In this document: positions 1 through 64,000 of the stretch, piece after piece
Layout of the letters: the number at the start of each line of letters is the position of its first letter
Numbering within the stretch: position 1 is the first letter of the stretch
DNA from: Armatimonadota bacterium
GTDB taxonomy: Bacteria > Armatimonadota > Zipacnadia > Zipacnadales > UBA11051
NCBI GenBank assembly: GCA_013178155.1
Contig: JABLXH010000030.1
Location: 1-64,000 of the forward strand
Direction of reading: 5' to 3'
Length of the DNA: 64,000 nt
Position numbers and translations under genes: made by a program
Notes under the pieces: model-generated
The model's database searches: none
What the model saw: the letters and a program-made list of their open reading frames with translations, nothing else
Told to the model about the DNA's origin: nothing

Positions 1-979
1 GCACCACGTAGGCATGCATGCGCCCATCCGCCTTCAGGGGCAGTTCGACGGAGCGCACATCAGCCGGGGTCTTTCCGGTGAGGAAGGTCAGGCGGGCCGA
101 CTGACCCGTGGTGGCGGACATGCGCAGGGACAGGTACTCATGGCCCACAGCGGGGACCGCGAGGCCTCGCTGCAGCAGCAGGCACCCGTATCCGCCGACC
201 TTCGCTCGCAGGACACCGTCTTCGGCCCGCAGGCCCTCTACGTTGCGCCCCGCCCAGCCCTCGGTGTTGTCAGCGAACTCAAACCGCGTTCGCCGCTCGC
301 GGCGGGCGTTGGGGCTCTGGTCGAGAAGATCGTAGTGTCGCCAGAGGACCTCGCCATCGCTTAGTGGGTAGTCATAGAGCCGGACCGCGCCCAGGGCTCC
401 CTGCAGGCCTGCCGGCCCGAACTGCGATGGCAACCCCACGAGCACAGGGGCGCCCTGCGGGTTGAGGGCCCCGCCACGATTCACCGCATAGGACACCCCG
501 TTCACCCAGAGAGTCGCCTTCGCACCATCCCAGGTGGCGTAGACTCGGTACTGTTTGCCCACCTCGGCCACCGGGCCTCGCACCCGCGGTTCCAGCGACC
601 CGGCGACGTTCACGAAGAAGGAGATCCGGCCGCCCTCCTGGGGCGGATCGAGGCGCAGCAGATACTCGCCCTCCTTGCTGAGAAGGTTCATGCTGCGGTC
701 CACAGCGCTGAAGCGGAACTCGGCCTCGAGTGTGAACCCGTTAGGCCCGCGCAGGAACTCGGCGTCGGGGATGACCAGCCCGCTCTGGCCGTCCAGCAGC
801 AGTTCCGCCCTCGCGGCTCCGGCGGGCTGTCGGGCGCCGCGAACGTCGGCGTTATGCCCGCGCCCCGACGTATCGCGCCCCAGGGCTACAGGGTCAGCGA
901 AGGTGTACTCAGCCACCGGTCCCTCCGCCTGAGCCAGGGCCCCCAGCAACACGGCAACACCGACGAACGCAAACCACAT
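1..979 (-). CDS. Secreted ConA/LamG-fold protein (3' end outside window)
   Basis: The gene reads leftward and runs off the window edge, so only the N-terminal ~326 residues are seen. ATG at 979 is preceded by a GGAGG ribosome site about 8 bases upstream. The N terminus (MWFAFVGVAVLLGALAQAEG) is a signal peptide. Residues ~25-210 have the pattern of a concanavalin A-like/LamG jelly roll, with segments such as GFTLEAEFRF, TWDGAKATLWVNG and VRLYDYPLSDGE. From about residue 235 a second beta-sandwich-like stretch begins (FEFADNTEGW). Such domains bind or present polysaccharide in secreted carbohydrate-active proteins. It lies 14 bases downstream of the 994-4506 gene and is probably co-transcribed with it. 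I cannot name a catalytic function. The missing C terminus could carry an enzyme domain. Confidence 0.75.
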   Translation of the reverse strand, partial: MWFAFVGVAVLLGALAQAEGPVAEYTFADPVALGRDTSGRGHNADVRGARQPAGAARAELLLDGQSGLVIPDAEFLRGPNGFTLEAEFRFSAVDRSMNLLSKEGEYLLRLDPPQEGGRISFFVNVAGSLEPRVRGPVAEVGKQYRVYATWDGAKATLWVNGVSYAVNRGGALNPQGAPVLVGLPSQFGPAGLQGALGAVRLYDYPLSDGEVLWRHYDLLDQSPNARRERRTRFEFADNTEGWAGRNVEGLRAEDGVLRAKVGGYGCLLLQRGLAVPAVGHEYLSLRMSATTGQSARLTFLTGKTPADVRSVELPLKADGRMHAYVV

Positions 980-993
980 GACCAAGCGCCTCC

Positions 994-3900
994 CTACTGC
1001 TCGGTTCGCGGGCTAACGCCCAGGATCTGACTGGTCCCGGGCGCCAGCTCCACCGTCAGGTGCGTCCCTCCGTACAACGGCGTGTGTGGCGGCGAGGTGA
1101 TCGTCGCCCGGACCACCCTGTCGGTCGGGTTGTGCACTTCCAGGAAAGGCTTGCGCCCTGCGGCCAGGCCATGGTCAATGAGCGTGAGCTTGACCTCCGG
1201 CTGGTCACACAGAAAGACGTTGCCCACCCAGATCCGCGAGCCCTGGTCAACGTTCTCCTGCAGCCAGGCCTTTCCCTCCGCCACACCCACCCAGCGCAGC
1301 CAGGGGCGCGCCGTGCTGTAGACCGCCGCGCAGCCGTTGTCGGCGATGCCTTCGACACTGATGGGCAGGTCCACGATGGTCTCCTGCGGCGCCACGGAGA
1401 AGGCGGCCTCGCCGCCAACGGCACGCAGTGCGACGAACATCTCCTTCCCGAGCAACTCACCGGTCTCCACCTCGACCTCCACTCCATTCCCGCCCGCTAG
1501 CCCAAAGCTCGTCCCGATGTCTCGCACCCTGGCCGCATATTCGTCAGGCTCCTGCAACGGCCCGCCAAGGGTCGCGATGGCAAAGCGGTAGGTCAACTCG
1601 GTCCCCGCCGCGAGGTGCTGTCCGGCCTGGCCCAGTCCCACCTGGAGCTGGCTTACACGGCCGGTCGCCGCGTCCGATATGAGGCCGTAGACGAACTCAG
1701 TCCCCGTACCCGCATAGAAGACATTGTAGATGTCGCATGGCGCCACCGTGGCATACCCGCCGGGAGCGATCCTGCCTGTCCGTTGCAGTGTCTCGCCCTG
1801 GGGGAGCGGGATGGTCAGCGGACCATCTACGGCGTCGTGGACCAGGACGTTGGTGACCAGGCCCTCGGAAGCACCGCCGGTGAAGTAGAACAGCATAATA
1901 GGGACGCTGCCGGTGAGCGTGATGTCCCGTTTCAGCACGATCCGCCCCTCATGCCAGACCATCCCACCGCGGTACTGCTCCGCTCCCTCTCGCGCCCGCC
2001 GGTGATCCCACGTGATGTACATATTGGTGCGGTTCTGCAGGTAGTAGGCCCGGTGGTACCGGCGGAAGAGCTGATTCTCCTGCACTACCGCCGGCACGCT
2101 GGTGCGCGCCGGGGTATCGCGCGTGAGGGTGTCATAACCCTCTACGATGGGGTCCATCGTCATCTGGCAGATCTTCACGTCATTGCCCGGTAGCGGGATG
2201 TCCAGCACCTTGCGCAGCACGCCCTGGCGGTACGGTGGATACTGCCCCAGCTCCTCGGTCGTGATGCAGTCAACGGGCCACATTCGCAGAATGGCCTGGT
2301 GGGTCAGGGGCACTGCGGTGTCGTAGCCGCCGATGCTCTCTGCCGGCATGCCCTGGTACATCTGCGCCAGCGGCAGCATTTCATTGCGGTCCGGGTGCCA
2401 GCAGAGCCCCACGCCGTTGAGGAAGTTGAGGTTGTCACCACAGCGCTCCAGGCTCATCTTGTAGCTCCACAGGAAGACCTTGTCGGAGATGGCCCGGCGC
2501 CCGTTGACATCCGTCACCTCAAGGGTCAGCGTATGGTCGCGGTCGTGGACCAGGTTGAACTCCTGGGCGAACTCCGTGGCCCCATCCGCCAGGAAGCGCC
2601 GAATGACGCCATAGTCGCAGTTGTGGACCTTGACCTCGCGGATTCCGGCCGGGGAGCTGACCTGGAACCGCAGGCGTGCGCGCTGCTTCCCTCGCACCTC
2701 GAAGGGATAGTCGTGCTGGGCGTTGATAGCCGCCCACTGCTGAATGGTCGGCCCGCCCGTTACGTACGGCATGGCAGGATGGACGAAGTTCCCGCACCTG
2801 GTGTTGAGCCAGTCGCGCGCGGTCGCCAGGTCCCGGGCTCCGGTGGCGCAGACCGCCGCGGCGTCCGCCACCTGCGCCGGCGAGCGGACCCGCGTGTAGG
2901 AAGCTGGGTTCACGTGCCGGACATCGCGCAGGGCGTAGAGCCACTCGGCCAACTGATCTTCCGCCAGTTCGGTCCCGTCATACACGAAGGGCGGCACACG
3001 GTAGAACCACCACATGTTGGCCGGATGGGCCTGGCGGGCGCGCAGATTGCGGTATGTCAGCAGCATGTTGGGCGAAAAGGAGCAATATTCCCAGTACTGT
3101 CCCGGGTTGTGCATGACCTGGCCGTCCCACTGTTGCAGTGGAGGGTGCTCGGCGTTGGTCTCGCCGTAGGCACGATTGAACTGGGCCTGTGGGTAGATAA
3201 CGCGCTCCGACCAGATGGCCCAGCGGTTACCCAGGTCATCGCTGAACTCCAGGCCCGGGCAGGCGTAGAAGCTGTCGGAGGAGGCCTGAGCACACTCGGT
3301 CTTCAGTTGGTCCAGCTCCGCAGGGGTCATCTGCTCCAGTGATTCGTTGAACACAACGAAGCTCAGGCCCGCTGCCTTCGCCGCCGCCACGTACTCAGCA
3401 ACGGTGCCTGTGCCCTCGCTCAGGGCCGTCTTCGCGCCGATCAGGCCGCGGATGCCGGGAGTGGGGGAGGGGAACTCCGAGGTGTCAAACTCGATGCTCT
3501 CCGGGAACTTGACCCGTTCCACTGGTGCCGTGTTGAAGGTGCCCAGGGCAGGGTTGTCCTGCGAGGTCTCCGCCAACCACTTGAGGCCATTGAGCACCAG
3601 CCGGCCTCCGTGACTGGGCCGGCCCGCGGACGCGTCGCCCGTGGCCTCCACAATCATGTTCCAGCCCGGCACACCGTAGTTAGTGTAGACGCTGCGGGCA
3701 GGGACGCTGAAGGCCATCACCCGGCCCTTGCCGAAGCTGCGCACGGCCACGATGGGTGGCGCGCTGTCATACGTACCCACCTGGTTGTAGTCGGTCACAT
3801 GCTCGCGGGTGACCACGTAACTTTGGGCACTGGCCTCGCCCCGGACCAGAATCTGCCACTCAGGCGAGAAGCTCGGGGCCACGACCCCGGGTGTCTGGCC

Positions 3901-4506
3901 GTTGTGGTACTGGGGGAGGCATAGGCGCTTGACGCCCTGGGTGACCGGGTGTCCTATGACGACGTTCTCCGTCCAGAAGAAGCCCTCGGGCTGGAAGATG
4001 GTCGAGATGGGGGCCGAGAACTGCCGCTGACGGTCGAAGACGCCCTCGTGGAGCATCTGGACGCCCAGCCCTTCCAGGACGAGGTTGGCGAAATCCTGGT
4101 CCTTGTCGCCGGGGTAGCGCACCGCCTGCAGAATGAGCAGGGCACTGCCACCCTCCTGCAGGTACCGTTCCAGGGCCCGCCGGGACGTCCCCGCGATGCG
4201 CCGTTGCTCGTCGCCAATCTCGGTGATACTGAAGTCAAAGGGTGTATCAATGACCATCACATTGAACTGGCGCAGCAGGTTGAGTGTGCGAGTCTCCTCC
4301 GCCTGCTGACCGTAGAAGCGGTGCCACTCCGCCAGTCCGAACTCGAAACCGTTGGGCCGCAGCACCCGCGTGGCGTACGGGTGGTAGCGCTGCTCCTCGG
4401 CGAAGTACTTCTCCGCATCCACCAGTAGGAAGCCCACGACCGGGGCTGCGGCAAGGGCCGTCACGGGCGCCAGTGACAGCAGCAGCATCAGCAGTCCTCG
4501 GTGCAT
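994..4506 (-). CDS. Large secreted protein with GATase1-like and degenerate PHP-like domains
   Basis: This 1170-residue protein starts at ATG 4506, chosen because GGGAGG lies 9 bases upstream and the N terminus (MHRGLLMLLLSLAPVTALAAAP) is a signal peptide; a longer in-frame opening to 4650 lacks both. Residues ~20-290 resemble a class I glutamine-amidotransferase-like domain used as a trimerisation/scaffold module in glycosidases (RYLQEGGSALLILQAVRYPG, SFGKGRVMAFSVP). Residues ~340-500 follow the pattern of a PHP-type TIM-barrel (GTVAEYVAAAKAAGLSFVVF then ACPGLEFSDDLGNRW), but the histidine-rich metal motifs expected of an active PHP hydrolase are not apparent. The C-terminal half is beta-rich and unassigned. 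It precedes the ConA/LamG gene by 14 bases. A role in extracellular polysaccharide handling is inferred from context and signal peptide only. Confidence 0.7.
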   Translation of the reverse strand: MHRGLLMLLLSLAPVTALAAAPVVGFLLVDAEKYFAEEQRYHPYATRVLRPNGFEFGLAEWHRFYGQQAEETRTLNLLRQFNVMVIDTPFDFSITEIGDEQRRIAGTSRRALERYLQEGGSALLILQAVRYPGDKDQDFANLVLEGLGVQMLHEGVFDRQRQFSAPISTIFQPEGFFWTENVVIGHPVTQGVKRLCLPQYHNGQTPGVVAPSFSPEWQILVRGEASAQSYVVTREHVTDYNQVGTYDSAPPIVAVRSFGKGRVMAFSVPARSVYTNYGVPGWNMIVEATGDASAGRPSHGGRLVLNGLKWLAETSQDNPALGTFNTAPVERVKFPESIEFDTSEFPSPTPGIRGLIGAKTALSEGTGTVAEYVAAAKAAGLSFVVFNESLEQMTPAELDQLKTECAQASSDSFYACPGLEFSDDLGNRWAIWSERVIYPQAQFNRAYGETNAEHPPLQQWDGQVMHNPGQYWEYCSFSPNMLLTYRNLRARQAHPANMWWFYRVPPFVYDGTELAEDQLAEWLYALRDVRHVNPASYTRVRSPAQVADAAAVCATGARDLATARDWLNTRCGNFVHPAMPYVTGGPTIQQWAAINAQHDYPFEVRGKQRARLRFQVSSPAGIREVKVHNCDYGVIRRFLADGATEFAQEFNLVHDRDHTLTLEVTDVNGRRAISDKVFLWSYKMSLERCGDNLNFLNGVGLCWHPDRNEMLPLAQMYQGMPAESIGGYDTAVPLTHQAILRMWPVDCITTEELGQYPPYRQGVLRKVLDIPLPGNDVKICQMTMDPIVEGYDTLTRDTPARTSVPAVVQENQLFRRYHRAYYLQNRTNMYITWDHRRAREGAEQYRGGMVWHEGRIVLKRDITLTGSVPIMLFYFTGGASEGLVTNVLVHDAVDGPLTIPLPQGETLQRTGRIAPGGYATVAPCDIYNVFYAGTGTEFVYGLISDAATGRVSQLQVGLGQAGQHLAAGTELTYRFAIATLGGPLQEPDEYAARVRDIGTSFGLAGGNGVEVEVETGELLGKEMFVALRAVGGEAAFSVAPQETIVDLPISVEGIADNGCAAVYSTARPWLRWVGVAEGKAWLQENVDQGSRIWVGNVFLCDQPEVKLTLIDHGLAAGRKPFLEVHNPTDRVVRATITSPPHTPLYGGTHLTVELAPGTSQILGVSPRTEQ

Positions 4507-4651
4507 CTTCGACGTCCTCCCAGGGAAGTGTACGACTCCTGACCGTATTCGCCCCTGGCCCGTGTGAGCCCTTGCCCGCCGGCAGGTTCCGATGGGCTTG
4601 TCAGCGAACGGCCCGGTACCGCCGTACACCAACGCTGCAGGGAGGCGCAAG

Positions 4652-5386
4652 ATGCAGTCAGACCCCTTCGAGCTACTCCCCTGGTACCGCTACCTGCGGG
4701 TTGCCGACGTCTCGGACGCTCTGGATGGGCTGGGCTACTTTGACCGCTGCCTGCTGGACCCGGCCATTCGCCCCCTGTGGCCGGGCATGGCCTTCTGGGG
4801 CGTGGCGCTGACCCTGCGCTGCGTACCGGCGCGGCGACCGATGTGGGCCCTGAAGAGCACCACCGACATCGTCAACGCCCACGGTCTGTGGTTCGCGGAG
4901 GTCGGAAACGTGGGCGTGGACGAGCTGGTCCGACCGGGGCACGTTATCGTCACCGATACGGGCGGTGCGCCGGAGGTCGGCTTCTGGGGCAGCAACAACA
5001 GCCTCGGCGCGGTGGTGAGAGGGGCTGTCGGCATCGTCACCGACGGCTGTGCCCGTGACACCGCTGAACTGACCCTGCAGCGCACGCCGGTCTGCTGCCG
5101 GCAGCGTGGGCGGCCCATTATCCCTGGCCGAATCGAGGCCATCGAGACCAATGCCGTCATCGGCTGCGGTGGGGTGCAGGTCCGGCCCGGTGACCTCATA
5201 GGCTGCGACGACGACGGCGTCATCCTGGTGCCGCTGGAACTGGCAGCCGACGTCGCGACGCACGCCCGAGCGGTACTGCTCGCCGACATGCGCGGCCGCC
5301 GCACCCTCTACGAGCGCCTTGGCATGCCTCCGGACGCGACGGTGGATGTGGAGACCGTGGAGGCGTACTACGCCGGCCTGGCGTAG
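4652..5386 (+). CDS. RraA-family / HMG aldolase-like protein
   Basis: The protein has 244 residues from ATG 4652, which has GGAGG at 4641-4645 (spacing 6). The family includes 4-hydroxy-4-methyl-2-oxoglutarate aldolases, oxaloacetate decarboxylases and the RNase E regulator RraA. The diagnostic segment is present: ATG-like DTGGAPEVGFWGSNNS, then VRGAVGIVTDGCARDTAEL, where the D-G-x-x-R-D motif supplies the Arg and Asp that hold substrate and Mg2+. The extra ~40 residues at each end relative to RraA (~160 aa) match the longer metabolic-enzyme members rather than the RNase regulator. It is followed 116 bases later by an MFS transporter on the same strand, suggesting uptake and cleavage of a keto-acid from sugar-acid catabolism (inference). 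Confidence 0.8.
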   Translation: MQSDPFELLPWYRYLRVADVSDALDGLGYFDRCLLDPAIRPLWPGMAFWGVALTLRCVPARRPMWALKSTTDIVNAHGLWFAEVGNVGVDELVRPGHVIVTDTGGAPEVGFWGSNNSLGAVVRGAVGIVTDGCARDTAELTLQRTPVCCRQRGRPIIPGRIEAIETNAVIGCGGVQVRPGDLIGCDDDGVILVPLELAADVATHARAVLLADMRGRRTLYERLGMPPDATVDVETVEAYYAGLA

Positions 5387-5502
5387 GGCCACACGGCAAC
5401 GGCCCCTGCAGGCTCACCTCTTGCGCCGCGACGGCCTTACCCCTACAATCGTCGGGCCGCGCCGCGCGTGGCTTCATCCTCCGACGCCGACAGGACAATC
5501 GC

Positions 5503-6723
5503 ATGTCTGATGTTGCCGTAACCGAAAAGACCGCCAGGCCAACCACCGTCGTCGCCTACTCCCGCCTCATGTGGGCCTCGGTGGTCTGCATGATCATGTT
5601 CGGCGCCGTGCTGGCGCTGCCACCGGTCTGCTTCGACGCCATCGGGCGCGAACTGGGCATCAACTACGAGCAACGCGGCTTCCTGATCACCGTGCGCATG
5701 GCGGCACTGATCGCCTCGCTGCTATTCGTCGGCTATGTGGGGGAGGGGACGCGCAAGCGCCATTTCCTCTTCTGGGGCCTGGCCGCCATCGGCATCGCCC
5801 AGGGGATGGGTGGTCTGGCTTCCGGGTACGGCTCCTTGCTCGCCGCCATGGTCGTCTCCGGCCTCGGGAAGGGGGTGGTGGAGGCCCTCGTCAACCCGCT
5901 GGTGGCGCAGCTGAACCCGAGCGGGTCAGCACGGGCTCTGAACATCATCAACGGGTTGTTCTCCGTGGGGCTGGTGGCCGGAGCGCTGTCGGCCGGCGAG
6001 CTGCTGGAGGCGGGGTACTCCTGGCGGCTGCCCTTCTGGCTGTGGGTGTTGCCGCCGCTGGTGTCAGCAGCGCTGTTCATGACCCCCCGCTACCCGACCC
6101 CGAACCTGGCACTGACGCCGACCGGTGCGCCGGAGAGCCGACTGCGGCGTTTCCTGCGCAACCCGCTCTTTTGGGTCCTCTGTGTGGCCATGGTCATGGG
6201 CGGAGGGTGCGAGGCCGGTCTGACGTCCTGGGCGCCCAACTTCAGCGCCGATGTCCTCGGGGCCTCGGCTCGCGGCGGAGCCTGGACCACCGCCTTCTAT
6301 GGCGCGGCCATGGCTCTGGGACGCTTCGCCAGCGGTGCGTTGCTGGCGCGCTTCACGCCGGTGCGCCTGATGGTCATCTCGGGGTTGGCCTGCGCCCTGG
6401 CCACTCTCGGTCTGACCTTTGTGCAGGGCATCACGGGCGCCTATGTGCTGTTCGCGTTGGGGGGGCTGTTCGTGGCCTGCTTCTGGCCGACGCTGCTTTC
6501 GGTGGCTTCCGACCACATCTCCACCGGCTCCACCTCGCTGTTCTCCCTACTGGCCGCGGCAGGGGTCAGCGGCTGCGTCATCTTCCCGTGGGCCATCGGC
6601 GCCCTCGGCGACCTCTTCGGCCTGCGGGCGGCTGTCCTGGTACTGCCGGCCTCCATGCTGGTGCTGCTCGTCATGCTGGCGCTGGTATGGCGGATGACAC
6701 GGCAGGCCCCATCGCCGGCGTGA
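5503..6723 (+). CDS. MFS transporter
   Basis: The 406-residue integral membrane protein has about 12 hydrophobic helices in two six-helix halves. They are separated by a hydrophilic loop around residues 195-225 (PRYPTPNLALTPTGAPESRLRRFLRNP). The first cytoplasmic loop carries a weak version of the MFS A-motif (FVGYVGEGTRKRH). The second half repeats the pattern with GRFASGALLARFTPVR. The overall layout resembles sugar/H+ symporters of the FucP/FHS type, but the substrate cannot be read from sequence. The ATG at 5503 has only a weak ribosome site (GACAGGA). The RraA-like gene upstream on the same strand suggests a shared catabolic function. The convergent gene ends 15 bases beyond its stop, with no obvious terminator hairpin between them. 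Confidence 0.85.
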   Translation: MSDVAVTEKTARPTTVVAYSRLMWASVVCMIMFGAVLALPPVCFDAIGRELGINYEQRGFLITVRMAALIASLLFVGYVGEGTRKRHFLFWGLAAIGIAQGMGGLASGYGSLLAAMVVSGLGKGVVEALVNPLVAQLNPSGSARALNIINGLFSVGLVAGALSAGELLEAGYSWRLPFWLWVLPPLVSAALFMTPRYPTPNLALTPTGAPESRLRRFLRNPLFWVLCVAMVMGGGCEAGLTSWAPNFSADVLGASARGGAWTTAFYGAAMALGRFASGALLARFTPVRLMVISGLACALATLGLTFVQGITGAYVLFALGGLFVACFWPTLLSVASDHISTGSTSLFSLLAAAGVSGCVIFPWAIGALGDLFGLRAAVLVLPASMLVLLVMLALVWRMTRQAPSPA

Positions 6724-6737
6724 TGGCCGCTGGGCAC

Positions 6738-8834
6738 CTACCCCTTGCCAATCCGCACGATGGTGTGATCCGCCACCCCCGGCACGGTGAACGCTGCCCA
6801 CTGCCCCTCCTGGCTCATCTCCAACGTCTCCCCGGTCAGTGCGTCTCGCACTGCGCTCACGGGCCACTCGGGCCGTACCCGCACATGCACCGGCTCCCGG
6901 CACGGCAGCCCCGTCAGGTACATGCTGTCGGTCTGCTGCTGGATGTGAACTAGGTGCAGAAGCCAACCCTCGTCGTCTTGCATCAGCGATGACCGTATGC
7001 TCGGCGGCGCCTCCATCCGGAACCGCGCCGAGACGCCCAGGACCTCGGCCACCAACTTCCGGAAGAGCGCTTGCAGGAACGGGCACCGCTTGCGACCATA
7101 CCCGGCCAGGAAAGGAACCGGGAAGTAGGCGACCTGTCCCTGCCCCCAGGTGTTGATGGTCAGGCCGGGGTACTCGGTGCCAAAGCCCGGCGGCGCGTGG
7201 TCGTGGTAGACATAGTACCCAGTCTCGAAGTTGCTTTCGATGATGGGATCGGTGAGCCAGGCCAGGACCCGTGTGCCATTGCGTGGGCGGCAGTAGAGCG
7301 CGTGGTTGGCCGGGTTCATCTCGCCACTGGCCACGTCCTTGATGACCAGCGGCATGTCCGGCACCTCGGGGCGGAAGACCTTGTCAAGGCGGTCCAGATA
7401 GGACAGGCTGTAAGGCGAGTCCGCAACGAACTCCACCCCCAGCAGGTCCCCCAGTGCAAAGTCCGGCAGGCGCTCTCCTCGCGGCCCGAAAAGCGATGTG
7501 TGGTAGTTCACCAGGAGCTTCCCACCGGCATCCACATAGGCCTGCAGTTTGTCGGCGGGTCCATCAGGCACGTGGGGCAGGTAGGGCAAGATGAGCAACT
7601 CGTACCGCCGCATCTCGCTCAACGCCAGGCTCTCGGGCCGGATTTCCCACGGGATGTGCGTCTCCATCAGCAGTTGCGTCAGGGCGTGCTCGTTGGCGTA
7701 AGTCGCCCCGCCCCAGTGCCCGCCCAGCCCGGCGCGGGTCATGGCCTGCAGCAGCCGGGCGTTAGCGGCCGAGTGCAGCACCGCCACCACGGGGACAGGC
7801 TTGCGGCCCTGGCACAGGTGCTCCCGTGCGGCCACGAAGTCGAAGGTCTCGGCGATGGTGTCCCACACAACCTGCGGCACGCGCCCGCCGTGGTCGCCGC
7901 AGGGGTAGGGCACATGGTTGATGTTCAGCGACCCGCCGTGGGAAAGCGCCAACGCCGACAGGCCCTTCATCGTGGCCGGGGTGGTGACCGTCCAGTCGCC
8001 CCAGGAGCCCTGGCTCTCGGGCATGAACAGCGTGAAGGGCTTGCCCAGGCCTTCGCAGTAACGGGTCGCGTGGTCGGCGTGCAAGTACGCCGGCGGATGG
8101 GCCTCGGTAGACAGGTAGTCAGCACCCTCGTCCAGTGTGGCTGAGATGGACAAAGGGCTGCCACAACCGTTCCACGACCAGCTCAACCCCGGCTTGACCG
8201 CATTGCAGCGCTCCTGGGCATAGTGGATGAAGGCTTCCCGCGTGTGCACCTGGTAGTCCAACAGATCCAGCCACTGCGCCGTCCCGAAAGCCTCCGGCTC
8301 CAGGGCGTAGCCGGTCTGTGCCACGAACTTCTCACGACAAGCCGGGCAGAAGCAGCCCTCGGGCGAGAAATACTGCAAGTCCAGGAACCAGCCATCTATC
8401 GGATAACGCGCGGTCACCTCCGCCATGTGTGCCGCTACATGCTCACGGAAGGCGTCATTGCTCATGCACGAGCACGGGTAGAGGAACATGCGGAGCGGCC
8501 GGCCGTCGGCGCTGATCTGGCTCCACTCGGGATGCAGCCTCCCGAGCTCCCAACTGAGCACCATGTTGTAGTAGGCGATGAACTCCAGCCCCGCCGCCTT
8601 CGCCCGGTGGGCGACCTCGCCGAACAGGTCGCCGGTCATGTTGCGGTTGACGATGCCCACCTCGGTCGGCGCGAAGGCCGCGCCGTGGGCGGTCTTGACC
8701 TGAAAGATCAGGCTCTCCGCTCCGGTGCGACGGATCTGGGCGAAGTACTCGTCGTAGTCTATCGCCACTTCCGGCAGGAAGTTGGGCATGTGCCAGTCGC
8801 AGAAGAGCATGCGGAATCTCAGGTGGAAAGGCAT
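6738..8834 (-). CDS. GHL6-like glycoside hydrolase with beta-galactosidase trimerisation-type domain
   Basis: The 698-residue protein has ATG 8834 with GAGGGAG upstream and no signal peptide, so it is probably cytoplasmic. Residues ~1-340 form a TIM barrel of the hypothetical glycosyl hydrolase 6 / fucosidase-like type: AIDYDEYFAQIRRTGAESLIFQVK at strand 1-2, and PIDGWFLDLQYF, whose Asp sits where clan-mates keep a catalytic acid. A cysteine cluster follows (CFCPACREKF). Residues ~365-600 match the GATase-like beta-galactosidase trimerisation domain (RRYELLILPYLPHVPDGPADKLQAYVDAGGKLLVNYHTS). A small C-terminal beta-domain closes the protein. A paralogue of the same architecture lies immediately upstream (9110-11095). 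The substrate is unknown; alpha-fucoside or beta-galactoside hydrolysis is only suggested by fold. The chain is full length and intact. Confidence 0.75.
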   Translation of the reverse strand: MPFHLRFRMLFCDWHMPNFLPEVAIDYDEYFAQIRRTGAESLIFQVKTAHGAAFAPTEVGIVNRNMTGDLFGEVAHRAKAAGLEFIAYYNMVLSWELGRLHPEWSQISADGRPLRMFLYPCSCMSNDAFREHVAAHMAEVTARYPIDGWFLDLQYFSPEGCFCPACREKFVAQTGYALEPEAFGTAQWLDLLDYQVHTREAFIHYAQERCNAVKPGLSWSWNGCGSPLSISATLDEGADYLSTEAHPPAYLHADHATRYCEGLGKPFTLFMPESQGSWGDWTVTTPATMKGLSALALSHGGSLNINHVPYPCGDHGGRVPQVVWDTIAETFDFVAAREHLCQGRKPVPVVAVLHSAANARLLQAMTRAGLGGHWGGATYANEHALTQLLMETHIPWEIRPESLALSEMRRYELLILPYLPHVPDGPADKLQAYVDAGGKLLVNYHTSLFGPRGERLPDFALGDLLGVEFVADSPYSLSYLDRLDKVFRPEVPDMPLVIKDVASGEMNPANHALYCRPRNGTRVLAWLTDPIIESNFETGYYVYHDHAPPGFGTEYPGLTINTWGQGQVAYFPVPFLAGYGRKRCPFLQALFRKLVAEVLGVSARFRMEAPPSIRSSLMQDDEGWLLHLVHIQQQTDSMYLTGLPCREPVHVRVRPEWPVSAVRDALTGETLEMSQEGQWAAFTVPGVADHTIVRIGKG

Positions 8835-9109
8835 GGGTGATTCTCCCTCGAAGTCCGACCGTCAGCCTATTGCGGCCGGGGTACTGTCCGGCCCCGGATG
8901 GGCGGAAGCCTGCGCTAGCGCCCCTTTGGGGGCTCAACGCGTTGGTGACGCCAGGTTCCCAGGCTTGGCGGCTCTGGCTGGAGACTAGCGGCCCTTCGGG
9001 CCTGGACGGCAACGGCATGACAGCAGAGCGCCACCGCTGTCCATCCCGGAGGGACGGTTCTCAGGCAGCCGGGTATTTCAACGCCCGGCCCTCTCGGCCT
9101 CCTCCCACC
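8835..9109. other. Non-coding spacer with several stem-loops
   Basis: This 275-base gap separates two same-strand glycosidase-like genes. It holds a cluster of palindromes: GGCCC-TTC-GGGCC at 8990-9002, which would act as a terminator-like hairpin for the gene ending at 9110, and GCCGGG (9068-9073) pairing with CCCGGC (9084-9089) around a TATTTCAACG loop. The second element, preceded by a CCCGGAGGGA block, looks like an interspersed intergenic repeat, but I see no second copy in this window. I see no open frame with a ribosome site here. Confidence 0.5.
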
Positions 9110-11095
9110 CTACCCCTCAAAAACCACCACCGCATACCCCTTCACCACCGGCACCGTGGTGTGCACATACCCGTCCCGGACCTCGAAGGGCAGCGGCTCG
9201 CCGGTCGGGGCCAGGTAGACCTGCCTGACCTCTCGGCCGTCGGCACGCAGGGCCACCGGCACGTCCCGCAGCTCGATAGGCTCCTCGATCATGTCCATGC
9301 TGTCGCCTCGGCGCTCGGGGACATAGGACATCAGCCACAGCATCCGCCGGCCGGGCTGAGCGGTGATATTGGCCCGGGCGAAAGAGGGCAGCGTCGGCGC
9401 CTGCACCAGCGGCGAGGGCTGCAGTCGCCGCAAGAGATTGGCGACCACCTGCCGCATCGGCACCTGGGCGTCCAGGTAGTAGCTGGTGAAGACCGGGTGG
9501 CTGAAGTGGCCTACCCGCCCCCGCTGGGTCACGAACGCACGGCCGGTGGGGCGGTCGGGAGGCATGTAGACGAAACCGTGATAGCCGTCCCAGTGCCGGT
9601 TGTAGTAGGGCGCGATGATCTCACCGAGTACCTCGGTGCCGGGCAGTGCCGCGATGTCGGTGCCCCGCTGGTAGAGCGTAATGGGCATCTCGGGCATGTT
9701 CTCGGCCAGAGCGGGCCCAGGCACGAAGAAGGCCGGGTCGAAGGGGTCCTGGCCACGGTACTCCACACCCCAGTCGGGGAGCATAAAGCGCTCTCTGCCC
9801 GGATCGAGGCCCGACCAGGCGCTGGAAAGCACCGCTCCCCCCTTGTCCAGGTGCTGGCGCAGCCGTGCCACCCACTCCGGGCTGAGTGTGGCATAGTCCG
9901 GCAGCACCAGCACGTCATACTGGTCCCAGTCCACGAAGCCCGTCACGATGTCGAACTGCATCTTCAGCTCACAGAGCAACCGTGTGGCGCCTCGCAGGGC
10001 CGAATAGTAGTGCTCATACAGCGGCCGCGTGGCCGGGCTCATATACTGGTAGCCGGGATACGGGTAAGGCCAGACGATGGCCGTGTCCACCGCGGCCCTC
10101 GCGCCCTCCAACCAAGGCTCATACTGTCGCAGACGGTCATAGAGATGCTTGTACAGGGAAAAGACCGCTCGGTTGATGTCACCCCGGGGGTGAAAGTGAT
10201 CGCCGATGGTGCAGCGCATGGCGTTGGCCATGCCGTAGACCAGGTCGTATTCCAGGCTCGCCTCGGTGCGGATGCCGCCGAAGTCCCCCCAGGACTTGTG
10301 GAAGCGTCCGCTCATGTTCAGCACCGGCTTGCCCAGCGTCCGCAGGTACCGCGCTCCGATGGGCAGGGTCTCGTAGCCCCAGCCGCCGGTGGGTAGGCAC
10401 TCAAACTCCAGGTAGGTGCCGATGCCGTGCTGAGCCTCGTAGTCTATGCCATTGCAATAGATGAGCAGCTCGGGGTTGATCGCCTTGGCGGCATCGGCCA
10501 ACTGCCGGGCCATACGGTTCATCTTCAGGTAGTTGTAGGCGTGCAGTTGTTCGGGGTCCTGCCAGTCATAGCCCAGTTCCTGCATCTCCCGCAGGCACTC
10601 CACCCCCACGCAAGGGAACGTATACATGCAATCGAAGAACAGCCCGGCCACCGGGTAGCCAGAGACGATCTCCCGGACCATCTCGGTGACATGCTCCCCA
10701 TAGCCGGTGTTGTAGCACATCTGCCGGAAGAAATGGTCCAGGCGGTTCGGCCGGTAGGTGTAACCCTCTTCGGTCAGGACACACCACTCGCGGTGCAGCA
10801 GGGCTTCCTCGTGGCTGAGCCCGATGTTGATGTAAGTGGTGAGCGCAATGCCGCGCTTGTTACAGGCCATGACCAGCCGCTCCAGCAGGTCATACTCCAG
10901 CGCTGGGTGGCGAATGCCGACCCTGGTGTTGTAGTAGGCAGTCCCCAGGTTGCAGCGGGCAGGGAAGACCATGTAGTCCACACCGCAATCCGCCAGATGC
11001 CCGGTGATGGCGTCGAAGTCGAAGCCCTTGCCGACATCGGGATTGGCGGGCATCGTGTGAAAGTCAAAGAAGATGCACCACTTGGGGTCATGCAT
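9110..11095 (-). CDS. Glycoside hydrolase-like protein (GHL6/beta-galactosidase trimerisation type)
   Basis: The protein has 661 residues from ATG 11095, with AGGAGG 6 bases upstream. It has no signal peptide. The N-terminal ~330 residues are a TIM barrel (AITGHLADCGVDYMVFPARC; PVAGLFFDCMYTFPC, whose Asp is a candidate catalytic acid; GGWGYETLPIGARY). Residues ~360-560 are a GATase-like trimerisation module (WDQYDVLVLPDYATLSPEWVARLRQHLDKGG), ending in a small beta-domain. The architecture parallels the downstream 6738-8834 gene, but the sequences are diverged (different strand-4 motif, different linker), so they are old paralogues rather than a recent duplication. Two intracellular enzymes of this type next to a sugar-type MFS transporter suggest hydrolysis of imported oligosaccharides (inference). 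Confidence 0.72.
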   Translation of the reverse strand: MHDPKWCIFFDFHTMPANPDVGKGFDFDAITGHLADCGVDYMVFPARCNLGTAYYNTRVGIRHPALEYDLLERLVMACNKRGIALTTYINIGLSHEEALLHREWCVLTEEGYTYRPNRLDHFFRQMCYNTGYGEHVTEMVREIVSGYPVAGLFFDCMYTFPCVGVECLREMQELGYDWQDPEQLHAYNYLKMNRMARQLADAAKAINPELLIYCNGIDYEAQHGIGTYLEFECLPTGGWGYETLPIGARYLRTLGKPVLNMSGRFHKSWGDFGGIRTEASLEYDLVYGMANAMRCTIGDHFHPRGDINRAVFSLYKHLYDRLRQYEPWLEGARAAVDTAIVWPYPYPGYQYMSPATRPLYEHYYSALRGATRLLCELKMQFDIVTGFVDWDQYDVLVLPDYATLSPEWVARLRQHLDKGGAVLSSAWSGLDPGRERFMLPDWGVEYRGQDPFDPAFFVPGPALAENMPEMPITLYQRGTDIAALPGTEVLGEIIAPYYNRHWDGYHGFVYMPPDRPTGRAFVTQRGRVGHFSHPVFTSYYLDAQVPMRQVVANLLRRLQPSPLVQAPTLPSFARANITAQPGRRMLWLMSYVPERRGDSMDMIEEPIELRDVPVALRADGREVRQVYLAPTGEPLPFEVRDGYVHTTVPVVKGYAVVVFEG

Positions 11096-11366
11096 AGGGA
11101 GCCTCCTGGGCCAGCGGTCGCTGGGGAGGTGGTTCGCGTCCGAGAGGGGGTGGACCTACCAGGAGCCTCACGCAATCGGCCGCTGAAGTCGCGTATTGAC
11201 CTTGCCGCGCTCCTGCGGTGCCAGGCGCAGTTGCACTGTCGCATGGTGTCGGCCGCGGCTCTGCACGAAGGACATCGCCCTCGCCCTGGCGAACCCCCGT
11301 CCGTTTCCAGGCGACTTAGTAAACCTGCGCCCGGCAGTGCCGGGTCTTCACAGGGAGGCGTAGCAG
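11096..11366. other. Divergent intergenic region
   Basis: This 271-base region separates the leftward glycosidase gene from the rightward M24 gene, so it should contain both promoters. I could not find a convincing -35/-10 pair; TTGACC at ~11197 has no matching -10 at 16-18 bases. A short palindrome CCCGGC-AGT-GCCGGG sits about 20 bases before the M24 start, and GGGAGGCG at ~11353-11360 is the M24 ribosome site. Confidence 0.4.
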
Positions 11367-12533
11367 ATGGCCGGCAAGTTCAGCATCCCCAAGTCCGAGT
11401 TCCAGCAGCGCTGGGCGACGCTGCAGCAGAAAATGGCCGAGCATGACCTCGACGTCCTCATTGCCCACGGCGACGAGGCCGACCCGTCCATGGTCCGCTA
11501 CCTGTCGGATTACTGGCCGCTATTTGAGACTGGCGGCGTGGCCCTGGGGCGCAGCGGCGACCCGGTGCTGCTCATCGGCCCCGAGACGCTCACCTTCGCG
11601 CAGGACCGCTCCAGTTGCAGTCGCATCATGCAACTCCTGGAGTACCGCGAGTCCGCCGAGCCGGAGTACCCGGGCGTAGTGCTGGACACGTTCCAGGACG
11701 TCATCGCGGCGGTCAGCGGGGGCAAGGAAGTCAAGCGCATCGGCGTCGCAGGGCTCACGGTCATGCCGGTGACGGTCTATGAGGCCCTGAAGAAGGCGGC
11801 CGGCAAAGCGAAGCTGGTGCGGGCTGACGACCTGATCGTTGAGATGCGAACCATCAAGAGCGCCAACGAGATCAAGTGCATGCGCGAGGCGTTTCGCATC
11901 AGCGAGCTGGCCACCGAATACGTGCTGAACAACATGAAGCCCGGCATGACCGAGCAGCAGGTGGTGGGCCTGGCCCAGGCAGCGCTATACGCCAACGGGG
12001 CCGAGTACGAGGGCCACCCGACCTATGTCCTGTCGGGCCGCAATAGCACCCACGCCATCGGCCGCCCCAGTCAGAAGGTGCTGAAGCCCGGTGAGCTCAT
12101 CCAGCTCAACATTGGCGCCCTGGTCAGTGGCTACTCCTCCAGTTGCGGCCGCCCGGTGTGCTTTGGCAAGATGCCGCCGAAGATGCGCGACCTGGTGAGC
12201 TTCGGCCTCGAGGCCCATTACAAGACCGCCGAGATGATGAAGGCCGGAGTCCCCGCCGCCGAGGTCGTCGTCAAGTTCGAGGAGTTCGTCGAGGCCGCCG
12301 GATATGGAAAGAACCGGCTTTACGGCCCCTGTCATGCCATCGGCTTGATGGAAGTGGAGCGGCCCTGGATGGAGTCCTCCAGCAAGTATCCGCTGGCCGA
12401 GAACATGACCTTCCAGGTGGACACTTTCCTTTATGTCAAGCAGTACGGCCTGCGTTGGGAGAATGGGGTCCGCGTCACGAACAGCGGCGTGGAGTGGCTC
12501 AGCAGCAAGTTCAACGAGATCATCGAGCTGTAG
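11367..12533 (+). CDS. M24-family (Xaa-Pro peptidase/creatinase-like) protein lacking most metal ligands
   Basis: The protein has 388 residues with an ATG start and GGGAGGCG upstream. It has the two-domain creatinase/prolidase layout: N-terminal domain ~1-160 and pita-bread domain ~165-388. Alignment by motif spacing to E. coli aminopeptidase P shows the five metal ligands changed: the D-x-G site reads LNIG (Asp to Asn), the SD-x-TR site 11 residues later reads SSCGR (Asp to Ser), MVFTIEPG reads MTFQVDTF (Glu to Asp) and G-x-R-x-E-D reads GVRVTN (Glu to Thr). Only the His of CHAIGLMEVERP is kept. Creatinase is a known metal-free member of this fold, so a C-N hydrolase acting without metal, or a non-catalytic binder, is more likely than a peptidase. 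A strong stem-loop follows the stop. Confidence 0.82.
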   Translation: MAGKFSIPKSEFQQRWATLQQKMAEHDLDVLIAHGDEADPSMVRYLSDYWPLFETGGVALGRSGDPVLLIGPETLTFAQDRSSCSRIMQLLEYRESAEPEYPGVVLDTFQDVIAAVSGGKEVKRIGVAGLTVMPVTVYEALKKAAGKAKLVRADDLIVEMRTIKSANEIKCMREAFRISELATEYVLNNMKPGMTEQQVVGLAQAALYANGAEYEGHPTYVLSGRNSTHAIGRPSQKVLKPGELIQLNIGALVSGYSSSCGRPVCFGKMPPKMRDLVSFGLEAHYKTAEMMKAGVPAAEVVVKFEEFVEAAGYGKNRLYGPCHAIGLMEVERPWMESSSKYPLAENMTFQVDTFLYVKQYGLRWENGVRVTNSGVEWLSSKFNEIIEL

Positions 12534-12555
12534 CTGGCTGCCGACCGCACAGCAA

Positions 12556-12606
12556 CGACCCCCTCGTCTCAGGCGGGAGCCGGAGCTCCTGAGGGCGAGG
12601 GGGTCG
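12556..12606. terminator. Bidirectional terminator-like stem-loop
   Basis: A perfect 11-base inverted repeat (CGACCCCCTCG at 12556-12566 and its complement at 12596-12606) encloses a second stem, CTCAGG (12568-12573) with CCTGAG (12588-12593). It lies between the convergent M24 gene and the CBS gene. It has no long T-run. Confidence 0.75.
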
Positions 12607-12628
12607 GCCGTTTCCGGGGTTGCCCACG

Positions 12629-13072
12629 CTAGCTTCTGAGGTCCTTGCCCGCGGCCAGCGCGCGGATGATGTCCGCTCGCGCCACCAGCCCGATCACCTT
12701 GCGCTCTGCGTCCACGATGGGCACCCGGTTGATGCCCCGCTCGTAGATGGTGCGTGCGATGTCCACCAGCTCGTCGTCAGGGCCATAGGCGATGACATCC
12801 TTGGTCATGACATCGCCTACCCTGAGGCAGTCGGACGCCTCGCCTTCAGGCGCCTCGGTGTCTCCCGTCCCCCAGCGCGCACACTTGCGGTCCTCGATCT
12901 CGTCGATCAGCAGGAGGTCTCTCTCGCTGACCACGCCGACCAGACGGCGCTGAGGGTCCACCACCGGCAACCCGCTGACCCGTTGTTCGGCCATCACTTC
13001 GACGGCGTGCCGGGCCGGGTCGTCGGGGTATACGAACAACACCAACGGGTTCATCAGATCCTTGGCTTTCAT
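12629..13072 (-). CDS. CBS-domain pair protein
   Basis: The small cytoplasmic protein has 147 residues and consists of two CBS motifs with little else: residues ~5-60 (MNPLVLFVYPDDPARHAVEVMAE, VSGLPVVDPQRRLVGVVSERDLL) and ~85-143 (MTKDVIAYGPDDELVDIARTIYE, INRVPIVDAERKVIGLVARADII). CBS pairs bind adenine nucleotides (AMP, ATP, SAM) and usually regulate a partner. The acidic/charged linker (~60-85) is unusually cysteine-bearing. It is the last gene of the long leftward run from 25770, 52 bases after the ParB-like gene, and ends at a strong hairpin. The partner is unknown; the adjacent ParB-like protein is the obvious candidate. Confidence 0.85.
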   Translation of the reverse strand: MKAKDLMNPLVLFVYPDDPARHAVEVMAEQRVSGLPVVDPQRRLVGVVSERDLLLIDEIEDRKCARWGTGDTEAPEGEASDCLRVGDVMTKDVIAYGPDDELVDIARTIYERGINRVPIVDAERKVIGLVARADIIRALAAGKDLRS

Positions 13073-13124
13073 TCAAGCCTCCCCATCGTAGCCCTGGCAG
13101 TTGCCATGGGCGTCTTCTCGGGAC

Positions 13125-13538
13125 TCAGACCAGTGGCAGGTCCTTTACCCGCACATCTCCGTATTGCCGCGCCACCTCGATGAAGTTAGACCGGAAAGTG
13201 CCCGCCGGTGACCACAGCACATAGGCTTCCACGGAGGTCTTGCCGGCCTCAATGAGGCTGCGCACGCGGCAATGGCCATCCAGCAGGTAGTGCGTAAGCC
13301 TGTCGTTGAGGAAGTGTTCCTCCACCACCACGGGTATGGTCAGCTTCCCCTGTTGCACCAGCCGCCGCACAACCTCAAGCTTATCGGCCTCGATGCCATC
13401 CTGGGTGGCGATGAGGCTATGCAGCGGCACGCGACGCAGGTCGCAGTGGACGGCCACGCCCTGGCTGCGGTACACAGCCAGGATCTCATCCACGCGAGCC
13501 TTCTGGCTCTCCGCCGTCACCAGTTTCTCGCGTCGCAT
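13125..13538 (-). CDS. Stand-alone ParB/sulfiredoxin-like domain protein
   Basis: The protein has 137 residues. ATG 13538 is preferred because AGGAG lies 8 bases upstream; an in-frame ATG at 13553 would overlap the upstream stop (ATGA) and add five residues. Residues ~30-110 fit the ParB N-terminal/sulfiredoxin-like nucleotide-binding fold: RVPLHSLIATQDGIEADKLEVV, then IPVVVEEHFLNDRLTHYLLDGHCRVRSLIEAG. The DGHCR segment corresponds to the DGHHR/GxxR nucleotide-binding loop. There is no helix-turn-helix or dimerisation domain, so it is not a chromosome-partitioning ParB. Stand-alone domains of this fold bind nucleotides (CTP, ATP) and may modify partners. It lies 11 bases after a secreted glycosidase-like gene and 52 bases before a CBS-pair gene, suggesting nucleotide-dependent control, but this is inference. 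Confidence 0.7.
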   Translation of the reverse strand: MRREKLVTAESQKARVDEILAVYRSQGVAVHCDLRRVPLHSLIATQDGIEADKLEVVRRLVQQGKLTIPVVVEEHFLNDRLTHYLLDGHCRVRSLIEAGKTSVEAYVLWSPAGTFRSNFIEVARQYGDVRVKDLPLV

Positions 13539-13549
13539 CGCTGCTCTCC

Positions 13550-15883
13550 TCATGGCCGGCGCACCAGCGCTGCGAACCCCTCCGGCGGCAGCTTCACCTC
13601 AGTCAACACCCGACCGTCTTCTTGTCTGGTTCGGACCTGTGGGCTAGCCACCGCCTTCCCCCGGGCGTCAAACACATGCACCTCGGCCCGGCTGCGATCG
13701 CCCCAGCCGAACCAGCCGGAACGGCTGGTCAGGATGCGCTCCTCGGCGATGACCACGCCCGCCCGCAACTCCAGCGGAGTCGTGGGAAAGAAGTGCCGGA
13801 CAAAGGGGTCTGCGGGCGGATCGTCATCCCATACATAGACGCTGTAGACCCCTCCGTGGTCCAACATCCGGCGCGCCATGTATGCCCGCGTGGCCATGTC
13901 TTGCTCGCCGTTGTGGGTGCCCAGGCCCCAGGGGCAACTCAGATGGGTGTCCACCAGGAAGGCAAAGGAGCTGGTCTCCGTAAAGGTGGGCACCTGCTCG
14001 CGGAGCATCGTCCGGGTGAACAACGGGCCGTTGCCGATGAGCAGCTTGCCCCGCTTTCGCACCATCCTCGCCAGCTCCACTTTCCACGGCTGCTGTTGTA
14101 GCACAACGCTGGAGTAGATCTCGCCAACAGCGTGGGTCTGCGGGTCTATGCCCACCGTGCACTGGTCCCACGGCGGGCCCCACGACCAGGCGACCGTGTC
14201 GTAGGTGAAGCAATCGTTGTAGATGCCGTCAGCCTGGAGGTCATCCAGCATGAACTCGACGGTCTTGGTCAGCGCCTGTCCATAGGCGTTGTCCGGCCGC
14301 GGGAGGAACAGGTAGACCGGGTAAGTGTAAGGTGACACCTGCTGCACACCCGCCGCATCCAGCACCCGGCAGTCGGCGTACTTGTCCTGGGCTCCGGGTT
14401 CGGTGCTGATCTGGCTGTGTAGGTACAGGAGGCACCCAAACCCCGGGATCGCCTGATGCAGCTTCTCTCGCCAGGCCCGGAACCCGGCATTCCACCGGTT
14501 GGCTAACGGGATCGCGGTCCCCTCCGCCAGGATGCCGTCGTCGAGCACCTGTTGCCCGGCCACGGCGAACCGCAGGCCGCGACTGCGGGCCCACTGACCA
14601 TACTGCGCCACGCTCTTTGTGCCGTCAGGAGTGGGCTCTATGAGGCTTGGACCGGGGATTGTGAAGTTGCTGCCCCAGTTGCGCCGGATTGCGTTGATGC
14701 AGTCCCAGTAGTCTCCACGGGGCACCGGGTAGATGCTCCACTCCAGGGTGTGCGAGGCGCCTGGAGCCAGGCCCAGCCGTTGGTCAGACAGGCCAAGGCC
14801 CTCGCTGTCGGCAAAGCTCTCATTGTGGACCCGCAGGATGTCATCCTCGGCCACTAGCCCAACCACCAGGTCGGGCCAACGAACCAACGCGGTGGGGTTC
14901 CCGGGTGACCATGTGTACTGGCGCGCCTTGTAAACTCGCCGACCACACAGCAGACGCTCGCCATCGCCCTGACCGACGGTGACGAGGCGGTGTTCCACCA
15001 TCACCCCGGCTACCTGGTCAGTTGGGTTCCTGATGGTATCGGCCACGGCGACATGGTCCGCATGGACGCTGACGGCTCGCGCCACCTCGCAGCCTGTCCC
15101 CTGCCACGTCGCTTGCCCCGTGCCGCCACGGGGCACCGGGGTCCATTCGCCCGCCGTTGTCTCCCGCCATCGCCCCGCCGGCTCGCTGGTACGCGTTCTC
15201 AACTCCAGCGTGCGCCGTCCGACGCGCAGGCGGATCAGGCCGCCGCTGCCCAGCCGCAACTGCATGGGCACCGGCCGCGCCGGGCTCGGCTCGTAGACCG
15301 GCAGGACGCCTGTGGTACCGTCCGCTGCCCCAGCCCCCGGGCGCGGCAACGACAGGCCGATCTCGATCTGGCCGTCCGCGACGACGCAAGTGGTGGGCTG
15401 CGCCAGGAGCTGTGGATGCCAGAGTGTCACAGTGTTGCTACCCGCCGCGACATAGGGTGTGATGTCCCAGACGAAGAGGTACGGGTCGGCATCGGCGACC
15501 ATGTACGCAGGCGGGTCGTCGGTGAAGAAAGCGTCAAAGCCCGGTGAGTATAGCAGCCGCCAGAGGCCCTGACCCCACCAACTGGCATCGGAGCCGTCGT
15601 TCATGGTGAACTCGAGAGGTTTGTTGAGCAACTGGGCCGGAGCCACGATCTGTCCGTTCACTTGCACCCCGAGGAACGGATTGTGCCCGCCAAAGGAGGG
15701 GGTGTCCACCCGGGCCTTGAGGCTCAGGCGCACCTGCTGCCCGACGGGGACTTCGGTTAGAGTGAACGGTACCTGGAGCGACGCCGGGGAGTCCAACCGC
15801 TGCACTGTGAACAGCGTCTGTGACTCGGCGCCTGCGCTGGAGACCGCGAGCCAGACGAGCGTACCGGCTATACCTCGCCTCAC
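13550..15883 (-). CDS. Secreted glycoside hydrolase-like protein, family unassigned
   Basis: The protein has 777 residues from GTG 15883, which overlaps the upstream stop as GTGA, implying translational coupling. The N terminus (MRRGIAGTLVWLAVSSAGAES) is a signal peptide. Residues ~25-180 look like a beta-sandwich (VRLSLKARVD, YLFVWDITPYVAAGSNTVTLWHP). The middle is a second beta-rich domain ending ~residue 400. Residues ~420-700 have the alternation of a TIM barrel: YGQWARSRGLRFAVAGQQ, then VEFMLDDLQADGIYNDCFTYDTV, whose Asp residues are candidate catalytic acids, then KRGKLLIGNGP. I do not recognise an exact CAZy family. It is flanked by other secreted glycosidase-like genes, which supports extracellular polysaccharide degradation. 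Confidence 0.68.
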   Translation of the reverse strand: MRRGIAGTLVWLAVSSAGAESQTLFTVQRLDSPASLQVPFTLTEVPVGQQVRLSLKARVDTPSFGGHNPFLGVQVNGQIVAPAQLLNKPLEFTMNDGSDASWWGQGLWRLLYSPGFDAFFTDDPPAYMVADADPYLFVWDITPYVAAGSNTVTLWHPQLLAQPTTCVVADGQIEIGLSLPRPGAGAADGTTGVLPVYEPSPARPVPMQLRLGSGGLIRLRVGRRTLELRTRTSEPAGRWRETTAGEWTPVPRGGTGQATWQGTGCEVARAVSVHADHVAVADTIRNPTDQVAGVMVEHRLVTVGQGDGERLLCGRRVYKARQYTWSPGNPTALVRWPDLVVGLVAEDDILRVHNESFADSEGLGLSDQRLGLAPGASHTLEWSIYPVPRGDYWDCINAIRRNWGSNFTIPGPSLIEPTPDGTKSVAQYGQWARSRGLRFAVAGQQVLDDGILAEGTAIPLANRWNAGFRAWREKLHQAIPGFGCLLYLHSQISTEPGAQDKYADCRVLDAAGVQQVSPYTYPVYLFLPRPDNAYGQALTKTVEFMLDDLQADGIYNDCFTYDTVAWSWGPPWDQCTVGIDPQTHAVGEIYSSVVLQQQPWKVELARMVRKRGKLLIGNGPLFTRTMLREQVPTFTETSSFAFLVDTHLSCPWGLGTHNGEQDMATRAYMARRMLDHGGVYSVYVWDDDPPADPFVRHFFPTTPLELRAGVVIAEERILTSRSGWFGWGDRSRAEVHVFDARGKAVASPQVRTRQEDGRVLTEVKLPPEGFAALVRRP

Positions 15884-18621
15884 CGTTGGCTCACCGCCAG
15901 GACCCGCAGCGCCAGGCGCTTCGCCGCGTTGTAGCGGGCGTAGGTAGGCTGCACGAAGTCGTCCCAGGCGTAGATCTCCGACCGCTGCTCGCCCATCGGC
16001 AACACCGCCCGGTCATCCTCGCCGAAGACGGCGCGGAGCCTCGCCAGCCCTGCGGGGTCACGGCGCACGCGCAGGGCCTCCTGGGCCAACAGAAAGTAGT
16101 CAGCGTCCTCGTTGCCATCGCGCAGACCCTCCCAGGCGGCGGAGAGGGTGAGGGCATTGGTGGCCGGGTCCAGCTTCACGAGAATGTCCTCGCCGTTCCA
16201 CCACAGGTAGGTCCAGTACCCGTAACCACGCATCTTCCAGGCCACGGCGCGCCAGGGGTAAGCTCTCGCCGCCTCGTAGGGCTGGCTGTACTTGCCTCCC
16301 CCATAGTACCACACCTCGTCCGTCGGCTCGAGGGCGACCGCCGGGGTGTCGCTGGGCTGAAGGGTGCGTCGGCGGTAACTGATCTCGATCTCCGCCTGGT
16401 TGGGGTCGCTGCCGTCCGGCAGGCGCAGGTAGACATGCGGTCCCAGCAGGAAGAATACGCCGTCCTCTTGGTTGCCCCACGGGCTACCGCCCCGGAACTC
16501 AAGCGCCTGACCGTTGGCCCGGATCTCCACCTCGTCGAGTTGCTCGTAGTTGCGCTCGCCTACCAGCAACGGCTCCCGGACACACCACGTCTTCTCCGCG
16601 CCGCCGTTCGTATAGGGCCCCCATTCCACCTCCAGCGTTTCCCGCCTCGGTTCGTAGACGGCGGCCTTGGTGGTCAGGTCACGGAAGTCCCGGCTTAGGC
16701 AGAGCGCCACCTGCCAGGCCTCACTCTCCTGGTTCATCTCGTTCAGCAGGCGCTCCGACCGGCATATTCCGCCGGTGTTGGTCGTGAAGGGACGGTAGCC
16801 GGCCGCCTTGTAGCGTCTGGCGGCGGCCAGCCACGTCGGGATGTGCTCAGCCGGGATCTCATCATCCAGCTTTGCCCAGAAGGACTGGAAGCCCTTGGCT
16901 GTCGCGTACTCCCGGAGTTGCCGGTAGTACCACAGCATGACCGCCCACCCCTCCTCGGAGTTGGGGTCCACTTCGCGACCGGGGAAGACCGCATTGATGA
17001 CCGCTGCCTCCCGCCAGTTGTTGCCGGAGGGCACATGGGCCACAAACCTGGTCATGCCGCGTTTCACAGGCTCCTCAAACCACAGGTCGTAGTAACTCCA
17101 GTTCAGGTCCGGAAGCTGCTCGACAGTAGCGTCCGGATGGGCCTGTCCCCATTCCGCCAGCGTCTCCCCGGAGCCCCGCACACGCAGGTGCGGGACTGTC
17201 TGATGAGGGACCACGGCCCAGTCCAGGTTATCGCAGCGGAGTTGCCGCAGGTTGTCCAGGTAGACGATGAACCGCTTGCGCGCCACCTCATCGAGGTCAT
17301 AGGACGAGAGCGTGGGCACGAAGGCATACCACTGGGTGCCGATCAGCGGGCGCTCAGGGAGGCGGGCGTTCCAGACCTTCACCGCGATCGGCACGGTCAG
17401 CGCCGGTCCCTTCCCACTGCTTAGCTCCATCTCGCCCGCGTATTCCCCGGGGCCAAGGTCGGCGGAGCTCAGCTTCAGCCACAGTCGGCGCGACTTGCCG
17501 CGCTCTACCGTCGCCTCGGTTCCGTCGGCAAGCCAGCCGTCAGTTTCCACCTGCAACCGCACCGCTGAGGCCGGCAGACCCCGCACCGTCGCCCTGACAG
17601 TGCTGCTTTCGGCCAGGCCGAAGAGCTCCAGGGGCACGGCATCAGTCTCCTGAAGCCCCAGGTCCGTCTCCAGCGCTCTCAGACGTGGCGCCGGGGCGCT
17701 AACCCCGCTCGTAATCAGCAGAAAGCCCCGGAAAAGCTCCGTGCGGTCCGGCTCGTAGAGCTCCTCAAGCGGCTTCCAGCCGGCGATTGCCGCAAACTGC
17801 GGCGCGCTGGGCCGCTCCACGGCCGCCGGCTCGGCCTCCGTCGGGATGCCCTCCGGTGTCACGTTGCCGACCCTCCCCAGCCCGCTGATCAGGCCGAACA
17901 GCAGGCTGGTGCTGGTCTTCTGCCCGGCCGGGACAGCCCGGTAGATCCACTCGAAAGTCGGCGTGACCCGGCTTTGAGACCAGAAATAGAACTGCTCCAG
18001 CAGGTCGAAGTCGCAACGCACGAAGAAGCCAGAGCGCTTCTCTGTATCCAGGTAGGCCATCCAGGGGCCAGTCAGGGCCGGGTAGTAGCCGCCAGGCACG
18101 GCCAAGTCATGCAGCGTCCCCTGCTGGTGCAGGTACGCGTGGTCAGCCTCCGTGAGGTCGCCTCCCCCGGGGGTAGCGAAGTTGCGTACCCAGAGCCTGA
18201 AGGGGAGCTGGGTCGGGTTCTCGATGGCGTAGCTGACGCGGAACCACGGTTGCTCTTCTCTGAACTCATAGGTCTTGGCCAGCTTGAGGCCGTCGGTATG
18301 GGTGACGCCAAAGCGGACCACGAGTCGCTGGCCCGTCTGCTCCACGACATCGCCCAGGTACAGGAGGTTGGCGAAATGGGGCCGGTCCTCGAACAGTCCG
18401 CCCAGCCCGCTGTCATCGGCCCGTACGATGTCCTGCCCCAGCGCCTTGTCCGTCAGGGACATCACCCTGGCGCCGCGACTGCCGTCAATCGTCAGGCGAT
18501 AGTGCTGCGTCTCCACCGAGGCCTTGAGGACCCGCCCGACGCCGTCCTTCTCCAACTCGGCGGTGAGGGCACACAAGGGTGTAACGGCAGACATTGCTGC
18601 TAGACACAGCAGTCGCCACAT
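15880..18621 (-). CDS. Secreted DUF4091-like glycosidase
   Basis: The protein has 913 residues. ATG 18621 is chosen because GAGG lies 8 bases upstream and the N terminus (MWRLLCLAAMSAVTPLCALTAE) is a signal peptide; the open frame further upstream encodes low-complexity Arg/Ala sequence and overlaps the next gene. Residues ~20-260 are a beta-sandwich (RLTIDGSRGARVMSL). Residues ~330-430 resemble a CBM-like/NEW3 segment (LSSADLGPGEYAGEMEL). The C-terminal half is a TIM barrel with DUF4091-type motifs: QSFWAKLDDEIPAEHIPTW, TTNTGG, YGYWTYLWWNG and the closing WEGLRDGNEDADYF, equivalent to the family's R-x-G-x-E-D-Y-E signature. Overlap with the next gene (GTGA at 15880-15883) implies coupled translation. 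Confidence 0.75.
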   Translation of the reverse strand: MWRLLCLAAMSAVTPLCALTAELEKDGVGRVLKASVETQHYRLTIDGSRGARVMSLTDKALGQDIVRADDSGLGGLFEDRPHFANLLYLGDVVEQTGQRLVVRFGVTHTDGLKLAKTYEFREEQPWFRVSYAIENPTQLPFRLWVRNFATPGGGDLTEADHAYLHQQGTLHDLAVPGGYYPALTGPWMAYLDTEKRSGFFVRCDFDLLEQFYFWSQSRVTPTFEWIYRAVPAGQKTSTSLLFGLISGLGRVGNVTPEGIPTEAEPAAVERPSAPQFAAIAGWKPLEELYEPDRTELFRGFLLITSGVSAPAPRLRALETDLGLQETDAVPLELFGLAESSTVRATVRGLPASAVRLQVETDGWLADGTEATVERGKSRRLWLKLSSADLGPGEYAGEMELSSGKGPALTVPIAVKVWNARLPERPLIGTQWYAFVPTLSSYDLDEVARKRFIVYLDNLRQLRCDNLDWAVVPHQTVPHLRVRGSGETLAEWGQAHPDATVEQLPDLNWSYYDLWFEEPVKRGMTRFVAHVPSGNNWREAAVINAVFPGREVDPNSEEGWAVMLWYYRQLREYATAKGFQSFWAKLDDEIPAEHIPTWLAAARRYKAAGYRPFTTNTGGICRSERLLNEMNQESEAWQVALCLSRDFRDLTTKAAVYEPRRETLEVEWGPYTNGGAEKTWCVREPLLVGERNYEQLDEVEIRANGQALEFRGGSPWGNQEDGVFFLLGPHVYLRLPDGSDPNQAEIEISYRRRTLQPSDTPAVALEPTDEVWYYGGGKYSQPYEAARAYPWRAVAWKMRGYGYWTYLWWNGEDILVKLDPATNALTLSAAWEGLRDGNEDADYFLLAQEALRVRRDPAGLARLRAVFGEDDRAVLPMGEQRSEIYAWDDFVQPTYARYNAAKRLALRVLAVSQR

Positions 18622-18646
18622 CGCAAGACCTCGCTTTCTGCCGCCG

Positions 18647-19801
18647 TCAGGCGAAGCTTTCCAGCACCCCGCGCAGCTTTTCGGCCATGTTTTCGTAATG
18701 CGCCGCCTCGCCCTTGGTGCCGCAGAGCACGATCCGCGGCATAAGGTACTCGGCGTTGGGGCACAGGTCGGTGGTGTAGTCCGGGTGACGGAGGGCCAGC
18801 GGGCAGCCGCGCGGGCAGTCACGGCCGTAGCCGATCTGGTCGCGAATGGTCTTCTGCTTGTACGCCGGCGCTCCGATGTAGCCGTAGTTGAACCCGAGCC
18901 CGGCGTCGCCGCAGGCCTTCTGGAAGGCCTCCGCCGACACCCCTACCTTGTCGCCCTCGAAGCAGCAGGCCCAGATGTGGTAGGAGTTCACATAGCGCGC
19001 GGGGTCGGGATTGCCCTGCGGCTTGAGAATGGCCTCGTACCCCTCGCAGGCCTGATTCAGGATCCTCGCATTGCGGATGCAGGCATCCACGTAGCCACGG
19101 GCACGCTTCAGTTGCACGCGTCCGATGGCCGCCACGACCTCGTTCATGCGGTAGTTCCACGACAGGCGCTCCGGACAGGTACCGAAAGTGGTCAGTTCCA
19201 CCATGGTCTGGCGCACGTCCGGGTCTTTCATCAGCGTCATGCCACCGTCGCCCAGGGCCATCTGCTTGGACATCTGGAAGGAGAAGACGCCCACATCGCC
19301 CACGGTGCCGGCGTACTTACCGTCATAACTGGCATAGATCGCGTGCGAGCAGTCCTCAATGATGAACAATCCGTACTTGTCGGCAACGGCCTGCAAGGCG
19401 TCCATGTCGGCCATGAGGCCCCAAAGCTGGGTGACGAGGATGGCCTTGGTGCGCTCCGTGACGCAGGCCTCCACACTGGCTGGGTCCAGCAGATGGGTAT
19501 CCAGGTCCACATCCGCAAACACCGGCACGGCGTTGTTGTACATGACAGCCAGAGCGCCAAAAACCACCATCGGGTCACAGATGACCTCATCGCCGGCTCC
19601 AGCTCCAGCGGCCACCACCCCGGCGTGCAAACCAGCCATCGCGTTGACGATGGTCAGTCCATAGGGCGAGCCGAACTCGGCCGCAAACTCCTCCTCGAAG
19701 GCCTTGGACTCGCCGCCCCCGATGGAGCAGAGGTTGCCTCGGTCCAGTACGCCCTTCACAGCCTGCAGGTCCACGTCATCAAACAGCGGGATACCGGTCA
19801 T
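18647..19801 (-). CDS. DegT/DnrJ/EryC1/StrS-family aminotransferase
   Basis: The protein has 384 residues from ATG 19801 with AGGAGG 6 bases upstream. The PLP-dependent fold type I signature is clear: YGLFIIEDCSHAIYASYDGKY, with the Asp that contacts the PLP nitrogen, then VGVFSFQMSKQMALGDGGM, whose Lys is the Schiff-base lysine. The family makes amino-sugars from keto-sugar nucleotides. Some members, such as AHBA synthase, act on non-sugar substrates. The insert YGRDCPRGCPLALRHPDYTTDLCPNA near residue 335 is cysteine-rich and unusual. Its position inside a run of secreted glycosidase-like genes is odd, since no sugar-nucleotide dehydratase or transferase accompanies it. The substrate is therefore open. 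Confidence 0.87.
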   Translation of the reverse strand: MTGIPLFDDVDLQAVKGVLDRGNLCSIGGGESKAFEEEFAAEFGSPYGLTIVNAMAGLHAGVVAAGAGAGDEVICDPMVVFGALAVMYNNAVPVFADVDLDTHLLDPASVEACVTERTKAILVTQLWGLMADMDALQAVADKYGLFIIEDCSHAIYASYDGKYAGTVGDVGVFSFQMSKQMALGDGGMTLMKDPDVRQTMVELTTFGTCPERLSWNYRMNEVVAAIGRVQLKRARGYVDACIRNARILNQACEGYEAILKPQGNPDPARYVNSYHIWACCFEGDKVGVSAEAFQKACGDAGLGFNYGYIGAPAYKQKTIRDQIGYGRDCPRGCPLALRHPDYTTDLCPNAEYLMPRIVLCGTKGEAAHYENMAEKLRGVLESFA

Positions 19802-19851
19802 AGTCGCCTCCTGGGTGTGCGTCCGTCCGCGGCGCTGACGGCGCAGGCTTG

Positions 19852-21411
19852 TCACGGCTCAGCATACACCTCCAGCTCGATGAGCTGGCATATCTGGTTG
19901 GCCGAGTTGTGCAGACAGGTGAAGCGCACGTACCTGGCGGGGCGCGGAGTGAAAGTGTCCACTTGCCACCCGCGCCATTCGCCGGCGCTCTTGTCCACCG
20001 CCTGCTCCCACTCCTCCCCGTCCACGGAGGTCTCAATGCGGTACTGGAAGTAGCGCCCATCCAGATCAAAGAGCATGACCTGGGTGCGCGCGACAGGCGT
20101 GACCTCAGGCAGTTCAATCGTGACACTACCGGGAATGTAGAAGGCCCCGAAGCCGCTCATGCCGCCGTAGAAGTCTATGTTGCCGTCAATGATCTGTTCG
20201 GGGCCGATCTCTGTGCCCCACTCGGGCCGGGCCTCGGCCCCAATCACCTTTGCGCCGCGGCTGGCCAGCGCGAGGTTGGCGCTGTTGTCGCGGGTGACCA
20301 GGGAGTAGTTGCTGAAGTCGAACAGCCCTGAGGGCTGGTAGGTCCCCTTCACGAACTCGTACACCTTGCGGTACAGCTCGCGGCCGACCCCTGGAGTGTC
20401 GTGGAAGTCCTTGATGGCCCGTCCGCCTTCGTAGTAGCCCAGCAGCGCGCCCTTCATCCAGCCGAAGTGGACCCCGGCGTCCAGGTATGCCAGCATACGC
20501 TGACAGTACTCTTCGTCACTCAGGGCCCGGCTGTCGAACTCGATCTCGATGCCGCAACCTGCCATGCGCGCCAGCTTGGCTGCCGTCTGGAAGTGTGTCA
20601 GAGGCAGTCGCTCCTGGGTGAAGAAGAAGTTCGGCTGCAGCATACAGGCGTCGAATCCGTTGGCGCGCCACTCGCGTAGGCCCTGAGCCCCGTAATACGG
20701 GATCCAGTAGTGCTTCAGACCGCGGGCATGCAGGTAGTCGGAGGTCCAACGGACCAGGGTTGAGTTGTCACCGCCGATGGTTTCGTCGGTCCAGTAGAAG
20801 CCGGCCAGGTTCAGGTGTCGGTAGCCGCGTGCACGCCAGTGTCCCAGCACCTCCTGGATGTACCACCGCAAAGCGCGTTGGCGGTCAAGCACCCGGCTGA
20901 GATCGAGAGTGTCCGTCTTGCCCGGCAGGGGCCCAAAGGCAGTGTCCTGGCGCAGCGGGACCGGCAAGGTGATGACCACACTGACCCGTTTGTCGGGCGG
21001 GCCCAGCTTGCCCGCCACCTCCGCCACCGCCGCCTCGAGGCCATCCAGACCCTCGCCGGGGCGGAACCAGCTCGCCGCGATCTGCTGCCAGTCAGCTATG
21101 GTCGGAAGAGGCTGCCCCTCCCGATAGTGATGGAACCAGGTCCCGCTGTCCAGCGCGAACTCAATGAACAGGAAGCCATCGAAGAACCAGTCGCGCGGCT
21201 GTCCCCGCTCGTCAAGGTAGGCCACATAGGGCAGGATGTTGTCCTTGGTCCAGGGCACTCGAGCTTTCGAGCCATGGTAGATGAGGACGAGGTCCTCAAT
21301 GCCGCCCACTCCCGGCCCCCCCGGCGGCAGGTAGCCGGGAACGGGGCCCTGAGCCCAGACACCAGCCGACACCATGGTCAGCACTCCTGTCAACGGCACC
21401 AGTCTCAGCAT
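19852..21411 (-). CDS. Secreted DUF4855-like protein with C-terminal discoidin (F5/8 type C) domain
   Basis: The protein has 519 residues. ATG 21411 is preferred: AAGGGGA lies 8 bases upstream and it opens a signal peptide (MLRLVPLTGVLTMVSAGVWAQG). An in-frame ATG at 21438 overlaps the upstream stop as ATGA and would push the signal inward by nine residues. Residues ~30-350 match the DUF4855 pattern: IEDLVLIYHGS, NILPYVAYLDERG, DWFFDGFLFIEFA, and a barrel strand RHLNLAGFYWTDETIGGDN with acidic residues. Residues ~365-519 are a galactose-binding/discoidin-like sandwich (SVTIELPEVTPVARTQVMLFD, ARYVRFTCLHN, CQLIELEVYAE). Predicted role: extracellular glycan recognition and probable hydrolysis; activity of DUF4855 proteins is poorly established. 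Confidence 0.75.
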   Translation of the reverse strand: MLRLVPLTGVLTMVSAGVWAQGPVPGYLPPGGPGVGGIEDLVLIYHGSKARVPWTKDNILPYVAYLDERGQPRDWFFDGFLFIEFALDSGTWFHHYREGQPLPTIADWQQIAASWFRPGEGLDGLEAAVAEVAGKLGPPDKRVSVVITLPVPLRQDTAFGPLPGKTDTLDLSRVLDRQRALRWYIQEVLGHWRARGYRHLNLAGFYWTDETIGGDNSTLVRWTSDYLHARGLKHYWIPYYGAQGLREWRANGFDACMLQPNFFFTQERLPLTHFQTAAKLARMAGCGIEIEFDSRALSDEEYCQRMLAYLDAGVHFGWMKGALLGYYEGGRAIKDFHDTPGVGRELYRKVYEFVKGTYQPSGLFDFSNYSLVTRDNSANLALASRGAKVIGAEARPEWGTEIGPEQIIDGNIDFYGGMSGFGAFYIPGSVTIELPEVTPVARTQVMLFDLDGRYFQYRIETSVDGEEWEQAVDKSAGEWRGWQVDTFTPRPARYVRFTCLHNSANQICQLIELEVYAEP

Positions 21412-21434
21412 CGCAAGTCCCCTTGCCGTCAGCG

Positions 21435-24400
21435 TCATTGCTCAGCCACCACACAGCCCACAGCGCCCGGGCCGATGGTGAAGGCGATGGTTGCCTGTCC
21501 GCCCTCAATCCGCGCCCGAATCTCCTGGCCGCTGAAGGCATCCCGGTACCGCGTCCCCGGCCGGTGGGGCACTCGCAGCAAGTCGCCCCGGTACGTCCGG
21601 TACTGGGCGTTGTACAGCGTCCAGACTGTGGCCCGGGGTCCGGTGAAGCGGTTGGCGTACACCGTCGGCTTCAGCGTCGGCACCAGCGGGGCCACGTCAG
21701 CGGAGGTGAAGGCGTCAGCGTAACGGTGGCTGATGGCGAAGGCCTGCTTGAGGAACGCCGCCGCCTCCGGGCAGTAGTCCTCCGGCCAGCCCTGCAACCA
21801 CCAGGCCTCGCCGTTGAAGAACGGCCACTTCAGCAGGTCCCAGCCACCCTCCGTGAACTGGTTGTAGCAAACGAGCTGGAAGACCTTGAAGTCGGGAAAC
21901 ATGAACCGGAACAGGTCCACGCGGTGGGGCATCAGGGCGGGGTCGCTCTGCGTCACGGAGTAGCCAAGGGCGCCGTCCTGGTATTGGGAGTTAACGTCGT
22001 TGGGCGTCTCCTCGGTCAGATTGGCGATGTCGGGCGGGATGCTGCCGCGAATCGCTGCTGTCGTGTCCCTTTCGCCCCGCAGTGGCGCTGCCGGCACCGG
22101 ATGGCCATGCTCCCGCGACCAGCAGGTCTTCCAGGTGTCGGTGAAGCCGTACTGGTCAATGTACATGCCATCGGGCTGCAGTTCGCCGGCCACCCGCCGG
22201 TAGGTTTCAGCCAGGTGGTTCCGCCAGCCCGGCGCCGCAGCACACATCATGGTCTCGGTTTCGCTGCCCGGCCACATCAGCGGCTTGCCGTCCTGCTGGA
22301 TAATGCAGTTAGCAGGCACATGCTCACGGCCCCACACACCCCGTTTGTCACAAAGATAGCCCTCGATGTACAGGCCCACGCGCACCCCCATGTCCTGGGC
22401 TTCCTTGATGGCCGCCCGCATGCGGTCGAGGCCCCCCAGCTCGTCGTAGTGGCTGTAGTCGCCCACCCGGCCGTAGACGTTCGACTGGCTGAAGTCAAAG
22501 ATGTGCAGGTAGTCCAGGCAGCCGAAGAGATCGCGGAACGTGTTGACGACCTTGGCCATATGCCATTCGCGCGTCACCGGGTCGGTGAGGTGCGACCAGG
22601 CGAGCACCTGCTGGTAGTAGAACACGCGCTGGAACCACTCCTTGCGCGGGACCTGGGGACGGTACCAGGTCTTCGCCCAGCGCTGGTAGAGGCTCAGGGC
22701 CGTGCGCCAGTCTCCGGCGTGGGCCTGCAGCAGCGTCGGGACCGTCTCGATGGCCTCACCGGGCTGGTACTCGCGCGGCCAGAACTCCGTCCGCCAGGTG
22801 ACGCCTGCCCGGTCCTTGCGCAGGCAGTTGAACCGGTAGACGTCATCGAGGTCTCGGGTCAGGAGCGCCAGACCCCCACCCGTCCGGGGGTTGAACACAT
22901 CGGCCACCTGCAGTGGGTACTGCCCGCCGTAGGCAGCGCGCTGGTCGGTGGGGCGATTGCTGATGAGGCCACCCTTGCGGGCGTACAGGTACCAGGTGTC
23001 TTCGACAGTGCCGAGGCGCAGGTCGCGAAGTGTCGGGAAGTTCACCACAGGGGTTCCCGGCTGCCCCCCCACATAGGTGAGATGCAGATCCATGCCCACC
23101 GCACCGTCGTCGCGAGCGGTCAGCACCAGATCCCCGCGCACCGGCACGCCCTGCGCCGAGGCGTCCACCGGGACGGTAAGCACGGCTGCCTCGTCTTCTC
23201 GCGACACCGTCGGCTGGCCGACCGTGACCTGCTCCGAGGTGAGCAGCACCTTCCCCAGTCCCACTTCAAAGAGCGGCCCCGGCTGGAGCTGAAGCTTCGC
23301 GCCAGTGACCAGTTCCGTGCTCAGGGCGCGCAGCGAGATGCCTCCCCGGGTCCGCAGGTTGAGGCTCAGGAAGGTGGTCTCTACGGTGTAGCCATCGTCC
23401 AGGCGCCGGATGGTCGGGGGCTTGCGGGGCAGCGGGGCCGCGACTGGCGGCGGTTGGGGTGGCAGGCCGTGCACCGCCGGCACCTGGGCCAGGGGGCGCC
23501 CCCGGTTCAGCGTGACACCTGCGATGAGCAGCCGCGCGCTATCCATGTGGTTCACCAGCCGCAGCCGCCGGATCGGCACCGGCCGCAGTGCCGGCAGGCT
23601 GTAGACCTCGACACCCTTGGCTACCTCATACAGCCCCGAACTGAGGCAGACCGGGAACATCTCGTCGGTCAAGCCATCGGCATAGTCCACGGCGAAGACC
23701 AGTCGCTCCGGGGTGTTGGCCGCCTCCATGGGGATGCCGTCACCCATGCGGCAATAATCCATGGCCGGCAGTTTGGCCGCCAGCAGCACCAGCGCTTCCT
23801 GGGCGCGCCCGCTGACCGCGATGGCGGCTTCCCCCGGCTCACCTCGCGGAGTGGCGACGACCCGCCCACCCTCGGGCACGGAGAAGGGGACGCCGCGTAC
23901 CACGACCTGCCCACCGGGCAGCCAGGATTTCAGCCCGAAGGCCCCCAACTGCCCTTCAACAGCGCCGTTGGTCCGTGTCGAAAGGTCCACGGCAGTGAAG
24001 GATCCCGGGGAAAGCTTGCTCTGCTGCCAGCCCTCGGCCACGCTCAGCACCTCCCGGATGTCCAGCAAGGGGCGGCGGCTGGTGAAGCGGATCGTGTCAA
24101 TCCAGATGTCGCCGCGCTCCGCCGCCGAGCAGACCTGGAGGGCCGCGTGTGTGGCCACGAACCTCTCTGGCACCGCCGTGACGGCCACGTGCCAGTCGCC
24201 GTCAGCCCGGAGTTGGTGTAGCCGCAGAGGGATGGCATACTGCTGCGGCAAGCCTCCAGCCTTCTCGCTGCCCAGCCACAGCAGATAGTCGCCCCAGGGC
24301 GCGATGCCTTCGGCCCGATAGCGGATGGCGGCATAGCGCAGCGCACTGAGGTCCACGGGCTGCGGCAGCGGGGCCGAGAACTTCATCCCCACTCCGGCGC

Positions 24401-25085
24401 CCTCGGCCCACAGATGCAGAAGACCGCTTTCGCCCGTCACACCATACTGGGTCGCGTCCTCACCCAGCCAGTCCGGTTCGGCCTGCAGGGGGCCCCAGTC
24501 GGCACCACGGAGGAGCAGCTCCTGCTCGCGGCCGGAGTCGGCCGGCACCAGCGTTGCACCCGACGGGGCCTCGTCCGCCAGGCGAAGGTAGTCCAGGCTT
24601 AGCTCGGCCGGCGGACCGGCGCACTGCACCTCCACCACCAGTCGCCGTACCTCGCCCAGCAGGCCCGCACTCTCCATGTCCAGGGCGAGAAGGTGCCACT
24701 GCCCGTCCCCCTGCAAGTCCGCGGGAGCCAGCACCTGGCGCCCCGCCTGGCTCCCGTCAAAGACCCAGAGGGCATATCCCAGTGGGGCCAGGTCACGGGC
24801 ACGGTAGCGAAGGAGCAGATACCTCGCCTCGGTCACGCCTACAGGCTCGACCGAGAGCAGGAACTTCATTCCCTTGCCGCTCTCGTCCACCCGGAAGCTG
24901 CAGACGCCGTCGTCCACGACGACCTTCGCTCCAGCGGCAGGGTTGGAGAGGAAGCTGGGCTCGGGCTGCCAGCCGGGGTCCGTGTCAAACTCCAGAGGCA
25001 GGATCGCCTGCGCCAGGGCGACATGGGCCCATACGCACAGTGCCAGCATCAGTGCAGCTCGCCACAGGTCATTTCCAGGAAGCAT
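21435..25085 (-). CDS. Very large secreted DUF6259-like putative glycoside hydrolase
   Basis: The protein has 1216 residues. ATG 25085 has GGAGG 7 bases upstream and overlaps the 3' end of the flavoprotein gene by 17 bases. The N terminus (LWRAALMLALCVWAHVALAQA) is a signal peptide. Residues ~25-170 and ~175-330 are two similar carbohydrate-binding sandwiches (both contain a LLLRYRA/AAIRYRA strand and an Asp-rich GDGQWHL/ADGDWHV turn), so an internal duplication is likely. Residues ~560-800 are a beta-supersandwich. Residues ~800-1110 are a TIM barrel (VFYYQQVLAWSHL, YLHIFDFSQSNVYGRVGDYSHYDELGG, GMYIDQYGFTDTWKTC) like DUF6259/GH36-related enzymes. Asp residues of FDFSQ and YIDQYG are candidate catalytic acids. 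Confidence 0.72.
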   Translation of the reverse strand: MLPGNDLWRAALMLALCVWAHVALAQAILPLEFDTDPGWQPEPSFLSNPAAGAKVVVDDGVCSFRVDESGKGMKFLLSVEPVGVTEARYLLLRYRARDLAPLGYALWVFDGSQAGRQVLAPADLQGDGQWHLLALDMESAGLLGEVRRLVVEVQCAGPPAELSLDYLRLADEAPSGATLVPADSGREQELLLRGADWGPLQAEPDWLGEDATQYGVTGESGLLHLWAEGAGVGMKFSAPLPQPVDLSALRYAAIRYRAEGIAPWGDYLLWLGSEKAGGLPQQYAIPLRLHQLRADGDWHVAVTAVPERFVATHAALQVCSAAERGDIWIDTIRFTSRRPLLDIREVLSVAEGWQQSKLSPGSFTAVDLSTRTNGAVEGQLGAFGLKSWLPGGQVVVRGVPFSVPEGGRVVATPRGEPGEAAIAVSGRAQEALVLLAAKLPAMDYCRMGDGIPMEAANTPERLVFAVDYADGLTDEMFPVCLSSGLYEVAKGVEVYSLPALRPVPIRRLRLVNHMDSARLLIAGVTLNRGRPLAQVPAVHGLPPQPPPVAAPLPRKPPTIRRLDDGYTVETTFLSLNLRTRGGISLRALSTELVTGAKLQLQPGPLFEVGLGKVLLTSEQVTVGQPTVSREDEAAVLTVPVDASAQGVPVRGDLVLTARDDGAVGMDLHLTYVGGQPGTPVVNFPTLRDLRLGTVEDTWYLYARKGGLISNRPTDQRAAYGGQYPLQVADVFNPRTGGGLALLTRDLDDVYRFNCLRKDRAGVTWRTEFWPREYQPGEAIETVPTLLQAHAGDWRTALSLYQRWAKTWYRPQVPRKEWFQRVFYYQQVLAWSHLTDPVTREWHMAKVVNTFRDLFGCLDYLHIFDFSQSNVYGRVGDYSHYDELGGLDRMRAAIKEAQDMGVRVGLYIEGYLCDKRGVWGREHVPANCIIQQDGKPLMWPGSETETMMCAAAPGWRNHLAETYRRVAGELQPDGMYIDQYGFTDTWKTCWSREHGHPVPAAPLRGERDTTAAIRGSIPPDIANLTEETPNDVNSQYQDGALGYSVTQSDPALMPHRVDLFRFMFPDFKVFQLVCYNQFTEGGWDLLKWPFFNGEAWWLQGWPEDYCPEAAAFLKQAFAISHRYADAFTSADVAPLVPTLKPTVYANRFTGPRATVWTLYNAQYRTYRGDLLRVPHRPGTRYRDAFSGQEIRARIEGGQATIAFTIGPGAVGCVVAEQ

Positions 25086-25770
25086 TGGCGGCCTCCAAGA
25101 AGGTCTCCAGGGATACCAGCGGTGCAGCGACTGCGGTCTCCGTCTCCAGTGTCACCCGCCCCGAGCTTACCAGCTCCTGCCCTGCCCGTCGCAGGGCCTC
25201 GGTCACCGCCTGGCGCGGCGGTGCCTCGGCGGGCGTGCTGGTGAAGAAATGGACGTGTGGCCGCAACAGACTGCCCGCGAACTCACACTGCAGGTTGCGA
25301 CACATCGCCTGCACCCAGGCCACGGTCGGATAGAAGTTGTCCAGCTCGTAGAAACCACACACCGACACCAGGACCACACGCTTGAGCCCTGCCAGTGGTT
25401 CACGGCGGGGGTGGCGGCAATGGCCGTCCACCAGCTCGATGCGCGGCACAGCCAGGGGGAGGAAGCGGTCCACGACAGTCTTCAGAGGGCCGGGGACATG
25501 GTCCACATAGATCGGCGTTGCCAGCACCAGCGTCTCGCTCTCGGCCACTCGCCGCAGCAGTTCCGCCATGTCGTCGTCTGTAACGGCGCAGGACCCATCT
25601 CCAAGCCAGCAGCGGAAGCAGCCGGTGCAGGGCCTCACGTTGAGGCGCCGCACTTCCTGCCGATCCACCGCGGCCCCGGCTGTCTGCAGCCCCTCGAGAA
25701 ACGGAGCCAGGAACTGGTGGGTGTTGCCGTGAGACCCACGGGGACTGCCGTTTAGAGCCAAAACGCGCAC
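25069..25770 (-). CDS. Iron-sulfur flavoprotein / NAD(P)H-dependent FMN reductase family
   Basis: The protein has 233 residues. GTG 25770 is chosen because GGAGGAGG lies 7 bases upstream and it begins exactly at the flavodoxin strand VRVLALNGSPRGSHGNTHQF, whose SPRG-SxTxx-type loop binds FMN phosphate. A compact cysteine cluster, C-x2-C-x2-C-x6-C at residues ~48-63 (RPCTGCFRCWLGDGSCAV), follows, as in archaeal Isf proteins that hold a 4Fe-4S cluster. VLATPIYVDHVPGPLKTVVDR is the second flavin-contact segment. It heads the long leftward gene run, overlapping the DUF6259-like gene by 17 bases. A redox enzyme at the head of a glycosidase operon is unexpected; the role is unknown. Confidence 0.83.
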   Translation of the reverse strand: MRVLALNGSPRGSHGNTHQFLAPFLEGLQTAGAAVDRQEVRRLNVRPCTGCFRCWLGDGSCAVTDDDMAELLRRVAESETLVLATPIYVDHVPGPLKTVVDRFLPLAVPRIELVDGHCRHPRREPLAGLKRVVLVSVCGFYELDNFYPTVAWVQAMCRNLQCEFAGSLLRPHVHFFTSTPAEAPPRQAVTEALRRAGQELVSSGRVTLETETAVAAPLVSLETFLEAANASWK

Positions 25771-25877
25771 GGGGTGACCTCCTCCGGTCAGTTGCCGACT
25801 GGTTTCCATCCGGAGAAGGGAAACCCCTCCCGCACGGCTAACAAACACCGCCCCCCGTGGGGACTGGAGGGACGACA

Positions 25878-26789
25878 GTGCCAACCTATGACGTCTGCGG
25901 TGTCGGCTGCTGTGCGTGGGACTTCGTGTCCGTCGTGGATCGCTATCCGGGTGCCGACGAAAAAGTCAGCCTGCGGGAGCTCAAACAGATGGGGGGCGGC
26001 CTGGCGGCCACGGCCATGTCGGCAGTCGTGGCTCTCGGGGGGCGGTCCGCCATCTTCGGCATCGTCGGCGATGATGACTTTGGGGCCAAGATCCTGGACG
26101 CCTTCCGCTGCGAGGGTGTCGCCATCCATGGCATGCAAGTGCAGCCCGGTGTCCGTACCCACTTTGCCTTCTGCGTAGCCGAGAGGGGCACCGGTCACCG
26201 CGCGATCTTCTACATGAACGGCAGCTACAAGCGCATGGAAGCAGGCGACCTGGACGTCGAGTCAGTGTGCGACTGCCGGGCGCTGCTCATTGACCACCAC
26301 CATCTCTGGGGGGCCGTGGACGCCGCTCGCCACGCCCGAGAGCGGGGCATCCCCATCGTCGGCGACATTGAGCGCCAGCACGAGGGTGCTCAGGCCTTCC
26401 TGGAGACCGTCACCCACCCCATCGTGCCGGAGCGCTTCGTGCAGACCTACACGGGGCAGGAGGACCTGGCCACCGGTGCAGGGGAGTTGCTGGGGATGGG
26501 AGCGGAGGTGGTCGTAGTCACCCAGGGCAGTCGCGGCGCCACGGCCTTCACCCGCGATGGCAGCATCCATCAGCCCGCCTTCCATGTTGAGCCGGTCGTG
26601 GACACCACGGGCGCGGGCGACGTCTACCACGGAGCCTTTGCCTATGGCTTGGCCCTGGGCTACGACCTGGAGCGCAACCTGGCCTTCGCGGCGGCTGCAG
26701 CGGCGCTGTCCTGCCGGGGACTGGGGGGCAGAGGAGCCCTGCCGACCATGGCCGAGGTAGAAGCCCTGCTGCGGAACTCGCCGACCTAG
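25878..26789 (+). CDS. PfkB-family carbohydrate kinase
   Basis: The protein has 303 residues. GTG 25878 is chosen over an in-frame GTG at 25857 because GGAGGG lies 6 bases before it. It shows the ribokinase fold: KQMGGGLAATAMSAVVALGGRSAIFGIVGDD (the GG-N-A-type PfkB-1 signature), VEPVVDTTGAGDVYHGAFAYGLALG (PfkB-2 signature with the DTTGAGD anion hole and catalytic Asp) and VVVTQGSRGATAF. Such kinases phosphorylate ribose, fructose, tagatose-6-P, 2-keto-3-deoxygluconate or nucleosides; the specificity is not visible. It is divergent from the iron-sulfur flavoprotein gene with a 107-base spacer, and ends at a strong hairpin. Confidence 0.87.
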   Translation: MPTYDVCGVGCCAWDFVSVVDRYPGADEKVSLRELKQMGGGLAATAMSAVVALGGRSAIFGIVGDDDFGAKILDAFRCEGVAIHGMQVQPGVRTHFAFCVAERGTGHRAIFYMNGSYKRMEAGDLDVESVCDCRALLIDHHHLWGAVDAARHARERGIPIVGDIERQHEGAQAFLETVTHPIVPERFVQTYTGQEDLATGAGELLGMGAEVVVVTQGSRGATAFTRDGSIHQPAFHVEPVVDTTGAGDVYHGAFAYGLALGYDLERNLAFAAAAAALSCRGLGGRGALPTMAEVEALLRNSPT

Positions 26790-26797
26790 GGAAAAGC

Positions 26798-26825
26798 CGG
26801 GCCGAGACCCGGAGGTCTCGGCCCG
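26798..26825. terminator. Bidirectional intrinsic terminator
   Basis: A perfect 12-base stem (26798-26809 with 26814-26825) closes on a CGGA tetraloop. Read leftward it is followed by CTTTTCCC, a short T-run, so it best fits termination of the lipoprotein transcript, and it also lies 9 bases after the PfkB stop. Confidence 0.88.
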
Positions 26826-26844
26826 ACCGCTTGCGTCGGCTTGG

Positions 26845-27183
26845 CTAACGGCTGTCGGCGACTACGCTCTCGGCATGCAGGGCACCGAGTTGTGCCCAGC
26901 GCGGCAGGCGCAGCGTTGTGGTCTGCGTCAGGCGTATGGCCGGGGTCAGGGTGGCCATGATCGGTCCGGCTCCGGGGGCCCAGTAGACCTGGAATCCGCT
27001 GATGTCCCCAGGCATAAACCCCGCGCACTCAGAGATGACGCAGTTGTAGTTCGTCCCGCCCGCACTCACCGTGGCAGTCCCCTTGTACTTCATGGTGAAG
27101 CTGTGGGAGCCCGTCGAGTGGCCCGTGCAGGTGAAGCTGCAGCTCTTGGACAGGACCGTGGAGTCAAACAGGCCCATCAGCAC
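26845..27183 (-). CDS. C-terminal part of a frameshifted lipoprotein
   Basis: This reading frame continues the protein begun at 27622 after a one-base shift near 27215-27230. Reading backwards from that point gives IRDPEITTFTPGVLMGLF followed by a beta-rich segment (SKSCSFTCTGHSTGSHSFTMKY, NYNCVISECAGFMPGD) and ends at 26845, just before the terminator. It has no ribosome site of its own. The pattern of alternating cysteines and Ser/Thr suggests an extracytoplasmic beta-domain with disulfides. It is listed separately because the two halves are in different frames. Either a sequencing/assembly indel or a genuine inactivating mutation explains it. Confidence 0.6.
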   Translation of the reverse strand: MLMGLFDSTVLSKSCSFTCTGHSTGSHSFTMKYKGTATVSAGGTNYNCVISECAGFMPGDISGFQVYWAPGAGPIMATLTPAIRLTQTTTLRLPRWAQLGALHAESVVADSR

Positions 27184-27622
27184 GCCCGGTGTGAAGGTCG
27201 TGATCTCCGGGTCGCGGATCGTCCAGGAACACCTTCTTGCGCCGCACGCAGTAGCTCTGCCCGCCGATGACCTTGATGGTGCCGATGACCTTCACATGGG
27301 TCTCCTCCACGCCTCCCACGTAGGACCAGATCTCAAGGGTCATGGTGCCGGCAGTGTTGTCGTAGGCCGCGAACTTCACCTTGATCACCTGGGAATCCAG
27401 GCGCAGCAGGCCGGCGACCTTGTAGGTGATGACGGTGCCCGAAGGCGGCAGGTAGTTGGCGATGGGACCGAACTTCGACACCAGAGGCGTCGTGGCGGTG
27501 GTTCCCACAGGTGGCTCGATGATGGTGTTGCCGCCGAGGTCAATGACGTCCTGACCTCCGCCACAACCAGCCAGCACGACGAGTGCTACCGGTACAACAG
27601 CAAGGACAGCTAGACGCAACAT
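27164..27622 (-). CDS. N-terminal part of a lipoprotein, interrupted by a frameshift
   Basis: ATG 27622 opens a lipoprotein signal (MLRLAVLAVVPVALVVLAGC) with a good LAGC lipobox, so the mature protein would begin at Cys20. Residues ~45-130 are beta-rich (VSKFGPIANYLPPSGTVITYKV; MTLEIWSYVGG; VKVIGTIKVIGGQSY). The frame ends with a non-homologous-looking tail (after KKVFLDD) at 27164, while one extra base near 27220 would lead into the 26845-27183 frame. Together the halves give about 259 residues. The function is unknown: no enzyme motif is seen. It is separated by 91 bases from the mutase gene upstream. Confidence 0.65.
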   Translation of the reverse strand: MLRLAVLAVVPVALVVLAGCGGGQDVIDLGGNTIIEPPVGTTATTPLVSKFGPIANYLPPSGTVITYKVAGLLRLDSQVIKVKFAAYDNTAGTMTLEIWSYVGGVEETHVKVIGTIKVIGGQSYCVRRKKVFLDDPRPGDHDLHTGRADGPV

Positions 27623-27713
27623 GGGTGACTACCCCCACTGCAGTGATGATGTGGCCGCAAACTCGGCTTCTTTGGGTTTGAGGGTCGGTGCAGATGCGAC
27701 ACTGGTGCCCCTT

Positions 27714-29084
27714 CTAGCGGCCCCGATGGGCAGCGATGGCCTCTAGCGCCTGGTCCCGCAGGGCCTGGGCTGCCGATTCGTCATCGGCCTCGGCCACCAC
27801 GCGGATGATCGCTTCGGTGTTGCTGGGACGAACATGCAGCCAGGACCCGTCAGGCCAGACCACACGCAGGCCCTCGGTGAGGTCCACCTGTTCACCACTG
27901 TAGGCTTCGCGCAGGGCCATCATCACCGATTGGGCCTCTGCGGCGCTGCAGTCTACCCGCGCCCTGACCACAGCGCCCGGGCGGAAGGAGTCCTTCCATT
28001 CGGTGACTGTACCGCCGCGGCGGGCCAGACCCCTGAGGATCAGCGCCATGCCCGCGAAGCTGTCCCGGCAAAGCTGCAAGCGCGGCCAGATTACGCCCCC
28101 ACTACCCTCGCCGCCCAGTGCCGCGTTGTGCCGCCTCATCGCCTCCACCACGTTGATCTCGCCCACCGGGGTGCGCAGGACCTGACGGCCCTGACGCTCA
28201 CCGATCTCGTCGATCATTCGACTGGTCGAAAGGGTCGTCACAAACGGTCCTGGTTCGGACGGGTCGGTGGCGTCGCATGCGAACACGAGCGCAAAATCCT
28301 CGCCCAAGGCGACACCCGCCTCGGTCACGATGGCCAGTCGGTCAGCGTCCGCGTCCTGGGCGAAGCCGATGTCGGCGCCGTGCTCGCGAACCGCGGCTTC
28401 CAGTTGCCCCAGATGCTGCGGAACCGGCTCCGGTGGGCGCGGAAAGCCCCGGTCCCGCGAGTTGTTGATGGCGATCACCTCACAACCCAGACTTCGCAGG
28501 AAGGGCTGTGTGAGGCCTGCTGCAGCGCCGTTGCAACAGTCTACAACGACCCGGAAACGCCGTTTCGCTATGAGCTCTTTGTCGGGCCCGACCAGGTCGA
28601 GGATCTCGTCCAGATGCTTGCGAGCCGCGCCAGGGTCACTCTCCAGCTTGCCCAGTCGCCCACTGCCAACCAGCGTGTAGTTGGCCTGGTAGTACACGGC
28701 CAGGAGTTCCTCGGCCTGGTACGGCCGAAGCATGACACCGTCCCGATGGATGAACTTCAGCGCATTCCACTCCTGGGGATTGTGGCTCGCGGTGATGGCT
28801 ATGCCGCCGCTGGCGCCAACGCGCCGCACGGTGTGCTGGATTGTGGGAACAGGCGCAATCCCCAGGTCCAGCACATCACAGCCGGTGGCAAGCAAGCCGC
28901 CGATGAGGGCATTGCGTGCCATTTCCCCCGACGGACGGGTGTCGCGGCCGACAACGACCGTCCCGCCATCGAGATAGGTCCCGAAGGCCTGGGCAAAGCC
29001 GACAAGGAGCTGTGGGGTGAACGACTCCCCGACGACGCCCCGGATGCCCGACACGCCGGTTTTCAGAGTACGAACAGTTGGCAT
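27714..29084 (-). CDS. glmM: Phosphohexomutase (phosphoglucosamine/phosphomannomutase family), intact
   Basis: The protein has 456 residues from ATG 29084 with GGGAGAGAG upstream; the frame is open further but encodes no family sequence. All four alpha-D-phosphohexomutase signatures are present: the active-site serine loop ITASHNPQEWNA (residue ~97), the metal loop DADADR (~240), the sugar-binding loop GGEGSGG (~320) and the phosphate-binding loop RPSNTE (~425). The enzyme would interconvert hexose-6-P and hexose-1-P through a phosphoserine and Mg2+. The nearby glmS (2.9 kb) and GHMP kinase favour glucosamine-6-P to glucosamine-1-P conversion, hence glmM, but phosphomanno/glucomutase activity cannot be excluded. 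It is followed by a divergent-site paralogue 29 bases upstream. Confidence 0.82.
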   Translation of the reverse strand: MPTVRTLKTGVSGIRGVVGESFTPQLLVGFAQAFGTYLDGGTVVVGRDTRPSGEMARNALIGGLLATGCDVLDLGIAPVPTIQHTVRRVGASGGIAITASHNPQEWNALKFIHRDGVMLRPYQAEELLAVYYQANYTLVGSGRLGKLESDPGAARKHLDEILDLVGPDKELIAKRRFRVVVDCCNGAAAGLTQPFLRSLGCEVIAINNSRDRGFPRPPEPVPQHLGQLEAAVREHGADIGFAQDADADRLAIVTEAGVALGEDFALVFACDATDPSEPGPFVTTLSTSRMIDEIGERQGRQVLRTPVGEINVVEAMRRHNAALGGEGSGGVIWPRLQLCRDSFAGMALILRGLARRGGTVTEWKDSFRPGAVVRARVDCSAAEAQSVMMALREAYSGEQVDLTEGLRVVWPDGSWLHVRPSNTEAIIRVVAEADDESAAQALRDQALEAIAAHRGR

Positions 29085-29113
29085 GGCTCTCTCCCGCCCG
29101 CGACGCTGGCCCC

Positions 29114-30478
29114 CTAGATCAGACGCCTGATGGCCGACAGGAACTCGCGCACCAGCCACTCAGACTCGCCTTGTGTGGGGGCCTCCGCGATGACCCGAAT
29201 GAGCGGTTCGGTGGCCGACACACGCACATAGACCCACCGGTCACGGTTCCGGTACTTGATACCGTCGGCTAGCTCGGTCTGGGCGGGATCAGCCCAGGCC
29301 GGCTCGCCCTCTTCACGCAAACGCTCCAGGGCACTGAAGGCGTTGTGGGTCCGACAGGGCAGGGCCGCCTTTGTCATGGCGTAACGCGGCAGGCTGGCGA
29401 CCACCTCTCGCAGGCTCGTGCGCCCGGCGACCAGTTGCAGGATGTGACCCATGGTGGCGAGGCTGTCGTTGGCATAGTTGATGCGCGGGAAGAGACAGCC
29501 GCCGCTGCCCTCACCGGCCACACAGGCCCTCGAGTTCAGTGCCTGCTCGCTGACGTACGCCTGGCCGATGCCGGTGCGAATCACCTCCCGGTCGCCGTGG
29601 GCGGCGGCAATATCCTCCACCGCTTGCGTGGTGCAGAGGTTGACCACCACGGGGCCGGGGTCTCCGCGCGAGAGGATCATCTCGGTGGCCAGACAGATCG
29701 TCATCTCCTCGCCAGGAGCCGACCCGTCCTCGCATACCACGCCCAGGCGGTCGCCATCGGCATCGAAGGCGAAGCCAGCGTCCGCACCTGTGGCCTGCAC
29801 CAGCGCGCGGAGTTGGCTGAGGTTCTCTGCCGCCGGCTCCGGCTGGTGCGGGAAGGGCTGATCCGTTTCGGTGTTCATGGCCACCACGCGACACCCGATG
29901 CGCTCCAACAGACCAGGGGCGTACTCGGAACAGGCACCGTTCACGCAGTCAACGGCCACCAGCAGGTTGCGGCTGCGGATCAGGTCAGTATCCAGCTCTG
30001 CGGCGATGGCGTCCAGGTGCTGCAGGCCCGCCACCACGTCGTGGCTGTAGGGCTTAAGTGCATCCCAGGTGGCTTTGCGGAAATCGCGCTGGTGATAGAT
30101 GTCCAGCAGCTCGCCCGCCTGCGCCGAGTTGAGGAAGATGCCGTCGGCGCGGATGGGCTTGAGGGCATTCCACTCGGTGGGGTTGTGACCAGCAGTGATC
30201 GCTATCCCGCCCACCGCGTCGCTGGTGCGAACGGCCAGCTGCAGGGCCGGCGTGGGGCATACCCCCAGGTCCACCACCTCGCAGCCGGCGGCCAGAAGAC
30301 CGGCCAACACGCAGTGGTGGACCATCTGGCCGGAGGGGCGCGTGTCACGGCTGATCAGCACGCGTCCCCCTTCGACATAGGTCCCGAAGGCATGGCTGTA
30401 GTTGACGATCACATCCGGGGTCAGGCTTTCGCCGATGACCCCGCGGGCGCCACCGATGGCTATGCGTAGCGAGTTCAT
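29114..30478 (-). CDS. Phosphohexomutase paralogue lacking the catalytic serine
   Basis: The protein has 454 residues. ATG 30478 aligns with the start of its neighbour (MNSLRIAIGGARGVIGES); an in-frame TTG at 30502 adds unrelated sequence and neither start has a strong ribosome site. The metal loop (DADGDR), sugar loop (GEGSGG) and phosphate loop (RVSATE) are intact, but the loop that should read TASHNP reads TAGHNP: the codon is GGT. The nucleophile that carries the phosphate is therefore missing. The sequence is otherwise full length and not degraded, arguing against a decaying pseudogene. It may be a regulatory partner, a ligand-binding protein, or an enzyme using another mechanism. It sits 29 bases before the intact paralogue and 126 bases after the GHMP kinase, likely one operon. 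Confidence 0.85.
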   Translation of the reverse strand: MNSLRIAIGGARGVIGESLTPDVIVNYSHAFGTYVEGGRVLISRDTRPSGQMVHHCVLAGLLAAGCEVVDLGVCPTPALQLAVRTSDAVGGIAITAGHNPTEWNALKPIRADGIFLNSAQAGELLDIYHQRDFRKATWDALKPYSHDVVAGLQHLDAIAAELDTDLIRSRNLLVAVDCVNGACSEYAPGLLERIGCRVVAMNTETDQPFPHQPEPAAENLSQLRALVQATGADAGFAFDADGDRLGVVCEDGSAPGEEMTICLATEMILSRGDPGPVVVNLCTTQAVEDIAAAHGDREVIRTGIGQAYVSEQALNSRACVAGEGSGGCLFPRINYANDSLATMGHILQLVAGRTSLREVVASLPRYAMTKAALPCRTHNAFSALERLREEGEPAWADPAQTELADGIKYRNRDRWVYVRVSATEPLIRVIAEAPTQGESEWLVREFLSAIRRLI

Positions 30479-30604
30479 GGCACTTGCGGCAGTGACGCGC
30501 AACCGGGAATGAAGGAGGGCAAGCCGCGGGAGAGGGGAGAGCAGCGATGGCAGTTCAATGGTGCCGCCCTACCGCCGCGCTGCTCACCCGCCGCTGGCCC
30601 TCCC

Positions 30605-31702
30605 TCACCGCTCTTCGCTCACTTGCCTTTCCTCCACTTTCACCCCATCACTGATCGAGATGATATGTGCCCGTCCACCGGCTCGATTGATCGCCTCGGC
30701 CACCTCCTCCTGGCGGCCGGGCGCATAGGCAAACATGCAGCCCCCGCACCCAGACCCATTGAGCTTACCCCCCAGGGCCCCCGCCTCCATGGCGGCGTCG
30801 ATGAGCAGATCGAGTTTGGGGTGAGAGACCGAAATGCCATCACGCAGTTGGCGCTGGTGCTCCAGCAACATGGCGCCCAGTCGCTGCTGGTCCACCGGCT
30901 CGTCGCTGGAGAGCATGCGCCGGGCTTCCTGACAGAGATCGCGGTTGATGAAGTTGGCCCGCACCCGCCCCTGCACCCGCGGCGACATCAGCGAGAAATA
31001 CTGCTCCGCCTCGGCCAGGGGTGTCGTCCGCAGGTCGAAGCCCGGCAGGTGCTGGCGCAGAATGGCCAGGCCTTCCCGGGTGTCATCCCGGGAAGCTCGC
31101 AGCGTGCCCGTGGTGTCCTTGGGGACACCCGTGTCGCCCAGGACGAAGCCCTCCAGGCGGGCTGGCAGTCGGGTGGGCGTGATCGGTGGGGCACAGTCTA
31201 TGTACAGCAGACCCCCCAGAGCCGAGGCGTAGTGGTCCATCATGCCGCCAGGCTCCTTGAACTCCAGCACCTCGGCCTCGTGGGCGAAGCTGGCGATGGA
31301 CTCCCGGTCCTTGGGCAGGTCGCCCTCCTGCGTATGCAGCAGAAAAGCCGTCCAGGCCACCACGAGCGCTGACGAGCTGGAGGTTCCGGCGTTGATGGGG
31401 ATGGTCCCCCGGACGGTGCAGTCAAAGCCGTGGGTCAGCCGCAGGCCGCGCCGGTGCAGCACGTTGGTGGCCGACCGGATGTAGTCACGCTTGTGTCGGT
31501 ATTCAACCTCGCAGTCACAGGCGAAGTAGTCCATCTCCTGCAGGTCCGGCAAGTCCAGCACGAAACGGGTGTCGGCACGGGGGCGGCACTCGAGGGTTAT
31601 GGTCAGGTCAATCGGAGCGGCGATCACGGCCAACTCCAGGAAATCCTGGTGTTCCCCGAACAGACAGATACGCCCGGGCGCCGTGACGATGGTCTCGGTC
31701 AT
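30605..31702 (-). CDS. GHMP-family sugar kinase (galactokinase-like)
   Basis: The protein has 365 residues from ATG 31702 (MTETIVTAPGRICLFGEH). A second in-frame ATG at 31711 is possible; GGAG sits 2 bases before that one and 11 before the chosen one, so the start is uncertain by three residues. Motif 1 (PGRICLFGEHQDF) resembles galactokinase. Motif 2, the ATP-binding GTIPINAGTSSSSALVVA, and motif 3, GKLNGSGCGGCMFAYAP, complete the GHMP set. EPGGMMDHYAS carries the catalytic-base Asp region of galactokinases. Product would be a sugar-1-phosphate. A clean sigma70 promoter lies 34 bases upstream. The following two phosphohexomutases support a sugar-phosphate pathway. Galactose, fucose or an N-acetylhexosamine are all possible substrates. 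Confidence 0.85.
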   Translation of the reverse strand: MTETIVTAPGRICLFGEHQDFLELAVIAAPIDLTITLECRPRADTRFVLDLPDLQEMDYFACDCEVEYRHKRDYIRSATNVLHRRGLRLTHGFDCTVRGTIPINAGTSSSSALVVAWTAFLLHTQEGDLPKDRESIASFAHEAEVLEFKEPGGMMDHYASALGGLLYIDCAPPITPTRLPARLEGFVLGDTGVPKDTTGTLRASRDDTREGLAILRQHLPGFDLRTTPLAEAEQYFSLMSPRVQGRVRANFINRDLCQEARRMLSSDEPVDQQRLGAMLLEHQRQLRDGISVSHPKLDLLIDAAMEAGALGGKLNGSGCGGCMFAYAPGRQEEVAEAINRAGGRAHIISISDGVKVEERQVSEER

Positions 31703-31735
31703 CAACCGCATGGCTCCTGCGAGGTGGATAGCCGG

Positions 31736-31764
31736 AGTCTACGCGACCCTCGGATGGGAGTCAA
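31736..31764 (-). promoter_or_regulatory. Sigma70-type promoter for the GHMP kinase
   Basis: Read leftward: -35 TTGACT (31764-31759), a 17-base spacer and -10 TAGACT (31741-31736). Predicted transcription start is near 31729, giving a leader of about 27 bases before ATG 31702. Confidence 0.75.
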
Positions 31765-31839
31765 GCCGCAGGCAGCGGGGCTGCCCGAGCGTGTTCACCA
31801 TCCGCATACACCCGGCCTCCTGCACCAACCTGCTGGCCC

Positions 31840-31868
31840 TTGCCTTTTGCTCCGTCCAACCCTATAAT
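31840..31868 (+). promoter_or_regulatory. Sigma70-type promoter for glmS
   Basis: -35 TTGCCT (31840-31845), a 17-base spacer and a perfect -10 TATAAT (31863-31868). Predicted start is near 31875, giving a leader of about 120 bases before glmS. It is back-to-back with the GHMP kinase promoter, about 75 bases away. Confidence 0.85.
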
Positions 31869-31906
31869 GGGCCGACACCCATTGCAGGGCCTGTCGAGTA
31901 GCATCC

Positions 31907-31932
31907 GCCGGCCATCTGGCCGGTTTCATTTT
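31907..31932 (+). promoter_or_regulatory. Hairpin with T-rich tail in the glmS leader (possible attenuator)
   Basis: CCGGCC(A) at 31908-31914 pairs with (T)GGCCGG at 31917-31923, then TTTCATTTTG follows. It lies ~33-48 bases after the predicted glmS start and upstream of the start codon, the arrangement of a transcription attenuator rather than a gene-end terminator. No core of the known glmS ribozyme was recognised. Confidence 0.5.
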
Positions 31933-31996
31933 GCGTGTTGGCGGGAGGGCAGGCCACGCTGTCTGCCCCACTCACCCACGATCGAGGCGATGTTGC

Positions 31997-33994
<1,998 letters not shown>

Positions 33995-34010
33995 CCCCCG
34001 CCTCCCCGAG

Positions 34011-34030
34011 AGGCCGGCCCTGACCGGCCT
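34011..34030. terminator. Stem-loop after glmS
   Basis: AGGCCGG (34011-34017) pairs perfectly with CCGGCCT (34024-34030) around a six-base loop. It forms a tandem pair with the larger hairpin at 34049-34079. Confidence 0.65.
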
Positions 34031-34048
34031 GCAGTCAGAGCACACAAC

Positions 34049-34079
34049 AGCGGCCCGCCTCGAAATGAGGCGGGCCGCT
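34049..34079. terminator. Bidirectional terminator between glmS and araB
   Basis: A perfect 13-base stem (34049-34061 with 34067-34079) with a GAAAT loop lies between the convergent glmS and ribulokinase genes. T-run support is weak on both sides. Confidence 0.85.
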
Positions 34080-34099
34080 TCAGTCTGCGGCTCAGAGTC

Positions 34100-35782
34100 C
34101 TAACCTGCCCGCTGCTTGATGTCCAGGAGCCGCTTCATCACGTCCGACAGGTCGTCTCGCGTGCCGGCGACCCCGAAGCTGTCGTGCAGGCGCTTATAAA
34201 GCGCGTAGAGCTCGGCGTAGACCGCGTGGGCCGCCGGGTTGGGCTTGTAGCTGACTGGCTTGACACCCGTCATCGCGGCCTGGGCCGACTCCGCATCGGC
34301 ATAGCCACCCGCCTCGGGTCCGGCAACGACCGCCCCGAAAATGCACGACCCCAGGGCGCACGTCTGTACCGCCCGCGACACGAAGAGCTCCTGCCCGGTC
34401 ACATCGGCATAGACCTGCATGAAGAAGGGGTTCTTCTCAGCGATGCCACCGCAGCAGACGATGCGCTCGATGGGTACGCCGTATTCGCGCAGGCGGTTGT
34501 GGATGGTCAGGGCGCCGAAGGCCGTGGCCTCGATGAGCGCCCGGTAGATCTCGGCGCGACTGGTGTGCAGCGTCTGCCCCAGCAGGAGCCCGGTGAGACG
34601 TGCGTCTACCAGAATAGTGCGATTGCCGTTATTCCAGTCCAGGGCCAGCAGTCCGCTCTGGCCAGGCTTCAGGGCCGCCGCCTTGGCCGTCAGGACCTCA
34701 TGCAGGCTCGCGTCGCCCTCGCAGACCTCACTGACAAACCAGTTGAAGATGTCGCCCACCGCTGACTGCCCGGCCTCGATGCCGTAGTAACCCGGCAGCA
34801 CGGAGCCGTCCACTATGCCACAGACGCCCGGGATGTCCAGCGGCTCCCCTGTCTTCGCGGCCACAGTGATGTCGCAGGTGGAGGTCCCCAGGATTTTCAC
34901 CAGCGTCCCCACGCCCACGCCCGAGGCCACGCCGCCGTAATGGGCGTCGAAGGCCCCGACCGCCACGGGAATCCCCGCCGGCAGGCCGGTCTTCTCCGCC
35001 CATTCGGGGCAGAGTCTCCCGGCGCAGACATCGGAGGCGTGGGCCTGCCTGTAGAGCCGTCCGCGCAGGTCGGCCAGTTGTGGGTCCAGCAGCGCCAGAA
35101 ACTCGGCGTCGGGCAGGCCGCCCCACTCCTCGCAATACATGGCCTTGTGCCCGGCGGCGCAGACGCTGCGCTTGAGTGTCGCGGGGTTCGTGTCACCCAC
35201 CAGCACAGCGGGGATGTAGTCACAGAACTCCACCCAGCTATGGGCCGCCGCGAAGACCTCGGGGGCGACGTTGCGACAGTGCCAGATCTTGGACCAGAAC
35301 CATTCAGAGCTGTACGTTCCCCCCGACTTGGCAAGATACTGGGGGCGATGCTCGGCAGCCAGTTCCGTGATCCGCTCCGCCTCGGCCATGGACGAATGGT
35401 CCTTCCACAGCCAGGCCATGGCGTCCGGATTGTCGGCAAACTCGGGCTTCAGGGCCAGCGGCGTGCCCGCGGCATCCACCGGAATCGGCGTGGAGCCGGT
35501 AGTATCCACGCCGACGCCGATGACCTGCTCAGGCGCGAAGCCAGGCACGGATGCAGCCTTCGCCAGGGCCTCCCGCACACATGCCACCAGGCCCTCGTGG
35601 TAATCGGCAGGATGTTGGCGAGCGACGTGCGGGTTGTTCGGGTCGCCGATGACGCCGGCCTCGCCGCGCTGGTAGTCAGCCACGGCCGTGGCGACCTCCT
35701 CGCCGGTCGCCACGTTAGCGATCAACGCACGCACCGAGTTGGTGCCGAAATCCAGGCCGATGGTATAGCGTTCACTAGCCAA
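34100..35782 (-). CDS. araB: Ribulokinase
   Basis: The protein has 560 residues, the usual AraB length. The start is TTG 35782: GGAGG lies 7 bases upstream and the reading begins LASERYTIGLDFGTNSVRALI, the ATPase phosphate-1 loop of FGGY kinases; the frame upstream is not conserved in character. AraB-type motifs are GDPNNPHVARQHPADYHEGL, VIGVGVDTTGSTPIPVD, AVGAFDAHYGGVASGVGVGTLVKILGTSTCDITV (the catalytic Asp in FDAH) and CCGGIAEKNPFFMQVYADVTG near the C terminus. It phosphorylates L-ribulose (and D-ribulose) with ATP. No araA or araD is in the window. It lies 93 bases after an SGNH hydrolase gene on the same strand, consistent with use of arabinose released from arabinosylated glycans (inference). 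Confidence 0.9.
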   Translation of the reverse strand: MASERYTIGLDFGTNSVRALIANVATGEEVATAVADYQRGEAGVIGDPNNPHVARQHPADYHEGLVACVREALAKAASVPGFAPEQVIGVGVDTTGSTPIPVDAAGTPLALKPEFADNPDAMAWLWKDHSSMAEAERITELAAEHRPQYLAKSGGTYSSEWFWSKIWHCRNVAPEVFAAAHSWVEFCDYIPAVLVGDTNPATLKRSVCAAGHKAMYCEEWGGLPDAEFLALLDPQLADLRGRLYRQAHASDVCAGRLCPEWAEKTGLPAGIPVAVGAFDAHYGGVASGVGVGTLVKILGTSTCDITVAAKTGEPLDIPGVCGIVDGSVLPGYYGIEAGQSAVGDIFNWFVSEVCEGDASLHEVLTAKAAALKPGQSGLLALDWNNGNRTILVDARLTGLLLGQTLHTSRAEIYRALIEATAFGALTIHNRLREYGVPIERIVCCGGIAEKNPFFMQVYADVTGQELFVSRAVQTCALGSCIFGAVVAGPEAGGYADAESAQAAMTGVKPVSYKPNPAAHAVYAELYALYKRLHDSFGVAGTRDDLSDVMKRLLDIKQRAG

Positions 35783-35875
35783 GGGGATACCTCCCTCCGC
35801 GAGTCGGGTGCGGGGCACATCGCAAGAGCGCGCGAGGTGATTTCGCTGGGGTCTGAACGGAGACCTGCCGACCGG

Positions 35876-37159
35876 CTACTCCACAACGTCGCCGATCAGC
35901 ATCAGGCTGCCAACGCGCAGAACCGTGCCGTCATACTTCGCCGGGTCGAAGCCGGGCTTGGTCCTCTCCACGTCGGTGACGCTACGGCGGTCTGGCTGCT
36001 CGGGATGGACCTCGACCGTCAGTTCGTGGACCGTGTCTGCCAGCCCGTCAGCGATGGGCAGTGTGGCCAGGCGGTGGTAGCTGCAGAAGCTGTCGAAGCG
36101 CGGTACCGGGCCAGTGGTCTTGCCATCCAGCGTCACCATGACTTGCGCGCCGTCGGGGCCGAGGATGTCGTAGAGCTGGATAGCTGTGCCCCGGAAGCGC
36201 ACGTGGAGTCTTTCACCTGGCCGGTCAGCCTGCCACATCTCGGGCATGCGGTCGGCGAAGGCGCGCGCCACGCCATCGGTCGCGTCCAGCTTGCGCCAGC
36301 CGGGGCTCAGCATGGCTGGCTGCAAGGGGACCAGCTTCGCGCCCTCCCAGTTGTCCGCAATGAAGGGCGGCTTCAGGTCATGGGGGGCGGGCGCCGCCAC
36401 CGTCGCCATCTGCTCCAGCGCCTCGGCGATGAGGTCCGCGTAGACCCGGTGGGCCTCGTCCAGGGGATGGACCCCATCATCGGAGAACTTGATGATCCCG
36501 GCGGGCACCGGCAGCGGCTGGCCTTGGGCGTCCCGCCCGGGGACATAGACCAGTCTCCCCGCTTCGGCGAGCTGCACGGTCTTCAGGGCGACGTTGACCG
36601 AGGGCAGGCCATAGTACTCGGCGATCATCTCATCAGCCGAGGCAGCCGGGGGACAGAAGCCCTGCCGGAGGTCGGTCTCGTACCCGACCCGGAAGGTGTA
36701 GATGAAGCAGAAGTCAATGCTCGGGTCCTGTCTCCACGCCTGGCGCAGGAAGCCGTCAAAGGCGCGCCAGATGCGCTCGGGCGGGGCTCCGCCGTCGTTG
36801 ACCGAGAACTCGACGAACACCAGGTCGGGCTGGTGGGCCAGCACGTCTTGTTGGAAGCGGTACACGCCGAGGTCTGAGCCCGTGCCGCCGATGGCCGCGT
36901 TGATTTCGACCACCTTGGCCTGAGGGTACTTGCTCTGCAGCCACTGCAGCGTCTTGACGCGCCAGCCGGCGGCAGCCGTGATGCTGCCGCCAAAGTAGGC
37001 CACCCGCACCTCGCCGCCCTGACGCAGCTTCGTCAGGGCATTGCCCAGACCGTTCCGAGCCTGGACGAGTCGCGCCGGCTGGGGTGCATACAGGGGCTGT
37101 CCGAAGACGCTGGCTGCACCCATCATTGCCATCGCAATTGCCGGGGTCACTCGGTACAT
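35876..37159 (-). CDS. Secreted SGNH/GDSL-type hydrolase (esterase/deacetylase-like)
   Basis: The protein has 427 residues with a signal peptide (MYRVTPAIAMAMMGAASVFGQ). Residues ~50-265 hold the SGNH core: block I YFGGSIT (nucleophile Ser), block II NAAIGGTGSD (Gly oxyanion hole), block III VFVEFSVND (Asn) and block V SDDGVHPLDEAH (Asp and His). All four catalytic/oxyanion residues are present, so it should be active, most likely removing acyl groups from polysaccharides outside the cell. Residues ~270-427 form a second, beta-rich domain (RLHVRFRGTAIQLYDILGPDGAQVMVTLDGK), a carbohydrate-esterase-2-like jelly-roll, attached C-terminally. Ribosome site is weak. A hairpin at 37183-37200 separates it from the sensor kinase gene. 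Confidence 0.85.
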   Translation of the reverse strand: MYRVTPAIAMAMMGAASVFGQPLYAPQPARLVQARNGLGNALTKLRQGGEVRVAYFGGSITAAAGWRVKTLQWLQSKYPQAKVVEINAAIGGTGSDLGVYRFQQDVLAHQPDLVFVEFSVNDGGAPPERIWRAFDGFLRQAWRQDPSIDFCFIYTFRVGYETDLRQGFCPPAASADEMIAEYYGLPSVNVALKTVQLAEAGRLVYVPGRDAQGQPLPVPAGIIKFSDDGVHPLDEAHRVYADLIAEALEQMATVAAPAPHDLKPPFIADNWEGAKLVPLQPAMLSPGWRKLDATDGVARAFADRMPEMWQADRPGERLHVRFRGTAIQLYDILGPDGAQVMVTLDGKTTGPVPRFDSFCSYHRLATLPIADGLADTVHELTVEVHPEQPDRRSVTDVERTKPGFDPAKYDGTVLRVGSLMLIGDVVE

Positions 37160-37182
37160 GGGGTGTTGGTTGCCGCCCGTGA

Positions 37183-37200
37183 GGTCTGCCCTGACAGACC
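37183..37200. terminator. Short stem-loop between sensor kinase and SGNH hydrolase genes
   Basis: GGTCTG (37183-37188) and CAGACC (37195-37200) pair perfectly around CCCTGA. There is no T-run, so it is a weak terminator or a processing site. Confidence 0.45.
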
Positions 37201-37224
37201 GGCCTGGATAGCCGCCGGGAAATG

Positions 37225-39690
37225 CTAACCGGCTGCCACTGCGGCCTCGGCCCTGGCCAAGGCCTCGCGGATCTGGTCCCGGGTGAACGGCTTCTGCAGT
37301 ACGGCCACAAAGCCGTGAAAGTCACTGACATCAACATCCCAGCCGGTGATGAGCACACACTGGATGTGCGGCTGGAGCGTGCGGGCCCGCTCAGCCAGAT
37401 CGGGCCCGGAGATGTGCTCCATCCCGTAGTCGGTGACGAGCACGTCGAAATGGTTGTGCTGCAGTTGCTGTATCGCCTCTTCGCCTGTGGACGCCACGGT
37501 GGCCTCGTGGCCCAGGCGGTTCATTGCACGTGACATGTAGTCGCGGATGTCGTCCATGTCATCCACGATGAGGACCTTCATCTTGTCCATTGGCTTTTCC
37601 TCGTCTCTGGCGATAGCCGGTTGGTCGTCCAGCTCCCGGGCTGCTGGCAGAGTGATGCGAAAGGTGGTGCCGACGCCGAGCTCCGACTCGACCTCGATGG
37701 TACCGCCATGTCTGAGTATGATACCACGGATCACGGCCAGGCCCAGCCCCGAGTTGTCGGCCCCTTTGGTACTGAAGAAGGGCTGGAAGATCTGGGCCTG
37801 CGTCTCCTCCGACATGCCGATGCCGTTGTCGCTGACACAGAACTCCACCGTGTCCTCGGTAGCGCTGCCCGTGACCCGGATGGTGCCTCCCTCGGGCATG
37901 GCCTCACAAGCGTTGACAATCAGGTTGGTGAGGACGTTCCCCATCTCACCGGAACTGGCATGGACCTTGATGCGTTCCGGAACCTCGTTGATCACGTTGA
38001 TGACGAGGCCCTGGCGTTGGGCGGCATCGCGCCAGCGCGGCCGCAGGGTGAAGATCACGTCCTCCGTCAACTGGCGCAGGTCAAAGTCCTGACGGTCCAG
38101 TTCGGTGCGGGCTTGTGCGAAGCGCTGGATGCGGCGAACGGTCTCGGCGCCACGCTTGGCGGCGGACATGATCGCCTCCAGCGACCGCTCCTTCTCGGGG
38201 TCCGTCTCGTCCATGAGCATGAGGTCCGCCGGTCCCACGATGCCGGCCAGCATGTTGTTCAGATCGTGGGCGACTCCGCCGGCGATCTCGCCCAGCGACC
38301 GCAGACGCTCGGTGACTGTGGCTTGGCGCTCCAGCAGGCGCTGCTGCGTCACGTCCAGGCCGATGACCACGTAACCGGTGATCGCCCCGTCAGGCCCGGA
38401 CTCCGCTACCCAACGCCAGGCAATGATCAGGTCGTCGCCGGCACGGTTCTGCCAGGTTGTCTCCGCCTCGCCCCGGCGCTGGGTACGCATGGCCTGGACC
38501 ATCTGGGCTGTTTCTTCCATCCGTTCAGCCGCAGTGAACTGCTCCCAGAACGGGCGCCCCTTGAGCTCCTCCAGGCTGTAACCCGTCAGCTCCTCTCCGG
38601 TTGAGTTGATGAGAACTACTCTCGCCTCGGCATCCAGCACCATGATGATGGCGTCGGCCGTGCTGATGATGTTGTCTGAGAAGTCGCGCTCCCGACGCAC
38701 CTGCATCTGGGCCTCCACCAGTTCGGTGACATCCAGCAGATTGGCTACCACCGCCGGCTTGCCCCAGTACTCGGCCTCGGCCACGGCCACCTGGCACCAG
38801 CGCGGTTGCCCCTTGAGTGGGCGGAAGAGCAGTTGTTCCGGCGCTACCATGCCCCGGACCAGGGAGCGGCGTCGTGCCAGTTGAACCTGAAGGGCCTGTC
38901 TGGCCTCTTCGTCGAAGAAGTCCCAGAGCGAAAGCCCAAACACGTCTCCCCGCGGCGCGTGAACCATCTCCACGAAGTGTGGGTTGGCGTACACCAGATG
39001 GCCGTCCTGCTGGATCACGATGCCGGTGGCGGAGCTCTCTCCCAGGGCACGGAACTGTTCTTCGCGCTCGCGCAAATCGGCGCGGGCACGTTCCGCACTG
39101 ATCAGCATCTGGTCGGCCTTGCGCAGCGCCTCGCGCATCTGGGTCAGCGTTACGTGTAGCAGCGTGAACACCAGCGCATAGAGCAGCAGGCAGGCGCTGG
39201 CCACCAGAGGCACAGTGTTATCAGCGGGGTCGCCAGGGAACGTCCAGTAAGCCACCGCGAACATCACGGTGGCTCCTCCGGCCACGCCGACGGCCGGCCA
39301 ACTGCCCAGCAGCACCTGGCTCATCACGATCGGCACCAGGTACAGCGGCGCGAGGACCCCAAAGTACACCGCGGGGCTGATGAGGGCAGTGAGAGCCGCC
39401 TTGACGGCCAGCGAGCCGATCAGCAGCCACGCGGCCCACGTGTACTGGCCACGCTGGACCACGATGGCCGCGGCCCAGGCCCCAAGGCCACAGACCACCG
39501 AGAGGTATGCATCCGCCAGCAGCAACAGCCGATCGTCGCGGCCCTGTGCCGCGCTCGCCAACTCAAACACCGCCACCAGTACCATGACCAGCGAGAAGGT
39601 GGAAGCAACGACGCGCAACATCGGGCTGCGACGGTCGGTGCTCTCCGACCGGTGGTTCGGGGGTGTACTCCCGGATGCGCTCGATCTCAT
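37225..39690 (-). CDS. Membrane PAS sensor histidine kinase with C-terminal receiver domain
   Basis: The protein has 821 residues from ATG 39690 (GGGGAG about 11 bases upstream; M at ~39621 is an alternative). Residues ~25-170 carry six hydrophobic helices. Then come a coiled-coil linker (LRKADQMLISAERARADLREREEQF), PAS 1 (~190-310, FRALGESSATGIVIQQDG), PAS 2 (~320-440, IISTADAIIMVLDAEARVVLINSTGEELTGYS), HisKA with phospho-acceptor SLGEIAGGVAHDLNN (~460), and HATPase with N-box NLIVNACEAM, G1 DNGIGM, F-box FFSTKG and G2 GLGLAV. Residues ~700-821 are a receiver (LIVDDMDD, VLVTDYGM with phospho-Asp, LQKPF). No DNA-binding regulator is next to it. An internal ATG at 37590 with GAGG 8 bases upstream could also yield the receiver alone. 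Confidence 0.87.
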   Translation of the reverse strand: MRSSASGSTPPNHRSESTDRRSPMLRVVASTFSLVMVLVAVFELASAAQGRDDRLLLLADAYLSVVCGLGAWAAAIVVQRGQYTWAAWLLIGSLAVKAALTALISPAVYFGVLAPLYLVPIVMSQVLLGSWPAVGVAGGATVMFAVAYWTFPGDPADNTVPLVASACLLLYALVFTLLHVTLTQMREALRKADQMLISAERARADLREREEQFRALGESSATGIVIQQDGHLVYANPHFVEMVHAPRGDVFGLSLWDFFDEEARQALQVQLARRRSLVRGMVAPEQLLFRPLKGQPRWCQVAVAEAEYWGKPAVVANLLDVTELVEAQMQVRRERDFSDNIISTADAIIMVLDAEARVVLINSTGEELTGYSLEELKGRPFWEQFTAAERMEETAQMVQAMRTQRRGEAETTWQNRAGDDLIIAWRWVAESGPDGAITGYVVIGLDVTQQRLLERQATVTERLRSLGEIAGGVAHDLNNMLAGIVGPADLMLMDETDPEKERSLEAIMSAAKRGAETVRRIQRFAQARTELDRQDFDLRQLTEDVIFTLRPRWRDAAQRQGLVINVINEVPERIKVHASSGEMGNVLTNLIVNACEAMPEGGTIRVTGSATEDTVEFCVSDNGIGMSEETQAQIFQPFFSTKGADNSGLGLAVIRGIILRHGGTIEVESELGVGTTFRITLPAARELDDQPAIARDEEKPMDKMKVLIVDDMDDIRDYMSRAMNRLGHEATVASTGEEAIQQLQHNHFDVLVTDYGMEHISGPDLAERARTLQPHIQCVLITGWDVDVSDFHGFVAVLQKPFTRDQIREALARAEAAVAAG

Positions 39691-40398
39691 GTTTCCAGAA
39701 TCTCCCCGCATGCACGCCGGTGGCTTGCCGCCACCCACCCCCGGGGGCAGTGTGTGACCCGCGCGGTCAGCGGTCTCGTCCACAGAGCTGGCACCTCTGT
39801 AGCTGACCCGCGCCAGAGCTGTCTTGCCGTGTCCGGCCCGATCAGAAGCCGGCGTCAGCGAACACGAGACGCTCAGCGGCTTCGGCTCTAGCAGCCGTCG
39901 CGGCGCGTTCCCGTGGACTGTCCGCCCGCCTGCGCCATCTTCACGACCCGAGCATCCTACCCGCCTGTCCCGTCCCCGACAGACCCAGGAAGGCGGCTGA
40001 TTGCCTCCCTGACATGATACCCGGTTAGGGACCTGAGTCAACAGACAGGCGCAACTTGGCCCTCAGAGTTGCTCAAGAGTTGGCAGGTTATCCGGCGCCA
40101 GCCGGCCATTTGGGCAGCGATGGGGAGATCTGATGCTCCAAAGGGCCGCTCAGGCCTCTCATGCGCGTCATTGGAATGATAACAAGGCTATACAATACAC
40201 TCACGATCAGCTCAAGCCCCCGCCCTACCGCAACGAAGCCTTGGCCGCAACCGTGACGGCGTTCGTCGCGGTCTTGGAGGTCTGGCAGGGCACCCGGCGA
40301 AATCCGGGGTAGCGTCAGAGGAGGTCTGCTGTGTGACCGCTCATCGCTGCTCCCTGGCGCGGGCGCAACGGTCGATACTCCACAGGAGGTGCAGCTCC
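39691..40398. other. Divergent intergenic region, about 700 bases
   Basis: The region lies between the leftward sensor kinase and the rightward DUF6785-type gene. It holds a good leftward promoter (40014-40041), an AT-richer patch near 40160-40200 (TTGGAA and TACAAT, but with only 14 bases between them, so not a convincing promoter) and two strong ribosome sites before the membrane-protein start. The leftward frame stays open from 39690 to 40041, but it carries no recognisable domain and its upper end overlaps the promoter, so I treat it as leader. Confidence 0.45.
40014..40041 (-). promoter_or_regulatory. Sigma70-type promoter for the sensor kinase
   Basis: Read leftward: -35 TTGACT (40041-40036), a 16-base spacer and -10 TATCAT (40019-40014). 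Predicted start is near 40007, which leaves a leader of more than 300 bases before the chosen ATG 39690. Confidence 0.6.
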
Positions 40399-42555
40399 TT
40401 GCCGATGAGCGATGTCTCTGCCCGTGATGCGCTACAACTGCCCGATGGGCAGAGGGCAGGTGTCGCTGTCCCCTCGTTGCCGGCCGCTACCTGCCGCGCG
40501 CTCCTTACCGCCTTCATCCTCGCCCTGCTCATCGCTGCCTGGAACAAGCAAGCCGAGCTGGTGACTCTGACCAGCCAGATTACCGAAAGCACGCCGGCCA
40601 TCGCCGCCGTCCTGGTGCTTTTCCTGATGTTGGGGGCCGGTGGCGCGGTGGGTCGCCTGACCCAGGCTGCGTCCTTGAGGGAACACCCGTCGCGTCTGGC
40701 CCAGTGGGCACGCCACCTGGTGTTCACGCGGGGCGAGATGCTTGTCGTGTTCTACTTCCTGGCCATCGTCTGCTCCATGCCCGGGGTTGGTCTCTTCCGC
40801 ACCTTCATGCCATGTCTGTCGGTGGTCCAGTACTTTGGGATGCCCTCCAACCATCTGGCAGAAATGGCCCAGGACATTCCCTGGCAATGGGCACCCAACG
40901 ATCCGGAGGTCATGCGCGTATTCTGGGAGGGAGGCGACCGCGCCGTTCCCACTCTGGGGGTTGAGGGGGTTCCCCTGCTGGGCCCCCTGCTGGAGGGCGC
41001 CTTTCACTTCCTGGCTGCGCCGGCCATCATTGACTGGCGGCACTGGCTGGTGCCCTTCCTGGTCTGGAGCTTCTACCTCAGTGCCTACTTCGTGACAGCC
41101 TTCTGCCTCATCACCCTCTTCCGCCGCCATTGGGAGGAGGACGAGAGGCTCAGCTACCCGGTCTCCAGCCTGGCCGTGGAGATGATTCGGCCCGAGGGCA
41201 GCTTGCTGTCGGGCCAAAGCTTCTTCCGCGATCCCGTCGTCTGGACGGGCTTCAGCCTGGCGGTCATCTACAACGTAACCAATGCGATCAAAGTCTGGAA
41301 TCCGTCGGTCCCCGCCCTTGGCATCCATTACCCGCTGGGGCAGTTCTTCACCGAGTCGCCCTGGGACACCATGCAGGGCTTTGCCATCTTCTACAAACCG
41401 GAGCTGCTCGGTCTGGGTTACCTGGTGCCGATGGATGTGCTGTTCTCGATCTGGTTCTTCACAGTCTTCATGTGGATCGTGCGACCGGTGGCCAAGATTG
41501 TCGGTTACCAGCCCTCCGGCTTCCCCTTCATGACCAACCAGGGGGTGGGGGCCTTTCTGCTCCTGGGCGTCTACTTCATCTGGTCAGCCCGGGGCCGGCT
41601 GCAGGAGGTGGCCCGCAAAGCGTTTGCCGGTGACCAGGCGGTGGATGATAGTCAGGAACCGCTGAGTTACCGCTTCTCGGCGCTGACTGTTCTGCTCGGC
41701 TTGGCCGTCATTTTCGGCATGCCCATCGCCTTTGGCGTGGTGACCTGGCACGCGGTGATGTACTTCACGATCATGATGCTGACGCTCATCGTGTACTGCC
41801 ACAACCGGGCGGAGATGGGCTTCCCGGTGGTCTGGGGATACCCGCTCTACAAGCAGCGCGAGACCATGATCAACCTGCTGGGCAGCGCGGCCTTCATGCC
41901 GGGAGGGAGCACCAAGTCCCTGACGCTGCTGAGCATGTTTGGCTGGCTGCAACGCACCGTCAACCAGGCCATTACCAGCACCGGTGTCGAGGGCTACGTA
42001 GCGGCCAGCAAGCTCGGCGAGAGCCGGCGGGTGCTGGCAAAGGTCGTCGTCGGCGCGCTGGTCTTCGGCCTGGTCCTGGCCTTCCTGGTCAACCTCTCGG
42101 CCTACTATGAATACGGCGGGCTCGTGCTTTCCAGCGCCGGCGGCAACGAGGGGGGACAGATGACCCAGGAGGTCCTGGGGCAGTTCACTCCCATCTCCCA
42201 GTGGGTGGACACCCCTGAGGGCCCTAACCGGCTCAAGACCGGCTATACGGTCTTTGGGGCGATACTGGCCCTGGCCATGGTCATCGGACGCCGCGCCTGG
42301 GTCCGCTTCCCCTTCCACCCGGGCGGCTACGCGCTGGCGCTATGCCACGAGGGACCCTACATGTGGTTTGCGGCCTTCCTGATCTGGGGTGTGAAATGGG
42401 CCACCCTGCACCTCGGGGGAGTGAAGGCCTACCGTCGCATCGCGCCCGGCTTCCTGGCCTTCACACTGGGTCACTTCTTCTCGGTCGGGGTCTGGAGCCT
42501 GATCGGCCTGTACGCCGGGGAGTTCGTGCGACGGTATACCGTCTGGTTCATCTGA
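40399..42555 (+). CDS. DUF6785-like polytopic membrane protein
   Basis: The protein has 718 residues and roughly 14-16 hydrophobic helices. The start is ambiguous: TTG 40399 has AGGAGGT 8 bases upstream and ATG 40405 follows two codons later, while GTG 40333 also has GAGGAGGT 7 bases upstream and would add 22 Arg/Cys-rich residues; I prefer 40399 because MSDVSARDA looks like a natural start. Family-like features are the EEDERLSYPVSSLAVEMIRPEG loop after the sixth helix, VWNPSVPALGIHYPLGQFFTESPWD, and the C-terminal GGYALALCHEGPYMWFAAFLIWGVKW. These resemble the oligopeptide-transporter-like DUF6784/DUF6785 proteins of Armatimonadota and Lentisphaerae-type genomes. A transporter role is inferred from topology only. 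Confidence 0.8.
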   Translation: MPMSDVSARDALQLPDGQRAGVAVPSLPAATCRALLTAFILALLIAAWNKQAELVTLTSQITESTPAIAAVLVLFLMLGAGGAVGRLTQAASLREHPSRLAQWARHLVFTRGEMLVVFYFLAIVCSMPGVGLFRTFMPCLSVVQYFGMPSNHLAEMAQDIPWQWAPNDPEVMRVFWEGGDRAVPTLGVEGVPLLGPLLEGAFHFLAAPAIIDWRHWLVPFLVWSFYLSAYFVTAFCLITLFRRHWEEDERLSYPVSSLAVEMIRPEGSLLSGQSFFRDPVVWTGFSLAVIYNVTNAIKVWNPSVPALGIHYPLGQFFTESPWDTMQGFAIFYKPELLGLGYLVPMDVLFSIWFFTVFMWIVRPVAKIVGYQPSGFPFMTNQGVGAFLLLGVYFIWSARGRLQEVARKAFAGDQAVDDSQEPLSYRFSALTVLLGLAVIFGMPIAFGVVTWHAVMYFTIMMLTLIVYCHNRAEMGFPVVWGYPLYKQRETMINLLGSAAFMPGGSTKSLTLLSMFGWLQRTVNQAITSTGVEGYVAASKLGESRRVLAKVVVGALVFGLVLAFLVNLSAYYEYGGLVLSSAGGNEGGQMTQEVLGQFTPISQWVDTPEGPNRLKTGYTVFGAILALAMVIGRRAWVRFPFHPGGYALALCHEGPYMWFAAFLIWGVKWATLHLGGVKAYRRIAPGFLAFTLGHFFSVGVWSLIGLYAGEFVRRYTVWFI

Positions 42556-42568
42556 GCGCGCCACCTCC

Positions 42569-42603
42569 CCCCGCCCCCCTCGGTGGCGTGGAGGGGAGCG
42601 GGG
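42569..42603. terminator. Bidirectional terminator-like hairpin
   Basis: CCCCGCCCCCCTC (42569-42581) pairs with GAGGGGAGCGGGG (42591-42603) with one mismatch, between the convergent DUF6785-like and nucleoside hydrolase genes. An alternative CGCCACC/GGTGGCG pairing overlaps it. Confidence 0.75.
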
Positions 42604-42615
42604 GACTGCCTCCGT

Positions 42616-43563
42616 CTAAAGGGAATCCACCATCAGGTCCTCTATCGCCTGCGCCAAGGTGGCGTCGTCCACAGCCGGAGTCAGGTGGCAGTGCTGCGGC
42701 GTGGCTCCCGCCGCTGGCACCCACTCGTGGTCACCGGTAGCCTTGTCAAAGCGGCAGCGGTACCCCCAGCGCTCCCTGAACATCCCGTCCGCTCCGCGCA
42801 CGGCATAGAGTGCCGCCAACTGATCCCAGCTTGATCGGCTTCCACTCGGAGCCCCAAGCCAGATCTGGTAGGCCCGGCGCAGCGGATGGTCCTCCGGCGC
42901 GGCGCCGATGAAGCGGGCGCCGGTCAGCACCGTTTCCCCCCATTCGCTGACCACCACCGGGGTCGGCCAGCGCTCGAGCACGAGGTGCGTCGCCGGGCGG
43001 TCCATGGCCCAGTTGAAGACGTCGCGCCCGCGCGGGAAGCTGCCGATGGCCATGGTCACTAGCCGGGCCACCTTCCGCGTTACCAGTTCCTGGCCCGGCA
43101 AGGGGCTGTGCTCATCGGGTCCGGACTGCAGAAGCTGGGCCAGGGCCGTAAGCATCCCGATGGCGCAGATGGTCACGCTCCCATCGGGTTGCTCTGCCAG
43201 GAGGCGCCGGTAGAGCGCCACAGCCTCCTCGGGCCGTACGGTTCCGTGCGCCGCCTCCCACGAACGCCCGATGTCCTCATTGTAGACATGCACCGCGCCC
43301 TGCGCCCGAGCGGCGCGGTACGCGGCATGGGCAGGGTTGGTCTCCCAGTCCGGTACCGCAACCAGCCCCACCGGTATGTCCGCGCGGCCATACCAGGCGT
43401 TAGCAGCATGCACACACGCCGCACACCAATGCACCGGCACACTGCAGACGACGCCGAGCAGCTCCACCTCGCCTCGGCGCATCAGCCCATGCAACATGGC
43501 GAGGGTCCCGGCGTCGTCGCAGTCCGTATCAATGTCGGTGTCGAGTATGAGCCGGCAATCCAC
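42616..43563 (-). CDS. Inosine-uridine-type nucleoside hydrolase
   Basis: The protein has 315 residues from GTG 43563 with AGGAGGGG about 10 bases upstream. The N terminus ILDTDIDTDCDDAGTLAML is the Ca2+-binding Asp cluster of nucleoside hydrolases, in the longer D-T-D-x-x-x-D-x-D-D form seen in a subfamily, with Asp where most members have Gly. LLGVVCSVP and VTICAIGMLTALAQLL (ribose-binding strand) follow, then MAIGSFPRGRDVFNWAMDRPATHLVL, where the N of FNW corresponds to the family's ribose-contacting Asn. It would cleave the N-glycosidic bond of a ribonucleoside. It lies 25 bases downstream of an unknown secreted protein gene. Confidence 0.85.
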   Translation of the reverse strand: MDCRLILDTDIDTDCDDAGTLAMLHGLMRRGEVELLGVVCSVPVHWCAACVHAANAWYGRADIPVGLVAVPDWETNPAHAAYRAARAQGAVHVYNEDIGRSWEAAHGTVRPEEAVALYRRLLAEQPDGSVTICAIGMLTALAQLLQSGPDEHSPLPGQELVTRKVARLVTMAIGSFPRGRDVFNWAMDRPATHLVLERWPTPVVVSEWGETVLTGARFIGAAPEDHPLRRAYQIWLGAPSGSRSSWDQLAALYAVRGADGMFRERWGYRCRFDKATGDHEWVPAAGATPQHCHLTPAVDDATLAQAIEDLMVDSL

Positions 43564-43587
43564 GGCTTGGCCCCTCCTACGGGCCAG

Positions 43588-44697
43588 TCATTCCTCGAAG
43601 TCGCCCATTGCCATCTGCATGAGCACGGTGCTCCACTCGGAGCGGATGGTACCGAAGACCGTGATGTCATCCTCGGTGCTGTAGAAGTCATTGCCAACGG
43701 CGGTGACGCTGATCCGCAGGATGTCCTCGTCGCCGAAGACCTTCGGCGGCACGATGCAGCTGGTGGCATCACCCGGCAGCAGGATGCCGGCCTCCAGGTC
43801 GTCGCTGATGGTGGTCTCCTGGCGGTAGCCGTAGCGGACGCGCATCGGTGGCTCATCGCGCGTGCTGACCCAGCAGGTCATGTCCATTCTCATGTCGTTC
43901 TGGCCAGCCATCTCCATCTTCTGGCCGTTGACGTGGACGATATAACCCCGGGCGCCAGCGACCGGCTCCCACTCCAGAGTGAAGCCCTCCGCCGGCACAA
44001 CCTCGGAAAAGTCTTCGGGCGCCGTGACCTTCAGCGGTGGCAGGAAACCCGACATCACCGCTGTGCCACCGGTGTTCAGCACATAGTCACCCCGTCCGAT
44101 AACGTTCTCTGGTAGCTTGCTCTCCTGTCCGTAGGCTTCGGGCTCCGGTGCCAACGAGATACGTTCCAAATCCGGCATGGCCATCGCCCCCATCGCGCCC
44201 TCCGGCTCCGGCATCTGAGCCGAGTCGAAGGTGTCAGTGATGGGGCCCCTGGCTATCTCGGGGTGCCAGTACAGCTTGGTCGTCAGTACCATGCGCCCTT
44301 TGGGCTGCGTCGCCGGCTCCTCGTCGCCCTCTTCACCACCGGTGGCGGTGACCGGCTTGGGCACCTCCAACACGAGCCTGTCCTGGGGGAGCTTCAGGTC
44401 GCCCGGTACCGTGACAAAGATCGGGTCAACGGCCTTGGTAGGATACACGGCTCGGCCGGTGATCTCACGACGCGGTTTTCCGGCCTGTTCGCCCCCCATG
44501 CCAGGAAGCCCGGGGATGTTGGGCAGGCCGGGAATGTTGCCCAGGTCCGGCATCCCCGGGATCTTCATCGGCATATCCACCACAGTGGAAAGCGTCAGGT
44601 AGAACGTCTTCGTTCTCTCCTGCTGGGCGTAACCGACGACAGCCAACGCCATCGTCGCAAGAACAGCCAACAGCACGAGCACGTGTCCACGTTGCAC
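43588..44697 (-). CDS. Secreted protein of unknown function with Gly/Pro-rich segment
   Basis: The protein has 369 residues. GTG 44697 is chosen because AGGGGCG lies ~9 bases upstream and it opens a signal peptide (MQRGHVLVLLAVLATMALAVVGYAQQ); the frame extends to 44766 without a signal. Residues ~45-70 form a short collagen-like repeat (IPGMPDLGNIPGLPNIPGLPGMGG). The rest is acidic and beta-rich: residues ~90-130 (FVTVPGDLKLPQDRLVLEV), a fibronectin-like segment ~255-300 (FTLEWEPVAGARGYIVHVNGQ, the usual FN3-like W-x-P-V-x-G-A-x-x-Y pattern) and a C-terminal strand pair. No catalytic motif is seen. It is followed closely by a nucleoside hydrolase and is divergent from the UroD-family gene. 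Confidence 0.65.
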   Translation of the reverse strand: MQRGHVLVLLAVLATMALAVVGYAQQERTKTFYLTLSTVVDMPMKIPGMPDLGNIPGLPNIPGLPGMGGEQAGKPRREITGRAVYPTKAVDPIFVTVPGDLKLPQDRLVLEVPKPVTATGGEEGDEEPATQPKGRMVLTTKLYWHPEIARGPITDTFDSAQMPEPEGAMGAMAMPDLERISLAPEPEAYGQESKLPENVIGRGDYVLNTGGTAVMSGFLPPLKVTAPEDFSEVVPAEGFTLEWEPVAGARGYIVHVNGQKMEMAGQNDMRMDMTCWVSTRDEPPMRVRYGYRQETTISDDLEAGILLPGDATSCIVPPKVFGDEDILRISVTAVGNDFYSTEDDITVFGTIRSEWSTVLMQMAMGDFEE

Positions 44698-44858
44698 AAT
44701 GTATCGCCCCTTTCGGCGATGGGGTATCAGCCTCGGTACTCCTGCACCCATGGCGTTCGCCGCCACAGCAATGTGCTCCTGCCGATGAAGGTGCGGGTGC
44801 CACGCATCAGGAATAGGTCACTTCCTGACATCCATCCTCCCAGGAGCGAACTACTCCC

Positions 44859-45947
44859 ATGCCCACCACCATGACCAGCATCGAGCGCATGACCCGGGTG
44901 CTTAACCGCCAGCCCGTGGACCAGACCCCGATTGCCGTCAGTCCATGGGGCGCTACCATCAACCGCTGGCGTGAGGAGGGCCATATCGGGCCCGAGGAGG
45001 ATGTCCAGGAGCATTTTGGGCAGGATCTTCGCACGGGCGGGTGGCTGAACTCAGTCGCTGACCTGGACTTCGTGCCCGTCACACTGGAAGAGGATGATGA
45101 GACCATCCTCCAGAAAGACGGCAACGGCGCCATGCTGCGCCGGCACAAGCTTCACGACAGCACTCCCGAGCACGTGGACTTCACCGTGAAGGATCGCCTG
45201 GGCTGGGAGGAGCTCATCAAGCCGCGGCTGGTGGACGTGGACCGCCGCCGCATCCCCTTTGAGGGTTACCGCGAGGCCAAGCGTTTCGCCGCGGAGAAGG
45301 AGCGCTTCTTCTGCTGGGCTGGCGTGGCCCCCTTTGAGCAGATGCACCCCGTCTGCGGCCATGAGTACATGCTTCTGGGCATGGCCATGGACCCGGACTG
45401 GGTCAAGGACATGGTGCAGACCTTTGCCAGCATGACCATCAACCACCTGGAGGTGCTCTTCGCCGAAGAGGGGGCACCGGACGGCTTCTTCTTCTATGAG
45501 GACATGGGCTTCAAGCACAAGCCCTTCATGTCCCCCGCCATGTATGGTGAGATTGTCCAGCCTGGTCACGCACGGCTGTTTGATTACGCCCACAGCCTTG
45601 GCTGCAAGGTCATCGTACACTCCTGTGGGTATGTCGAACCTCTGGTGCCGGGGTTGATCGAGGCTGGCATGGACTGCCTGCAGGCCATGGAAGTGAAGGC
45701 CGGTATGGACTTGCCCACGCTCTTCCGACGCTTCGGGGACCGGATAAGCTTCTTCGGCGGCGTGGATGTCCGCTGTCTCATCAGCAATGACCGCGCCCTC
45801 ATTGACGAGGAGATGGACCGCAAGATCCTGCCGGTGGTGCAGGGGGGCGGTGGCTACATCCTGCATTCCGACCACTCCGAGCCACCGGAGGTCAACTACG
45901 AAACGATGAAGTACTTCGTCGAACGGGGGAGGACGCTGGGTAGGTAG
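44859..45947 (+). CDS. Uroporphyrinogen decarboxylase-family (methyltransferase-like) protein
   Basis: The protein has 362 residues from ATG 44859 with AGGAG about 12 bases upstream; M at 44871 is an alternative start. The fold signature is the UroD barrel: MTSIERMTRVLNRQPVDQTPIAV at the N terminus, YEDMGFKHKPFMSP, KVIVHSCGYVEPLVPGLIEAGMDCLQAMEVKAGMDLPTL, and FFGGVDVRCLI with GGGGYILHSDHSEPPEV. The H-S-C-G motif is characteristic of the corrinoid/methyl-transfer branch (MtaA/MtbA-like and related enzymes) rather than haem synthesis HemE, whose Arg-rich start is absent. The acceptor and methyl donor are unknown. It converges on the IspA-type gene with only 19 bases between stops; a GGAGTACTCC palindrome sits in the gap. 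Confidence 0.8.
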   Translation: MPTTMTSIERMTRVLNRQPVDQTPIAVSPWGATINRWREEGHIGPEEDVQEHFGQDLRTGGWLNSVADLDFVPVTLEEDDETILQKDGNGAMLRRHKLHDSTPEHVDFTVKDRLGWEELIKPRLVDVDRRRIPFEGYREAKRFAAEKERFFCWAGVAPFEQMHPVCGHEYMLLGMAMDPDWVKDMVQTFASMTINHLEVLFAEEGAPDGFFFYEDMGFKHKPFMSPAMYGEIVQPGHARLFDYAHSLGCKVIVHSCGYVEPLVPGLIEAGMDCLQAMEVKAGMDLPTLFRRFGDRISFFGGVDVRCLISNDRALIDEEMDRKILPVVQGGGGYILHSDHSEPPEVNYETMKYFVERGRTLGR

Positions 45948-45966
45948 ACAGGAGTACTCCAGACCG

Positions 45967-46851
45967 CTAGTGACGTCGCTTCACCACAAACTCCACCAGG
46001 GCCTCCCAAACCTCGCGGTTCGGGAGGCCTTTGGCTGACTGGAGGGCACGGGCCCCGAAGAGCTCGGCGCGTTCCCGGGCCGCAGCCAACCCCAGCAGGC
46101 CCGGATAGGTGGCCTTGCCCGCAGCGGCGTCAGCGCCAACCGGCTTGCCGGTGGAGGCAGTGTCGCCGTCCACGTCCAGCAAGTCGTCCGTGATCTGGAA
46201 AAGCAGGCCCAGGGCCTCGGCGTATTCGCTCAGTCGCGCTAACTGATCGTCCGGCGCACCGGCCAGGACCGCGCCCGACCGCGACGAGCAGATGATGAGC
46301 TTAGCCGTCTTGTTGAGGTGGATGAACTCGAGTTCTGACTCTGTGCAGGGCCGTCCCTCAGTCTCAATGTCCAGCGCCTCGCCCACCACCAGCCCCCGCA
46401 CTCCAGTATACTCCGCCAGTTCCCGCACGCACCGCAGAACCCGCTCAGGTGCAATGTCGGGCTCCTCTGCCTGGCGCGTCAGACATTCGAAGGCGCCGAT
46501 GATCAGGGCATCGCCGGCCAGCAGCGCTGTGGCTTCGTCGAACTCCACATGACAGGCTGCTCGGCCGTGCCGTAGGTCGCTGTCGTCCACACAGGGCATG
46601 TCATCGTGCACCAGCGTGGCGCAGTGGAGCATCTCAAGCCCACAAGCAGTGGGAAGCACTGTCTCGGGGCGAAGGCCGAAGGCACGTGCGGCCTCCATGC
46701 ACAGAAACGGCCGCAGCCGCTTGCCACCGCTCAGAGCGTGGCGCATGGCGGCCACCAGTCGGGTCGGAACCTCACCGTCGGCGGGGAGGAAGCGCTCGAG
46801 GGCGGGATCAACCCGCTCACGACACACGGCGAGGCGCTGCTCGAGGGTCAC
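45967..46851 (-). CDS. ispA: Polyprenyl (farnesyl/geranylgeranyl) diphosphate synthase
   Basis: The protein has 294 residues from GTG 46851 with AAGGAG about 11 bases upstream. It contains the first Asp-rich motif in bacterial short-chain form (HDDMPCVDDSDLRHGR, DDx4D plus Arg) and the second (ITDDLLDVDGD, DDxxD), with GGKRLRPFL and the LNKTAKLI lysine/phosphate-binding segment between. Residues before the first DDxxD (LEMLHCATLVHDD) govern chain length; I assign a C15-C20 product in general terms. It makes isoprenoid precursors for undecaprenyl-P and quinones. It is the last gene of the ftsEX transcription unit, 24 bases after the LysM/G5 gene. The ispA symbol means the family, not a proven farnesyl product. 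Confidence 0.87.
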   Translation of the reverse strand: MTLEQRLAVCRERVDPALERFLPADGEVPTRLVAAMRHALSGGKRLRPFLCMEAARAFGLRPETVLPTACGLEMLHCATLVHDDMPCVDDSDLRHGRAACHVEFDEATALLAGDALIIGAFECLTRQAEEPDIAPERVLRCVRELAEYTGVRGLVVGEALDIETEGRPCTESELEFIHLNKTAKLIICSSRSGAVLAGAPDDQLARLSEYAEALGLLFQITDDLLDVDGDTASTGKPVGADAAAGKATYPGLLGLAAARERAELFGARALQSAKGLPNREVWEALVEFVVKRRH

Positions 46852-46874
46852 AGCCGGTGACGCTCCTTGGATCT

Positions 46875-47888
46875 TCAGGCAGGAGACGGTGGCGCCGTCC
46901 CCACCAGCACCCGTTTGGGTTGCGGGGCCAGGACCACCTCTTCGCTGAGCACCCTGCGGCTGACCTCGCGCTCATTGTGCATCGTGACCTCGCACCGCAC
47001 ACGCTTCTTGCCGGGCTGACCGGGGTGCTGCACTTTCGTCTGCCCCTGCGGGAGCTTGTCGCTGCGCACGCGGCTGACAGGGGGGGGAATCAGCTCCGTG
47101 CAGGCGGTCTCCTTGATCGTGACGACCGTCAGGCCGACGCCAGGACCCAGGACAGTGAGTTTCTGCCCTACCCGCAGGGTGGTCCCCTTCAGGCCTGGGT
47201 TGAGCCGATAAAGGTCGGCCAGCCTCATCTGCTGCGCCTCGGCTATCCGTTCCGGATAATCCCCAGGCTTCACCGTGTAAGCCCTGGGCGTCGCGCGGGC
47301 CTGCGAAAGCCTCTCCACGCCCTGCAGGATCTCGCTTACGATCTCGCCCGGCGGCACCGTGACCGAACGCAGAACCGGCTCCGGCTTCAGTCGCGTGGCT
47401 TTGACCACCGCGTCGGTCTGGGACGCATAGCGGGCCTTGAGCTTGTTCAGGATGTCAGTTGCCACGCTCTCGTTCGGCACTACCAGCAACCGTGTCCCGT
47501 TGGCCTCAATGGCACAAGCCTCGACGACTACCGTCAGCTTGGGCCGCAAGGCCTTTACGGCCTGACCGACGCTGAGGATCTCGGCGCCGTCCACGGGCCG
47601 CGTCGCATCCTCCCACTTCTCGCGGAAGGTGGCTACCCCCTCGAAGCCCTTGCGCCCCTCAGCCAGCAGGCGCTCCCGCACGGCTGCTGCCGCGCGCTCG
47701 TTCTTGACCATCGCCACTACGGTGTCATTGACGAGAATGGCCCGTCCAAACCGAGGCGTTTTGCCGAAGAGCAGAACGCCCAGCAAGATCACGATGATCC
47801 CGCCAGCGAGGCCCAGCCCGATGCGCTGCACGTGAACCACGTGTTCCAGGCGTGCCAGCTTGCGTTCCAGTTGTCGGGGGTCGTCCAT
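46875..47888 (-). CDS. Membrane-anchored LysM and G5 domain protein
   Basis: The protein has 337 residues. ATG 47888 has GGGAG about 6 bases upstream; the frame is open to 47987 without a good ribosome site. Residues ~1-20 are a basic cytoplasmic tail (DDPRQLERKLARLEHV), ~22-42 a membrane helix (IGLGLAGGIIVILLGVLLFG), so most of the protein is outside. Residues ~50-195 are a duplicated alpha/beta region. Residues ~207-252 are a LysM (AYTVKPGDYPERIAEAQQMRLADLYRLNPGL, LRVGQKLTVL), and ~256-333 a G5 domain (TVVTIKETACTELIPPP, DKLPQGQTKVQHPGQPGKKRVRCEV, KRVLVGT). LysM and G5 bind peptidoglycan/N-acetylglucosamine. Its position between the S41 peptidase and the IspA-type synthase in the ftsEX operon suggests it places the hydrolases on the wall. 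Confidence 0.83.
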   Translation of the reverse strand: MDDPRQLERKLARLEHVVHVQRIGLGLAGGIIVILLGVLLFGKTPRFGRAILVNDTVVAMVKNERAAAAVRERLLAEGRKGFEGVATFREKWEDATRPVDGAEILSVGQAVKALRPKLTVVVEACAIEANGTRLLVVPNESVATDILNKLKARYASQTDAVVKATRLKPEPVLRSVTVPPGEIVSEILQGVERLSQARATPRAYTVKPGDYPERIAEAQQMRLADLYRLNPGLKGTTLRVGQKLTVLGPGVGLTVVTIKETACTELIPPPVSRVRSDKLPQGQTKVQHPGQPGKKRVRCEVTMHNEREVSRRVLSEEVVLAPQPKRVLVGTAPPSPA

Positions 47889-48029
47889 GGCTTTCTCCCG
47901 GGTCGTCCCCAGTGGTACCAACGGACCGACTGGCGACCCCCAATCGCCCAGCCGAGACACAGCGACCCACTCAGGTGCGCCAATCAACGTCAGCCCGTCC
48001 GGCAGCAGCCAGGCCCGGACCTCAGAGAG

Positions 48030-49355
48030 CTACTTGATCCCCATCTTCTCCTTGAGAACACCAAGGGCAAGCCCGACCTGCTTCTCGTGCCATTCCTTGA
48101 ACTTGAGGTCTGTGTCGTTGGGATCGGGTTCTGGGAACGCCCGGTCCGGTTTGACGCCCGGGTTTCCCTCCGCGTCCTTTTCGCCGATATCGCGTTTCTT
48201 TGGCGTCAGGTACAGCGCCGTTGTCAGGAACAGGGCCGAGTCGTCCTGCAGCTCCATAATCGTCTGCACCTTGGCCTTGCCGAAGCTGTGCTGGCCGCAG
48301 ATCGTGGCCCGCCCCAGGTCCTGCAGCGCCCCGGCCAGGATCTCGGAGGCGCTGGCGCTACCGCCGTCAATGAGGACAACCATCGGGATGTTGGGGTCTA
48401 TCGCCTGGCCCCGGATGGCATTGATGGGACGCGGTTCGCCCTCGCGGTTCTTGATCCAGACGATCGGGCCCTCGGGGATGAAGTTGCTGGCCACTTCCAC
48501 AGCCACGTCCAGGATTCCCCCCGGGTCCATGGAGAGGTCCAGCACCAACCCCTTCATGCCCTGATCGGTCAGCTTGTCAAGGGCCGCACGCATCTCCCGC
48601 GGCGCGTTCTGATTGAATTGCCGCAGCCAGATGTACCCGATCTTATTCTGCTCGTCTTTCATCTCAAACTCGACGACCTTGACCTCGATGTTCGCCCGGA
48701 CGACCTTGATCTCCAGCGGTTTGTCGCTCCCCTCGCGCTTCACGGTGAGCACCACTTCGGTACCACGCGGGCCGCGGATAAGGTTGACAACCTCGGTGAT
48801 GGTCAGGCCCTGGGTCGGCGTCTTGTCCACGCGGATGATGACATCGGCTGGCCGCAGCGCCGTCTTGGCCGCGGGACCTTCCGGCAGCACCGAGGAGATT
48901 ACTACCTCCTGCTCACCGGTCTTGGCATTCGTCCTGGCCTCCAGGACGGCCCCGATGCCATCGAAATGCCCCGAGCTGTCCGTCTGGAACTCACGGTACT
49001 CCTCCGGGTCAAGGAACCGGCTGAACGGGTCGTCCAACGACGCCAGCATACCCCTGATGGCGCCGTAGGTAAGCTCCTTCTCCGCCTCGGCGTTCAGGGC
49101 GTGCACATAGTTGTTCAGTATCTTGTCGCGGACTTCCCAGATCACAGCCAGGGCGTTAAGGTTGGTGACCGGGGGAATCTCGGTATCTTCCTTTGGCGTA
49201 CCCAGGGTACCCGAGGTCATCTGGGCCACGCGTGCCGTGACCTCCAGCAGCGTGCCACGCCCCAGCTTGAAGCCGCTGAGAGCCCCTCCCACGAAGGCGA
49301 TGATGGCCACGCAGAGCGCGAGCACAAACAGAACGGCTGACTGATTCCTATGCAC
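48030..49355 (-). CDS. S41 carboxyl-terminal processing protease (CtpA-like)
   Basis: The protein has 441 residues. GTG 49355 has GGAGG 8 bases upstream and starts a membrane/signal helix (SAVLFVLALCVAIIAFVGG). Residues ~60-140 are the helical N-terminal part (YVHALNAEAEKELTYGAIRGMLASLDDPFSRFL). ~150-240 is a PDZ domain (GIGAVLEART, LRPADVIIRVDKTPTQGL). ~250-410 is the catalytic core with the nucleophile Ser in IDGGSASASEILAGAL and the Lys in HSFGKAKVQT, i.e. a Ser-Lys dyad. This is the family that processes or degrades periplasmic proteins, including cell-wall hydrolases. Gene order EnvC-like, S41 matches the conserved envC-ctp pairing seen widely in bacteria. The C-terminal tail is charged. 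Confidence 0.88.
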   Translation of the reverse strand: MHRNQSAVLFVLALCVAIIAFVGGALSGFKLGRGTLLEVTARVAQMTSGTLGTPKEDTEIPPVTNLNALAVIWEVRDKILNNYVHALNAEAEKELTYGAIRGMLASLDDPFSRFLDPEEYREFQTDSSGHFDGIGAVLEARTNAKTGEQEVVISSVLPEGPAAKTALRPADVIIRVDKTPTQGLTITEVVNLIRGPRGTEVVLTVKREGSDKPLEIKVVRANIEVKVVEFEMKDEQNKIGYIWLRQFNQNAPREMRAALDKLTDQGMKGLVLDLSMDPGGILDVAVEVASNFIPEGPIVWIKNREGEPRPINAIRGQAIDPNIPMVVLIDGGSASASEILAGALQDLGRATICGQHSFGKAKVQTIMELQDDSALFLTTALYLTPKKRDIGEKDAEGNPGVKPDRAFPEPDPNDTDLKFKEWHEKQVGLALGVLKEKMGIK

Positions 49356-49401
49356 GTTCCTATCCTCCAACTCGTCCCGGAGGCGGGTCTGGCGCCAGCC
49401 T

Positions 49402-50559
49402 CTAGAAGCTGAGTGGGTTGACCGCTTGCCCGTAGCGCCGCACCTCAAAATGCAGATGGTTGCCGGTCGACCAGCCCGTGCTGTCCACACCGGCGATGAC
49501 CTGACCGCGGCTGACCACCTCACCAACGCTTACCCGCACTGAGCCCCGGGCACAATGCCCGTAGACCGTCGAGATGCCACTGCCGTGGTCAATGATGACC
49601 GTGATGCCGTTGGGGCCCCACCACCCGGCATGTACCACGCGCCCCTTGTCGGCCGCCCGGATCGGACTGCCGCCGGAGGCGCTGAGGTCCACGCCGTAAT
49701 GAAACCTCCGCGTGCCCGTGAGAGGATGGATACGCCAACCAAAGGGGCTGGTAACGCCGCCGGGAACCGGCCTCAGTAGCGACCCGCTCCACTTGCCTTC
49801 ATACGCCCCCGCGCTGCTGCCACCCCGCTGGATCCGCGCCATCATCGCCTCGATGTCCCGGGAGGCCTCGTCCAGTGCCGCCAACTGGCGCTCCGCCTCC
49901 GCACGGTCCTCATTGGCCGCCTTCAGACGCTGTTTGGCCACCGCGGCCTTCTGAGCCACCTCGTTGCGCTCCGCCTGGACTTCGCGCTTGGCTTCTTCCT
50001 CCTCACGCTCTTTCTCCTGCAGTAGCCTTTGCTTGCGGGCGAGTTCCTCCCGCGCAGCCAGCAACTTGGCCAGGAGACTATGATCCCGGTCAGCGATCGT
50101 CTCCGTCATCTCCGCCCGTTCGGCGAAGTCAGCAAAGGTGGTGGAATCCAGCAGGACCTCCAGGTAGGAGGGATTGCCGGCCTCCCACTGGGCCCGGATG
50201 CGGCTCTCCATGCGCTTGCGCTGCACGGCATGGCGCTCCGTGGCCTCCTGGTGCTCCCGACGGACGATCTTGAGTGCGGAGCGCGTGCGGTTGAGACGGC
50301 TGGTGGCCAGGTCGAGGCGGGCCTGCGCTTGGCTAAGCTCGTACTGGGCTCTGGTCAGGCTGTTCTTGGCAGTGGCCTGCTCCGCCTTGATGTTGCGCAA
50401 CTCACGCTTGACCTGCTCCATCTTGCCGCTAATCTGCTGTTGCCGCTGGCGCAGGGAGCGGCGGCTCTGCGCCAGAGCGGGGGTTGTGACCTCGGCCGCA
50501 AGGAGAGCCAGCAGACAGGCTGCAATGGCGACGCCCAACGAGCGAACGCGAAGTGACAT
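49402..50559 (-). CDS. M23 peptidase / EnvC-like murein hydrolase activator
   Basis: The protein has 385 residues from ATG 50559 with AGGAGG 8 bases upstream. Signal peptide ~1-30 (LGVAIAACLLALLAAEVTTPALAQ). Residues ~35-245 are a long coiled coil rich in Arg/Glu/Gln. A short Gly/Ser linker (RGGSSAG) leads to a LytM domain at ~270-385. That domain keeps the metal-ligand motifs: HYGVDLSA (H-x3-D) and NHLHFEV (H-x-H), so, unlike E. coli EnvC, this one could bind zinc and act as an endopeptidase. It likely works with FtsEX: FtsX regulates such coiled-coil/LytM proteins in E. coli and CwlO in Bacillus. It lies 85 bases after ftsX and 47 bases before the S41 gene. Confidence 0.88.
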   Translation of the reverse strand: MSLRVRSLGVAIAACLLALLAAEVTTPALAQSRRSLRQRQQQISGKMEQVKRELRNIKAEQATAKNSLTRAQYELSQAQARLDLATSRLNRTRSALKIVRREHQEATERHAVQRKRMESRIRAQWEAGNPSYLEVLLDSTTFADFAERAEMTETIADRDHSLLAKLLAAREELARKQRLLQEKEREEEEAKREVQAERNEVAQKAAVAKQRLKAANEDRAEAERQLAALDEASRDIEAMMARIQRGGSSAGAYEGKWSGSLLRPVPGGVTSPFGWRIHPLTGTRRFHYGVDLSASGGSPIRAADKGRVVHAGWWGPNGITVIIDHGSGISTVYGHCARGSVRVSVGEVVSRGQVIAGVDSTGWSTGNHLHFEVRRYGQAVNPLSF

Positions 50560-50643
50560 GTGGCTGCCCTCCTAACGCTGGTGATGATGGTGTGTCTGGC
50601 CCAGAAGCCCGGTCCAACACCGCAACGATCAGCGGTGGCCTGC

Positions 50644-51522
50644 CTATACCAGTCTCAGATAGCGCCTCGTGCCGATCAGACTGCCCGCCAGGCCCAGGCC
50701 GACACCCATGACCGCGATTCCCGCCCCCACGAGGGCCAGGAAGTCAAGACCGCGCAGTAAGTCCACGAAGGTCAGGCTGGCCTCGATCCGGGCCTGGAGA
50801 TATGAGTAGCCGCCCACGACCATGACCATGGCCAGCAGCCCGCCCAGGAGCCCCTCGGTGGCACCCTCAACCAGGAAGGGAGCCCGCACGAAGCTATTGG
50901 TGGCGCCCACCAACTGCATGATCCGGATCTCCCGGCGACGGCTGTGCACACCCATCTGGATGGTAGTACTCACCAGCAGCAACGCCGCCACTGCCATCAG
51001 GCCCCCCAGCAGCAGCCCCATCGTCCGCACGCCGGTGGCCACCCGCAGCAGCTTCTCGGCCACATCGCGGCGGTAGCGCACCTTGGCCACACCCTCAAGC
51101 CGACCGGCCCAGTTGGCCACTGCAGCCAGATCCTCCGGGTTGGTCACGGTCACCCTGATCACGTCGGGCAGGGGGTTGTTGATGGCTCCCGCGAGGTCCT
51201 TGTAGGGCAAGTTCACCGCCTTGGCGTACTCCTTGAGCGCTTCCTCCTTCGACACGTAGCGGGTATCCTTAACGCGCGTGTCGGCATAGAGTTGCCTCTC
51301 CAGCTCGTCGTGTTTCACGCCTTCCGCGAGCTCAATGGTGATGACTGCCTCGCGGGCCAGACCGCTGGCCATGTGCTCAAGGTTCGCAGCCAACAGGAAG
51401 AAGCCGCCGACGATGGTCAGTGACACCGCAATATTGCAGACCGCTCCCAGCGTGACAAGACTGTGCCGCCGCAGGCCCGTCCAGGCCTGGGCAAGCACCA
51501 TCTCCACGGCTCTAGGTGCCAT
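50644..51522 (-). CDS. ftsX: Cell-division protein FtsX
   Basis: The protein has 292 residues from ATG 51522, overlapping the ftsE 3' end by 11 bases; GGGGGAA lies upstream. It has four hydrophobic helices: one at ~20-45, then after the large extracytoplasmic loop (~45-165) three more (~175-198, ~225-250, ~265-285). The loop contains ITIELAEGVKHDELERQLYADTRVKDTRYVSKEEALKEY, the family pattern. RREIRIMQLVGATNSFVRAPFLVEG is the FtsX/LolE-type cytoplasmic turn. With FtsE it forms an ABC-type transmembrane complex that gates peptidoglycan hydrolases at the septum. Confidence 0.92.
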   Translation of the reverse strand: MAPRAVEMVLAQAWTGLRRHSLVTLGAVCNIAVSLTIVGGFFLLAANLEHMASGLAREAVITIELAEGVKHDELERQLYADTRVKDTRYVSKEEALKEYAKAVNLPYKDLAGAINNPLPDVIRVTVTNPEDLAAVANWAGRLEGVAKVRYRRDVAEKLLRVATGVRTMGLLLGGLMAVAALLLVSTTIQMGVHSRRREIRIMQLVGATNSFVRAPFLVEGATEGLLGGLLAMVMVVGGYSYLQARIEASLTFVDLLRGLDFLALVGAGIAVMGVGLGLAGSLIGTRRYLRLV

Positions 51523-52198
51523 CGTAGCTTCCCCCCTGCTTGGCGTCCCGCACGATGGTTCCCTGAACCAGATGCACCACTCGCCGACGTAGCTGGTCCA
51601 CGATATGCTTGTCGTGGGTGGCCATGATCACCGTGGTCCCGCTGTCGGCGATCTGGGCCAGCAACTGCACAATGTCCCAGGACGTATCCGGGTCCAGGTT
51701 GCCGGTTGGCTCGTCCGCCACAAGTATCGGCGGCGAGTTGACCAGGGCCCGGGCAATGCATACGCGTTGTTGCTCGCCGCCACTCAACTGATGGGGAAAC
51801 GAATCACCCCGGTCACCCAGGCCCACCAGTTCCAGCGAGATGGGCACCTTCCGGAACTTCTCCGCGCGCGGCGCTCCGACCACATCAAGGGCGAAGCCGA
51901 CGTTCTCGAAAACCGTGCGGTCGGGGAGCAGACGAAAGTCCTGGAAAATAACGCCCACCTTGCGACGCAGAAACGGTACGCGCCGGGCCGGCAGTTGCGC
52001 CACGTCCTGGCCGGCGACAATCACGCGGCCCTCCGTAGCTACCAGTTCCCGATAGACCAGTTGGGCCAGAGTGGACTTGCCGCTGCCGGAGGCGCCGACA
52101 ATGAAGGCGAACTCTCCGCGCTCAACATGGAGATCAACCCCACGCAGCGCCCGTGTGCCGTCCGGATAGACCACCCCGACCGCCTGCATGGTGATCAT
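51512..52198 (-). CDS. ftsE: Cell-division ATP-binding protein FtsE
   Basis: The protein has 228 residues. ATG 52198 (MITMQAVGVVYPDG) has GGAG about 9 bases upstream; ATG 52189 is a close alternative. All ABC ATPase motifs are intact: Walker A GASGSGKST, Q-loop GVIFQDF, signature LSGGEQQRV, Walker B ILVADEP and the H-switch MATHDKH. FtsE-specific RLLPDRTVFENV follows the Q-loop. It energises FtsX to activate the EnvC-like hydrolase regulator encoded two genes downstream. It is the first gene of the transcription unit, with a promoter at 52313-52341. Its last 11 bases overlap ftsX. Confidence 0.93.
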   Translation of the reverse strand: MITMQAVGVVYPDGTRALRGVDLHVERGEFAFIVGASGSGKSTLAQLVYRELVATEGRVIVAGQDVAQLPARRVPFLRRKVGVIFQDFRLLPDRTVFENVGFALDVVGAPRAEKFRKVPISLELVGLGDRGDSFPHQLSGGEQQRVCIARALVNSPPILVADEPTGNLDPDTSWDIVQLLAQIADSGTTVIMATHDKHIVDQLRRRVVHLVQGTIVRDAKQGGSYDGT

Positions 52199-52312
52199 GA
52201 GTGCGGCTCCAAAAGCCGGAGGTATCCGCTGGCCGCCCTTCTGGCGCCGGGCACGCAGGCAGCTACCTCCTCTGCTGTGAACAATGCTGCAAAGCAGGTT
52301 GCAGGAACATAG

Positions 52313-52341
52313 AGTATACCAAAACCAATCCACACACGCAA
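52313..52341 (-). promoter_or_regulatory. Sigma70-type promoter for the ftsEX operon
   Basis: Read leftward: -35 TTGCGT (52341-52336), a 17-base spacer and -10 TATACT (52318-52313). Predicted start near 52306, about 108 bases ahead of ftsE. The -35 lies in the 3' arm of the terminator hairpin at 52338-52382. Confidence 0.7.
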
Positions 52342-52382
52342 CCGCGTCCGCCCGGTAACCCAACCCGGACGGACGCAGTTGC
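52338..52382 (-). terminator. Terminator-like hairpin after the glycosyltransferase gene
   Basis: GCAACCGCGTCCG (52338-52350) pairs with CGGACGCAGTTGC (52370-52382) with one mismatch, and CCCGG-type bases extend the stem. Read leftward it ends the glycosyltransferase operon and overlaps the next promoter; there is no good T-run. Confidence 0.6.
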
Positions 52383-52471
52383 GGCTGAACTTCCGTCGCA
52401 CCAGGTCACTCTCCCAGTACCCAGTGAGACGAATCCCGGCCTCTCCGGGTTCGCCGGCCACAACACCGTGC

Positions 52472-53602
52472 TCAGCCGCTTCCCGCTCGCCAGAGCAAGT
52501 CATGGACGCGTCGCGCCAGCACCGGCAGGCTATAGTGCGCCAGGACGCCCGCCCTGCCCGCCTCACCAAGTTGGCGCCGGTGTAGCGGCTCCCGCGCCAT
52601 CACGATCAGCAGTCGCGCCAACGTCTGGGGGTCTCCCTCGGGGAAGACCATTCCGCCGCCGGTGACGCGTATCAACTCCGGAATGAAGCCCGAACTGGAC
52701 CCCAGGACAGGCACACCGCAGGCCATAGCCTCGCCCAAGACCCGCCCAAACTGCTCCTTCCAGCGTCGAGTCGTCAGCGACGGTAACACTACCACGTCCA
52801 TCTCATGGTAAGTCCGGGTCATCTCCTCCTGCCGCACGCTGGGCCGCCAGGTGACGCTACCGGGCCGCAGCCAACGCCCAGCCAAAGCCCTCAGCCGCTC
52901 CCGCTCTGGTCCATCGCCCACGATCAGGAGGCGGAGATCGGACTCCTCCAACTGCGCCCGCTGGCAAGCGGCTATCAGGCAGTCGAGACCCTTGCTGCGC
53001 ACCAGACGCCCTGCGTAGCCCACCGTGAAGGGGCGCGCTGGCTGCCGGACCTCGGGCGGGGTGAACAACTCCGTGTCGATCGGGTAGTAGACGATGGTGG
53101 CCTCACCCCCGTAGCCCTTTCGGCGGGCCACGTCGAGGCACTCCTGAGACGTGGCGGCGGCGCTATGCGCGTTCCGCAGCACGTCGCGCTCAATCCAGTC
53201 AAAGGGCGGCGGGTAGCGCCTGTAGACGTTCTGGCGCAGCGCAATCACCAGCCGGAACCCCAGGCTCTTCTGAAGCCGCGCCACCTGCCATGCCACCAGA
53301 CTGTGAGGGTCCTCGTCGAGGAAAACCACGTCCGGGCGTAAGCGCCGCAGGACAGCCTCCAGCGCCGGGTACATATGCAGATGCAGGTCCCCGGAAAACC
53401 GTACCGGCAGCGGGAGGGCCTGTTCCGCCAACTGCGGCAAGGGTCTGAACTCCACGGGACCATGCAGTGAGGAGTTCCATCGGGCCGGCGCAATGAGAGT
53501 CAGGCGCAGGTCGGCATGGGACGCCGCGGCCGCATAGATGGCCTGGTTAGGCGGGATGACACAGGAGTGGCCGATCACCACGACCTGGACTGCCGAGGCC
53601 AT
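52472..53602 (-). CDS. Glycosyltransferase, GT4-like (GT-B fold)
   Basis: The protein has 376 residues from ATG 53602, which shares a base with the upstream stop (TGATG), so translation is coupled; a GTG three bases earlier is an alternative. The N-terminal Rossmann-like half starts VVVIGHSCVIPPNQAIY and contains VVFLDEDPHSLV. The C-terminal half carries FTVGYAGRLVRSKGLDCLIAAC, LLIVGDGPERERL and FGRVLGEAMACGVPVLGSSSGFIPELI, the donor-binding E-x7-E motif of GT4 retaining glycosyltransferases. No signal peptide or membrane helix is seen. It sits last in a trio of glycosyltransferases, indicating assembly of a surface glycan or glycolipid. Confidence 0.87.
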   Translation of the reverse strand: MASAVQVVVIGHSCVIPPNQAIYAAAASHADLRLTLIAPARWNSSLHGPVEFRPLPQLAEQALPLPVRFSGDLHLHMYPALEAVLRRLRPDVVFLDEDPHSLVAWQVARLQKSLGFRLVIALRQNVYRRYPPPFDWIERDVLRNAHSAAATSQECLDVARRKGYGGEATIVYYPIDTELFTPPEVRQPARPFTVGYAGRLVRSKGLDCLIAACQRAQLEESDLRLLIVGDGPERERLRALAGRWLRPGSVTWRPSVRQEEMTRTYHEMDVVVLPSLTTRRWKEQFGRVLGEAMACGVPVLGSSSGFIPELIRVTGGGMVFPEGDPQTLARLLIVMAREPLHRRQLGEAGRAGVLAHYSLPVLARRVHDLLWRAGSG

Positions 53603-54738
53603 CACCGACGCCCCTTGCGTAACACAGCCTCGATCTCGGCGGCCTGCCGGTCCCAGGAGAACTGCAGGGAAGACTGATGGGCCGCCTCGCCCATCCGGCG
53701 CCGGAGCTCGGGATAGGCAGCCAGCTCGTCCAGGCGGGCTGCGATGCCCAGGGGATCGGCGCCGATCAGGTAACCGCTCACTCCATCCTGGATCAGCCGC
53801 TCAGCGATGCCCACGCGACTCATGAGCACCGGCAGCCCGCAGGCCGCCGCCTCGACCGCTACCAGGCCAAATCCCTCATGGGGGTGGCCGGGAAACAGGA
53901 AGGCGTCAGCGGCCAGGTAGTATTCCCACGGGCGGTCGGTCGGGGGGAGGAAATGCAGGCGCTCCGTGACTCCCAGGCTCTCGGCTTGGCGGCGGAAGGG
54001 CTCTGGATCGTCTCGCCCGGCGAGGCAGAGGTGCACCCGGCGGCTGCAGTGCGCCAGCGCCTGTACAGAATCCGTGGCGCCCTTCTCGAGCCATCTCCCG
54101 CCCCGGAACAGCGCCAGCAAGTCCTCCTCGGCCAGGCCAAGGTTTTCGCGGATCCGCGGACGGCAGAGATGGTGGGGGTCGGGACGGAAGCGGTCATGGT
54201 CCACGCCGTTCTCGCAGACCACGATGTCCTCCAGAGGGACGCCATGGGTCTCGCTGAGTTCCCGCGCCAAAGCGCTCGAGACAGCCATGACGCGCCCGGG
54301 CCCACACCGCCGCAGAGCCCGGGCCTCCAGACCGGCAGTCACGCGGTACCACCAGCCACGCAGCAGCCTCTCGACGCGCCCCGGCGGCACCATCTGCCAG
54401 TACACGTCCCGCGTGTACTGCCACCGCCGCGCCTGGGCGATGTGCACCAGCGCAAAGCTCTGGTTGAGCGCGTTGCCGCCCTGGGACAGTACGGCATCGA
54501 AGCGTCGCGGGCGCACGCCAAGCCAGGACCGGACCACGATCCACAGCGCTGCGACGGCAAAGGAGGCCACCGGGGGGCGACGGAAGCGGTGAACGATGAC
54601 CTCTGGCGGAATGTCACGCGCTGCGTAGCAGAACAGGTGGACCTCATGCCCGGCCACCAGGCGGGCAACCAGTTCGGCCACCACCCGTTCCTGGCCGCCG
54701 GTCTTGTTCACATCCTCAGCGATGACCGCGATCTTCAT
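53602..54738 (-). CDS. Glycosyltransferase family 4
   Basis: The protein has 378 residues from ATG 54738, overlapping the upstream stop as ATGA. The GT-B pattern is clear: MKIAVIAEDVNKTGGQERVVAELVARL at the N terminus, then VVCENGVDHDRFRPDP, LFRGGRWLEKGATDSVQALA and HPHEGFGLVAVEAAACGLPVLMSRVGIAERLI, with the E-x7-E donor-binding motif in EGFGLVAVE. The acceptor domain includes SQGGNALNQSF. It is an intracellular membrane-peripheral enzyme adding a sugar to a lipid-linked or glycan acceptor. Both neighbours are glycosyltransferases translated in close coupling. Confidence 0.89.
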   Translation of the reverse strand: MKIAVIAEDVNKTGGQERVVAELVARLVAGHEVHLFCYAARDIPPEVIVHRFRRPPVASFAVAALWIVVRSWLGVRPRRFDAVLSQGGNALNQSFALVHIAQARRWQYTRDVYWQMVPPGRVERLLRGWWYRVTAGLEARALRRCGPGRVMAVSSALARELSETHGVPLEDIVVCENGVDHDRFRPDPHHLCRPRIRENLGLAEEDLLALFRGGRWLEKGATDSVQALAHCSRRVHLCLAGRDDPEPFRRQAESLGVTERLHFLPPTDRPWEYYLAADAFLFPGHPHEGFGLVAVEAAACGLPVLMSRVGIAERLIQDGVSGYLIGADPLGIAARLDELAAYPELRRRMGEAAHQSSLQFSWDRQAAEIEAVLRKGRR

Positions 54739-55715
54739 CGCGCTTTACACCTGCGCCCGCCGCTGGCCCAGGTCCACATCCCCGCCAGTGCCCCCCTCAG
54801 ACTCGCGCTCAGCGCCGCGAACGCCTCTTTCGGACGCCTCAGGGCCCGCGCTAACCCCAGGAGCAGTCCCGGCCGCAACCTTGATCCGACGAGCATGATA
54901 TAGAACGCAGACACCGGCCTCAAGAACCAGGGCTGGTGCTTGAGCACCACATACATCCAATCATGGGCGTCCAGGTAGGTCAGGCGCAAGTCCTGCAGGT
55001 CGCGCCCGCCAGGATTGTCCAGCCGCGGGGCCGGATAGTGGTCCACCTTCGCCTCCGGGTCATAGATCAGCTTCCACCCGTGTCGGCTGAGGCCCAGGGA
55101 GACGTCGGTGTCGTTGTAGTGAGGGCCGCGGATGCAGGGGTCGAAGGGGGGGAGCAAGGTGCGCCGAAAGGACATATTGACGCCCTTCAGATGGTCCACC
55201 GGTCGCGGTCCGCCGGGCGTCTCGCAATGGTGGTTGCCTACCACGCGCCCGTACCAGGTCAGTCGGCCGACCGCGCGGGCGGCCGCGGGTACAGGCTCAG
55301 GCGTGGCCTCGTGGACCACATCGCGACCCCCGACCCCACCCACTCGTGGGTCGGCATAATGGGCTATCAGCCGCCCCAACCAGTCCGGGCGCGGTACGCA
55401 GTCGTCATCCGGGAAAGTGACCACGTCGCCGGTCGCCACTGCCAGCCCGGCGTTCAGCGCTGCAACCTGTCCCGACTCTGAGACCAGCACCAGCTTCAGC
55501 CCCGGATCCCCGGTAGGAGCGCTCCCCTGAACGCGAGCTCCGTTGGCCGTCCACCTCTCCAGGGCCTCAAGGCTGGCGGTGTCGTTGTCGCGAAGAACTA
55601 CCACAATCTCCTCGGGCGCCCGCTCCCCGGCCAGTAACCCCTTCAGGCAGCGCAGCAGGCTGTCTGGGCGGCCATAGCTGGGCACGACGGCGGTCACGGT
55701 GAGCGCCTCAGACAT
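54735..55715 (-). CDS. Glycosyltransferase family 2
   Basis: The protein has 326 residues. The GT-A core is N-terminal: VTAVVPSYGRPDSLLRCLKGLL, VVVLRDNDT, SGQVAALNAGLAVATGDVVTFPDDDCVPRPDWLGRLI (D-x-D-like metal site in PDDDC), then VNMSFRRTLLPPFDP and YNDTDVSLGLSRHGWKLIYDPEA with the acidic base region (ND-T-D). It belongs to inverting GT2 enzymes that elongate polysaccharides such as rhamnans or O-antigen. A hydrophobic stretch near residue 270 (AFYIMLVGSRLRPGLLLGLA) may anchor it to the membrane. It is first of the trio, 69 bases after the frameshifted carboxypeptidase-regulatory-repeat gene. Confidence 0.88.
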   Translation of the reverse strand: MSEALTVTAVVPSYGRPDSLLRCLKGLLAGERAPEEIVVVLRDNDTASLEALERWTANGARVQGSAPTGDPGLKLVLVSESGQVAALNAGLAVATGDVVTFPDDDCVPRPDWLGRLIAHYADPRVGGVGGRDVVHEATPEPVPAAARAVGRLTWYGRVVGNHHCETPGGPRPVDHLKGVNMSFRRTLLPPFDPCIRGPHYNDTDVSLGLSRHGWKLIYDPEAKVDHYPAPRLDNPGGRDLQDLRLTYLDAHDWMYVVLKHQPWFLRPVSAFYIMLVGSRLRPGLLLGLARALRRPKEAFAALSASLRGALAGMWTWASGGRRCKAR

Positions 55716-55784
55716 GAGGCCGGGGTTTCGCTGCCGCGGCAGGTCAGGCCTCCTTCGGGGGGCGTCGGCCCCGGGGGTCCGCGC

Positions 55785-56627
55785 CTAGCGCGGGTAAGTG
55801 AGGACAACCTCCTGATTGGGCTGACTTCCCGGCACCAGCGGCTCGAGTGAAAGGAGGCCGCTGCCTTTGGGGCCACCGCGAACGCCATAGGGTAACCCCG
55901 CGACCAGGCCCTGCAGAGCGAAGCGGCCGTGAGCGTCTGCGGTGAACTTCGCGTCGACCAGTGTGTGAGGCAGTAGCCTGCGCTCCAGAGCTCGAAACTC
56001 CGGCGAGCCCTGGTGCATGACCAGCTCCGGCAACCAGACCTGCCACTCGCTGTCAACCAGTGTCTCGCCGGATCGCCGCTGGATCGTCACGTTCACGCTC
56101 ACCGGAGGCCCCAGCACCAGGGTCACGGCCGGCGTTGCGTCAGGGTCCACGGTGCTGGCCCCAAACAGCGGTCGTGTGGCATCGGCGGCGATGACGGTTA
56201 CCGTCCCCTTCAGTGGCAGATGCGAGAGCACCGCCCTGCCCGCCTCGTTCGTCAGGACTGGGGCGGCAAGGCCGCAGACATAGACTTCAGCACCCCCCAT
56301 TGGCCTGTCCTCAGTGTCTTTGACCGTCACCTCCAGGCTCCGCCCCACCAGGTCCAGCACGGCGGGCGGCATGCGCAATTGCTGGCCCGGCTGCAGGTTC
56401 AGGGGTACGCCACGGCTCCACCAACCGTCACCCACCGCATAGTCCCAGCAGTCTCTGGAAGCCGTGAGGTCGCAGTCCACCCGCGGCGGCAGCGGCCCTA
56501 GACGCGCGATTCCCTGGGCATCGGTCTCCGCGCTCAGCATCATGAAGGGGAAGCGCTGGTTCCCCTTCACATACGCGGAGAAGCTGATGCCTCCAGCGGC
56601 TTGCCCTCCGGCGTCTGCGCCGTACAC
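55785..56627 (-). CDS. C-terminal part of a frameshifted carboxypeptidase-regulatory-repeat protein
   Basis: This frame continues the 56567-58063 protein after one base is lost near 56586-56600. The join gives PEGKPLE then GISFSAYVKGNQRFPFM, a natural strand of the same repeat family. Further carboxypeptidase-regulatory-like repeats follow: SLEVTVKDTEDRPMGGAEVYVCGLAAPVLTNEAGRAVLSHLPL and SVNVTIQRRSGETLVDSEWQVWL..., ending in a strand-rich tail (LQGLVAGLPYG). The opening GTG at 56627 lies in the shifted frame and has no ribosome site, so it is not a real start. The function is that of the whole: a secreted protein of beta-sandwich modules. A genuine pseudogene cannot be separated from an assembly error. 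Confidence 0.6.
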   Translation of the reverse strand: MYGADAGGQAAGGISFSAYVKGNQRFPFMMLSAETDAQGIARLGPLPPRVDCDLTASRDCWDYAVGDGWWSRGVPLNLQPGQQLRMPPAVLDLVGRSLEVTVKDTEDRPMGGAEVYVCGLAAPVLTNEAGRAVLSHLPLKGTVTVIAADATRPLFGASTVDPDATPAVTLVLGPPVSVNVTIQRRSGETLVDSEWQVWLPELVMHQGSPEFRALERRLLPHTLVDAKFTADAHGRFALQGLVAGLPYGVRGGPKGSGLLSLEPLVPGSQPNQEVVLTYPR

Positions 56628-58063
56628 CAGACGTACGCAGCGGGCTGCAGGGCCATTTCCAGGACCCTTTGGCTGTTGCCAAAGGGCGCGACGGCGATCT
56701 GGTCACGAAACGGGTCACGCGCGATCACGTAGCCGCCCTGCTCGATGAACGAATCGGTCGTGTCGAGGCGGAAGGCTCCCGACGGTTGCACGGCGGCCCA
56801 GGTGTGCGGGCGGCCGCCATACTCCCCCAGGTAGGCGAACCACACGATGACCCCGGTGGCCGGCCTACCCTCCGGGGTAAGCACCACTCCGGTCACCGCC
56901 GCCGGTGGCTGCACCACGAAGTCCACGCCCTCCACCACATCGCCCTCCGCCAGCTCCAGGCTGCGCTGCTGGCCCTCCGGCAGGCTGTACATACGCTGGG
57001 CCCGCACGGATACCTCGTGAGTACCGGGCGGCAGTCGCAGCTCATAGCTCCCGTCTGCTGCCGACTCGGTCGTGATCTGCGTGGGTAGCCAGTCAGGCGC
57101 ACCACCCCACACCCACATACCGGCCACCGGACCGCCTGTGCTCGCGTCAGTGACCTTCCCGCGCACGAGTGCCCCCGGTGTGAGTTGCAGGTCCTGGCCC
57201 GCGGTCTCGACCCCCGACTGCACCGGCACCTGGCGCAGCGGCAACGCCACCAGACCCTCCGCCCCGCTAACCCGCACGCCGTAGTTCCCGGCGGGAAGAT
57301 GCCGGAGCGTGTACGCCCCGTGCGGCCCCGTCCGTGTGGTGTCGCCGCCGAACCAGCCGCCAGCATTATCGTGCTCGCGGATGGCCCTGACCTCCACATC
57401 AGCAACCGGCTGGCCGTCCAGCAGCACCCGGCCGCTGATGCGCCCCTCGGGGACCATGGTTACGGTCAGCTCGGTGCCGGTATCCTCCGCGAGCTGGACC
57501 GCCACAGAGGCCAGACCCTCGGCCGCGATGTTCAGCGACAGACGCGCTTCGGCCAACAACCCCTTGAAGCGCACTATGCCCTCGGCATCGGTCACGCCGT
57601 CCAGCGGTCCCGCGTCCAGGAAGAAGAACGGCATGATGGCGGTGTCGCTGTTCGGTGCGACGCTGACGACATGCACCGCCACCCCGGCAACCGGGCTGCC
57701 ATCCGCGTCCACGGTCTTGACCGCAAAGACCACCGGGTCAGCGCCCAGGCGTATGGCTACCGGCAACCCCGGCATGGCGTACTCCATCCCCAGCGCCAGG
57801 CCCGGGTGCACGGCCAGAATCCCGATCGCCGAGCCGACATACGCCATCTCAAGCTTGAGGTCGAATCGCCCGCCTGCGTCGGTGGTGGTCTCCACCAGTT
57901 GCGACGGCTCCTCCGCCCGAACGTCGCGAGCCATGACCACAGCCCCGACGACGGGGCGGCCGTCAGGACCAAGAGCAGTGCCGGTGAAGGTCGCGGGGTC
58001 ACACCGTGCGAGGGATACGGCCAGGAGCAGTGCCGCAAAAGCGGCAAGGCGGGTGGCAGACAT
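56567..58063 (-). CDS. N-terminal part of a secreted carboxypeptidase-regulatory-like repeat protein (frameshifted)
   Basis: ATG 58063 has GGGAGGGG 6 bases upstream and opens a signal peptide (MSATRLAAFAALLLAVSLARC). The chain consists of at least five repeats of the carboxypeptidase-regulatory/CNA-B-like fold, each beginning with a pattern such as TFTGTALGPDGRPVVGAVV, ISGRVLLDGQPVADVEV, VRGKVTDASTGGPVAGMWV and VTGVVLTPEGRPATGVIVWF and ending in a G-x-Y/F-x-L-R strand. This fold occurs in adhesion, TonB-linked and secreted enzymes; here only the repeats are present. The frame breaks at ~56590 and continues in the 55785-56627 frame, giving a protein of about 750 residues if joined. It is upstream of, and probably co-transcribed with, the glycosyltransferase trio. 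Confidence 0.72.
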   Translation of the reverse strand: MSATRLAAFAALLLAVSLARCDPATFTGTALGPDGRPVVGAVVMARDVRAEEPSQLVETTTDAGGRFDLKLEMAYVGSAIGILAVHPGLALGMEYAMPGLPVAIRLGADPVVFAVKTVDADGSPVAGVAVHVVSVAPNSDTAIMPFFFLDAGPLDGVTDAEGIVRFKGLLAEARLSLNIAAEGLASVAVQLAEDTGTELTVTMVPEGRISGRVLLDGQPVADVEVRAIREHDNAGGWFGGDTTRTGPHGAYTLRHLPAGNYGVRVSGAEGLVALPLRQVPVQSGVETAGQDLQLTPGALVRGKVTDASTGGPVAGMWVWGGAPDWLPTQITTESAADGSYELRLPPGTHEVSVRAQRMYSLPEGQQRSLELAEGDVVEGVDFVVQPPAAVTGVVLTPEGRPATGVIVWFAYLGEYGGRPHTWAAVQPSGAFRLDTTDSFIEQGGYVIARDPFRDQIAVAPFGNSQRVLEMALQPAAYVWCTAQTPEGKPLEASASPRM

Positions 58064-58118
58064 GCCAACCCCTCCCAGGCTGTGCTTGTCGGCCGTCACC
58101 TTGAGTGGCAACCGCGCG

Positions 58119-58135
58119 CCAGGGGAGTTCCCTGG
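58119..58135. terminator. Short hairpin after pheT
   Basis: CCAGGG (58119-58124) pairs with CCCTGG (58130-58135) around GAGTT. It lies in the 88-base gap after the leftward pheT gene; there is no T-run. Confidence 0.45.
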
Positions 58136-58151
58136 CTTGCGGTCGCGATGA

Positions 58152-60293
58152 TCAGTAGTCCCGGAACCGGGCCTGGGTCTTCGAAGTGACTGTGTCCTTG
58201 ATCCGCTCGATGAGAGCATCCACCTCGTCGTCCGTCAGGGTGCGGTCATCGGCGCGGAAGGTCAGGCGGTAAGCCAGGTTCTTCATACCTGCGCCCAGGC
58301 GCTCGGCGTTGACGAACAGGTCAAAGACCGCCACGTCGCGCAGGTACTCGCCGCCGGACTGCAGGATGAGTGTCTCCAGGGCGGCGGCATCGTGGGCCGC
58401 GTCGTCAGGGCAGACGAAGGCCAGGTCGCGCAGCAGAGCCGGGAAGCGCGGAAGCTGGCGGTAGGGCTTGTACTCGCACGCTGCCGCCAGCAGCGGCTCC
58501 AGCTCCAGTTCAAACAGGTAGACCCTGGCCGGCAGGTCGTAGCGCTGCTGCACCTCGGCGGTCGCCTCGCCCAGCACGCCGATGGGCTGCCCAGCCAGCA
58601 GCAGGTTCGCGCAGCGGCCCGGGTGGAACGCAGGATGATGGGCACGGCCAAAGCTGGTCCCGGTCACACCCAAGGCGTCGCAGACCTGCTGGACGATGCC
58701 CTTGACTGTGTAGAAGTCCGGCACCTGCGGACCTCCAGCGACCTGGCCCCGGTCCAGGGTGCTTTTCCAGTCCGAGGTAGCCATGGAACCCATCAGTACG
58801 CCCGCCACGCGCAGCGGTTCGTCAGGCAGGGGTTCGGCCGGCCGTGGCAGGAACACCTTGTTGATCTCATAGAGCGCCACGTCGGTGACGCGCTGGCGAA
58901 CGTTGGTCTCGCACGCCTCCAGCATGGCCGGCAGGAGTGTGGTGCGCATGTGGGTCTGGGTCTCAATCATGGGGTTGCCGAGAGCCAGCATGTTGCGCTC
59001 GGGGGCCTCCTGCGGCAGGCCGAGGCGGTCCAGGTCGCCGGGTCCGAACACCGAGAACGACAGGGTTTCATTGAGACCGCACTGGCGCAGCACCTCGCCC
59101 ACTAACCGCACCTGTTTCTGTCGCCGGGTGAGCACGCCGCTTTGGGCCAATCGCCCCGGAACGGTCAGCGGCAGCTTATCGTAGCCGTGGACAATGATGA
59201 TCTCCTCGATGAGATCCACCTCGCGCTCAATATCCCAGCGCAAGCGGGGCACCTCCACCTGCAGCCCCTCGGGGCACGGGGTGACCTGGCAATCAATCGC
59301 CCGCAGACACCGAGCCATCTCATCCGCTGACAGGTCCGTGCCCAGCACCGCGTTGCAGCGCCGGGGGCGCAGAAGGATGCGCCGGGGGGAGAAGTCCTCG
59401 GCGCAGGCATCGAGAGCCTTGCCGACGACCTCGCCGCCGCAGGTCGCCAGGATCAGGTCAGTCACCCGGGCGATGGCTCTCAGGGTGCCGTTGGGGTCCA
59501 CATGCCGCTCAAACCGGTAGCTGGCCTCGCTGGTGAGCCCCAGTCGCAGCGAGGTCTTGCGGATAGAGGTCGGATCGAAGTGAGCGCTTTCCATGAGCAC
59601 GCGAGTGGTATGGGGCCCGACCTCAGTGCTGGAGCCGCCCATGACGCCGGCCAAAGCGATGGGCCCGGCGGGGTCGGTGATCAGCAGATCCTCAGCGGTC
59701 AGGTTGCGCTCCTGCCGGTCCAGCGTCTCCATGCGTTCGCCGGCCATGGCGCGGCGCACGATGATGTGTCCGTCGCGCAGTCGGTCGTAGTCGAAGGCAT
59801 GCAGTGGCTGGCCCAACTCCAGCATCACATAGTTCGTGCAGTCAATGACGTGTGACAACGGCCGCATGCCAGCGGCTTCGAGGCGGTGGGCCAACCACTG
59901 GGGCGAGGGGCGCATGGTCAGGCCCTGCATCAGCAAGCCCGAGTAGCGCGGGCAGCCCGCCGGGTCGGCCAGCTCAATGGTGACCCGACCGTCGCTCACC
60001 AGCGTCTGGCCGGAGACCGGCTCTGCCACCAGGTTCCACGGGATGTCTGGCAGCTTCCACGAAGTGCCGAGTACCGCTGCCGCGTGGCGCGCCACGCCGA
60101 TCATGGAGAGCAGGTCACCGCGGTTGGCGGTCACCTTGGTGAGCAAGACCTGGTCGCTGGCCGTGCCATCCTCGGAAGTCCACTGCTGAACCTCCTCCAC
60201 CTCCAGCCCACCCATCGTCAGCGCGTGCGCCAACTCCGTGGCCGTGATCTCGGCCTCGAGGTAGTCCATCAGCCAGCCGTACGGTACGCGCAT
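58152..60293 (-). CDS. pheT: Phenylalanyl-tRNA synthetase beta subunit lacking the B2 domain
   Basis: The protein has 713 residues from ATG 60293 with GAGGGA upstream; the frame upstream is open but unrelated. B1 begins as usual (MRVPYGWLMDYLEAEITATELAHALTMGGLEVEEV), then after only ~15 residues continues directly into VTANRGDLLSMIGVARHAAAVLG. The ~110-residue EMAP-like tRNA-binding B2 domain that normally sits there is absent, which explains the length (typical ~800). B3/B4 (YVMLELGQPLHAFDYDRL, VMGGSSTEVGPHTTRVLMESAHFDPTSIRKTS), B5 (RRCNAVLGTDLSADEMARCL), the B6-B7 synthetase-like part and the C-terminal anticodon-binding B8 (FDLFVNAERLGAGMKNLAYRLTFRADDRTLTDDEV) are intact. It partners PheS, encoded 25 bases upstream. 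Confidence 0.92.
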   Translation of the reverse strand: MRVPYGWLMDYLEAEITATELAHALTMGGLEVEEVQQWTSEDGTASDQVLLTKVTANRGDLLSMIGVARHAAAVLGTSWKLPDIPWNLVAEPVSGQTLVSDGRVTIELADPAGCPRYSGLLMQGLTMRPSPQWLAHRLEAAGMRPLSHVIDCTNYVMLELGQPLHAFDYDRLRDGHIIVRRAMAGERMETLDRQERNLTAEDLLITDPAGPIALAGVMGGSSTEVGPHTTRVLMESAHFDPTSIRKTSLRLGLTSEASYRFERHVDPNGTLRAIARVTDLILATCGGEVVGKALDACAEDFSPRRILLRPRRCNAVLGTDLSADEMARCLRAIDCQVTPCPEGLQVEVPRLRWDIEREVDLIEEIIIVHGYDKLPLTVPGRLAQSGVLTRRQKQVRLVGEVLRQCGLNETLSFSVFGPGDLDRLGLPQEAPERNMLALGNPMIETQTHMRTTLLPAMLEACETNVRQRVTDVALYEINKVFLPRPAEPLPDEPLRVAGVLMGSMATSDWKSTLDRGQVAGGPQVPDFYTVKGIVQQVCDALGVTGTSFGRAHHPAFHPGRCANLLLAGQPIGVLGEATAEVQQRYDLPARVYLFELELEPLLAAACEYKPYRQLPRFPALLRDLAFVCPDDAAHDAAALETLILQSGGEYLRDVAVFDLFVNAERLGAGMKNLAYRLTFRADDRTLTDDEVDALIERIKDTVTSKTQARFRDY

Positions 60294-60318
60294 TGCAGTC
60301 GTCCCTCTCGGTCTCCGT

Positions 60319-61338
60319 TCAGAACTGCCCCAGGAAACGCATGTCCCCGCTGTAGAACAGGCGGATGTCGTCAATGCCGTGGCGCAGCATGGTGAAGCGC
60401 TCCACGCCGACCCCGAAGGCGAATCCGGTGTACTTGTCGGTGTCATAGCCCACGCCGGCCAGGACGTTTGGGTCCACCTCTCCCGCGCCGCCCACCTCCA
60501 GATAGCCGGTATTGCTGCAGACCCTGCACCCGCCCCCCTCGCAGAGAGTGCACGAAAGGGCCACCTCCGCACTGGGCTCGGTGAAGGGGAAGAAGTCAGG
60601 GCGGAAGCGCACATGGCAGCGCTCGCCAAACATCTCCCGGGCGAAGATCTCCAGCGTGCCTTTCAGATCGGCAAAGGTAACGCCCTCGTCCACCAGCAGA
60701 CCCTCGAGCTGATAGAAGGTGTGGCAGTGAGTGGCATCTACCGTGTCGCGCCGGTAGCAGCGTCCCGGTACCACGATGCGCACGGGGGGCTCCATGTGTT
60801 CCATGGCCCGAATCTGGACGGTCGAGGTCTGGCTGCGCAGCAGGACGTCAGGCCCGCAGTAGAAGGTCATCTGCTCGTCCATGGCGGGATGGTATTCCGG
60901 GTAGTTGAGTGCCGTGAAGCTGTGGTAGTAGTCCTCCACCTCGGGGCCCTCCACGACGCGGAAGCCCAGGCCAAGAAAGATGGCGACCATCTCGTCAAGA
61001 GTGGCCAGCAGCGGGTGACGCTTGCCGACGCGGTGCGACCGGCCCGGGAGGGTGATGTCGATGGCGTCGGCCAACAGAGCGCGATCGGCGTCGGCCGCGG
61101 CCAACTCGGCCCTGCGAGCTTCGAGGCGCTCCTCCAGGCCTTTGGCGAGTTGGTTGAGCGCCGCTCCCACAGCCGGCCGGTCCTCCTTGGGCAGGCTGCC
61201 CAGCTTCTGGAACTGCCCGCGCACCAGCCCATTGCGCCCCAGGTACTTCACCCGGAGCTCCTCCAGGGCAGCTTCACTGTCGGCGGCGGCGATGGCAGCC
61301 TCCGCCTCGGTTTGCATCAAGGCGATCTCATCGAGCAT
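60319..61338 (-). CDS. pheS: Phenylalanyl-tRNA synthetase alpha subunit
   Basis: The protein has 339 residues from ATG 61338 with AAGGG 8 bases upstream. The N-terminal ~95 residues are a helical hairpin (coiled coil, AAIAAADSEAALEELRVKYLGRNGLVRGQFQKLGSLP) for tRNA contact. The class II catalytic core follows: motif 1 region LGFRVVEGPEVEDYYHSFTALNYPEYHPA, motif 2 GRCYRRDTVDATHCHTFYQLEG and motif 3 GFAFGVGVERFTMLRHGIDDIR. A C-x2-C-x4-C-x2-C element (CTLCEGGGCRVC) precedes the last strand, as in a subset of bacterial PheS with a zinc-like knuckle. It charges tRNA-Phe together with PheT. Confidence 0.95.
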   Translation of the reverse strand: MLDEIALMQTEAEAAIAAADSEAALEELRVKYLGRNGLVRGQFQKLGSLPKEDRPAVGAALNQLAKGLEERLEARRAELAAADADRALLADAIDITLPGRSHRVGKRHPLLATLDEMVAIFLGLGFRVVEGPEVEDYYHSFTALNYPEYHPAMDEQMTFYCGPDVLLRSQTSTVQIRAMEHMEPPVRIVVPGRCYRRDTVDATHCHTFYQLEGLLVDEGVTFADLKGTLEIFAREMFGERCHVRFRPDFFPFTEPSAEVALSCTLCEGGGCRVCSNTGYLEVGGAGEVDPNVLAGVGYDTDKYTGFAFGVGVERFTMLRHGIDDIRLFYSGDMRFLGQF

Positions 61339-61405
61339 GGCAGTACCCTTCTCGGTCGTGCCCGGTACGCCGACAGAAGCGTCAGGCGCACCGATGGCGG
61401 GGTGG

Positions 61406-61588
61406 CTACTGGTCCGCCAGGAGCTTGCCGCCCACGGCGATACTGTCCCGGGGCTTCTCGTCGAAGATAACGATGAACTTCTCCTCGGGGATGCCGGTCG
61501 CCTCGGCGGCGACCTTCGTGAAGCCTTCCGCCAGCGCGCGCTTCTTCCCTGCGTCCAGGTGGCTTATCGTCAGGGTGACAATGGGCAT
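61406..61588 (-). CDS. DmpI-type 4-oxalocrotonate tautomerase family protein
   Basis: The small protein has 60 residues from ATG 61588 with GAGG upstream. After removal of Met, Pro1 (MPIVTL) is the catalytic base. The sequence LDAGKKRALAEGFTKVAAEATGIPEEKFIVIFDE followed by VGGKLL is the DmpI pattern, which lacks the Arg11 of classic 4-OT. It is presumably a small homo-oligomer. Substrate unknown: tautomerases of this type act on 2-hydroxymuconate-like enols but many have no known pathway, and no catechol-degradation genes are present here. It lies between pheS and a DUF169 gene on the same strand (67 and 27 bases). Confidence 0.87.
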   Translation of the reverse strand: MPIVTLTISHLDAGKKRALAEGFTKVAAEATGIPEEKFIVIFDEKPRDSIAVGGKLLADQ

Positions 61589-61615
61589 CGCTTGCCTCCT
61601 CGGTCTGGATCGCGG

Positions 61616-62317
61616 CTACTCCGCGGTCGGCAACTTGCTCATGTCCACCGCCGCCCGGCCGCAACTGCAGCCGTCGAGACTGGCGATGACCGAGCGCAGG
61701 GCCTGCAGCGGCAGCGTTACGTACAACTGGTCCTCCGGGACATGCTCCATCTTGCGGGCCGTGATGTCGCCGAAAGTGACGTTGACGCGGTTGGTCACCA
61801 GCGAGTAGGTGATAGCCGCCCGGCACAACGCCCCGGTCGGGTCACACTGCAGCGGTTCGCCGGACTCGTAGTACGACAGGCCAATCAGTCGCGCTGCCTG
61901 GGCCGGGTTGCAGATGACGACGACTACGTCTGGCTGCAGGGGCAGCGTGTCCAGCGGGCCCAGCACCGCATACTCAGCCATGCCCAGGGGCGGCTGCACC
62001 GCCTGTTTCTGCGCCCGGTGGATAGCGGCCGGGCACGTGAATAGCTTCTCTCCGTTGATCAGGAAGTCTCGCAGCTTGCGCATCTGCTCCGGCGCGGGGG
62101 TGCGAAAGCCGAGGTACATGGCTCCGCCCGGGCAGGCCGAACTTGCGGCGCTAACACCGATGGTCTCACCCGCTGCAGCCCGGTGTAGGGCGCTGCAGGC
62201 CCGGCAGTTGGGCGTCTCAACGCCTTGGGGCAGCACGTCGGTGTAGACGACCCCGACAGGGGTGCGGCTCAATCCCAGGACCTCCACCAACTCGCGACAC
62301 CAGTCTTGCCATTGCAT
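61616..62317 (-). CDS. DUF169 family protein
   Basis: The protein has 233 residues. ATG 62317 (MQWQDWCRELV) is chosen because GGAGGT lies 7 bases upstream; an in-frame GTG at 62326 would overlap that site. Family features: PVGVVYTD near residue 22, a cysteine-rich segment PNCRACSALHRAAAGETIGVSAASSACPGG (~residues 40-68), ICNPAQAARLIGLSYYESG, and a C-terminal TFGDITARKMEHVPEDQLYVTLPL with CSCG. DUF169 proteins have conserved cysteines and may bind iron-sulfur or metal, but no function is established. It lies 27 bases upstream of the tautomerase. Confidence 0.8.
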   Translation of the reverse strand: MQWQDWCRELVEVLGLSRTPVGVVYTDVLPQGVETPNCRACSALHRAAAGETIGVSAASSACPGGAMYLGFRTPAPEQMRKLRDFLINGEKLFTCPAAIHRAQKQAVQPPLGMAEYAVLGPLDTLPLQPDVVVVICNPAQAARLIGLSYYESGEPLQCDPTGALCRAAITYSLVTNRVNVTFGDITARKMEHVPEDQLYVTLPLQALRSVIASLDGCSCGRAAVDMSKLPTAE

Positions 62318-62668
62318 CGCAGCCACCTCCGTGCGTTCGGTGAGCGGCCAGGAATCACGAAGCCCCGACCGGCCCCAGCGGGGACACCCAGTCCGCCGGG
62401 ACGCAAGCCGAGGCCTCAGGCCAATGCTGGCGCAACCACCCTAACAGGCGGCGCTCCGGGTAACGGTGGAGCTCTCCGGCGCGGCCTACGCATGGCCCCT
62501 CCGCTTTCGCCCTGGCGGGCCATGGCGGACTGCCACTTCAGCCTGCAGTTCAGGAGGGAACTTCAGCGGCGCGTACGCCGGGAAGGCTCTCAGCCCCTGG
62601 CCTTCCCTCTCTCCGGGGGCGCACCGTTATGCGCCCGTGCGACGCCGTTTGCCGCCTACTTTTCTCCG
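62318..62668. other. Non-coding region with several inverted repeats
   Basis: This 351-base gap on an otherwise tightly packed leftward strand contains GGGCGCA (62617-62623) pairing perfectly with TGCGCCC (62630-62636), and GGGAAGG (62580-62586) pairing with CCTTCCC (62601-62607). I find no open frame with a ribosome site or recognisable tRNA. The pattern (nested palindromes, no T-run) resembles intergenic repeat elements more than a terminator; a second copy is not in this window. Confidence 0.5.
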
Positions 62669-63451
62669 TCAGTACCTTTGGCGTATAGATTCGTAAAGCA
62701 ATATGCCCGCCGCGACGGCGGCATTCAGGCTCTCCGCCCGGCCGGGCATCGGTATCCTAACCTGTATGTCTGAGGCTGTCAACAACGCCTCAGGCAGGCC
62801 GTGGGCCTCGTTGCCGATGAGCAAGACGGTGCGTTGCGGGAAGACTATGTCAAACACGGAGTCGGCGGCAGCGGCGTCGGTCGCCACCGTCGCAGCGCCG
62901 GTGTCATGGGCCCACGCGCGGAACTCCTGGGTCGTGCAGACGGCCAGTGGGACGTGGAAAAGCGACCCTGCCGCCGCCCGCACCACCTTGGGCGCGAAAG
63001 GGTCCACACTATCGCCAATCACGATGACACCCGCGGCGGCTGCCGCATCGGCCGTGCGTATCATGCTCCCCATGTTGCCTGGGTCACGCAGTTCATGCAG
63101 GCCCAGGAAAACGCCAGGGCCTTCAGGCAGGGCCATGAGCGAAGCCCGTGGCATCTTTGCCGCCGCCGCAATGCCCTGCGGTGATACGGTGTCACTCAAC
63201 GCCCTGAAGGCCCGGGATGACAGCGCATAGCACTTGCGTGCCACCGCCTCCAGCCGGTCCGCGAGTTCCCGGTCCTCCAGCAGGTCGAAGCAGAAATAGC
63301 CCACTTCGGGCGTCCACCCGGCCTCGATCAGCGCGGCCACACTCCGCGCCCCCTCGACCGCGAAGAGGCCATGTTCCCGGCGCCCCTTGGCCGTGGCGAG
63401 TGACTGAAAGAGCCGGACCTGCCGGTTCTGCGGGCTGTCTATGATGTTCAC
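62669..63451 (-). CDS. SpoU/TrmH-family RNA 2'-O-methyltransferase
   Basis: The protein has 260 residues from GTG 63451, one base after the upstream gene's stop (TAA C GTG). The N-terminal substrate-binding domain (~1-100) is of the L30e-like type (REHGLFAVEGARSVAALIEAG). The SPOUT core follows, with motif 1 LHELRDPGNMGSMIRTADA, motif 2 VLLIGNEAHGL and motif 3 IPMPGRAESLNAAVAAGILLYE, which form the deep trefoil knot that binds SAM; the catalytic Arg is in IRTADA. It methylates a ribose 2'-hydroxyl in rRNA or tRNA; the site cannot be read. The frame is intact. Confidence 0.88.
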   Translation of the reverse strand: MNIIDSPQNRQVRLFQSLATAKGRREHGLFAVEGARSVAALIEAGWTPEVGYFCFDLLEDRELADRLEAVARKCYALSSRAFRALSDTVSPQGIAAAAKMPRASLMALPEGPGVFLGLHELRDPGNMGSMIRTADAAAAAGVIVIGDSVDPFAPKVVRAAAGSLFHVPLAVCTTQEFRAWAHDTGAATVATDAAAADSVFDIVFPQRTVLLIGNEAHGLPEALLTASDIQVRIPMPGRAESLNAAVAAGILLYESIRQRY

Positions 63452-63452
63452 G

Positions 63453-64000
63453 TTAGCTCGCGGCCCTCTCGGACAGCCGAACCACGGCCTTGATGACCTC
63501 GCGACGCTGCACAGCGTCGAGTGCCGCTGCGGTTTCGGTCAAGGGGTACACATGGTCCAGATCGAGGTAGTGGCGGGCCTGGAGCAGACCGCGCTCGATG
63601 AAGCCCACCACCGCCTCGTGGGCCTCGCCCTCGGCGTAATGGTAGTTGGCGAAGGTGAAGCCGCCGTTCACGCGGGTCGGGTTGATGGTTACCTTCCCGA
63701 AGTCGTCCACGCCGTAGATGGTGGCCGTGCCGCGGGGCCGCAGCAGCGGCAGGCAGCGGTCGAGCTGACCCACCTTGCCCACCGCGTCAATGATCAGGTC
63801 GAAATCGGCCAAGTCCTGGCTTCGCGCCGCCGTCGCCAGGTCTTCTGTCCGGTAGTCAAGAAAGTGGGTCGCGCCCACAGCCGTGGCGGCCTCTCGTCGC
63901 CGGGCACTGCCAACCACGCAGACGCAGGCGGCCCCGAGATTCCGGGCATGGTTGGCGAAGGCCAGACCGTTGCCGCCGGTGCCGATGACCAGGACCTTGC
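63453..64000 (-). CDS. Zinc-type alcohol dehydrogenase (MDR), C-terminal part; 5' end outside window
   Basis: The visible 182 codons begin in the cofactor domain: KVLVIGTGGNGLAFANHARNLGA, the Rossmann G-x-G-x-x-G motif for NAD(P), then VGATHFLDYRTEDL and FDLIIDAVGKVGQLDRCLPLLRPRGTATIYGV. The C-terminal helix-rich segment (HVYPLTETAAALDAVQRREVIKAVVRL) is typical of MDR dehydrogenases/reductases such as threonine, sorbitol and L-iditol dehydrogenase-like proteins. The N-terminal catalytic zinc domain is beyond the right edge, so the substrate cannot be named. Its stop lies one base before the TrmH-like start, so the two are probably co-transcribed. Confidence 0.85.
   Translation of the reverse strand, partial: KVLVIGTGGNGLAFANHARNLGAACVCVVGSARRREAATAVGATHFLDYRTEDLATAARSQDLADFDLIIDAVGKVGQLDRCLPLLRPRGTATIYGVDDFGKVTINPTRVNGGFTFANYHYAEGEAHEAVVGFIERGLLQARHYLDLDHVYPLTETAAALDAVQRREVIKAVVRLSERAAS

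Follow-up and report, generated by a model that had tools for sequence, protein, structure and literature searches.

Polysaccharide utilisation loci of the Bacteroidota are the closest described counterparts of the gene run reported here, which shares with them a series of secreted glycosidase-like genes but has no SusC/D pair (none in the Pfam results), no regulator and no conserved gene set. For the individual gene products, three further groups serve as reference: the GH123 and related β-N-acetylgalactosaminidases (NgaDssm, CpNga123 and BvGH123), in which a consecutive Asp-Glu forms the stabiliser and acid/base pair (PMC11087588); the orphan proteins of ParB-CTPase fold, a fold that binds NTPs and whose GxxR P-motif is treated in a recent survey as its nucleotide-phosphate motif (PMC12704722); and the Isf-type iron-sulfur flavoproteins. 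Within the lineage itself, a dbCAN survey of Zipacnadia recorded very few extracellular CAZymes (PMC10290634). The run, comprising genes A–H, lies in a window of 64,000 nucleotides (contig C136, positions 1–64000) from the genome of an uncultured member of the Armatimonadota, of 5.5 Mb in 211 contigs and 95.6% complete; Rfam and tRNA scans of this 64-kb window gave no matches. A sequence-only reading had regarded A–H as one transcription unit and as a possible glycan-use or glycan-modifying locus with its own nucleotide-sensing module. On comparison with relatives, A–H is probably an ordinary lineage-specific directon, locally assembled, in a genome with many paralogous secreted glycosidase-like proteins.

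Genes A–H are eight consecutive minus-strand genes (12629–25809), with overlaps at 15880–15883 (GTGA) and 25069–25085 (17 bases). The ORF listing and an independent codon-usage gene caller agree on this layout and confirm the tightly packed run that had been described. Gaps between the called genes are 52, 11, 74, 52, 50, 23 and −17 bp, and the run is flanked by a divergent PfkB sugar kinase gene outside it (I; 25857–26789, plus strand; Pfam 1.5e-36) and by a convergent M24 peptidase gene (11367–12533, plus strand). With eight genes uninterrupted on one strand and no gap above 74 bp, co-transcription is likely from the layout, and the single transcription unit proposed earlier is plausible on spacing and overlaps. 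Close spacing is, however, common in the lineage, same-strand gaps of 80 bp or less making up 58% in the relatives' loci, and the same window holds a 16-gene directon, so that the run is operon-like yet not exceptional. There is some chance, clearly the smaller one, that A–H consists of two or three short neighbouring transcription units instead: gaps of 50–74 bp have room for promoters, and scans for promoters and terminators were without enrichment either way, but a largest gap of 74 bp together with two overlaps argues against such a division. The run had further been said to end at a hairpin at 12556–12606. A GC-rich inverted repeat of considerable strength (RNA fold z = −2.63; no strand assigned) does lie there, where the run and the oppositely oriented M24 peptidase gene converge, but it has no T-run and no match in the intrinsic-terminator scan; because it lacks a T-run and sits between two convergent genes, it could serve both or neither.

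The N-termini of C, D, F and G resemble Sec signal peptides by eye, in keeping with the four large signal-peptide proteins noted before, and these proteins are probably exported and would act on or bind the sugars of extracellular polysaccharides or glycoproteins. Protein D (15880–18621, minus strand; ~913 aa, with 18621 as likely start) had been called DUF4091-like, a label that holds in part: Pfam gave no match to DUF4091 (PF13320) at E ≤ 0.1 in D or in six homologues, but a profile of seven homologues places D distantly in the GH123-type superfamily. This profile matched PDB entry 8k2j, an oligosaccharide/monosaccharide-releasing β-N-acetylgalactosaminidase, over the sandwich-barrel region (E = 4.8e-9) and, more weakly, 8k2f, 8k2n, 5l7v and 5l7r (0.003–0.017), with GH123 structures among these. 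A consecutive Asp-Glu (D589-E590 in the numbering of the 915-aa translation) is invariant in 7/7 homologues and aligns at the same place in 8k2j, as does a GxxxW motif. Because of the 8k2j profile match, the invariant Asp-Glu pair and the GxxxW alignment, D is best read as a putative distant member of the GH123-type β-N-acetylgalactosaminidase superfamily. It shares the Asp-Glu pair and GxxxW with the characterised enzymes (PMC11087588) but itself has no Pfam DUF4091 or GH123 match, and its identity to them is very low. Most likely D would cleave β-linked N-acetylhexosamine, of GalNAc type by analogy with that superfamily, through substrate-assisted catalysis via the Asp-Glu pair. A weak match of D to a YidC periplasmic domain (E = 0.02) covers about 50 residues of the N-terminal sandwich and was rejected as shared β-sandwich character.

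Protein C (13550–15883, minus strand) is a 777-aa protein of an unnamed glycosidase-like family, assigned from its homologues and a motif comparison; it has no Pfam match and no PDB match, PDB profile search included, and its AlphaFold2 model is poor (pLDDT 48.6). The family is present in 28/61 genomes. Its YWDE motif, found in 15/16 aligned members, reads YNDC in the window copy, which also has WDQ for WDG and EGT for HGT (QGT in one member), and which retains the motif Asp and a downstream Glu (E636). With these motifs changed, the window copy may be altered or inactive, its activity perhaps being changed or lost. Protein F (19852–21438, minus strand; 528 aa) carries DUF4855 (Pfam 7.3e-85) and an F5/8 type C domain (5.6e-9), through which it would contribute a CBM32-like carbohydrate-binding domain, and protein G (21435–25085, minus strand; 1216 aa) is a DUF6259 protein of barrel-type glycosidase-like character (Pfam 1.1e-19). 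Orthologues of F and G in relatives have 57–62% and 54–58% identity, respectively.

The other four products are predicted to be cytoplasmic. Protein E (18647–19801, minus strand; alternative start GTG at 19855) belongs to the DegT/DnrJ/EryC1/StrS sugar aminotransferases (Pfam 1.4e-69; PDB 7b0d, 4.4e-46), has orthologues of 50–71% identity in relatives, and would be a keto-sugar aminotransferase, that is, an intracellular amino-sugar transaminase. Protein H (25069–25809, minus strand; likely start at 25809 or later) is an NADPH-dependent FMN reductase-type flavoprotein (Pfam FMN_red 1.4e-15) with orthologues of 43–48% identity. Isf proteins have a compact cysteine motif, CX2CX2CX4-7C. The motif of H is CX2CX2CX6C (CTGCFRCWLGDGSC); among the four sequences aligned it recurs in the G001 orthologue, and the G019 orthologue has CX5C spacing. 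H thus shares the FMN reductase-like fold family and the cysteine motif with the Isf-type flavoproteins, is consistent with that type with a cluster that is predicted, and may serve as an electron-transfer or stress flavoprotein. The DegT, DUF4855, DUF6259 and Isf-type calls of the sequence-only reading are therefore borne out by Pfam and, for Isf, by the compact cysteine motif.

Protein A (12629–13072, minus strand; 147 aa) is a tandem CBS-domain protein (Pfam CBS x2, E = 4.1e-29), as had been suggested, and would be a CBS adenosine-ligand sensor; its best homologues (45–50% identity, in G016, G020, G011 and G001) are not near other run genes. Protein B (13125–13538, minus strand; ~137 aa) has a conserved start at 13538, with 13553 also possible, and no Pfam or NCBIfam match. 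Its AlphaFold2 model shows a single domain of 137 residues (pLDDT 92.9), and Foldseek matches at E ≤ 1e-3 comprise Atu1540, Noc, ParB (ParB-CDP) and sulfiredoxin (Srx), with free serine kinase structures also matched. Model, Foldseek and family alignment together confirm the ParB/sulfiredoxin-like fold proposed for B despite the missing Pfam and NCBIfam support. In an alignment of 12 sequences its DGHCR motif (GxxR, Box II) is invariant as DGH-x-R, including G88 and R91. Sulfiredoxins carry their catalytic Cys within GCHR. The family of B does not conserve this Cys and has GHCR or GHTR in place of GCHR, which rules out a sulfiredoxin; a chromosomal ParB is ruled out as well, B being a single domain without an HTH or C-terminal dimerisation domain. 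With the ParB-CTPase fold proteins (PMC12704722) B shares the fold and the invariant GxxR P-motif, but it is a stand-alone protein of ~140 aa that has no HTH, dimerisation or ParA-binding region, and it would be an orphan ParB/Srx-fold nucleotide-binding protein. Homologues of B in our scan were confined to WS1/Zipacnadia-type Armatimonadota; the order-level relatives with this gene appear in public records as Armatimonadetes, candidate division WS1 or Candidatus Zipacnadia.

For every one of the eight proteins, 40–60 relatives were searched, all of other genera, the nearest (G001) being of the same family. Single-gene orthologues are common in these related Armatimonadota (WS1/Zipacnadia; 45–72% identity), and they are scattered. 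In G001, the orthologues of D (63%, contig C65), E (71%, C102), F (62%, C21), G (58%, C109) and H (48%, C40) lie on five contigs of 62–107 kb. The G016 assembly (40 contigs, 98% complete) has its best matches for A on C3, B on C13, G on C10 and the kinase I on C6; those for C, E and F are all on C8, more than 200 kb apart. Some 30 neighbourhoods around orthologues of B–H, none longer than 20 kb, were then fetched and searched by tblastn with all window proteins, and a second A–H orthologue was found beside none of the anchors; nor did clustering of the neighbour proteins across loci reveal a run gene recurring beside B, C, D, F, G or H. The eight genes are thus scattered in every genome examined, the outcome that the sequence-only reading had itself named as refuting it, and the proposed dedicated glycan-use or glycan-modifying locus finds no support, no two A–H orthologues occurring together in these neighbourhoods. 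Matches to DUF6259 number 18 in the genome under study, 17 in G001 and 25 in G004; with so many per genome, glycosidase-like genes meeting in one directon need no special cause, and chance meetings with DUF6259 genes are to be expected. On the directon reading, A, B, E and H would have come to lie beside the secreted genes through local rearrangement and would share no conserved functional link with them. The scattering has weak exceptions. A distant DUF6259 protein (26%) adjoins B in G004, and in G019 a remote relative of D (25%) is encoded two genes away from B; in G016, the distance between G and a generic flavoprotein (38%) is 6.5 kb.

Only one gene, the kinase gene I, recurs near the orthologue of a run member, which is E. 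Orthologues of E and I are adjacent in G031 (54 and 50% identity); the distance between them is about 1.4 kb in G036 and 11 kb in G002. Such proximity, within 12 kb, is seen in 3/13 relatives and has a chance probability of ~3e-5 under a simple uniform model. In the window, 6 kb separate E from I, which is on the other strand, and for this reason their recurrence argues for an E–I association and not for an eight-gene unit. Elsewhere, the genes adjoining E orthologues were named by eye as GT2 glycosyltransferase, Gfo/Idh-like or amidohydrolase-like, company that hints at a biosynthetic or a mixed role.

A reading that gives the arrangement a purpose would make it a genus-specific functional operon for the use of GalNAc- or amino-sugar-containing extracellular glycans, in which C, D, F and G release sugars, amino or keto sugars are handled within the cell by E and I, and H gives electrons. 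We consider this unlikely, though several observations sit less easily with the directon reading: the uninterrupted, tightly spaced genes on one strand are what a selected genus-level operon could look like; D fits a β-GalNAc-directed superfamily; four secreted glycosidase-like genes, together with two GHL6 genes and an MFS transporter gene (5503–6723) within 8 kb, hint at some regional sugar theme; and the E–I linkage in G031, G036 and G002 implies that not all neighbourhood signal is random. Against such an operon, in no relative examined are two A–H orthologues neighbours, the surroundings of E elsewhere suggest biosynthetic or mixed functions, and the run has no importer; the earlier statement that it holds neither a SusC/D pair nor an ABC importer agrees with the Pfam results, the MFS transporter, however, being nearby.

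It is most improbable that the run is a glycan locus controlled by a nucleotide-sensing module of its own, composed of B and A, for although B has a ParB-CTPase fold with GxxR, a fold that binds NTPs (PMC12704722), and the CBS pair A stands with it at the end of the same directon, B lacks both an HTH and an effector domain, its homologues in 13 other genomes neighbour unrelated genes (named by eye as GIY-YIG/DUF123-like, 1-phosphofructokinase-like, SDR-like and type II pseudopilins) and never A, and A has its best homologues on other contigs. The module was rejected for this absence of co-occurrence in relatives, where A and B homologues occur without each other and without the glycosidase-like genes; just as improbable is its genus-specific version, an operon co-expressing a ParB-fold orphan NTPase and a CBS sensor with secreted hydrolases for GalNAc-type glycans, of families not yet in CAZy, which the two would control.

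As the arrangement is local, the run matters little as a system, and it is its parts, D, C and the DUF6259 proteins, that have modest value. D carries the β-GalNAcase superfamily into a branch missed by the Pfam and NCBIfam models, C represents a family that lacks a Pfam model yet reaches as many as 21 matches in one genome, and DUF6259 has 17–25 matches in several WS1/Zipacnadia genomes. Given these families, secreted sugar-active proteins in Zipacnadia were probably undercounted by the dbCAN-based survey.

The 777-residue secreted protein encoded at 13550–15883 carries YNDC at residues 555–558, where its unnamed secreted family has a near-invariant YWDE, and departs from that family further in having EGT for HGT and WDQ for WDG. 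It is possibly an inactive or re-purposed paralogue. DUF6259 proteins, represented in the eight-gene run by the gene at 21435–25085, are strongly multiplied in this genome and in relatives G001, G004 and G009 (17–25 family matches per genome), with no family match in 14 well-known control genomes.

Just outside the run, at 5503–11095, lie two GHL6/GH42M-type putative glycosidase genes with an adjoining MFS transporter gene. At 27714–31711, two adjacent phosphoglucomutase/phosphomannomutase-like genes (named by eye) are followed on the same strand by a galactokinase-type GHMP kinase gene, and this trio may constitute a sugar-phosphate module. Orthologues of the PfkB kinase (25857–26789) and the DegT aminotransferase (18647–19801) adjoin or sit close together in relatives G031, G036 and G002, more often than expected by chance.

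The stand-alone ParB/Srx-fold family (13125–13538 in the window; loci L006–L019 and L212–L224) is found in different gene surroundings every time, with one copy in most genomes carrying a member, and is seemingly confined to the WS1/Zipacnadia Armatimonadota.
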